Counted from the first letter of the stretch, positions 1 through 38,310 are shown. The stretch is 38,310 nt of DNA from an uncultured Pelosinus sp. (GCA_946415545.1 CAMKSY010000004.1:1-38310), one strand, 5' to 3'. Notes: generated by a model not told the origin, from the letters alone. Program-made: numbers and translations.

Positions 1-1154
1 GCCCACGGCAAGTAGGTAAAACAACCATGCTTCAAAAACTAGCTGAGAAAGAAAACATAGGGCGAGAGTATGTTACACTGGACGATTTGACAGAGCGCCA
101 AATGGCGAAGAACGATCCCAAGATGTTCTTGCAAATCCACAAACCGCCAGTATTTATTGATGAAGTACAGTATGCACCAGAGCTATTTACCTATATCAAA
201 ATACACGTTGACCAAAACAAACGAGCTGGTGACTTTTGGTTAACTGGTTCGCAAGTATTCAAATTAATGGATGGAATGCAGGAATCACTTGCTGGACGTG
301 TTTGCCTACTACATATGGCTCCCATGTCGCAGGCGGAAATCTGCGGTGCTGCCACTGCACCTTTTGTGCTTGATTTGGAGCAGTTGTCACAGCGAGTAAA
401 AGAGCGTACCTCTATTGATACCCCTGCACTTTATGAACGTATATTCAAAGGCGGTATGCCTGCTCTTATCAGCGGGCAGTATAGCGATTATCGATCAGTT
501 TATTCCAGTTACATCAGTACTTATATAGACCGTGATGTAAAAGAGCTTTCCGGTTCTATAGATTCGCTCAAGTTTATGGATTTCATCACTGCTGCTGCGG
601 CTTTGTGCGGACAGATGATCAACTATAAGACTATTGCTGACGCTGCTAGTATTGACCAGATGACCGCTAAGAAATGGCTAGGAATTTTAGAGAGACTGGG
701 TATAATATTTTACCTCCACCCATATTCTAACAATATGCTTAAACGCATGGTAACTAAACCAAAGCTCTATTTCTATGACTGCGGGTTGGTGGCATACCTG
801 ACCAAATGGAGTAACAGTGATACCTTGATGAACGGTGCCATGAGTGGTGCGATTCTTGAAAATTTTGTGGTATCTGAGCTTGTCAAGAGCTATCAGAATT
901 GCGGCTGGGAAGCCTTTATTTATTACTATCGGGATAAGGATACTAAGGAAATTGATATTCTACTAGAGGATAGCGGCAAGCTGTACCCTATGGAAATCAA
1001 GAAAACTGCCACTCCACAAAAGCAACTTACTCGTGTGTTTGGCGTGATTGACAAGGCTACTTTAGAACGTGGTACAGGAGCTGTGCTTTGTACAACGGAT
1101 AGGCTGTCGGCATTTGATAGCCAAAATTTGATTGTACCTATTTGGGGGATATAA
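1..1154 (+). CDS. ATP-binding protein, DUF4143-type AAA ATPase (5' truncated by window edge)
   Basis: Frame is open upstream of the listed ATG: PRQVGKTTMLQKL (Walker A remnant) reads from position 3; Walker B-like PVFIDEVQYAP; C-terminal KEIDILLEDSGKLYPMEIKKT nuclease-like motif typical of DUF4143 proteins. Confidence 0.85.
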   Translation, partial: PRQVGKTTMLQKLAEKENIGREYVTLDDLTERQMAKNDPKMFLQIHKPPVFIDEVQYAPELFTYIKIHVDQNKRAGDFWLTGSQVFKLMDGMQESLAGRVCLLHMAPMSQAEICGAATAPFVLDLEQLSQRVKERTSIDTPALYERIFKGGMPALISGQYSDYRSVYSSYISTYIDRDVKELSGSIDSLKFMDFITAAAALCGQMINYKTIADAASIDQMTAKKWLGILERLGIIFYLHPYSNNMLKRMVTKPKLYFYDCGLVAYLTKWSNSDTLMNGAMSGAILENFVVSELVKSYQNCGWEAFIYYYRDKDTKEIDILLEDSGKLYPMEIKKTATPQKQLTRVFGVIDKATLERGTGAVLCTTDRLSAFDSQNLIVPIWGI

Positions 1155-1156
1155 AT

Positions 1157-1201
1157 AAAAATGCCTTTGGCCGTTACCTAGGTAACGACTAAAGGCATTT
1201 T
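1157..1201. terminator. Bidirectional hairpin terminator, copy 1 of a repeated element
   Basis: AAAATGCCTTTggcCGTTACCTAGGTAACGactAAAGGCATTTT; near-identical to 3167-3212. Confidence 0.8.
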
Positions 1202-1345
1202 GTATTATTGGGACGATGAGGCTTACGTGAAGGCTCCGTTGGGGCAGCTTATCTTTACCAGTTATTCAATATAAAATTTTGTCAGTCTGATATGGCATAA
1301 ATTTAAAACAACTTCTACAATATTTTTTCTTCAGCCTATATAATA

Positions 1346-1906
1346 TCACAGATCTACTGTGGATTTTGATGACACATTTCGCTTTTGTAGGTATTCAGAA
1401 AAAGTTGCGGTTGGCATCATTCTGCGTCGTTTAATCATATTACCCCATATTGTATTTCCAGTCGCCTCGTCAATAAATCCAGATTCTAAAGACATAGCTA
1501 AAATATCTGCTGTTGTCACATGATTCAAGGCATATTTATCTACGTACGACTTGATATCTTTCAAATTGTTGCTGGCAATTATACCACCATGAACTTTGGC
1601 TAAAGCGATTGCCGCCGCTTCACCTTTACCAATAATCTTTTCACCTTTCACTGGTGAAATCGTTAATTCATGATATAGTTTATATTCTTCTGTACTTGTT
1701 AATATCTCCCGAATACTAACGTCTCCACTTGCACTCAATTCTTCAATTTTAGTTTTTATGTGAGGTATACTTGGATGCGAAAGTTCATCAAAAACTTGCT
1801 TGGGAAGAATGACTCTTCCTGGATATAGTTTTAATAAAAGATTCTCCCGTCCAACCCATAAGAAAGCAGAAATACAATCTGTATCAAAAAACAACTGATC
1901 AGTCAT
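1346..1906 (-). CDS. PIN-like domain protein (predicted toxin RNase)
   Basis: MTDQLFFDTDCISAFLWVGRENLLLKLYPGRVILPKQVFDEL ... GKGEAAAIALAKVHGGIIASNNLKD: PIN-like acidic residue spacing; ATG at 1906 chosen over the longer ORF because it overlaps the upstream gene end. Confidence 0.65.
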   Translation of the reverse strand: MTDQLFFDTDCISAFLWVGRENLLLKLYPGRVILPKQVFDELSHPSIPHIKTKIEELSASGDVSIREILTSTEEYKLYHELTISPVKGEKIIGKGEAAAIALAKVHGGIIASNNLKDIKSYVDKYALNHVTTADILAMSLESGFIDEATGNTIWGNMIKRRRMMPTATFSEYLQKRNVSSKSTVDL

Positions 1907-2657
1907 AGTGCTCCTCAGCCTCATCATCCATGCCAAATACTATGTCACTACGAAATGCATCTAGCAAGAGTTCCTCATATTTCCCATTCGAAACTAGTCC
2001 ACGTTCATTGATTTGCTCTGCAAGAGTTATATATTGACCTAACGTATTATACTGCTTATCGGTTGGAGTTGGTGAATATAATTTAGCATCATATCCAAGC
2101 TTTTTGGCGGACAAAATAATATTTTTTTTCATTGTAGCGGCTTGATCTTTTAATAAATATCCATCCGTAATTAAACGCCATAAAGTAGCTTGCCTACTTA
2201 ATCCATAGTGTTGTTCTATTTTAACCACATCATTAAGTTCTATAGCACCCTTTTGCTTTTTAAGCTTGTTTTTAATAAAATCGGTCATTGATTCATAGGG
2301 TGCTAAAAAATACGAAGCAAAAATATCCGCTTCAATTTCTTGCGGATCTTTAACATTATCAATATCCTTAGCGCATACAACACTTTTAAATTGATCATGA
2401 AAATACAAATGACATAACTCATGGGCGGCCGTAAAACGTTGTCTTCCATAGCTCAAACTGGAATTAATTGCAATTATTTTATTACCATTATCTCGAATAC
2501 AAGCTCCACTAATCCGCTCACTCATCGGATAAAAGACGACAGTTAAGTCGTCCGCGCTCCCCAACAATGAAAAAATATCAATAGGTGAATATACATCTTC
2601 GCCAAGTTCTCTACGTAAACTTACTGCATCTGAGTTAATATCAATCCTATCTTTCAC
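1899..2657 (-). CDS. ImmA/IrrE family metallo-endopeptidase (COG2856-like)
   Basis: RFTAAHELCHLYFH HExxH motif; GTG start with AAAGGAGAG RBS. Confidence 0.85.
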   Translation of the reverse strand: MKDRIDINSDAVSLRRELGEDVYSPIDIFSLLGSADDLTVVFYPMSERISGACIRDNGNKIIAINSSLSYGRQRFTAAHELCHLYFHDQFKSVVCAKDIDNVKDPQEIEADIFASYFLAPYESMTDFIKNKLKKQKGAIELNDVVKIEQHYGLSRQATLWRLITDGYLLKDQAATMKKNIILSAKKLGYDAKLYSPTPTDKQYNTLGQYITLAEQINERGLVSNGKYEELLLDAFRSDIVFGMDDEAEEHYD

Positions 2658-2659
2658 TG

Positions 2660-2998
2660 TTACTCTCCTTTCAATAAAGATGACATGAATCTTAGATTTA
2701 ATGCCAATTTGTTCATAACAGCAATAGCCTCTAAGTCTGCTGCGTTAATTCCATTTGCACGCAATGCAAATGGAATTGGACAATATTCACTACTTTCACT
2801 AGTAAAAAACTCTATTGAGCAACCAAAAAGATTAGCAATTTTTTCGAGAATATCAGCACTAAATTGCCTTTCACCTTTTTCACATTTGGAAACATAACTT
2901 TGGTCGACATTCAAGTATTCAGCAAGTTGGCTCTGATTTAATCCACTCTGATCCCGTAAATCTTTAACTTTCTTTCCAACCAACTCAAAATTTAACAT
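2660..2998 (-). CDS. XRE-family HTH transcriptional regulator
   Basis: LVGKKVKDLRDQSGLNQSQLAEYLNVDQSYVSKCEKGERQF HTH_3; second ATG at 2998 with GGAG RBS. Confidence 0.85.
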   Translation of the reverse strand: MLNFELVGKKVKDLRDQSGLNQSQLAEYLNVDQSYVSKCEKGERQFSADILEKIANLFGCSIEFFTSESSEYCPIPFALRANGINAADLEAIAVMNKLALNLRFMSSLLKGE

Positions 2999-3020
2999 GA
3001 CTATCACTCCTCTTGATAAT

Positions 3021-3078
3021 AGTATACCCTCCTTTTGTCATAAATTCAACAAAATACTGTTATTAAATTATGACAAAA
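3021..3078 (-). promoter_or_regulatory. Promoter of the XRE-ImmA-PIN operon with inverted-repeat operator
   Basis: Minus strand TTGAAT-N17-TATACT (3049..3021); inverted repeat TTTTGTCATAA (3033-3043) / TTATGACAAAA (3068-3078), one arm lying within the -35/-10 spacer. Confidence 0.65.
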
Positions 3079-3166
3079 TTAATAAATTCTGAACGTACCC
3101 CTTCATCATTTGCTTCTCTAAGATATATCTCCGTTTCGATCTCCACATTCTGTCCTAGTAAAAGAT

Positions 3167-3212
3167 AAAATGCCTTTGGTCGTTACTTCGGCAATGACTA
3201 AAGGCATTTTTT
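3167..3212. terminator. Hairpin terminator, copy 2 of the repeated element
   Basis: AAAATGCCTTTGGTCGTTACTTCGGCAATGACTAAAGGCATTTTTT. Confidence 0.8.
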
Positions 3213-3263
3213 ATTGTTTTGATAATATACTTTATATGAAGACCCTGTTTGTAAGGCTTATCT

Positions 3264-4523
3264 CTACCAATTATTCAACAAAAAATCTTTGACATTCAAA
3301 TGGATTATTCCCTTTTGAGACATGTCAACATCATCCATACTGACCACAAACTTAGGAAAGTTATCTTCAATTTGAAGCAGATTACCAAATTCTCGTTCCT
3401 GTGTTTTTTTATCAGTTAAAAGATAAGCAACTTGAACATAGACGATTTTCCCTTGCTTCTCGGCAACAAAATCAATTTCCTTTGTGTCAAGTTTACCTAC
3501 ATAAACATCATACCCACGCCGCCGAAGTTCTAAATATACAATATTTTCAAGTGTTTGTGATATATCATCCTGCTTATATCCTAATACAGCGTGCTTAAAT
3601 GCGTTGTCCGCTAAATAAAACTTCTCTTTCGTTTTCAAACTCTCTCTGCCTTGTAAATCCTGACGTGAACATCTATTTAAGATATAGGCACTTTCCAGTT
3701 TTGAAAGGTAATTATAGACTGTTTCTACATCAATGCTGCGGCTTTGGCTTGTCAAAAAAACTTTTATCGAATTTGCTGAAAAAGTATTGCCAACGTTATC
3801 AAAAGCGTACTTCACAATACGCTCTAGCTGGTCAACCTTCCGAATTTGATTGCGCTTAACAATGTCAGTAAAAATGGCAGTGTTGTAAATATCCTTCACG
3901 ATTGTATAAGCTTCGTCCAGTGTAAGCGTTGTAAGATGAACAGCAGGAAAACCGCCATACTCAATATATCTTAAAAGTTCCTTGGAGACGTCTTGCAACT
4001 CACCGTATGCTTTCCTAAAGTCTAAATACTCAGCAAAGGAAAGCGGATATACGCGAAACGAAACATACCGCCCTGTCAAATAGGTCGATATTTCCGAGGA
4101 CATCATTTTAGAATTAGACCCTGTAACAAAAATATCAACATTGTATTCACCTTCCTCCATGAAGGTATTAACCAGCCGTTCCCAATGTTCTATTTCTTGA
4201 ATCTCATCCAAAAATAAATACGTGCGTTCATTCTGAACAAGTTTACCTTTGATGATCTCAAATACTTGTTTCGCATTTGCATTCTGCCATTCCAATGTAT
4301 CAAAGTTAAAACGTACTATACAGTTTTCAGCTATTCCCCTTTTTTTAAGTTCTTCCATGAGCAGCAGCATAATGGTTGACTTTCCACAGCGGCGAACCCC
4401 AGTTAGAATCTTTACTAACGGCATATCAATAAATGGTGTGATTTGGTCAATATAAGATTGCCTCATAAGCATAGTCACCACCCCCTTGCAAGCAATATAA
4501 TCTAAACAATATAAAAAAATCAA
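3264..4523 (-). CDS. ATP-binding protein, AAA / DUF4143
   Basis: ILTGVRRCGKSTIML Walker A; TYLFLDEIQEIEHWE Walker B; TKEIDFVAEKQGKIVYVQVAY C-terminal DUF4143-type motif. Confidence 0.9.
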   Translation of the reverse strand: MIFLYCLDYIACKGVVTMLMRQSYIDQITPFIDMPLVKILTGVRRCGKSTIMLLLMEELKKRGIAENCIVRFNFDTLEWQNANAKQVFEIIKGKLVQNERTYLFLDEIQEIEHWERLVNTFMEEGEYNVDIFVTGSNSKMMSSEISTYLTGRYVSFRVYPLSFAEYLDFRKAYGELQDVSKELLRYIEYGGFPAVHLTTLTLDEAYTIVKDIYNTAIFTDIVKRNQIRKVDQLERIVKYAFDNVGNTFSANSIKVFLTSQSRSIDVETVYNYLSKLESAYILNRCSRQDLQGRESLKTKEKFYLADNAFKHAVLGYKQDDISQTLENIVYLELRRRGYDVYVGKLDTKEIDFVAEKQGKIVYVQVAYLLTDKKTQEREFGNLLQIEDNFPKFVVSMDDVDMSQKGIIHLNVKDFLLNNW

Positions 4524-4736
4524 TACTTTTTGTGGTTATAACCTAAATATATTTTAATACTAATATTGATAAATTTCATCAGTATAGGCAACAAGGTCTG
4601 CCATTTTCTAGTCTGCCAACTTTATTATTCTTCAATTAAATAGGAATATAAATTTTTAAGATCCTTTATATTGTACCGCTTATTAATAATTACAAGCAAC
4701 ACGCATTAAGCTCTGCGAACACTTCTGGCTAGACTT

Positions 4737-5984
4737 TCAATATTTTCTTGCTTTTTTGCTCTTTTTCTTACGTTCATCAAAATAGTCTTCAAAAATTTGA
4801 AGATCTATTTCCTCTTGTTGTTTTTTCCAGAGTTCATCTTCAATTCTTCTATCATAAGCATTGAGAAGATTTGGGATTCGCTGTATATTCCATTCTCTTG
4901 GGATAGTGACAGGATTAATATTTATATAATCTAAATCCCTTAATGTCCGCCTGAAAGTTTCCAATTCTTCCCCTTGAAGTGTAGCTCTTACCTTATATAT
5001 TCCTCGAAACTGGTTGATTCTTCGTAGTTCCATGATGAGCCTTGCTTCTTTTTTTTTCGAAAAATGCTGTAATTGCACCTGTCTTATGGCTTCGTTCAAG
5101 GTGAAATAATCACCTCTCCTTATAACCTTATTAAAATACTTCCTAATGATCTCCTTGCAAAAATCTTCTGACAACATCTCCCGTATTACATCAGACTCAG
5201 ATAGTTCCTGTTTTCTTTTTATATCCCTTGATAATAAATATGTTTTTAAATACTTACACTGTACCTCGAAACGAATGAGCTTTTGCGAAGCTTCTAAATC
5301 AGGACAGTCATTGAATTCTTCTTTTAACTGTTTATGTTTCCGGTAGCAGTTGATGGTAACAGATTTACTCTCCAAATAGAAACTGCTTTTAGCGCTATCG
5401 TTATCATCTACCCACTCAGAATAATGTGTCGGAATATTGCCACGTTTTATAAGATAAATCATCTGCTCTGCTGTACATGGAATTTTCAATTCGCTTAGGT
5501 CAAAATTGACACAATAATCTGGCCTATTCATCGAATAATGACTATATTCCCCCAATATGGGAGAGATTTTTTTTGCTTCATTGTTAAATAAAGCTTCGGC
5601 ACTCTCTAGATAATCCACAGTAGCAGCTGACAAATAGTCCTTTTCACCTGTCAGTATTTTAGGATTGATAGTAGCTTTGATACTACACGGTTTATCAACT
5701 TCACCTCGCTTAATAAATCCAGGAGAAATATTGCTATACCTCAATAGCCACAGAATTCCTTTGCTTTCAGGATAGTGTGCAATATAGTAGTCTGGAAAAG
5801 TCGAATATAGCCACTTAGTAAATTCGTCTGAGTGACCTGAAGATTTAAGTTTACGAATTTGAAAAAATTTAATATCTTTTGTTTCTGCGTAACTCTCAAA
5901 ATCCTCAATTAATTTTAACGCTTCTTTTTTGGTTAATGTCTTAACGATGGTTACTGTATGAAATCCTCTCGATGTTTTTTTCAT
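4737..5984 (-). CDS. Putative replication initiator-like protein (phage/plasmid rolling-circle Rep-like)
   Basis: 415 aa; NRPDYCVNFDLSELKIPCT ... KSVTINCYRKHKQL ... KLIRFEVQCKYLKTYLLSRD resembles filamentous-phage/plasmid Rep; strongly basic C-terminus. Family not certain. Confidence 0.45.
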   Translation of the reverse strand: MKKTSRGFHTVTIVKTLTKKEALKLIEDFESYAETKDIKFFQIRKLKSSGHSDEFTKWLYSTFPDYYIAHYPESKGILWLLRYSNISPGFIKRGEVDKPCSIKATINPKILTGEKDYLSAATVDYLESAEALFNNEAKKISPILGEYSHYSMNRPDYCVNFDLSELKIPCTAEQMIYLIKRGNIPTHYSEWVDDNDSAKSSFYLESKSVTINCYRKHKQLKEEFNDCPDLEASQKLIRFEVQCKYLKTYLLSRDIKRKQELSESDVIREMLSEDFCKEIIRKYFNKVIRRGDYFTLNEAIRQVQLQHFSKKKEARLIMELRRINQFRGIYKVRATLQGEELETFRRTLRDLDYININPVTIPREWNIQRIPNLLNAYDRRIEDELWKKQQEEIDLQIFEDYFDERKKKSKKARKY

Positions 5985-6208
5985 ATAACATACCTGCCTT
6001 CCATATTATTAAGCCTTGGCTTCGACTTAATGATTATGTAAAGTACAAGACTATATGTTATTAGTAATATGAAATTTATAGTAATAGTAGAGATGAAAAT
6101 ATATGCTTCTCTACGGGAACTATACGTAGCACAGACGAATTTTGAGTTTAAAAGATATTTACAGAAACTGCGTGTGTAATTTTTACAATAATAGTAAAAA
6201 ACAAGCAT
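5981..6208 (-). CDS. Hypothetical small membrane protein overlapping the Rep-like gene start
   Basis: 75-aa ORF with a hydrophobic segment (FISTITINFILLITYSLVLYIII); 4-nt overlap with the downstream ORF; no clear RBS. Confidence 0.25.
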   Translation of the reverse strand: MLVFYYYCKNYTRSFCKYLLNSKFVCATYSSRREAYIFISTITINFILLITYSLVLYIIIKSKPRLNNMEGRYVI

Positions 6209-6512
6209 TTACAATCCCTGTATTCATATTAAATACGAATAAACTTGAAATGAATAAAACATAGCTTCTTATACTAAATTAACGCCTGATATTCATTAAC
6301 TGTGATTGATGCAATACAGTAATATTTCAAACACAAGAGCTTATTACCAATAAACATGTAGTTGCTGGCAATGCTGATATAGATGGTACAAGTGGTATTG
6401 TATAGATTTCGAATTACGAATACTATGAAAAAATACAGTAGCCTCCGTGACTACTGTAATACATTATTTTAATTGGATAATCCAGTAATTTCAGAGTTGC
6501 AGCATTGAGAAA

Positions 6513-6641
6513 TTACAATATTTCTCTTTCTTTAAGACTTTCAAATTGTCTTTTGCGAATAATATGGTCAAGAATACCACTATCCAGTAGCTTACCTGCT
6601 TCGACTATTTTTTTGGTAATAGCAATATCTTCTTAACTTGG
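6513..6641 (-). pseudogene. RadC/JAB C-terminal fragment (decayed)
   Basis: Minus-strand translation PS*EDIAITKKIVEAGKLLDSGILDHIIRKRQFESLKEREIL* aligns to PSDEDILLTKKLVECGSIIGIEVLDHIIVAADGGGYVSLKEQG of the intact RadC at 7665-8267. Confidence 0.75.
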
Positions 6642-6648
6642 CACAATA

Positions 6649-7206
6649 TCACTGCTGGAATAAATTCCTTACTTTCCGATAAAACGTAGACGATTTCATG
6701 TTTAACCTTTGCATAGCCTCAACCGCCGTCATGTCACCAGATTTCCATCTAGTCACGACCTTATCAAATTCAGGATGTACTATAGGCTTACGCCCCTTGT
6801 ATTTCCCTTGTTCTTTGGCAATAGCGATTCCCTCCTGCTGGCGTAGCAGGATGTACTCGCGTTCCAATTCTGCTACAGCTCCAAAGATTGTCAGCATAAA
6901 TCTACCAGTCGGAGTTGTCGTATCGATGGCTTCTTTCTTAGAAATAAATTCAACCTGCTTGGCAGTAAGTTAGGCGATGAGGTCAAGTAAGTCACGTGTG
7001 TTGCGAGCGAAGCGGCTGATGGATTCGACAATAACAGTATCACCCTGCCGAACATAGGTGAGCATCCTTTTTAGTTCCGGTCTATCGGTATTTTTACCAC
7101 TGGCTTTATCAATGAAAAGTTCATCAACACCAAACTCTTTTAATAGAACCTCTTGACGAATCGTATTTTGCTCTGCTGTGCTTACGCGAATATATCCTAT
7201 TTTCAT
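6649..7206 (-). pseudogene. Small serine recombinase (resolvase/invertase), interrupted by one in-frame stop
   Basis: MKIGYIRVSTAEQNTIRQ ... SISRFARNTRDLLDLIA*LTAKQVEFISKKEAIDTTTPTGRFMLTIFGAVAELEREYI; TAA at 6970-6972 with frame continuing on both sides. Confidence 0.9.
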
Positions 7207-7476
7207 ACAAATCCCTCCATAAAAATAAGCCATTAGGCTACAGCCTAACAGCATATTGAAAAAGTGTCCCAATAGAGTTGTTATTGGATTTTTGGCATGT
7301 GCCATTAGTAAAGACAACCCTATTGGTAAAATGATTGAAAATTTTTATTTGTTTCACACTATTATAATCCGCAAGATAAAGCTTGTCCCCCAATTTAATC
7401 TCCTCATATCTTTTACTGTCAAAATAATATATTATGATAGGTATAAATGGAAATAACTATATGGGAGGATATTATT

Positions 7477-7617
7477 TTGAAATTTATCATATTTCGAGAA
7501 AAAAAGCTTCCTGTAGTCTTAGCCAGAAGACTTTTAACTACAGCCAGCTATGTAGTGCCTCTTAACAAATTTTATAGAGATCTTTATTTAGCCCTAGCAA
7601 CTCAAGATAAAAAATAG
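7477..7617 (+). CDS. Small hypothetical protein (46 aa, TTG start)
   Basis: GGGAGG RBS then TTG: MKFIIFREKKLPVVLARRLLTTASYVVPLNKFYRDLYLALATQDKK; followed by hairpin AAAAAATAGACGG..CCCATCTATTTTTTT. Confidence 0.45.
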   Translation: MKFIIFREKKLPVVLARRLLTTASYVVPLNKFYRDLYLALATQDKK

Positions 7618-7664
7618 ACGGATTAACCCATCTATTTTTTTATAATAATATTTCAATCTGTAAA

Positions 7665-8267
7665 TCACATATTTCCTTGCTCCTTAAGGCTCACATAACC
7701 ACCACCATCAGCAGCCACAATAATGTGGTCAAGCACTTCAATACCAATAATACTACCGCATTCAACTAACTTCTTCGTAAGCAAAATATCTTCATCACTA
7801 GGCGAAGCATCTGAACTTGGATGGTTGTGAACCAAAATGCAAGCAGCACATGATCTTCGAATCAATCCCTTAAATGCTTCACGTGGATGCACAATGCTGG
7901 CATTTAATGAGCCAATCGAAATATTCTCTTTGAAAATAACGTGATTCTTAGTCGATAAACCAATCACATCAAAATGCTCAACCTTTAAAAATTCCATATC
8001 GGCCCGCACTAAATTAAATACATCTTTGGGACTTCGAACAATAATGCGCTTATTTTCATCTGGCGTATATACCTTACGAGCAAATTCTAGTATTGCGCTA
8101 AGTTGCTTTGCTTTTACTATGCCAATGCCTCTAATAGAACTGATTTCTTTCTCGCTAGCATTCATTAGTTCGCTAATATTAGGGTAATTTTCAATTAGCG
8201 AATCTATAACATATCCATTGGCACTTTCACGCAAACAGCCAGCTAATAAATCCCTCATTTTTTCCAC
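7665..8267 (-). CDS. RadC family protein (JAB domain)
   Basis: HxH-x-D-type motif ACILVHNHPSSDASPSDEDI; helix-hairpin-helix ISSIRGIGIVKAKQL. Confidence 0.92.
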   Translation of the reverse strand: MEKMRDLLAGCLRESANGYVIDSLIENYPNISELMNASEKEISSIRGIGIVKAKQLSAILEFARKVYTPDENKRIIVRSPKDVFNLVRADMEFLKVEHFDVIGLSTKNHVIFKENISIGSLNASIVHPREAFKGLIRRSCAACILVHNHPSSDASPSDEDILLTKKLVECGSIIGIEVLDHIIVAADGGGYVSLKEQGNM

Positions 8268-8325
8268 ATTAATACACTCCTCACAAAATAAATTACCAGC
8301 CTTGAATTACAAGGCTGGCTTCTTT

Positions 8326-8655
8326 TTAATATTCATCATTTAAAAGTATCGTACAATGTGCCCCATCATCAATCACATATATTTTCTGATATAACGGATG
8401 ATCCACCTTATCAAACTGATATACTACCTGATAATCTGGCATTTGCTGACGGTGTATAATCATCTGCTGACCGTCTGCCCCCACAAGTTCAAATACTTGA
8501 AGATAGTCAACTTCTACTGTTCGCTTTGCTATTAAGCTATCAAGCAGTGACCATAAAAACATCTGTACCTCTGGTGGTATAGTATCTGCTACTCCCCTAG
8601 TAACAACTCGTTTTCCTTGAAACACCTTTCTCTCCTTCGCCAAATCTGGCTCCAT
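8326..8655 (-). CDS. DUF960-like protein
   Basis: VVTRGVADTIPPEVQMFLWSLLDSL ... DYLQVFEL resembles the DUF960 consensus. Confidence 0.65.
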   Translation of the reverse strand: MEPDLAKERKVFQGKRVVTRGVADTIPPEVQMFLWSLLDSLIAKRTVEVDYLQVFELVGADGQQMIIHRQQMPDYQVVYQFDKVDHPLYQKIYVIDDGAHCTILLNDEY

Positions 8656-8675
8656 ACAATTAGTGATGTTATCGT

Positions 8676-8921
8676 TTAAAAATCATCCGCACTAACACTG
8701 TCATATACTTCTTCTTCTAAATCAGTTAAATCCTCATCCATGCTCTCAACATACGTTTCCAGGTCAGCCTGCCCCATCTGGATATTATTGATTTCATCAG
8801 CCATATCATCCAGTACATCAATGATATTGATCAGTAACTTCCCTTCATCTGAGTGTAAACGGATATTAAGTCCTCGACTTAGCCCTTGCAAATAGGCTAC
8901 TCGTTCTTTAATATTAGCCAT
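8676..8921 (-). CDS. CD1247 N-terminal domain-like small acidic protein
   Basis: IKERVAYLQGLSRGLNI ... SDEGKLLINIIDVLDDMADEI pattern. Confidence 0.6.
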   Translation of the reverse strand: MANIKERVAYLQGLSRGLNIRLHSDEGKLLINIIDVLDDMADEINNIQMGQADLETYVESMDEDLTDLEEEVYDSVSADDF

Positions 8922-8969
8922 TTCTTCAATTCCCCTTTATACAATTTGATACTGTGAAAATTAGCAATT

Positions 8970-9977
8970 TTACGCTACACCATTATCTAAGTTAACTCGA
9001 TCCAGCATAATACGGACTTGTTTTCTAAGTATATCAATGGTTGAACGGACTTCACCAAGATTACTGTCTAATAAGCTTTCATATTCAGTCACCTGCTGTT
9101 TCAACCCTTGTAATTGTTGAATGGCATTATTCGCAGTGGTCTTAGACACTACATTCTGATCCCGTAAGGTAGCTGCAAACTCAGAAGCTAGCGATTTAAG
9201 CGTTTTCTTGACACTTAGCACTTGAGCATTACCACCGAGCATACTACCAATCTGTGAAACTTGGCTCAGTACGTGACCTCGAAGCTTTTCTTCCAGCATT
9301 TGCTTTTGCTCATCCGCATTAACCACGGGTAAATAGTGCATTTCAACTGCACTGCTAGGTAACATCTTAACTAGAGAATTGAGTGCTTTGATCGTAGGCT
9401 CATATGTTGCTGGTATAAAATATACAGCACCTGCTGGACGTACTCCGACTGCTTGGCAGTCACCTAATGCTGTTTTAATCAGCCTTCTAATATGGTCAGC
9501 TATAAAATAGTCACGATATTTACCATACAGCACTTTGGCTTTATTTAGTGCTGGCTTTGCTTCATCGGTAAGAGCTATCACGTTCATGGTTCCCCATTGC
9601 CGTTCAAATTCAATTTCACCGATTTTTTCATAGTTAAGCTGAACGTTCTTTTTATCTCTGACTTCTTTAATCAAATGCCGCACCACTCGATCTTCTGCCG
9701 ATAATACTTCTCTTACCATGAGAACCTCTGTGATTTCCTCACCTGTTTTTAACACACCACCAATTTCTGATGTCGCCCGACGAAATGCATCACTGGGTCG
9801 GATCGGCGCAGGAACATACTTTTCAGGCAGTCCAACATTCATTGCCAGCTTTACTAGATCATCTCGTAGTATTTCCATATCCGAAACACTAAACCAAACT
9901 AAATTACCAAGGATATTATCAGTAGTGCCACCGTTCACAGCATATAATTTTGTTGCATCATGTATCATTGTTGACAT
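8970..9977 (-). CDS. DUF6744-like phage/plasmid protein
   Basis: 335 aa; GNLVWFSVSDMEILRDDLVKLAMNVGLPEKYVPAPIRPSDAFRRATSE; ATG at 9977 follows GGGAGCG. Confidence 0.55.
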   Translation of the reverse strand: MSTMIHDATKLYAVNGGTTDNILGNLVWFSVSDMEILRDDLVKLAMNVGLPEKYVPAPIRPSDAFRRATSEIGGVLKTGEEITEVLMVREVLSAEDRVVRHLIKEVRDKKNVQLNYEKIGEIEFERQWGTMNVIALTDEAKPALNKAKVLYGKYRDYFIADHIRRLIKTALGDCQAVGVRPAGAVYFIPATYEPTIKALNSLVKMLPSSAVEMHYLPVVNADEQKQMLEEKLRGHVLSQVSQIGSMLGGNAQVLSVKKTLKSLASEFAATLRDQNVVSKTTANNAIQQLQGLKQQVTEYESLLDSNLGEVRSTIDILRKQVRIMLDRVNLDNGVA

Positions 9978-9995
9978 TTTAATCGCTCCCATTTT

Positions 9996-11384
9996 TTATA
10001 TTTTTTGAAATAATTCTTTTACAATAGTCTCATCTAACAAATCGTTTATACTCCATACCTCGTCTGACCAGCGTTTTAACTCACTCGGATTATTACCAAT
10101 GAGGATGCTGTAAATCCTAAACTGTTTATCCAATTGCACTTTCTGCAATTCTTTTAAAAATTCATTACCAATAGCACATTCGCCATCCGTAATCATGACA
10201 ATATCAGCCTTATTGAATTTACTCTCTTGTAGCTTCCCAATCGCCCATTGCAACGGTTGCTCAAAATCAGTACCGCCACCAATGAACTCACTTGCCAGTT
10301 TTATCAACTTATCTGGCGAACGTTGCCCAACCTGAAAGTCATCGGTTATTAAATCAGCCCTACCACTGGCAAAGAGCGCATAACTAAACGACCTGCGCTC
10401 TTTTTCCGCAATTTCAGCTAGACCTAACGCCATCCCTTTTGACCAAACTTCGCGTCCACCACACATGGAACTGGAAGTATCTATTAATACGATAATCGGG
10501 CCTTGTCCCATATATTCTCGATGATTAAGGTCATATTGCAGTAATTGCTTCTCCATCATTCTCCTGTAGAAATCCAGTTTTAATGCTGGTCTACGAAGTG
10601 CCATTAATTCTTGTGGCAATACATGGTTGAGATCAGCCCCTTGCGTAATGGAATGTAGTTCAATGCGATGTTCTAATTTGGACTTGCGTGAACCAGTAGC
10701 TAAATTTCTTATGCGCCCAACAAGCTTTGTCATATCTTTAAACTTCTGCTGTCCGCGCAAGACCTGTAATAATTCTAGCTTTTTGTTATAGGCTAATCGT
10801 TCAAACTCACCCTGGTTCAGTCCCCAAGAAGTAATAATATTTTCTACTTCTTTTACCTCAGTAACCGCTTTATCTGTAGCAAGCTCTACTGCTTGTCTCA
10901 AAGCACTCTGCATACCAGATACCATCTGATGAAGCTCATCAGATGGTATGCTTGCTTGTTGCTTTACTGCGTCATTGATTTTATTTGAAACCTCTTTTAA
11001 ATCACTATCCTGCTCCAATTGTTTCAGTAAATTTTCAAGCAGGGCTTTGCTACCAAGCCCTGCTCCTAATTCATCTAGTTGGGTATATTCTCTTAATTCT
11101 TGATAGGACTGTGATTCTATCAGCTTTGACATCAGCTCATGATTTAGCAAATATTCCGTTGCCAGCTCTTTTAGTGGGGTTAGCTCTGGCTTGACCTTAT
11201 AAAGCGAAAAGAATACGTCCTCAGCCATTTCTGAGAACGTATTTAATGTTTCTACTCCTTGCCTACTTAGGTTTTGCAGTTCTTTTGATTGATACAGTAC
11301 TTCTTCATATGCAACCCGATCAAACGCATCATTGCAAACGCTATTTCGTGATAATGCACTGTTATTTTTTCTCATAACAGCCAT
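9996..11384 (-). CDS. vWA domain protein, ViaA-like
   Basis: MIDAS residues IVLIDTSSSMCGG, GGTDFEQPL, VMITDGEC; partner gene is RavA-like. Confidence 0.85.
   Translation of the reverse strand: MAVMRKNNSALSRNSVCNDAFDRVAYEEVLYQSKELQNLSRQGVETLNTFSEMAEDVFFSLYKVKPELTPLKELATEYLLNHELMSKLIESQSYQELREYTQLDELGAGLGSKALLENLLKQLEQDSDLKEVSNKINDAVKQQASIPSDELHQMVSGMQSALRQAVELATDKAVTEVKEVENIITSWGLNQGEFERLAYNKKLELLQVLRGQQKFKDMTKLVGRIRNLATGSRKSKLEHRIELHSITQGADLNHVLPQELMALRRPALKLDFYRRMMEKQLLQYDLNHREYMGQGPIIVLIDTSSSMCGGREVWSKGMALGLAEIAEKERRSFSYALFASGRADLITDDFQVGQRSPDKLIKLASEFIGGGTDFEQPLQWAIGKLQESKFNKADIVMITDGECAIGNEFLKELQKVQLDKQFRIYSILIGNNPSELKRWSDEVWSINDLLDETIVKELFQKI
10919..10949. repeat. Perfect 14-bp inverted repeat inside the ViaA-like gene
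   Basis: ATACCATCTGATGA-AGC-TCATCAGATGGTAT. Confidence 0.9.
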
Positions 11385-11386
11385 CG

Positions 11387-12520
11387 CTATATACCGAGAA
11401 GATAGGTATTCACTACATTCTCATTCATTTCCTTAATCTGTGCTAAACGCTCAATAATTTTACTTGTTGCTTTTCCCTCACTTTTAGCCTGTTTCAGTAG
11501 CCCATCCAGCATTTTTTGAGCTACTTTAAATTTATGATTGGCTTCTGTCGCCATACCAGTACGCTCGGCACTATCTGGTGTTTCTTTTAGCTTAGCCGCC
11601 AATTCAAACGCTCCGTCAAATATTTCATTAGCTTTTACAGTCAGAGGATTAGCAAAGCCCATTACGATTTTCTTGCTTTGCTTGATTTGTTCAGGATCAG
11701 TCCAAAGCATATTGGATAAGATGACAATATCATCATCAGCTACAACATTACGACCTTCGAGCCAAGCGTGAGCCTTTAAGAAACGCAGGCAATTTCTGAA
11801 ACGACGATCTGAAATAATAAAGCCTTGGCTTTTCAACTCTTTCCAGAGCCGTACCAAGGCATTGATTGTATCATCGGATATATTGACTTGTGCTGCTTGT
11901 TGCTGTGCGCTCTGTAGCTCTTGCAGGCTAATTGTAGTAGATGGCGCATTTGTACTGAATTTTAGCATCGTCGCAAAATTTCGTTCGTCTTTTACATAAT
12001 CAACTGTATATTTCAAATCAAATCGATCCCATAGTGCTGCCAATTCCCCATTGACTCCACCATCAGGAAGCTCATTGGAAAGTCCAACTAATACCTGTAG
12101 CGGGATTGGCTTATGAGTACTGCTATCATCAAAATATACCCGTTCATTCATAATTGGAAGTAGCGTATTTAGTACTGCACTGTTACATTTAAAAACTTCA
12201 TCAATTACCGCAACATCAGCCTCTGGCAATTTTCCGACTGTCACTCTTTTATATTTATCATTTTCTAATGCTTTTAGCGATAAAGGCCCGAAAAGTTCTT
12301 CGGGAGCGGATACTTTAGTTAATAATCGGCTAAAGAATTTACCGTCAATCTGTTTTGATAACGCTTCGGCTATAGCAGTTTTTGCCGCACCGGGTGCACC
12401 AATAATCAACAGATTGCCCTTAGCTACTGCGGTTACGAGGAGACCACGTATAATTTCTTCACGTTCCATGAAGCAACCATTGAGTTCTGTTTCTAGCCGT
12501 AATAACTTTTTGTGTATCAT
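11387..12520 (-). CDS. MoxR/RavA-like AAA+ ATPase
   Basis: LLIIGAPGAAKTAIAEAL Walker A, VAVIDEVFKCNSAVLNTLLPIMNER, APEELFGPLSLKAL, VGLSNELP: RavA-subfamily motifs. Confidence 0.9.
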   Translation of the reverse strand: MIHKKLLRLETELNGCFMEREEIIRGLLVTAVAKGNLLIIGAPGAAKTAIAEALSKQIDGKFFSRLLTKVSAPEELFGPLSLKALENDKYKRVTVGKLPEADVAVIDEVFKCNSAVLNTLLPIMNERVYFDDSSTHKPIPLQVLVGLSNELPDGGVNGELAALWDRFDLKYTVDYVKDERNFATMLKFSTNAPSTTISLQELQSAQQQAAQVNISDDTINALVRLWKELKSQGFIISDRRFRNCLRFLKAHAWLEGRNVVADDDIVILSNMLWTDPEQIKQSKKIVMGFANPLTVKANEIFDGAFELAAKLKETPDSAERTGMATEANHKFKVAQKMLDGLLKQAKSEGKATSKIIERLAQIKEMNENVVNTYLLGI

Positions 12521-12557
12521 TTAAAATCTCCTACCTTATATTTTTATTGGTTATTTT

Positions 12558-13637
12558 CTAACAAGCCTCTTTCGCTTTTACTAGTCGAAAGGTTTTTGTC
12601 ATCTTTTGTTTACCATACAACTGTAACTGCGCATCCGTAATCCCCATTTTCTTTAGATTGGCAGCAGTGAGCGTTAAATATTGAAATACATCCATCCCTC
12701 GATCATGAAGTTCGCTGCATAGTTCATACAGCTTTTCAGCATCAATATTCCAGCTCACACTCGGAACAAAATCAAAGGTACTATCTCCTACTGCAATCGC
12801 CCCATGTTCTTTTGCCCAAGCTTTCAAATGCTCTTTCATTTCAGATGTAGCACTTTCTAGTCGAATTACCTCTGCGGCTACTCGCTGGGCATCTATTTCA
12901 TCATGAATTTTCACAGGTTCAATATGAAGGCTTTTAATACAAAGACTGGCATGACTACAAGTTTGACAATGTTTCCCCGGAGCAGCAGGGAATAGACGTT
13001 CATCCTCTACCCCATCCAGTAAATTCAGCTCTGCAACCTTATCCTCAATTTCTGTTGCGAGCGCTAGTGCCCACTTTCTGGCTTTTTCCATTTCAGCGCT
13101 TTTATAGGTATAGGCTTGCCGACTATCCGCATAGGTATACCGCAGAAACACCAGCTCGGCATCAATTTCGGTAGCACCTGTCACTTGAGATAAATACCAG
13201 CTATATAAGCCTAACTGATGATTATCAGTAGGCGCATATTTTTGCCGATTGCTTTTCCAGTCAATCAACTTCACAACACCACTGGGTAGTTGCTCATACC
13301 AGTCAATATACCCCTGAAGCTGAATCACACCCTCACGGTCTAGTGGAATTAGAAACTGCTGCTCAACCTGCCCACCTTGAACTTCCCTTACCATCGGATG
13401 ATCAGCCAAGCGCAGTACTTCATCACAATCAACAGGCAATTCAGCTTCTTGTAAAATAGCTTGTTCCACTGCATTTTGTAGCACCGTACCTGTTAGATAT
13501 AGCTGAATGGCGGTATGAACGGTTTTACCTAGTACCAGTGGTTCAGTTGGTAGTTCTGACATTTCATACAAATATTTATATTGAAAAGAAGCGGGACAAT
13601 CAGCATATCGCTTTAGCCGCGAATAGCTATAGATCAT
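12558..13637 (-). CDS. PD-(D/E)XK nuclease family protein (RecB/Cas4-like)
   Basis: YSYSRLKRYADCPASFQYKYLY; VVKLIDWKSNRQ; C-terminal Cys set CQTCSHASLC. Confidence 0.85.
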   Translation of the reverse strand: MIYSYSRLKRYADCPASFQYKYLYEMSELPTEPLVLGKTVHTAIQLYLTGTVLQNAVEQAILQEAELPVDCDEVLRLADHPMVREVQGGQVEQQFLIPLDREGVIQLQGYIDWYEQLPSGVVKLIDWKSNRQKYAPTDNHQLGLYSWYLSQVTGATEIDAELVFLRYTYADSRQAYTYKSAEMEKARKWALALATEIEDKVAELNLLDGVEDERLFPAAPGKHCQTCSHASLCIKSLHIEPVKIHDEIDAQRVAAEVIRLESATSEMKEHLKAWAKEHGAIAVGDSTFDFVPSVSWNIDAEKLYELCSELHDRGMDVFQYLTLTAANLKKMGITDAQLQLYGKQKMTKTFRLVKAKEAC

Positions 13638-14638
13638 GCCGCTTCACCCGCCTTAACCAGCGCATATTCTTCAATCACATTCGTCCCCTGTTTTGCTGTC
13701 ATTTTTGCCGTAATAAGCGAACCCGCTGGAATATCGAGTATTTCGGCTTGCGCCGACCATGCCAATATATGCGTATCACCTTGTTGTAACACGACTTTAG
13801 CAAACACCTGTCCATTTCCTTTCTTTTTTGCTTCGCTACTAATGATGCGATACGCATTGCCAAGCTCTAGATTTTCCTCATGAAATACATCAGGAATGAC
13901 TTCTGATACTACCTGCGGTATAACTGGTACTATCACCTCTGCGCTCTGGCTTGTACTACAATTTAGCCACGCAAGCAATTTTTCTCCTGTTTCAGCATGT
14001 GGTTTAAAATATTGCCCATCAAATAACCCTGTACGGTCTTTGCTGGCAATGGCAATGTGTTCTGCGGATATATCGAGAAATATCGTAAATTCATACTCCA
14101 TCCCATCACGTTGTATCGGTGCCATTCCTAATTTCTTGACAACAGATTTACCATTTTCCGTAACTTGTGTATATTCGGTTTTAGATCTCATCGTTGCAAT
14201 AACATGACAGGATGATTTTAAGATGGCATCCACTAACGCATTATGTTTTGGCGTGCACTCTCGCCAAGCAGCCCAACTGTTTCCTTTATATTTAGAATCG
14301 GCAGCTTTGCCTTGTTGGTCAAGTATACCACCTTCTCCTGTCCAAGCATGGCTTAGACTATCAATAATGATGACTTCAAAACCTTGTCGTTCGGCAGTTT
14401 TTATAGCTTCAATATACTTCTCTGGCGTATAAGGAGTACCAAGTGTAAGCACAGAATAATCTCCTAAATGGGCATATAGTTCTGCACTGCCATTTTCACT
14501 ATCAATGACAGCAATTTTATTCCACGTTGTCATGCCGCTGGCAATAACTAAGGCAGAATAACTTTTACCAGCACCACTAGTTCCAGCAATAGCTAAGCGT
14601 AGTTTGGCGCTTTTCCTTTGGGCTGTTTTAAATTCCAT
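13634..14638 (-). CDS. AAA family ATPase, Sak4/RecA-like phage recombination NTPase
   Basis: LRLAIAGTSGAGKSYSALVIA Walker A; VIIIDSLSHAW Walker B; 4-nt overlap with the nuclease gene. Confidence 0.85.
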   Translation of the reverse strand: MEFKTAQRKSAKLRLAIAGTSGAGKSYSALVIASGMTTWNKIAVIDSENGSAELYAHLGDYSVLTLGTPYTPEKYIEAIKTAERQGFEVIIIDSLSHAWTGEGGILDQQGKAADSKYKGNSWAAWRECTPKHNALVDAILKSSCHVIATMRSKTEYTQVTENGKSVVKKLGMAPIQRDGMEYEFTIFLDISAEHIAIASKDRTGLFDGQYFKPHAETGEKLLAWLNCSTSQSAEVIVPVIPQVVSEVIPDVFHEENLELGNAYRIISSEAKKKGNGQVFAKVVLQQGDTHILAWSAQAEILDIPAGSLITAKMTAKQGTNVIEEYALVKAGEAA

Positions 14639-14683
14639 AATAACTCATTCCTTTCATTTTCTATTTGGGTGCAAACAAAAGAT

Positions 14684-14718
14684 AAATATAGGGCTTCCAC
14701 GCAGGAAGCCCTATATTT
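14684..14718 (-). terminator. Intrinsic terminator
   Basis: AAATATAGGGCTTCC-ACGCA-GGAAGCCCTATATTT perfect 15-bp stem. Confidence 0.85.
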
Positions 14719-14724
14719 CGGTGA

Positions 14725-14838
14725 CTATGAAGTTTCATCGTTATCCTCTTGTGATTTTTCTTGTTCAATAATCACTTTTACTACAGCAAGTAGCACCGAA
14801 GCTGCTAACAATGCAATATCCATTATTTTCTTCGACAA
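14725..14838 (-). CDS. Small single-TM hypothetical protein (37 aa, TTG start)
   Basis: GGAGG RBS; MSKKIMDIALLAASVLLAVVKVIIEQEKSQEDNDETS; terminator immediately downstream. Confidence 0.5.
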   Translation of the reverse strand: MSKKIMDIALLAASVLLAVVKVIIEQEKSQEDNDETS

Positions 14839-15165
14839 TAAAACCTTCCTCCTTCTATATATTACTAAGTTTAGAATATATAGGCGAAGTATAAGGTTAT
14901 TCGATTATTTTATTATCATTTCAATCTTCTAACTTCATACAGTTCATTTCATGAGGATTATGAAAAATATAAATTATTTCCAATTAATTTTAGAAATAAA
15001 CTCCTTGGAGATGTAATTAATCGGAAAGATATACAGGAAAGCCCAAAGGTAAATTCAAGTATACTTGCAATATCTTCGTTTAAAACCAAAGTTATTTTTA
15101 TTGCAAAGGTAAAGTAAAATAGATAAAAGGAGAGAGCTATCCCTCCTCTTACTAAACTTAATGAA

Positions 15166-15969
15166 TTAGTCTATTCCTGAAAATTCATAGTCAGTTACTC
15201 TAGCGTTATTCACACTCGCCTTGAAGCTCCATGTATTTCCACCTTTTAAGCTCATAAGTGTATCACTAGCAGTACCAATTTGATTACCTTTGGAATCATA
15301 TAAAGCAAAGGTAATTGTAGGAAATTGTTCCCTATTAGATATGTTTTTTATCTTCCCTACGATATATCCATCTTTTATAGATGGTTTTTCAACCCATTCA
15401 AATTTTTTATTAATATAATTACCGGTATTTTTGTTACCTTTATCGTTATTAGTGTTATTATCTTGAATAATATACTTTTGGTACCATTCTTCCAATGGCA
15501 TTATCCTACCGTCATTTATAAATAAATCCCCAGTTTTAGAATCCACAAGAATCATCTGCGTTCGACTTAATCCTATTAACCCGAACACATAGCATTCTGA
15601 TTCTAATCCATCCAACTTACGTTTTCCATCTTCAGCGGTAATGGAAACGGAAGATGGAAATTTGTGTTTATCTACCCATGTTTGGAGACGCATCTTCGCT
15701 TCGCCAGCATTCAAGCTCACATCCTTTTTAGGGCTTTCATTTACTGCCGCTACAGAAGGTTTATTTCCAGGACTACTACCTCTTTCACTATTGGGAGTTC
15801 CCGTCATCCCCAAAGCTATGAAAAGAACTATAAATAAACCACCGTAAACCATGAGTACCCTCGGTCTTGTTTTCTTTTCTCCCCACTTAATTACTAAACC
15901 GGGTTTAATTAGACCAACAACCATAGCAATTAAACTTGCTAATATTAATAATACTAATACCTTATCCAT
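15166..15969 (-). CDS. Membrane protein with C-terminal FxLYD-like domain
   Basis: Two N-terminal TM segments; C-term GYIVGKIKNISNREQFPTITFALYDSKGNQIGTASDTLMSLKGGNTWSFKA. Confidence 0.7.
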   Translation of the reverse strand: MDKVLVLLILASLIAMVVGLIKPGLVIKWGEKKTRPRVLMVYGGLFIVLFIALGMTGTPNSERGSSPGNKPSVAAVNESPKKDVSLNAGEAKMRLQTWVDKHKFPSSVSITAEDGKRKLDGLESECYVFGLIGLSRTQMILVDSKTGDLFINDGRIMPLEEWYQKYIIQDNNTNNDKGNKNTGNYINKKFEWVEKPSIKDGYIVGKIKNISNREQFPTITFALYDSKGNQIGTASDTLMSLKGGNTWSFKASVNNARVTDYEFSGID

Positions 15970-16113
15970 ATTCTTAGCCCTCCTATTTTACATTAGTAGA
16001 AACCTTTGATTTCACGGCAGTGCTTGGTTACACCGTGCTAGTTGATATAGTTATAACCGTCCAACACCAAAGACTCTCCTCGTCTATATTCCAGACCTTT
16101 CTCGACACTCATT

Positions 16114-16281
16114 TCAGCGAACCTCGGGCATATACTTTCCTTTCGTAAGCATATGATACATTTGATAGTTATTTAATTTGCAATTTGGGCAAGGGCTATC
16201 AACAAATTGTACCTGTTTGAGAGTATATGGGCATTGAGAGCAGAGTGGTTTGCTTAAATAAAGTAGTTTCTTTGTTTTCAA
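16114..16281 (-). CDS. Small putative zinc-ribbon protein (55 aa, TTG start)
   Basis: GGGAGG RBS; MKTKKLLYLSKPLCSQCPYTLKQVQFVDSPCPNCKLNNYQM: two CxxC pairs. Confidence 0.45.
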   Translation of the reverse strand: MKTKKLLYLSKPLCSQCPYTLKQVQFVDSPCPNCKLNNYQMYHMLTKGKYMPEVR

Positions 16282-16347
16282 TAAAATCGCCTCCCAAGAC
16301 ATAGATAGAGTGACGGTGGCACCCACAGTCAATTCGTTTCCCTATAT

Positions 16348-16818
16348 TTAGATTCCGTCATAAAATGAATCTTTAAAACCGGCTCTTTCACCATAGAAAC
16401 GCATATTATACGCCAAGTAAAAAGCTATTTCGCCTGCTGGCATGGCAACTCCTGTTTCAGCATAGGTTCCATTCGGTTTAAGGTATCGCCAATCCAAATC
16501 GGAGTTTGGATCTTCCATTGGAACATACATATTTCGTTGATCATATCGATACATGAAATGATATGTTTTCACAGCTGATATTTTCGTCTTGCTACTATCA
16601 GCATCAGGTACGCTTACAACGTCAACAGCAATGATATAAACCGGCGGTTTATATTGTTTCACAACCAAAGAACTACGATCAACATAATACCCTCCCCCCA
16701 TATGTCCTGCACACAGAATATAATTTGAATCTCCATTCAAATGCGCTGGGTAGGCAAAGGTTACGGAAACTAACATCACCATGATTACTCCCACAAAGGT
16801 AGATACTATTTTTCTCAT
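16348..16818 (-). CDS. Secreted hypothetical protein
   Basis: Signal peptide MRKIVSTFVGVIMVMLVSVTFAYPA; GGAG RBS. Confidence 0.7.
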   Translation of the reverse strand: MRKIVSTFVGVIMVMLVSVTFAYPAHLNGDSNYILCAGHMGGGYYVDRSSLVVKQYKPPVYIIAVDVVSVPDADSSKTKISAVKTYHFMYRYDQRNMYVPMEDPNSDLDWRYLKPNGTYAETGVAMPAGEIAFYLAYNMRFYGERAGFKDSFYDGI

Positions 16819-16874
16819 AACTAATCTCCAGCAGTTGAAGGCCGTTCTGCCACTTGGCCTAAATTACTATATTA

Positions 16875-17525
16875 TTATGATGGATTGTTGTCAGATTTTA
16901 TAGAAGCACCTATTAGAGCATCCAATCCAGTAAGTGGCTTTCCACCTCTATAAGCCGTAGAAATATCCGACATAGCCGTGTATGCTACACTTGTTCCAAT
17001 GGCATCAGCGCAGTAATTTTGTGCACGGTCTGCTGCTATGCCAAGTTTACCTGCTTCCATTACAGCATCCATATTTGCGCCAAAGAATACAAATTCCCAC
17101 CCATACTTTTCTTTTTGGCGTTCTATTCTTCTTTTAACACGCTCCGCCGAATATTCACGACTAGCATTTTCCTGCCCGTCAGTAATAATGACAAAGAGCA
17201 CTTTCTCAGCACGATAATTCTCAGCTGTATGCTTCTGCACCGCACGTATTTTGTGGATTGTCCTGCCTAGCGCATCAAGCAGCGCGGTATTTCCTCCAAC
17301 AGTGTAATTCTTCTCCGTCAGCGGCGAAACCGCTCTAATGTCGATCCTGTCGTGAAGCAATTCGTATCGATTGTCAAACAATACAGTAGTTACGACAGCC
17401 TCGCCTTCAACAGCTTGCTGTTCTTTTAGCATGGAGTTAAACCCGCCGATGGTGTCTTTTTCAAGCCCTTCCATGGATCCGCTCTTGTCGATAATAAATA
17501 CCAGTTCAGTTAATCCTTTTTTCAT
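16875..17525 (-). CDS. vWA domain protein (TerY-like)
   Basis: ELVFIIDKSGSMEGLEKDTIGGFNSML, VGGNTALLDALG, LFVIITDGQEN: intact MIDAS. Confidence 0.9.
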   Translation of the reverse strand: MKKGLTELVFIIDKSGSMEGLEKDTIGGFNSMLKEQQAVEGEAVVTTVLFDNRYELLHDRIDIRAVSPLTEKNYTVGGNTALLDALGRTIHKIRAVQKHTAENYRAEKVLFVIITDGQENASREYSAERVKRRIERQKEKYGWEFVFFGANMDAVMEAGKLGIAADRAQNYCADAIGTSVAYTAMSDISTAYRGGKPLTGLDALIGASIKSDNNPS

Positions 17526-17573
17526 GTTAAATTCCTCCATCATATTTTATTATGTACGATTACCCAATCCAGC

Positions 17574-18317
17574 TTATGCCGCATAAAATGGTGTTTGATC
17601 TTCTAATCTTAGCGCACACAAGTTAGCATTTGGGTATCTTCCGAAAAGCTTCGCCCCAAGATCAATATCAATAAAAGATACATCTTGGATTTTATATTTA
17701 AATAATCTATTTGGTGCTATGTTGGAGTTATTTTCATAATGCAATAATACTGGTGTGTGTCCATGCACAATTATTTTGCCAGCATACTTATGGAATAATG
17801 TGTGTTTGTCAATTGCTACATCACAAGTAAAATCCAGATTTTCGTTTTGCATCAACCTACCCCAAATTGAGTCATCAGGAGTATATCCTACATCTTTTGG
17901 TAATGCGTGACAGAGTACGTATGAATATTTTATTGTTTCGATTAAAATGTCGTATTGCATATCCTTGAAAAATTTGGAAACGTATTTTTGTTCTGGATCT
18001 TCAAATTGAAGAAATTCTCCACCAGTCCCATGGAAACAATCATCAAATCTGTTTAATAAACTTGCGGGCCATCTGCGCGGTTTAAAACGTTCGATATGAT
18101 CATACAGCATTTTTTCATGATTGCCCCATAACTTCGTAATGCGACAAACGTTCTTTAAAGATTCTACATATTGTAATACTGCCAGCCACTGTGATTTTCG
18201 ACCAACATAATCACCTAAGAATATTACATGATCCTCCTTGCTTAAGTTCAGTTTTCGAATCAGTGTTTGCAATGCCTCAATCTGTCCGTGGATATCGCCT
18301 ATCGCATACGTTGCCAT
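17574..18317 (-). CDS. Metallophosphoesterase (PPP-type Ser/Thr phosphatase-like)
   Basis: ATYAIGDIHGQIEALQTLI; VIFLGDYVGRKSQ; LWGNHEKM; IIVHGHTPVL. Confidence 0.88.
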   Translation of the reverse strand: MATYAIGDIHGQIEALQTLIRKLNLSKEDHVIFLGDYVGRKSQWLAVLQYVESLKNVCRITKLWGNHEKMLYDHIERFKPRRWPASLLNRFDDCFHGTGGEFLQFEDPEQKYVSKFFKDMQYDILIETIKYSYVLCHALPKDVGYTPDDSIWGRLMQNENLDFTCDVAIDKHTLFHKYAGKIIVHGHTPVLLHYENNSNIAPNRLFKYKIQDVSFIDIDLGAKLFGRYPNANLCALRLEDQTPFYAA

Positions 18318-18494
18318 AGCCATTCCCCTTTAAAATTTATTTGATTTATGTCCAATTTAATAATATATACCGGATATATAGGCAGATACGATAAGGCTTT
18401 ACTATAGTACCGTTATCTCGCCTTGTGATTTTTAAAATTTTCTTTCATTCCATTCGCCTATTACTTATGACCTTATTCTAACGCATAAATAATA

Positions 18495-18556
18495 AGGAGA
18501 GTTCACTTCGAAAGCGACATATTCACTCCCGAGCTCCCTCTCCCAATAATTCTTCC
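18495..18556 (-). repeat. Terminator-like repeat copy 1
   Basis: AGGAGAGTTCACTTCGAAAGCGACATATTCACTCCCGAGCTCCCTCTCCCAATAATTCTTCCG; similar to 18822-18880. Confidence 0.75.
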
Positions 18557-18624
18557 GAGACTATAATTGAATTTTACCATTATCTTTCGAATACTCTGTT
18601 GCTTTAGGTACCTCTTCTTCGGTA

Positions 18625-18762
18625 TTACTGGTTTTTTGCACCTTTTACTTTTGCCCATCCCCAAAGAGCAATAGCAACAGCAACACCAACAGCAACGATA
18701 CAACCTTCTGCACCATCTGCGTGTATTTCATCTTTCTTAATAATAATATTTTCTTCGTTCAT
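18625..18762 (-). CDS. Small single-TM protein (45 aa) not in the ORF track
   Basis: AGGAG RBS; MNEENIIIKKDEIHADGAEGCIVAVGVAVAIALWGWAKVKGAKNQ. Confidence 0.6.
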   Translation of the reverse strand: MNEENIIIKKDEIHADGAEGCIVAVGVAVAIALWGWAKVKGAKNQ

Positions 18763-18821
18763 TATAACCAACTCCTCATCTCTTAACGAATTTCTATCTT
18801 TATTTTAATGCAGATAAAAAT

Positions 18822-18880
18822 AGGAGAGTTCGCTTCGAAAGCGACAAATTCACTTTCGAGCTTCCTCTCCTAATAATTGT
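18822..18880 (-). repeat. Terminator-like repeat copy 2
   Basis: AGGAGAGTTCGCTTCGAAAGCGACAAATTCACTTTCGAGCTTCCTCTCCTAATAATTGT; outer stem AGGAGAG/CTCTCCT, inner CTTTCGAAGC/GCTCGAAAG. Confidence 0.75.
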
Positions 18881-19569
18881 TGATCATATTTGAGTAAAAC
18901 ATCATTTATTTGAAATATATCATACCTACCTTTTACGATAAAATATTGCACGATTATATCGAATTTCTTATTGCGTGAGAAGGAATAACCAGCACAAGCA
19001 AGCAGGCTCTCCGTTTCTTCTAGATTTAATTCTAATCCAATCGCAAGCGCAAATACTGTTTTTTTGCTTGGAGTATAATCGTCTTTTCTTATTTTCGAAA
19101 ACAACTTGCTACCTATGTGAGCGCGTTTGTAAACCTCAACATCCGTTTTTCCTTTATCATCTATCAATCGTAGCAGAGTTCGCGAGAACGGCTCGTCACG
19201 TTTTCCTATTAGATAATCAATGCTGTTGGCAGTGCTTGATGAGCTAGATAAAACCCCAAATCTTGGTCTTTCAAACCTAAAACTTTTGTTAGCACTTTTG
19301 CTCTCACTGTCACCTTTTAAGATACGCCCTAATTTGCTTTTTAGCTTTTCCTTTAAATAGTTCCCTAAGTATTCAGTTTGAGAAGTCGTTAAGTTATCGA
19401 CCCGTATGCTCTCCGTTATCAAACGTTTAAACTTTTCCTCTTTGTAATGATCTCTAACATATATGTCAACCTCATTATGCAAGTTTGCGTTTAGCGACAG
19501 GTTGTCAGCATTCACATTGGCATCGGCATTTATGATAGTTATGTCTTTATTGCTAATGTTGGAAGGCAT
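18850..19569 (-). CDS. HTH-like domain protein with Asn/Asp-rich N-terminus
   Basis: GAGGTG RBS; C-terminal YKRAHIGSKLFSKIRKDDYTPSKKTVFALAIGLELNLEETESLLACAGYSFSRNKKFDIIVQYFI shared with the protein at 25032. Confidence 0.65.
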   Translation of the reverse strand: MPSNISNKDITIINADANVNADNLSLNANLHNEVDIYVRDHYKEEKFKRLITESIRVDNLTTSQTEYLGNYLKEKLKSKLGRILKGDSESKSANKSFRFERPRFGVLSSSSSTANSIDYLIGKRDEPFSRTLLRLIDDKGKTDVEVYKRAHIGSKLFSKIRKDDYTPSKKTVFALAIGLELNLEETESLLACAGYSFSRNKKFDIIVQYFIVKGRYDIFQINDVLLKYDQQLLGEEARK

Positions 19570-19749
19570 GGTTTGCACCTCACTAATATATAAGTGGTTA
19601 AGCGTGGTATATGGTTAAGCGTTCACAAGAAAAAGTCCTTTTTTGTGAAAAATAAAGGGCAGATTTTTATACCTGCTCACCTTAACGAATAACAAATTAA
19701 ATACACTGCCGAAAGTGCTACGAAAAATATAACACAAATTGCGCCCTAT

Positions 19750-20010
19750 CTATTCTCTGTCATACCACCCATTTTCGCTTTTCACATAGCCACGTTCTTC
19801 AAGTATACCCGCAATAATCTTTTTGTCGTCGTCTGATATAAAATGATTGTTTATTTTATTTAATAAATCACCATCACTTTGCCTATCCAAAGCATTATAA
19901 TGCTCTTGTTCACGCTCTTTTACAGTCTTATAATTATTTCTTTCTTTTGATTCATTTATTTGCTTGCTTTTTTCGTCAAAACTTGCTTTAAAACTGTCAA
20001 AAAAACCCAT
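19750..20010 (-). CDS. Hypothetical MGFFD-type small protein
   Basis: AAGGAGG RBS; MGFFDSFKASFDEK ... ISDDDKKIIAGILEERGYVKSENGWYDRE. Confidence 0.6.
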   Translation of the reverse strand: MGFFDSFKASFDEKSKQINESKERNNYKTVKEREQEHYNALDRQSDGDLLNKINNHFISDDDKKIIAGILEERGYVKSENGWYDRE

Positions 20011-20036
20011 GGATTACCTCCTTATACTTAAGCGAA

Positions 20037-20252
20037 TCAATTTTCCTTAATAACACCGCGCTCTTTTAGTATCACCACTATTACCTTGAATCTGTTTTTA
20101 TTGTCGTTGCCAGATTTCCCTTTAAGTTCCTTGTATTCACCTACAAGCTCCGCATTACTCATGTTCTCATATTCACTTCTTAAAGATTGTAATTCTTCTC
20201 CCATAGCAGCCATTTTCCCGGCAACTTCACCTAAAAAATCAAAAAAACCCAT
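20037..20252 (-). CDS. Hypothetical MGFFD-type small protein, paralogue of 19750-20010
   Basis: AAAGGAG RBS; MGFFDFLGEVAGKMAAMGEELQSLRSEYENMSNAELVGEYKELK ... IVVILKERGVIKEN. Confidence 0.6.
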   Translation of the reverse strand: MGFFDFLGEVAGKMAAMGEELQSLRSEYENMSNAELVGEYKELKGKSGNDNKNRFKVIVVILKERGVIKEN

Positions 20253-20314
20253 TCTGTCATCTCCTTTTATACAGTCAAATCGAATTGGCAATATAACGAG
20301 GCTATTTACTATCT

Positions 20315-20623
20315 TTATCCCTCATACCCTTTTGGATATTTTATATCAAGACGATCCCTGTGATTGATAATTTTAGCGCCCATAATCATCTCGTGGCAAG
20401 CCATAAGATGACTTCTGATATTTTGCAGTTGCTGTTTGGTATGCGGCACTACATATTTTTCAGAGCCTACTTCCAGTAGCTGTATATACCAATTAACCAT
20501 ATCCAATTTACCAAGAGTATAGCTACTTAGAATCATTTTATCGTTTGCGTCTTTAACAGCCTCTGTCTCAATCTGGATATACGACACCAGATCATTTGGT
20601 ATTCTTTTGAGTTTTTCAGCCAT
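20315..20623 (-). CDS. Hypothetical protein
   Basis: 102 aa; RBS AGGAGTG; colinear with neighbouring genes. Confidence 0.55.
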   Translation of the reverse strand: MAEKLKRIPNDLVSYIQIETEAVKDANDKMILSSYTLGKLDMVNWYIQLLEVGSEKYVVPHTKQQLQNIRSHLMACHEMIMGAKIINHRDRLDIKYPKGYEG

Positions 20624-20673
20624 GGTAATTTCACTCCTATGCCTCTTCCATCAATTAGAGGGAATTTCTGCTA

Positions 20674-22053
20674 TTATAATAGTCCCTTCTTTTGATTGTT
20701 TTCTGCAAATATTTCTTTTACAATATTGAAGCCATATTTTGCCATCGCTACTTTAGGATTAGACATAACCTCAACAATATCAACATCATTTAAAGCATTT
20801 TTTGCGATATTCCCAACTTTATTCAGAGGGCTTTCAACAACCTTAGAAAATTCCTTATTCAGCATCACATCAAAATCCATACTTTTAAGACTTTCTTGAA
20901 GACTTTCGAGAGAAACCTTCGGGGCATTTAAGTATCCTAGTTCCCATGAAGCATCGGTACTGCCTTGTTTCGCTGCTTTATTAAGCCACTGCCTACGCTC
21001 ATAATCATTTTCTACAAAGTTATACCACTCACTTATATGCCACATAGCCTCGTTGTTTCCTTGTTCAGCGGCTTTTTTATACCACATAAGCGCTGTTTGT
21101 TTGTCTTCCTGTACGCCACGGGCATACCAATAGCACTCCCCTAACCGTGTTTGCGCACGTGCATCTCCCTGCTCTGCGGCTTTTTTAAATCCTGAAAAAG
21201 CCAACCCAAACCATAACTCAGCAGCCTCTATATTTTCCTCCACGCCTTCATTGCAAAGGTATCGCCTAGCTAACTCGTATTGCTTACATGCGTCGCCTTG
21301 TTCGGCGGCTTCTTTTATTTTGTGGAATTCTTCCTTCTTTTCCTCAGCACACCTTGTATCATATATTTTGTCCCAATAATCCGCTTTGTGTTTATCATAA
21401 ATTCTAGATAACATATTTCCATATATGCCTCGTAAATTAGACATTGCATCACTATTTCCTTGTTCAGCAGCTTTTTTCAACCAATAAATAGCTTTTTCTT
21501 TATCTATATTTATACCATAACCATCTTTAAAACATTCCCCCAAGTTACATTGTGCTATAGCATCACCCTGTTCAGCCGCTTTCATGCAATCGTTAAAAGC
21601 AGTTTTAAACCAATAGTCAGATTCATTTTCATTTTTTTCTGTACCTTGAGTGCCAAACTTATAGTTCCGAGCTAAACTAATTCGTTCTTTAAAATCACCT
21701 TGTTTAGCGATATTTATTCTCTCAGGCAAAACCACTATCTCCCATATCCGAGCACCTATTTCATCATTATCTCTTCCACATCTGCGTATCATATCCATCT
21801 GGGCATAAATATTACCGTTTTCAGCAGCTTTGGTTACAACGTCGTTTGACAAGTCCCCAAAATAATTTGGATCCGATTTGAAAAAGCTGCCTATCTCGAT
21901 GGGGTCACTATTTTCACCGTCGTCAGTGTTTGTAGCAGATATGACTTCTGTATTATTCTCTGTCAAAGTTTCTTTATTAAGCAACTTCGTTCCACAATTA
22001 GCACAAAACTTGGCGGTATCTGCTGCTTTTGTTCCACATTCAGTACAAAACAT
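20674..22053 (-). CDS. Zinc-ribbon and Sel1/TPR-like repeat protein
   Basis: MFCTECGTKAADTAKFCANCGTKLL; repeated KAAEQGDAxAQxxLGECYxxGxGVxxDKxxAxxWxKKAAEQGN. Confidence 0.9.
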   Translation of the reverse strand: MFCTECGTKAADTAKFCANCGTKLLNKETLTENNTEVISATNTDDGENSDPIEIGSFFKSDPNYFGDLSNDVVTKAAENGNIYAQMDMIRRCGRDNDEIGARIWEIVVLPERINIAKQGDFKERISLARNYKFGTQGTEKNENESDYWFKTAFNDCMKAAEQGDAIAQCNLGECFKDGYGINIDKEKAIYWLKKAAEQGNSDAMSNLRGIYGNMLSRIYDKHKADYWDKIYDTRCAEEKKEEFHKIKEAAEQGDACKQYELARRYLCNEGVEENIEAAELWFGLAFSGFKKAAEQGDARAQTRLGECYWYARGVQEDKQTALMWYKKAAEQGNNEAMWHISEWYNFVENDYERRQWLNKAAKQGSTDASWELGYLNAPKVSLESLQESLKSMDFDVMLNKEFSKVVESPLNKVGNIAKNALNDVDIVEVMSNPKVAMAKYGFNIVKEIFAENNQKKGLL

Positions 22054-22201
22054 ATTGTTACCTCCGATGTAAAATTTTTTTAAATCCTACACACAATTTG
22101 CATAAAATAATATAGCCTATGGAAATACGTGGCAAACAAATTCCATAGGTTATAGGGGTTAAGAACAAATAAAAAATTGCACTTAAAAATTATTTACTTA
22201 T

Positions 22202-22429
22202 TTATAACAGCCTGCTTGCCTCAACGCTAGGCTCGTAACGCTTACAATTAGAAGTATTATTACCCGTAGAACCAATTACTCCGTTAGTTGCCATACATTT
22301 GCCAGGGACACCTGTGGTAAACTGGAATCCTGCTGTTGGACTCTTAAACTCAAGATCGGCATTTCCGTTCCATCTTTTACAAAATACGCAAAATTTCACT
22401 TGTTTGGGATGAGCAACTTGTTTAGCCAT
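22202..22429 (-). CDS. Small Cys-containing hypothetical protein
   Basis: GGAGG RBS; MAKQVAHPKQVKFCVFCKRWNGNADLEFKSPTAGFQFTTGVPGKCMATNG ... NCKRYEP. Confidence 0.55.
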   Translation of the reverse strand: MAKQVAHPKQVKFCVFCKRWNGNADLEFKSPTAGFQFTTGVPGKCMATNGVIGSTGNNTSNCKRYEPSVEASRLL

Positions 22430-22573
22430 ACTGTTTACCTCCATTAGATTAGTTTCCATTTCTTAATAAATATACCATCAATAATTCCTATGGTCAATAT
22501 TATGTCATTTAGACCGTTAATTCCTTTTAAAAGGTCATCTATCCTGTATATAGTAAAGGAGATGATGCTAACA

Positions 22574-22918
22574 ATGTACAATATTGACTATAAAGAACTT
22601 GGAAAACGCATCCGAGCGGAACGACGAAAAAAAGACCTGACACAAGAAAAGTTAGCAGAAATGGCCAATATTAGTGATTCTTTTATGGGACATATAGAGC
22701 GCGGTGGTCGCACATTAAGCATAGAAACATTGGCTAAACTTGCCAACGCCTTAAACCTCAGCATTGAGTATATCATTTGCGGAGAGTTTAATTATCAGCC
22801 ATATATGCTTCCTGCAGAAATACTTGATGCACTGAACCGTATGAGCAGCAATCAGCGTAAGGTATTCCTAAATATGATGAAAACGTTGGCTGCGCACCAA
22901 GATATGTGGCCTGTGTAA
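22574..22918 (+). CDS. XRE-family HTH transcriptional regulator
   Basis: LGKRIRAERRKKDLTQEKLAEMANISDSFMGHIERGGRTLSIETLAKLANAL; AAAGGAG RBS. Confidence 0.9.
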   Translation: MYNIDYKELGKRIRAERRKKDLTQEKLAEMANISDSFMGHIERGGRTLSIETLAKLANALNLSIEYIICGEFNYQPYMLPAEILDALNRMSSNQRKVFLNMMKTLAAHQDMWPV

Positions 22919-22989
22919 TAAAACTTACTATTATTTTTGCTAATACGTCCGACAATATCTCCCTTATATACATATAACAGAAAAAGGCA

Positions 22990-23022
22990 CCAAAAGACAG
23001 TGCCGGCAGCACTGTCTTTTGG
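22990..23022 (-). terminator. Hairpin terminator 3' of the porin-like gene
   Basis: CCAAAAGACAGTGC-CGGCA-GCACTGTCTTTTGG. Confidence 0.8.
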
Positions 23023-23071
23023 TTATGCTCTTAATTATACATTCTGCTTACTACAGTGAATAACTAGTGTT

Positions 23072-23749
23072 TTAAAATTTATAGCTTACTCCAAGGCCAA
23101 TACCTTTAGCTGTCATATCAACATCACCAAGGCCGTTGTCGAAGCTCATTTTCTTAGCTTGGGTTCTGCGATAGTCGATGTTCAATTCGAGGTTAGGAGC
23201 GATCTCTTGAGAGATGCCTACTTTCCAAGTATTGTAGCTGGATGCAAAACCTACTTGAGCATATGCAGTGGTTTTATCAGCTAGCTTAGTGCTGCCCATT
23301 AGACCGAATTGCATTTTGTTTTTACTGCTGGAAGATGTACCACTACCTTCATCGTTGATGGTACCTTTAAGATTAACCATACCTACATATGCAGATACAT
23401 TTTTATCAAGCTTGTAAAGCACGTTGAATTCCTGTGTTTTCAAGCTGCCGTTTTCACGATAGGTTCCACCAGCGCCATCAGGAAGATTGGTGTCTTTGGA
23501 TTTGTTATTAGCGTTGGTGTACTGAAATGCAAAGTTGCCACCAAGACCTGTAGTGATTCCAAATTCCATATTACCTTTTTTGCTGAGAGCATCATTGACG
23601 GATTGACTGGTTGCATCGATACTTGATTGTCTCCAAGTCATATCGATCTGAGTTTTACCTGCCGAATAATCATTCAGCGGTGAAGCAAAACCCACACCAG
23701 TTGTTAACATAGTAGCTGCTACCATCGCAAGTATAGCTGTTTTTCTCAT
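23072..23749 (-). CDS. Outer-membrane beta-barrel / porin-like protein
   Basis: Signal peptide MRKTAILAMVAATMLTTGVGFASP; amphipathic strands; C-terminal GLGVSYKF ends in aromatic F. Confidence 0.8.
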   Translation of the reverse strand: MRKTAILAMVAATMLTTGVGFASPLNDYSAGKTQIDMTWRQSSIDATSQSVNDALSKKGNMEFGITTGLGGNFAFQYTNANNKSKDTNLPDGAGGTYRENGSLKTQEFNVLYKLDKNVSAYVGMVNLKGTINDEGSGTSSSSKNKMQFGLMGSTKLADKTTAYAQVGFASSYNTWKVGISQEIAPNLELNIDYRRTQAKKMSFDNGLGDVDMTAKGIGLGVSYKF

Positions 23750-23870
23750 TATTCTTTCGCCCCTTTTCAAATTTTAACAAGTAACTATTGTCTCCCTTTT
23801 AGGAACTCTTACTGTTTCATTTAGCACTACACACGACAATAGCTTTCTTATATACTTATAACAAAAAATA

Positions 23871-23909
23871 ACAATAAAGGACAGTGCTGCCAGCACTGTC
23901 CTTTATTGT
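23871..23909 (-). terminator. Hairpin terminator 3' of the kinase gene
   Basis: ACAATAAAGGACAGTGCT-GCC-AGCACTGTCCTTTATTGT perfect 18-bp stem. Confidence 0.85.
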
Positions 23910-23915
23910 GTTATC

Positions 23916-24983
23916 TTAGAGATGTTGTTCGATAGAAGTTGCGATAGAAAACAGCCATAAGCCTAATAGAAGATACAGAATAACACCAAAAACTTTTACT
24001 ATTATAATTCTTGATCTTAGTAGCGGAATTTTCCCCCATATCCGCAGGAAATTTGTAATCAGTAGGTAAGGAGGAACACATAAGATTATCCAACACCCAA
24101 GTACAACCATTGATTTCAATATACTTCCGTGCAAATTCCACTGTGATAAAAAAGAGATAGCCATAAGTACCGCCATGATTATATAGATGCCCAATGCTAC
24201 TTCCTTTTTCCACCATACTCCCGTACGAAACCCTGGTATGTGCCCTATAAATCCTGGCACCTCATGCATTCCAAGCTGTTGTTCTAACTCCTGTACATTT
24301 TGATACCGTCCTTTTGGGTCAAGCTCAATACAGTTTTGTATTATTTTTTTATATCTCCCTTGGTAAGGAGACTTAATTTCATTGGGTTTATAGCCGGTGA
24401 TAAGCTCATGAAAAAGAATGCCAATAGCATATATATCAGTACGAGGGTCTGACGATGCAAAGCCATATTGTTCAGGAGCAGCATAATTGGGCGTTCCAAC
24501 AAGCTCGGTATCCCTTTGTTTGTTGGGGGTAAACTCTTTCGAAGCATCGAAATCAATGAGTTTTATAACCCCATCAGACGAAAGCATGATATTACCCGGT
24601 TTAATATCCCTGTGAATGATAATCGGATTCTGCTCATGGAGCTGTTTTACCGCTTCGCATAACTGTCCAATCCACTGTACCGCTTTTTCCTCTAGTATTG
24701 TCCCATTAGCAAGAATCTCTCCTAACGTTGTACCGTTGATATATTCTTCATATGTATAGCAGAAATTAAATTTGCTTTCTTCCAAACCTATGACCTGTAC
24801 CAAATTCCTGTGCCTTACGTTAACCAACTGTTTATACAATTCCATGTTTATTCCACTGATTTTTTTTCGAACAATCAGTTTTTTCGTTTCATTATGGCAC
24901 ATAAGGGTTATATTTTCATTCACGCTTAAATCAATCAGACTACTATATTCCTGCGGGTCAAAATTCTCAGCAAAGTATTGCAT
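23916..24983 (-). CDS. Membrane-anchored Ser/Thr protein kinase
   Basis: IIHRDIKPGNIMLSSDGVIKLIDFDASKEF; VGTPNYAAPEQYGFASSDPRTDIYAIGILFHELITG; C-terminal TM helices; ATG 24983 with GAGGTG RBS. Confidence 0.92.
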   Translation of the reverse strand: MQYFAENFDPQEYSSLIDLSVNENITLMCHNETKKLIVRKKISGINMELYKQLVNVRHRNLVQVIGLEESKFNFCYTYEEYINGTTLGEILANGTILEEKAVQWIGQLCEAVKQLHEQNPIIIHRDIKPGNIMLSSDGVIKLIDFDASKEFTPNKQRDTELVGTPNYAAPEQYGFASSDPRTDIYAIGILFHELITGYKPNEIKSPYQGRYKKIIQNCIELDPKGRYQNVQELEQQLGMHEVPGFIGHIPGFRTGVWWKKEVALGIYIIMAVLMAISFLSQWNLHGSILKSMVVLGCWIILCVPPYLLITNFLRIWGKIPLLRSRIIIVKVFGVILYLLLGLWLFSIATSIEQHL

Positions 24984-25031
24984 TATAAACACCTCGATAT
25001 TACAATAGAGAAAAATATTGGAGGACATAAA

Positions 25032-25469
25032 ATGGAAATAACCACTGGTGGATTATCAGAAATCCTAAAAAATGCGAAGGACATCAATAACTTTCTTCAA
25101 GAGAACGAATCATATATCACAAATCCTACATTACAGGAATATCTAAAGAATTTATTAGTATTAAAAGGATTGAAACGTCAGGATGTAATCAAAAATGCCC
25201 AACTTGATAGCAACTACATAAACCAGCTTTTCAGTGGTATCAAAACAAAACCTGGCAGGAATCAAACCTTGTCTTTAGCATTTGGCTTTGGGCTGAATAA
25301 CGAGGAAACTGCTAGGCTTCTTAAAATTGCCAAAGTAGGCGCACTATACCCCAAAAACAAGCGTGATGCCGTTATCATCCACTCCCTTGAAAAAGGGAAC
25401 TCTATCACGCAAACGAATGAGACTTTGAATTCTCTTGAAATTGAAACATTAACCGATTATAGAAAATAG
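25032..25469 (+). CDS. HTH-like domain protein, paralogous to the C-terminus of 18850-19569
   Basis: GGAGG RBS; LKRQDVIKNAQLDSNYINQLFSGIKTKPGRNQTLSLAFGFGLNNEETARLLKIAKVGALYPKNKRDAVIIHSLEKG. Confidence 0.7.
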   Translation: MEITTGGLSEILKNAKDINNFLQENESYITNPTLQEYLKNLLVLKGLKRQDVIKNAQLDSNYINQLFSGIKTKPGRNQTLSLAFGFGLNNEETARLLKIAKVGALYPKNKRDAVIIHSLEKGNSITQTNETLNSLEIETLTDYRK

Positions 25470-25696
25470 TTATCTCATAAAGATACAAAATAATAGGATT
25501 TCGTCGATATACGGTAACATTATTTTTCCCAATCTAAAGTATACCGTACAACATCCCGAACTGTCATCCTTTGGAATAAAAATAAACAGCAATCCCAATA
25601 TATCACGTACAATTTTCAAGACGTTCCACCCCGCCAATTTATGGCTGGTAATATTGGTCGATTGGTAGGTACCTAATCATTTTATAAATCACCTAC

Positions 25697-25740
25697 AAAA
25701 AATGACCATTCTGCCGAAATTAGCAGAATGGTTATTTTTT
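25697..25740 (+). terminator. Intrinsic terminator
   Basis: AAAAATGACCATTCTGC-CGAAATTA-GCAGAATGGTTATTTTTT. Confidence 0.75.
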
Positions 25741-25812
25741 ACTATATTCTAAAATACATAATTGATTTTCTTGTTGCTACACTCTAAAATACAAAAGAGA
25801 GGAAGGTGCTTT

Positions 25813-26778
25813 ATGGAAATGAAACCTGCTAACAAGAACGACGATTTTGAATTTTTTCCAATAACAAAGAATCAATCTGTTATAAAAAATATTGAAGATG
25901 ATAAGCTTGAAATAAAAGAGATAAAGCTTGATAAATTAGTTTCTTTTGCCAGCCACCCTTTCAAGCTGTATGAGGGACAACGATTTACGGACATGGTAGA
26001 AAGCGTTCGAGCCAATGGTGTACTTGTACCGATTGTCGTTCGTTCTTATGCCAATGAAGAAGAAAAATATGAAATTCTCTCTGGACATAACCGGGTAGCA
26101 GCAGCAAGGGAGGCCAGACTAAAAGAAATTCCTGTTATTATACGAAATAATCTAACTGATGAAGAAGCCTTGCTCATCGTTACGGAAACCAACCTCATTC
26201 AACGGTCGTTTGCAGACTTAAAACACAGCGAACGTGCTATTGCGTTGTCAATTCATTACGAGGCGATGAAGAAAAAATCTGGTTATCGTTCGGATTTACT
26301 TGCTGAAATTGAAGAACTAACCTGTGCCCCAGTGGGGCACGGGATGAGAACAAGGGATAAACTCGGAGCACAGTACAGCTTAGGAAAAACCACAGTTGCG
26401 CGTTATTTGCGCGTAAATAAACTTATCCCAGCATTAAAGAAACGGCTTGACAACAATGAAATTGCTATGCGCGCTGCAGAAGCATTGTCATACTTACGGG
26501 TCAAGGAGCAGAATATTGTTGAAAATTTGCTTGCCAAGGGTACGAAGATAAACATTAATCAAGCAGATACATTGAAAGCCGAATCCGAAAAAGGTGAGCT
26601 TAATCTGATTAATATAAGTGAAATATTGAGTTCAGGTTACTTCCCCGTAAAGGTCAAGCCATTGAAACTCAGCAGGCAGTTCTTAGCACAGCATTTCAAG
26701 CAAGACCAGAGTGCTGAAGAAATCGAGAAAGTGATAGCCGTGGCTTTAGAACAGTATTTTTCTAACCAAAGCAGTTGA
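25813..26778 (+). CDS. ParB/RepB/Spo0J-family partition protein
   Basis: IKLDKLVSFASHPFKLYEGQRFTDMVESVRANGVLVPIVVR ... YEILSGHNRVAAAREA ... VTETNLIQRSF. Confidence 0.9.
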   Translation: MEMKPANKNDDFEFFPITKNQSVIKNIEDDKLEIKEIKLDKLVSFASHPFKLYEGQRFTDMVESVRANGVLVPIVVRSYANEEEKYEILSGHNRVAAAREARLKEIPVIIRNNLTDEEALLIVTETNLIQRSFADLKHSERAIALSIHYEAMKKKSGYRSDLLAEIEELTCAPVGHGMRTRDKLGAQYSLGKTTVARYLRVNKLIPALKKRLDNNEIAMRAAEALSYLRVKEQNIVENLLAKGTKININQADTLKAESEKGELNLINISEILSSGYFPVKVKPLKLSRQFLAQHFKQDQSAEEIEKVIAVALEQYFSNQSS

Positions 26779-26882
26779 GCTAATCCATCAGGGGATGATT
26801 GTGTCAGAAAAATATATCTGCCATAAATCATCAAGCTGTACTTAGGGAGAGCGATTCCTGTCGAACAAGGGGATGTGTTTAA

Positions 26883-28598
26883 ATGGGTTACAATATTAAT
26901 GATCTATTACCCTTTACCGATGACAAAAGAGGTAAGTTTCTTGACTTTGCATTAAAGACCGGACACCCAATAATTACGGATTATAGCCGAATAGACAGAG
27001 AAATTGTTGTAAAAGATAATATGATTATGCTTGGAGATTACAAAAAGAAAATAAAAATCACCTCTATTGATGAGTTAGAAAAAATATTTCTCGACCTTAT
27101 TAGAATGATATACACCATCCAACTCAATATTGTGGACTATGTTTGGAGCGGACATGAACCAGTAGTTCGTTCTTGGGATTCTAACCGTAAGGAGCAGTTA
27201 AACAATCTCGCTAACCAACATAAAGAGATGTGGCTGCTCCTTGCAAATCAATTAGTATTTGACGTTTTATATGACAAATACCTTAAAGATTCGCCGCAAT
27301 TAACACTCAATGAGTATTGCGAAAGTCATATTGATTTTAACTGGGATAGTTCTATTACAAAGAAGATCGCTGGCAAAAAGGCTAACGAACTTGGCAATAC
27401 TCCCGATACGTATATAGAATGTATAAAACTTGCACTTGCCCAAATTAAGTATAAAGTAGCAGACGGTTTTGAAAAAACGCTTTTCACCCAAAAGCTAAAA
27501 ACTTCCATTGAATTTATAAATGTACATAAAGTAGACTTTGCTAAAATTAAAACTCCTAAAGAGAAAGTTGAAAAATTGAATGCCTATAAAAAAATAAGCG
27601 TAACTGTTGAGGAATTAGCTGCAATTGAAGCTATAATGGAAGATACAAAAAAACTCAATTTTAAACCTGAGCACTACATTGATAATTTATTGAGAGAATT
27701 AATAAAGGCAAAAAACAGAAGCACAAAAGCGTTAAGATCAGAAATCACAAAAGAAGTTAATATAAAAAACAATCCGGCTTTAAAAGAGGATGCAAAAAAA
27801 TTTGGTGTTAATCCTGACAAATATCTTGAACGCGTTGGAAAAGTTAATGATTTTTTTCAGACAGACCGAAAAAGGTATAAATATGAATGGGATTATCTCT
27901 ATTATAATCGTTATATGATTACGGCGCGGCAGTATGATAGAAATTTTGGGATCGACAGAGTTAAACGCAGTTATTATTATGGGCATTTTGTTAGAGATTT
28001 TGATGCTTATGACTGCTTTGCAGAAAGGCTCCTGCCGAAAGATATTGATAAAGGTTATGAATATTTTCGCAAGTCTATGGACTTTTACCATTTAGAAAGA
28101 TATAAGCGGTTGGATTATATTTATAAACTTGCTGTAAAAATGGAAAACATCGGTTTAACTGATATAGACAGGGAGCATTTCTTGGTAAAAAGATTTCACC
28201 CTTGCGTATTTTGGCCTTTAATGGACAACGAGAATAATTGTCTGCGTTATCACGATAAACCCAAGTATTATCTGCCTCTTCTGTTTATAGAAGAATCTTG
28301 GCTAAAAAAGGAGAACTTTGACAACCAACCACTTTTTGATGAGTATAATTTGGTTAGGGCAAAAGCATATGAATTATTCGAGTATCATTTTGATTTTGCT
28401 TCTGAAGACTACGATGATATAGAAAGTTTTATACGCACTCACTACAACCTTTCAAAGTATCACACTCCTAAAAAAGAGTGGTATAATCCGGATAAAAGGT
28501 CACGAAATCAAACCATGCGCATCCAAAACGCAGATATTATAAACAAAGCCTTATTCTGGGATTCTGATAAAAGGCTACCAGCTAACATTTCCGAATAA
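26883..28598 (+). CDS. Large hypothetical protein of unknown family
   Basis: 571-aa uninterrupted ORF between parB-like and ftsK-like genes; Tyr/Asp/Lys-rich, no motif recognised. Confidence 0.75.
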   Translation: MGYNINDLLPFTDDKRGKFLDFALKTGHPIITDYSRIDREIVVKDNMIMLGDYKKKIKITSIDELEKIFLDLIRMIYTIQLNIVDYVWSGHEPVVRSWDSNRKEQLNNLANQHKEMWLLLANQLVFDVLYDKYLKDSPQLTLNEYCESHIDFNWDSSITKKIAGKKANELGNTPDTYIECIKLALAQIKYKVADGFEKTLFTQKLKTSIEFINVHKVDFAKIKTPKEKVEKLNAYKKISVTVEELAAIEAIMEDTKKLNFKPEHYIDNLLRELIKAKNRSTKALRSEITKEVNIKNNPALKEDAKKFGVNPDKYLERVGKVNDFFQTDRKRYKYEWDYLYYNRYMITARQYDRNFGIDRVKRSYYYGHFVRDFDAYDCFAERLLPKDIDKGYEYFRKSMDFYHLERYKRLDYIYKLAVKMENIGLTDIDREHFLVKRFHPCVFWPLMDNENNCLRYHDKPKYYLPLLFIEESWLKKENFDNQPLFDEYNLVRAKAYELFEYHFDFASEDYDDIESFIRTHYNLSKYHTPKKEWYNPDKRSRNQTMRIQNADIINKALFWDSDKRLPANISE

Positions 28599-28611
28599 AG
28601 AATAATAGATT

Positions 28612-28647
28612 AAACACGGCTCGGCTAATACCGGGTCGTGTTTTTTT
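28612..28647 (+). terminator. Intrinsic terminator
   Basis: AAACACGGCTCGG-CTAATA-CCGGGTCGTGTTTTTTT. Confidence 0.75.
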
Positions 28648-28767
28648 GCTGTGAAATTCGGCTCAGCTTCATACTAAAAAAATTTTGAGGTTTAGTAAAA
28701 TATGAAGCATAACTCAAGCGTTGAGAATGCGGCGATCACGTCGCATATAAAAAAGGAGGTAATTATA

Positions 28768-29157
28768 ATGGACGATTTATACCCGGGCGCTTATACCGCC
28801 GACACTGGTTCTACCAATTATGCAGATATTCTAACCAAAATGGAGAGACTCGACACAGAATTACGCAAGGTGCAGAAGAAAAAAGGCAGCAAAAAAGGAG
28901 GAAAGAAGAAGTTAAAAAAACGACTGAAGGCATTGAAATTTGAGTATAAGCAGCTAAAGAAATTTCTTAAGGCTTTTGCGCTGCAACAAAATACGGTGCG
29001 GCAAAGCTCTGCCTGGTGGCAAGATGCATTAATTAAAACTTTGCCAAAAATTATTGACATTGGTACTGTAGTTCTCAATAACGTAACGCAGCCGCGCCCC
29101 CAAGTTCTGCCTGCTAAAAGTCAACACTATCTGACCGATGGCAGCGACCGGAAATAA
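28768..29157 (+). CDS. Hypothetical basic coiled-coil protein
   Basis: AAAGGAGG RBS; MDDLYPGAYTADTG ... KKKGSKKGGKKKLKKRLKALKFEYKQLKKFLKAFALQQN. Confidence 0.65.
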   Translation: MDDLYPGAYTADTGSTNYADILTKMERLDTELRKVQKKKGSKKGGKKKLKKRLKALKFEYKQLKKFLKAFALQQNTVRQSSAWWQDALIKTLPKIIDIGTVVLNNVTQPRPQVLPAKSQHYLTDGSDRK

Positions 29158-29349
29158 ACTAATTGACGGAAGAGAGCGACCATATGTCGCCTCTCCCGCT
29201 CAATTAACAATTTACCAGCTATATTTTTACGTTCATTCGTTCATTTGCCCAGAAATGCTATATATCATTTTCGATTATTTTTATAAAAAGATACATATGG
29301 CATCAACAGAACGAACGAATGAACAAACAAAAAAAGGAGGCTATTGTTT

Positions 29350-30765
29350 ATGAATATCGACAAAATAGCAAGAAAAAGCGAGAGTCATTATGCGAGCCAC
29401 GGTGCGGCGCTCAAACTCAAATTGCGTGAAGTAATCGGCGACAAAGAACGTCTCATTTTCGATGTCAAAATTAAAAAAGGTACTAAGGAAAGTCTGGTTT
29501 TTGATCGTGCAAGCGACATAAAAGCTGCGTTAGGATTACAATTGTTTCAGCCTTTTAAGGAAGGTTTATCTATCCTTTTAGCGGTTTCAGAAAGACCGGT
29601 TACGGAGAACAGCCTGCAGAAAATGCTTTTAAGCCCTGCGTTCCAACGAAGTGAAATGCGGATACCTTTAGCCTTAGGATACGATATGAGAGGCGCTATG
29701 CACTTTGCCGATTTAGTTAAATTTCCTCATGCTATGTATGGTGGTGCTACTAACTCCGGCAAAACGGTAGGGCTCCGGAGCTTGATAGTAAGCATCGCTT
29801 TCAAACAACCAGTAAACAGAGTCAATCTTATAATAATTGACACAGGTGCCAGCGGTTTAAATATTTTCAAATCCCTTCCTAATCTATCCTGTCCAATCGT
29901 CAAGGATGAGGGAACTGCGGTTAGAGTTATGCAGTCTCTCATTGATGAGATGGAACGGCGTGTCATGCTTCCTAGCGAAGAGTTGCGGCTGCTGCCAGCT
30001 ATCGTTTGTATAGTAGATGAATACATTTCTCTTATAAATAACATCAGCGTTAAAGAGAAAATTGCAGTGACATCTGCTCTGTCGTCCCTTCTACGGAGAG
30101 GCCGGCACGCAAAAATTCATATACTTCTGGCTACGCAAGAACCATCAAAAGAGAGTATGCAAATCAATCTAAATAACGTCAACGCACGAATGGCTTTTAC
30201 GTGCTCGAATTTATATAACTCCTTATCTTTACTTGGTGAGGGTGGCGCTGACAAATTGCCCGGTAACGGCACAATGCTGTTTAAGTCACCTGAACACCCC
30301 AAGCCCCTATGCCTGCAAGGAGCGTTTATATCCACTAAAGATATTGAACAACTAATAATCCGCATAACCTCGACACCCCACGATCTCAGCAACAAGTTTG
30401 TGATCCCTGACTTGGAAACGTCGCCCTCCCCAACATGGGAAACCGGAGCCTTGGATAAAAAAACGTCCAGATTGGAGAACAACAACAAAGAAATGGTCAA
30501 CATTATTCTCTGGACTTTGGGTCGCAAGGATATTGCGGCCTACCCCATCATGCAACACTTCCATATGGGCAACCGAGCCGTTGGGGTGCTGGATGAACTG
30601 TTTAAGATGAATCTTATTGCAGATAAATTCGCCAATCAGCCGAGGGTAGTTCTTCCGCAGTGTGTTGAAGATATTCCTAATGAGATAATGGAATTTTTAT
30701 CAAAAAATGGCGTTTCCGTTGATGATGTAGCTGCCGCTATTCAAAATCGTGGCCGCGAGCAATGA
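29350..30765 (+). CDS. FtsK/SpoIIIE-type DNA translocase (TcpA/coupling-protein-like)
   Basis: AMYGGATNSGKTVGLRSLIVSIAF Walker A; AIVCIVDEY Walker B; RRGRHAKIHILLATQEPS; AAAGGAGG RBS. Confidence 0.88.
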   Translation: MNIDKIARKSESHYASHGAALKLKLREVIGDKERLIFDVKIKKGTKESLVFDRASDIKAALGLQLFQPFKEGLSILLAVSERPVTENSLQKMLLSPAFQRSEMRIPLALGYDMRGAMHFADLVKFPHAMYGGATNSGKTVGLRSLIVSIAFKQPVNRVNLIIIDTGASGLNIFKSLPNLSCPIVKDEGTAVRVMQSLIDEMERRVMLPSEELRLLPAIVCIVDEYISLINNISVKEKIAVTSALSSLLRRGRHAKIHILLATQEPSKESMQINLNNVNARMAFTCSNLYNSLSLLGEGGADKLPGNGTMLFKSPEHPKPLCLQGAFISTKDIEQLIIRITSTPHDLSNKFVIPDLETSPSPTWETGALDKKTSRLENNNKEMVNIILWTLGRKDIAAYPIMQHFHMGNRAVGVLDELFKMNLIADKFANQPRVVLPQCVEDIPNEIMEFLSKNGVSVDDVAAAIQNRGREQ

Positions 30766-30868
30766 GATATATGACATTATCAATTATATATTCTATTAAG
30801 AATGTGATGGAATATAGACAACCGTCCACCACATAAAATTTATCATCCACAGAAAGGAGGGGATGCAT

Positions 30869-31039
30869 TTGAATGTCATCGTCCACTTACCCAAAAGCCC
30901 AGAAGGATTACTCAACTTACACAAAAGAGTTGCGGCGGTTCATGCCGAAGCGGTTTTGAAGTACATTGCAAAGCTCCCCTGCCCTAAGGAACAAAAACTA
31001 GAATTGGTTTCCAGTATCCAAAATTCTTTTAAAGACTAA
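30869..31039 (+). CDS. Small hypothetical protein (56 aa, TTG start)
   Basis: AAAGGAGG RBS 8 nt upstream; MNVIVHLPKSPEGLLNLHKRVAAVHAEAVLKYIAKLPCPKEQKLELVSSIQNSFKD; terminator follows. Confidence 0.55.
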   Translation: MNVIVHLPKSPEGLLNLHKRVAAVHAEAVLKYIAKLPCPKEQKLELVSSIQNSFKD

Positions 31040-31087
31040 AATAAGCAAGAGAAGGCATTTAAGACTTCTTCTCTTGCTTATTTTTTG
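31038..31087 (+). terminator. Intrinsic terminator
   Basis: AAATAAGCAAGAGAAG...CTTCTCTTGCTTATTTTTT. Confidence 0.8.
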
Positions 31088-31305
31088 ATAGTAATAAGAC
31101 AACTTCCTTCGCCTGGATTTTCATGGTATAATTTTTATCAGAATTAGCGAACGTGACCCTTGGCAAAAAGTCAGCGTAAGACATGCTTAGATACGTTGTC
31201 GCCATAACTCATTGAATCCTCTACTCTATATCAACTATATTTCCTGCAGATATGGTAAACACTATCTCAGAAAGGAGCGTCGGGTTATCTGCTCGACAAA
31301 ATTTT

Positions 31306-32073
31306 ATGACCAAGCAAGAATTATTTAATAAGGCAGATCAGTATAAAAAAAATATACAAGCGGCACATCCATTAAAACCCGCAGAAGTAAAGGAATTAGA
31401 TGCCTACTTCAAAGTTGGCTTAACCTATAGCAGTAACGCCATAGAAGGAAATATCCTTACCATTTCTGAAACCAAAGTACTATTAGAGGATGGACTGACA
31501 GCTGGTGGTAAACCATTAAAAGACAGCTTAGAAGCAATTGGTCATGCCAAGGCATATGATTTCATGCTTCTGATTGTCAGAGCAAAACCTTTTGAAATTA
31601 CAGAACATATTATTTTAGAATTGCACCAGCTATTTTATGAGGGGATTGATAAAGAAAACGCTGGCAAATATCGTGATATTTCCGTTTATATTACAGGAAC
31701 TGATTACCTCCCACCTGAGCCAGAACAAGTTCCTCTGCTAATGAAGGAATATGTAGCTAAAGTAAATCAATTATCTGGAACACTACATCCTATTGAACTA
31801 GCTGCTCTTGCTCACAAATGGCTGGTTGATATTCATCCATATGTTGACGGTAATGGCAGAATAGCACGTCTACTGATGAATTTACTTTTAATGCATCACG
31901 GCTATGGCATTGTATCTATTCCACCTGTGTTAAGACTCGAATATATTGAGGCACTTCGCATCTCACAACGCTCTAACCAGCCAGAGACAGAATCATTTAT
32001 CAAATTAATTGCTGAATTTACCATCGAAACGCAAAAAGATTACTGTAGGCTTTTACGCATAAAAGCAAATTAA
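31306..32073 (+). CDS. Fic family protein
   Basis: Fic motif DIHPYVDGNGRIARLLMNLLL; N-terminal inhibitory motif TYSSNAIEGN (S/TxxxEG/N). Start uncertain (31252 or 31306). Confidence 0.9.
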   Translation: MTKQELFNKADQYKKNIQAAHPLKPAEVKELDAYFKVGLTYSSNAIEGNILTISETKVLLEDGLTAGGKPLKDSLEAIGHAKAYDFMLLIVRAKPFEITEHIILELHQLFYEGIDKENAGKYRDISVYITGTDYLPPEPEQVPLLMKEYVAKVNQLSGTLHPIELAALAHKWLVDIHPYVDGNGRIARLLMNLLLMHHGYGIVSIPPVLRLEYIEALRISQRSNQPETESFIKLIAEFTIETQKDYCRLLRIKAN

Positions 32074-32083
32074 AAACTTCTGC

Positions 32084-32152
32084 TTACTAGTTAAAATTAC
32101 TACCCCCTCTAACCAGTTTTACAACTCAGTTGGTTAGAAGTGGTAGATTTTT
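32084..32152 (+). terminator. Intrinsic terminator
   Basis: ACTACCcccTCTAACCA...TGGTTAGAagtGGTAGATTTTT. Confidence 0.65.
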
Positions 32153-32225
32153 AATATACTAAAGACGTTATACAAAGTCAATTATATATATTAAGCAATT
32201 ACAAGCTCTCAACTAGCTATTATTT

Positions 32226-32825
32226 TTACTCATTACCAAACAATTTTTCCCAAGTACTTTTCAAAACTTGAATACTATCCTTTTCCCATTTGTTAACCGT
32301 GTATGCATGAAAACCATATAGATCACCAAATTCTTTTTTCGTCAGACCCAAGCTTTGGCGCAATGCCCGTATTTGCTGGCCTTGTCCATTGTATAAAAAA
32401 AGATTATACTCATCAAGCAATGCTGTGATTTCAACGCCAAAAAGTTCAGCAACTTTACTTAGCTTGTCCAAAGGATAAGGCATTTTTCTGTCTTCCTGTT
32501 CATAAGCACAATAAGTAGCACGATGAATTCCAGTTTTCCTAGCTACCTCTTTCTGCTGCAACCCTTTTTTATGTCTATAATAACGGAGCTTGTCCGACAC
32601 TGTAGCAATTTCAGAAGGGCCAGAATATTTAATATTAAACCTTTCCGCTTCAAGCAATTTGCGTGGTTGCAATAATTGAAAGCTGTGAATATATAATGGT
32701 GCATACTTGATACCGCCGAGAGAATGGCAGGTCATTATATGCATATGGGTAGCAAGACGTATAAACGGGTGCCATTTTTCATGATAACGAATCTGATTAG
32801 TATAATTCAAATCACTTTTAGCCAC
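32226..32825 (-). CDS. XRE-family regulator with two HTH segments
   Basis: SDKLRYYRHKKGLQQKEVARKTGIHRATYCAYEQEDRKMP and IRALRQSLGLTKKEFGDLYGFHAYTVNKWEKDSI; GTG at 32825 overlaps the sigK-fragment stop codon. Confidence 0.8.
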   Translation of the reverse strand: MAKSDLNYTNQIRYHEKWHPFIRLATHMHIMTCHSLGGIKYAPLYIHSFQLLQPRKLLEAERFNIKYSGPSEIATVSDKLRYYRHKKGLQQKEVARKTGIHRATYCAYEQEDRKMPYPLDKLSKVAELFGVEITALLDEYNLFLYNGQGQQIRALRQSLGLTKKEFGDLYGFHAYTVNKWEKDSIQVLKSTWEKLFGNE

Positions 32826-33175
32826 TATGTGAGAATAGCATTTTCAATACACCGCGCTGCATAGGTTGCTAAACGAATTTTTTTAGCAACATCAAACGTA
32901 TTAATTGCCTTTATTAAACCTATTGTACCAATGGAAATTAAATCATCAGTATCCTCTCCAGTATTGTCAAACTTTTTAACAATATGAGCTACTAATCTTA
33001 GGTTCCGTTCGATTAAAACATTCTTAGCATTTTCGTCACCATTCTTCAGCCGCTCCAGCTGTATCTGCTCCTCCTTCTCTGAAAGAGGCAAGGGAAATGT
33101 ATTATTGGTTACATAAGAAACTAGCACAGAAAGACTTTTTGCAATAGAAACCGCCAGTGCCATAAAAAAAGACAT
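32825..33175 (-). CDS. sigK: Sporulation sigma factor SigK, N-terminal half only (interrupted gene)
   Basis: [36 protein letters not shown] ... [37 protein letters not shown]...[15 protein letters not shown]: SigK N-terminus and region 2; ends where SigK would continue IENEILMHLR; regions 3-4 absent. Confidence 0.9.
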
Positions 33176-33207
33176 CAAATTTTTCACCCCCGCAAATCAC
33201 TTGCTTC

Positions 33208-33215
33208 ATTGTATG
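33208..33215 (-). promoter_or_regulatory. Candidate SigE-type -10 (CATACAAT) upstream of sigK
   Basis: Minus strand CATACAAT matches sporulation SigE -10 consensus CATACANT; -35 not convincing. Confidence 0.45.
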
Positions 33216-33342
33216 GTATAATCGTCATTCTTGTGCCTGTTAATTTTTGTATATCGATTTCAAATCACTTATTAATTTTATTTTCTGTAAGACTTGCACC
33301 TTATGATTATATAGCATATAATCGCACAAGGAGAGTGATATA

Positions 33343-33432
33343 ATGGGACCATATATTGGAGATCTTCAGCTACTACTAGCGACAGTTCTTATAATCATCT
33401 ATATGTTATGGGATAAACTCTTTCCCGAATAA
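33343..33432 (+). CDS. Small single-TM protein (29 aa)
   Basis: AAGGAG RBS; MGPYIGDLQLLLATVLIIIYMLWDKLFPE; between sigK and yyaC-like gene. Confidence 0.5.
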   Translation: MGPYIGDLQLLLATVLIIIYMLWDKLFPE

Positions 33433-33440
33433 TAACATAT

Positions 33441-34016
33441 TCAATGATTGTATTTTTTATTGATTTGTATAAAATGTACTGCATCCCCTAGCATTTTGCC
33501 AATGCATTTACTTAATTTCATAACGATAGACAACGGCGTGCTTTGCAAGTCCAAATATCCTAGATATCCACTGGCATTAACTACTCCAATAATAGAAATA
33601 GTACCGATGCATGGCAATTTGTTACCAACAGCAATACCAGCCTCTAAGCTGCCTTCCCATATTTCAATATTCCCAATTTCATCTTTTTTCCCCAAACAAG
33701 CATCAACTGCAATAATAATCGGCTGATGGTACTGTTCCTTTATATTTTGAATCACATTTACTAAATTACCCGCATGAACAGGCATCTCTAAACTTCCGTA
33801 CACCGTGGATATTGTATGTTCTACTAAATAAGATCCTACTAAAGGACCAAGGGCATCACCAATATATCGATCTGAACCAATGCAAAGGATAATAATTTTT
33901 CTATTCTCTAATTCCTCCTGTTGTTTTAATAAATTTACCATATAATGATACATTTTAGAATAAACAATAATATCATTTACATTCACAATCAATTTTTCAA
34001 CGATTTTTTTTTCCAT
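33441..34016 (-). CDS. yyaC: Spore protease YyaC-like (HybD/GPR-fold) protein
   Basis: IIILCIGSDRYIGDALGPLVGSYLVE ... PIIIAVDACLGKKDEIGNIEIWEGSLEAGIAVGNKLP ... IGVVNASGY. Confidence 0.85.
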   Translation of the reverse strand: MEKKIVEKLIVNVNDIIVYSKMYHYMVNLLKQQEELENRKIIILCIGSDRYIGDALGPLVGSYLVEHTISTVYGSLEMPVHAGNLVNVIQNIKEQYHQPIIIAVDACLGKKDEIGNIEIWEGSLEAGIAVGNKLPCIGTISIIGVVNASGYLGYLDLQSTPLSIVMKLSKCIGKMLGDAVHFIQINKKYNH

Positions 34017-34165
34017 ATTATGATCTCCTCTTCTAATCTATCAATAAATATCTATGCTTACTTCCCATAAAGAAGACTTGATTAAGATTGAAGTATGAAC
34101 GTCACCTTAATCTTAGTCGCACTTATCCGCCGTACTAACCGCACTACGATAAACAGCCCCTATAC

Positions 34166-34220
34166 TTATATACATAAAACCTCTTTGCTCAAATTTAGCA
34201 AAGAGGTTTTATGTATATAA
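34166..34220. repeat. Perfect 24-bp inverted repeat in divergent intergenic region
   Basis: TTATATACATAAAACCTCTTTGCT-CAAATTT-AGCAAAGAGGTTTTATGTATATAA. Confidence 0.95.
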
Positions 34221-34293
34221 AAAAATTCTTTATTTCTATATCTACATTTATCATCATACATTATATTGCATAATGCAAGATGGAGGTAATGGA

Positions 34294-35223
34294 ATGTATG
34301 TCATGATCGCTTTGCTTTTAATTGGTATAACCTTGTTATTAGGTGGTATTTTCTTCATGCGCTTTGGACTTCAAAAATTATTATGGACTAAACTGCAAAC
34401 TTTCTTAGGGCAAATAACTAGCACACCGTTACGTGGTTTATTGATTGGCACCTTAGCGGCAGCTTTCATGCAAAGTAGTACTGCCGTATCTCTATTAACT
34501 ATAGGATTAGTTCATGCTCAATATTTATCCTTTTATCAAGGTTTAGGAATTATCTTAGGTGCTAATATTGGCACATGCTCAACGGTGCAATTAATGACAA
34601 TTGCAATACCAGAAAATATCATCATTCCTTTATTTCTATTTTTTTTGCTGTTCACAATTCTTTGCCGGAAGTTTCGATATCTTGGTATGGCAATCTCAGG
34701 CCTATTAAGTATGTTTATTGGTATGAGCATCTTATCAGAAGCCTTAAGTAATATCTCAGAATTTACAACTGTCATTGACTACTTACTAGCATCCCAAGAA
34801 AATGCACTTTATGGCATTGTCGGCGGTATTATTATTACTCTTCTATTTCAATCCAGCAGCGCAGCTACTGGAGTGCTAATGGTCTTAGCCAGTGATGGTA
34901 TCATCGACTTAACAACAGCGACCTATGTAGTCTATGGTAATAATATTGGCTCCTGCATATCATCCTTTATCGTTGGGGCTACTGCCTCTTTAGCTGCTAA
35001 ACGCTTAGCTGTAGCACATATTCTTCTTAATATATTCGGAGTTATTATTTTTTTCCCCTTGACTAGCGTACTCACAAAAATAGCCACCAGTCTTACAGCA
35101 GATTTTGCTGGACAAGTGGCTATCGTACATACACTCTTTAATGTCATTTCTTCATTAGCAGTACTTCCCATCATACACCAATATGCAAATTTAATAATGC
35201 TACTCATTCCCAAGAGAAGATAA
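34294..35223 (+). CDS. Na/Pi cotransporter family protein
   Basis: Duplicated QSSTAVS / QSSSAAT motifs, multiple TM helices; GGAGG RBS before ATG 34294. Confidence 0.88.
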   Translation: MYVMIALLLIGITLLLGGIFFMRFGLQKLLWTKLQTFLGQITSTPLRGLLIGTLAAAFMQSSTAVSLLTIGLVHAQYLSFYQGLGIILGANIGTCSTVQLMTIAIPENIIIPLFLFFLLFTILCRKFRYLGMAISGLLSMFIGMSILSEALSNISEFTTVIDYLLASQENALYGIVGGIIITLLFQSSSAATGVLMVLASDGIIDLTTATYVVYGNNIGSCISSFIVGATASLAAKRLAVAHILLNIFGVIIFFPLTSVLTKIATSLTADFAGQVAIVHTLFNVISSLAVLPIIHQYANLIMLLIPKRR

Positions 35224-35226
35224 CAT

Positions 35227-36048
35227 CTACTCTTTTCGCCTTTCTTTGAAAGCAATACATTGCCTGATGATTGTCATAAGAATATACAATAATATGGCTG
35301 TCATGACAATTGTACCGCCTGGAGCAATGTCCAGATAGAATGATGATGTTAATCCAACGAGTACAGATAACATCGAAAAAAACACTGCCCATCCCATCGT
35401 CGCCTTAAATCCCACTCGTAATAAATGAGCTGTGGCCACAGGTACGATCATCAAGGCGCTAACGAGCAAAATCCCAACAATCGTCATACCAACAACTACG
35501 ACCAACGCTGTTAATATGCTAAACAGCATATTAATCATTCCGGTGTTGATGCCAGCCACATTTGCAATATCTTCATCTAAAGACATTAACATTAACTTGT
35601 CAAATAAAAAATATACAATAAGTAAGACTAAAGTACCAGCGCCACCTATTGTTATTACATCGGTTAATGATACAGTAATAATACTGCCAAATAAAAAACT
35701 TAATAATCCTGTACTTGGCATTCGTGTCATAGTACTGAAAATAATAGCCATTGCTGCTCCAGCATAAAAGAATATTGCTAACCCCATATCAGCAAACGCC
35801 GTGTGCCTTCTACGAACTAATTCAATTCCTACTGCACCAGCTATCGTTAAGATCAAAGCTCCCACTACTGGATATAGCCCTACCATATATCCACCTGTAA
35901 CACCGGCAAAAGCAATATGCCCTAGTCCGTCTCCAATCAAAGATTGACGACGGACTACTACAAAGCTGCCGATTAGTGGACATACAATACCTGTAATTAA
36001 GCCTGCAAGCAATGCTCTTTGAATAAAGTCATATTGAAAAAATTCCAT
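35227..36048 (-). CDS. znuB: Zinc/metal ABC transporter permease
   Basis: ABC-3 family: GIVCPLIGSFVVVRRQSLIGDGLGHIAFAGVTGGYM. Confidence 0.88.
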   Translation of the reverse strand: MEFFQYDFIQRALLAGLITGIVCPLIGSFVVVRRQSLIGDGLGHIAFAGVTGGYMVGLYPVVGALILTIAGAVGIELVRRRHTAFADMGLAIFFYAGAAMAIIFSTMTRMPSTGLLSFLFGSIITVSLTDVITIGGAGTLVLLIVYFLFDKLMLMSLDEDIANVAGINTGMINMLFSILTALVVVVGMTIVGILLVSALMIVPVATAHLLRVGFKATMGWAVFFSMLSVLVGLTSSFYLDIAPGGTIVMTAILLYILMTIIRQCIAFKERRKE

Positions 36049-36057
36049 ATCTTCGCC

Positions 36058-36786
36058 TCACTGCCCTGTATAGTACCACAAATGTCGTGATTGGGCATGC
36101 GTATCATCAAACTCCTTGCTGCTACCAAAAAAACAAAGTTTGCGATTAATACATGCTACTTTATTTGCCCATGATACAGCTTTTTCAATATCATGGGATA
36201 CCATAACAATTGTAATACCAAGATTTTTATTTAATGTTCCTAATAATTCATAGATTCTGGCACTAGCCTCATAATCAATTCCACTAGTAGGCTCGTCTAA
36301 GAGCAATAGTTTTGGATTGGCAGCTAAGGCCATTGCTACCATTACTCTTTGCTGCTGCCCTCCTGAGAGCTCACCAATTCGCCGATCGCGCAGTCGCTCT
36401 ACACCTACTAATTCCATCATATGTTTTGTAATATGGGCAGCAGCTCGATGATTCTTCTTCGCAGCAGCAGCTCCCAAAGTTAGACCTAAAGCAACGACCT
36501 CTTTTACAGTTGCAGGAAATCCTTGTGCATTTTTCCCATAATTCTGAGGAACATAACCAATTAACCCATTTCCCTTTGCTGTAAATATATCTTTTCCAGC
36601 AATTTGAACTTGTCCTTTTGTTGGCTTTATAAGCCCAGCTATAATCTTAAGCATCGTACTTTTCCCTGCTCCATTAGGACCAACAACAGCAACAAAATCT
36701 CCTTGTGAAATCGTTAGAGATATATTATCGATCGCAACATTGGTATCATAGGAAAAATAAATATCAGACAATTTTACTTCACACAT
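36058..36786 (-). CDS. znuC: Zinc/metal ABC transporter ATP-binding protein
   Basis: GPNGAGKSTMLKIIAGL, LSGGQQQRVMVAMALAANPKLLLLDEPTSGID. Confidence 0.9.
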   Translation of the reverse strand: MCEVKLSDIYFSYDTNVAIDNISLTISQGDFVAVVGPNGAGKSTMLKIIAGLIKPTKGQVQIAGKDIFTAKGNGLIGYVPQNYGKNAQGFPATVKEVVALGLTLGAAAAKKNHRAAAHITKHMMELVGVERLRDRRIGELSGGQQQRVMVAMALAANPKLLLLDEPTSGIDYEASARIYELLGTLNKNLGITIVMVSHDIEKAVSWANKVACINRKLCFFGSSKEFDDTHAQSRHLWYYTGQ

Positions 36787-36798
36787 TATCGTTTCTCC

Positions 36799-37227
36799 TC
36801 ACAGAGTTTTACAATTCGAACATAGGCCTAATAGTTCAACATTATGACGGATAAGTTCATATCCGCTCTTTCTAAGCAATTTTATAAATTCTTCATCAAT
36901 TGGACAAAAATCGATACAAACGGCCTCACCACATTTTACACAAACTACATGATGATGATGATTTGCATGTGCCAATTCATAACGTGTTCGTTCTTTCCCC
37001 ATTCCAGTTATCGGTATCAACACACCATTCTCAGTTAACATATTAATATTTCGATAGATCGTATCTAAACCTATATCATTGTATTCTTGACGTACTAAAT
37101 TCCAAATTTCATCTGCAGTTAATAAACCTGCAGTCTGCACTATTTTTTCCATAATGATACGCCGTTGAGGTGTTATGCGGTAACCTTTCTCCTTTAATTT
37201 CTTCATTACATCATATATCATATACAT
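36799..37227 (-). CDS. Fur-family regulator (Zur/PerR type)
   Basis: GYRITPQRRIIMEKI, DTIYRNINMLTENGV, HANHHHHVVCVKCGEAVCID, CSNC. Confidence 0.9.
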   Translation of the reverse strand: MYMIYDVMKKLKEKGYRITPQRRIIMEKIVQTAGLLTADEIWNLVRQEYNDIGLDTIYRNINMLTENGVLIPITGMGKERTRYELAHANHHHHVVCVKCGEAVCIDFCPIDEEFIKLLRKSGYELIRHNVELLGLCSNCKTL

Positions 37228-37457
37228 CTTTTCCTTTTTTTACAAATAATAAGATTCTTATTAGAACTACAAAAAATAAGGTTACTATGCAAGTAAAAAA
37301 CCAAAAGCTGAACATCTATTGTTCTTGGCTAATGGCACTAGAACCCACTTAATACCAATTTATATACGATAAGAATAAACGTCAGGATTACCATTTAAGT
37401 GTTTTGGTAAAACCTAGCCTTCTTATATTATAATTTTCTAATTTAGTTTAAATAAAA

Positions 37458-37482
37458 GTAAGGAGGCATTTTGCCTCCTATA
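37458..37482 (-). terminator. Intrinsic terminator
   Basis: AGGAGGCA-TTT-TGCCTCCT followed by T-rich tract on minus strand. Confidence 0.7.
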
Positions 37483-37489
37483 AACCACA

Positions 37490-38176
37490 TTATAAGACTC
37501 GGCGCGCTCCCAAGTAACGTGCCCCCCAATAACCGCTGTCTAATCGATCAACTACGACACCACGGCTAGAAGTAGCACTAATAAACTTTCCATTTCCCAC
37601 ATAAATACCAGAATGAGACGCACCAGCTTCATATGTAGTAAAGAACACTGTATCTCCCGGTTGCAAACGACTGTACGATACAGACTGTCCAACTCCATAC
37701 TGTTCATCAGCAGCTCTCGGCAGATAGACTCCAGCTTGTGCAAATACATATCGAGTAAAGCCCGAACAATCAAAACCATTTGGTGATGTGCCACCAAACA
37801 CATACGGCACGCCTTGATAACTCAAAGCTACCTGTATGACTCTTCGTATGATAGCACTGGAACTATCACGGCTTACTGGCATTTCTCTGCCCATAAGAGC
37901 ACGATATGTCTGCAGACCAATTACTCCATCAGCATCCAAGCCCCTGTCTTTTTGAAAATCTTTTACTGCATTTGCTGTTATTTCTCCAAAATCTCCATCA
38001 GCACTGCCAGCATTGTAACCAAGAGCATTCAATTGTGCTTGAATGTTAGCGATATCGTCTCCTTGGTCACCTTGATGATAGGCTGCAGCAGCGCAGGTTA
38101 CAGTCCCTGCACTTACCAAAACTAGTAAGAACACTACCATTCGAAAAAACTTAGCCAATATGCATACCCCTCTCAC
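37490..38176 (-). CDS. Peptidoglycan-binding domain and NlpC/P60 hydrolase
   Basis: Signal peptide; GDDIANIQAQLNALGYNAGSADGDFGEITANAVKDFQKDRGLDADGVIG; GVPYVFGGTSPNGFDCSGFTRYVF ... HSGIYVG. Confidence 0.92.
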   Translation of the reverse strand: MRGVCILAKFFRMVVFLLVLVSAGTVTCAAAAYHQGDQGDDIANIQAQLNALGYNAGSADGDFGEITANAVKDFQKDRGLDADGVIGLQTYRALMGREMPVSRDSSSAIIRRVIQVALSYQGVPYVFGGTSPNGFDCSGFTRYVFAQAGVYLPRAADEQYGVGQSVSYSRLQPGDTVFFTTYEAGASHSGIYVGNGKFISATSSRGVVVDRLDSGYWGARYLGARRVL

Positions 38177-38304
38177 TAGCCTCCGAGGTTAGCTGACGGG
38201 TTAGGGTTGAGATCCCCCTACTTTCAGGCAAACGATAAAGCCGCCCTACACGTTTCACCCCAAAACTGTGGTTCCCCCGGTCCTGTGCCTTGATTAGGCA
38301 TTTA
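38176..38304 (-). promoter_or_regulatory. Cyclic di-AMP riboswitch (ydaO/yuaA leader)
   Basis: Minus strand ...GACCGGGGGAACCACAGTTTTGGGGTGAAACGTGTAGGGCGG...CTCAACCCTAACCCGTCAGCTAACCTCGGAGGCT matches the ydaO-yuaA motif, just upstream of an NlpC/P60 gene. Confidence 0.9.
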
Positions 38305-38310
38305 TAAAAC

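Follow-up and report, generated by a model that had tools for sequence, protein, structure and literature searches.

The locus considered here raises the question of whether several signalling genes that lie close together on one contig form a single regulatory system or only share a place. The window, that is the whole stretch of DNA that was analysed, comprises all 38,310 bases of contig C4 in a draft genome, and the preliminary description had assigned its kinase, phosphatase, vWA and HTH-like genes to one module. The genes and domains named there were recovered by ORF prediction and Pfam, NCBIfam and PHROGs searches with minor corrections of the coordinates, and the cluster itself is genuine. 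According to the neighbourhood counts, however, it consists of two separately conserved two-gene modules rather than a single kinase-phosphatase system: module A is composed of a membrane Ser/Thr kinase and an HTH protein designated HTHk (25032), and module B of a vWA protein and another HTH protein (18850). Because the kinase/HTH and the vWA/HTH adjacencies both recur in independent genomes, they are beyond chance, while the phosphoesterase encoded nearby belongs, on present evidence, to neither pair.

The kinase of module A (positions 23916..25028, minus strand; Pfam Pkinase E=2e-34) possesses intact catalytic residues in its HRDIKPGN, DFD and APE motifs and three predicted transmembrane segments at the C-terminus. 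It is transcribed divergently from HTHk, a 145-aa XRE-like regulator (25032..25469, plus strand, with a possible earlier TTG start at 24978) which was assigned from its AlphaFold2 model, Foldseek matches and adjacency to the kinase; the alternative kinase start at 24983 leaves a 48-bp intergenic gap between the two genes. In 100 relatives the kinase adjoins a homologue of 25032 in 9/9 of the best kinase matches, and a kinase is adjacent in 9/11 of the HTH matches. A scan of 84,980 GTDB genomes with the HTHk alignment as query resulted in 55 loci, which were inspected up to 10 kb on each side. The kinase lies within 2 kb of HTHk in 42 of the 55 (38 of these divergent like the window) and within 4 kb in 3 further loci, and 10 contain a short HTH protein with no kinase detected, at least 3 of these 10 ending at a contig edge. 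In the phylum-wide sample the kinase adjoins a short HTHk gene in 7/9 cases, sometimes in co-directional orientation. An HTHk homologue beside a membrane Ser/Thr kinase is the defining arrangement of the lmo0617/0618-type pair, and as judged from its sequence the window encodes precisely this; from the lmo numbering we take the Listeria kinase to be lmo0618 and the divergent 151-aa protein to be lmo0617. The kinase/HTHk pair is distributed over Negativicutes, Clostridia and Listeria.

In a subset of loci module A has a further member, an XRE (HTH_3) regulator, encoded in the window at 22490..22918 (plus strand) convergently with the kinase. Of 45 kinase loci (window included), 13 have such a gene no more than 1.5 kb from the 3' end of the kinase, 12 of the 13 in convergent orientation, and the XRE density at this end is 0.23 per kb vs 0.02 in the rest of the loci, or about 11-fold. 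The search for a shared operator palindrome or motif upstream of HTHk, between it and the kinase, gave nothing consistent, and the recurrent 8-mers of this interval resemble ribosome-binding sites.

The AlphaFold2 model of 25032 is all-helical with a mean pLDDT of 92, and its central part matches the HTH folds of DdrO, C-protein and Cro with a Foldseek probability of 1.00; the accompanying E-values of 0.015–0.2 are weak because the domain is small. Three residues, Thr5, Tyr62 and Tyr106, are identical in 40/40 aligned HTHk homologues. Since Thr5 is situated in the otherwise variable N-terminal tail, it is perhaps the best candidate phosphosite of HTHk; its conservation may alternatively reflect a helix N-cap, because the first helix of the model begins at residue 5.

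One member of module B is the vWA protein (16875..17543, minus strand) with an intact MIDAS (DxSxS, T, D), the best PHROG match of which is phrog_7371 (E=4e-60) and which gives only weak TerF-like/VWA matches under the Pfam cut-off. Its relatives of approximately 45–66% identity adjoin genes for macro-HTH proteins, and the full-length relatives of the second member, 18850 (18850..19578, minus strand), are of exactly this type, combining a macro domain (Pfam Macro 6e-41) and an HTH domain beside a vWA gene. The adjacency was observed for 19 of 29 vWA matches in relatives, for 10/11 macro-HTH genes in the phylum sample and for 14 of 79 phage contigs with vWA, and also on named plasmids and one named phage; ADP-ribosylglycohydrolase genes are located near some of these pairs. 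In database records the operon partners are annotated as “macro domain-containing” or “O-acetyl-ADP-ribose deacetylase” and “vWA domain-containing” proteins. In the window the HTHm domain and the vWA protein are both present with the phosphoesterase gene in between, and an intact macro domain was not found in 18850. Alignment with full-length macro-HTH proteins places residues MPSNISNKDITIINADANVNADNLSL at the macro start, after which the sequence resumes in the post-macro linker, so that a macro remnant of about 25 N-terminal residues is left. Scored against the macro profile, the first 60 aa give 13.1 bits, a value reached by 0/1000 shuffles (maximum 6.7). These alignments indicate that the macro domain is deleted in frame from 18850, and macro-less HTH genes also stand beside vWA genes at four other loci (L091, L117, L099 and L100).

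The gene inserted between the two members of module B, 30 bp upstream of vWA, encodes a metallophosphoesterase of PPP or ApaH-like type (17574..18323, minus strand; Metallophos E=3e-15; NinI-like phrog_246, 7e-28). It had been described as a PPP-type phosphatase, of which the Metallophos domain stands and the PPP identity does not stand securely: GDIHG, GNHE and HGH motifs are present, but the sequence at motif 2 is GDYVGR where GDxVDR is expected, and the closest solved-structure match is ApaH, with GDLVARG at this motif. For both reasons the label “PPP protein phosphatase” is insecure; the predicted protein is not distinguishable from an ApaH-like nucleotide hydrolase and may act on either a protein or a nucleotide. 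Among the matches listed from phages and plasmids, relatives of full length are less than 30% identical. In the 100 relative genomes none of the phosphoesterase relatives has a vWA match within 15 kb, one has a kinase within this distance and two are near an HTHm gene, so that the enzyme has no recurring neighbour there.

The preliminary description had further suggested that the two HTH-like proteins have a domain in common, and this proved to be well founded. In tblastn 25032 and 18850 are 32% identical over 98 aa (E=9e-4), and the HTH domains of modules A and B are homologous across 120 columns by profile-profile comparison (probability 98.9%, E=2.7e-17), which indicates that the modules share one homologous XRE-like C-terminal domain. 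This homology, together with the presence of both modules and the phosphoesterase within 10 kb in the window and of modules A and B within ~10 kb on one other contig (G048:C4, L095), is what might be expected of a single integrated system, in which the kinase and the phosphoesterase would set the phosphorylation of the vWA protein and both HTH proteins. The neighbourhoods nevertheless make such a system improbable. A vWA gene occurs within 15 kb of the kinase in 1/9 kinase loci of relatives; vWA, macro or phosphatase genes occur in 0/55 of the GTDB kinase/HTH loci (up to 10 kb on each side), and both modules occur together in 0/20 loci of the phylum sample. The phosphoesterase moreover lacks a constant neighbour, and its motif 2 is without the Asp of GDxVDR. 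On these counts from relatives, GTDB loci and the phylum sample the five-gene module proposed earlier was rejected; outside this genome the kinase and the vWA protein each co-occur with the HTH-like domain as expected, and the phosphatase does not. It may also be speculated, with considerable doubt, that the XRE-like domain family is a common adaptor of at least two Bacillota cassettes, one run by a kinase and one by vWA and ADP-ribose/macro sensing, and that mobile elements join phosphorylation and ADP-ribose signals on related DNA-binding proteins.

The remaining genes of the cluster are less closely connected with the two modules. The zinc-ribbon/Sel1 protein (20674..22053, minus strand; Sel1 1e-22) is loosely associated with kinase loci, zinc-ribbon genes being present in 12/58 of them. 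Their density in kinase loci is 0.024/kb vs 0.014–0.015 in vWA control loci and 0.032 in chromosome stretches of the genus, an enrichment that is weak at best, and the association was rejected. A Sel1 homologue is present in a kinase locus of Anaerovibrio (L209), which also encodes a homologue of the small secreted protein at 16348..16818 (minus strand; 131 bits, E=4e-38). The FxLYD-domain membrane protein (15166..15969, minus strand; NF038353 E=5e-15), for which no conserved link emerged, was considered as a counterpart of the Listeria DUF5067 protein, which failed to align with it, and FxLYD was not found by NCBIfam in the tested kinases. For the protein encoded at 26883–28598, searches of Pfam, PHROGs, NCBIfam and plasmids gave no match.

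The carriage of the cluster by a mobile element, also proposed earlier, is borne out by its integration in the sporulation gene sigK. The N-terminal part of sigK is located at 32825..33187 (minus strand), the right end of the element at ~32838, and same-genus chromosomes align rightward from window position 32839 with 82–95% identity. The continuation of the gene lies on contig C307; there the other sigK junction directly adjoins the coding sequence for the last 380 aa of a large serine recombinase (Recombinase and Zn ribbon). The two contigs are unjoined, and the cluster-bearing element measures at least 32.8 kb, the left end of the window stopping before C307. These junctions identify the cluster as accessory cargo carried by a skin-like element within sigK. 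Deeper in sigK a second element intervenes, which encodes a 517-aa large serine recombinase of its own, so that the gene is interrupted twice in this genome; in relatives G001, G002 and G004–G007 sigK is interrupted at about the site of the second element, and in G003 its frame is short too. The resolvase ORFs in the window are split.

A rival reading is that the cluster is a chance collection of mobile cargo, with module B in decay and no functional link beyond each conserved pair. This reading, which retains some plausibility although we do not favour it, agrees with the macro deletion in 18850, with the split resolvase ORFs and with the lack of a common partner set across loci, but the HTH-vWA core is retained with its MIDAS intact, and the macro-less HTH genes beside vWA at the four loci named above show the same arrangement elsewhere. 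An anti-phage defence role is unlikely. On this view the kinase and HTHk would form a pair of abortive or toxin-like type, the vWA/macro-HTH genes would belong to ADP-ribose-linked conflict systems, and such accessory genes would be pooled on a mobile element; besides this mode of carriage the vWA/macro-HTH pairs in phage contigs, the ADP-ribosylglycohydrolase adjoining some of them and the kinase-domain matches to PADLOC PD-T4-6 and Mad6 speak in its favour. The PADLOC matches, however, are generic to the kinase domain, and the assignment based on them was discarded; the macro domain is lost in the window. In the Listeria pair an insertion in lmo0618, followed up with a confirmatory in-frame deletion, resulted in 11-fold lower intracellular replication in Caco-2 cells (PMC3091722), which is more like general signalling than defence.

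The reading that we consider probable is that the cargo of the sigK element includes two independent regulatory pairs built on one XRE-like domain, the kinase phosphorylating HTHk and the vWA protein working with its HTH protein. In module A the membrane-anchored kinase would sense an envelope or cytoplasmic signal and phosphorylate the divergently encoded HTHk, perhaps at Thr5, and this would alter DNA binding by HTHk and hence transcription, both at the divergent promoter that the two genes share and at other sites, following the logic of a dedicated kinase-transcription factor pair. In module B the vWA protein would have the HTH protein as its partner; the macro domain that such HTH proteins usually carry would sense or remove ADP-ribose, and its loss in the window leaves an HTH-vWA pair; any cross-talk between the two modules we infer only. 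To our knowledge, few bacterial Ser/Thr kinases have a known dedicated partner, and the recurrent two-gene pair with an invariant Thr in the variable tail of the partner makes the kinase-substrate assignment directly testable. The common domain also connects the kinase/HTHk pair to the widespread macro-HTH/vWA operons of Bacillota and phages.

Among known systems the TerY-P triad, which includes the TerY vWA protein, a PP2C phosphatase and a kinase with a C-terminal zinc ribbon or OB fold (PMC11090510), is similar to the window in that vWA, kinase and phosphatase-like genes lie in one region with a zinc-ribbon protein close by. In the comparison, which was based on PMC11090510 and PMC7824862, the window differs in having a calcineurin-like metallophosphoesterase in place of PP2C and a kinase that ends in three transmembrane segments (Pfam found no zinc ribbon in it), and its vWA, kinase and phosphoesterase genes fail to co-occur elsewhere. 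TerD, PP2C, TerC and a TerB neighbour were not found among the scanned window proteins, and TerD paralogues are encoded elsewhere in this genome (contig C193). Membership in TerY-P is ruled out by the absence of PP2C and of a zinc-ribbon kinase, as the preliminary description, which had likewise seen no TerD-like protein, had anticipated.

The macro-HTH and vWA operons of Bacillota and phages have a homologous HTH domain, vWA and the same gene order as module B, and differ in that the window copy is macro-deleted and has received the phosphoesterase gene. In the PknH-EmbR and AfsK-AfsR systems a Ser/Thr kinase is encoded near its dedicated DNA-binding partner. The logic proposed for module A would be alike, while HTHk is XRE-like and has no FHA or SARP domain. 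The Listeria pair lies in a chromosome-type neighbourhood with a DUF5067 lipoprotein gene after the kinase and, unlike the window, has no gene for a vWA, macro or phosphatase protein up to ~7 kb away from the kinase. It is nevertheless a divergent pair like that of the window, with a 151-aa HTHk homologue of the lmo0617 type (E=3e-32) and a kinase homologous over the full length, including the three-segment transmembrane C-terminus, and 33% identical to the window kinase across residues 4–350.

The sigK gene of this genome, which lies partly in the window (N-terminal part at 32825-33187) and partly at L292 on another contig, C307 (1127-2826), is interrupted at two positions, each by a different element, and the large serine recombinases of the two elements are separate. 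In the relatives examined from the same genus (G001, G002, and G004-G007), sigK is likewise interrupted at the second site, and about 5-20 kb separate its N-terminal half from the C-terminal half located downstream (loci L275-L285). According to these relatives, sigK-intervening elements are genus-wide.

The closest relative of HTHk, the 145-aa XRE-like protein of the window, is encoded at L109 (G044:C73, 7900-8100) with about 60% identity. No kinase gene was detected beside it at this locus, and its upstream DNA is retained, including the start of the would-be kinase gene. CTACAATATTACAATGTAG at L109 and CTCGATATTACAATAGAG in the window may represent an operator.

In Anaerovibrio slackiae (L224, 535-8320) about seven zinc-ribbon proteins, which differ in their C-terminal parts, are encoded in a row downstream of the kinase. 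A TerD-family gene cluster is located in the same genome as the window, on another contig (G000:C193, 535-2086).

Elsewhere in the window, the gene for a small serine resolvase (6649-7317) is broken into two ORFs and is apparently a pseudogene, and a c-di-AMP riboswitch (ydaO/yuaA; 38163-38310) precedes an NlpC/P60 gene. Searches against Pfam, PHROGs, NCBIfam, PADLOC, and plasmids gave no match for the 571-aa protein encoded between the ParB and FtsK-like genes (26883-28598). The operon at 8326-14638 (DUF960, DUF6744, vWA, MoxR ATPase, PD-(D/E)XK, and AAA_24) is of phage/plasmid type, and its MoxR ATPase matches the bpMoxR model.
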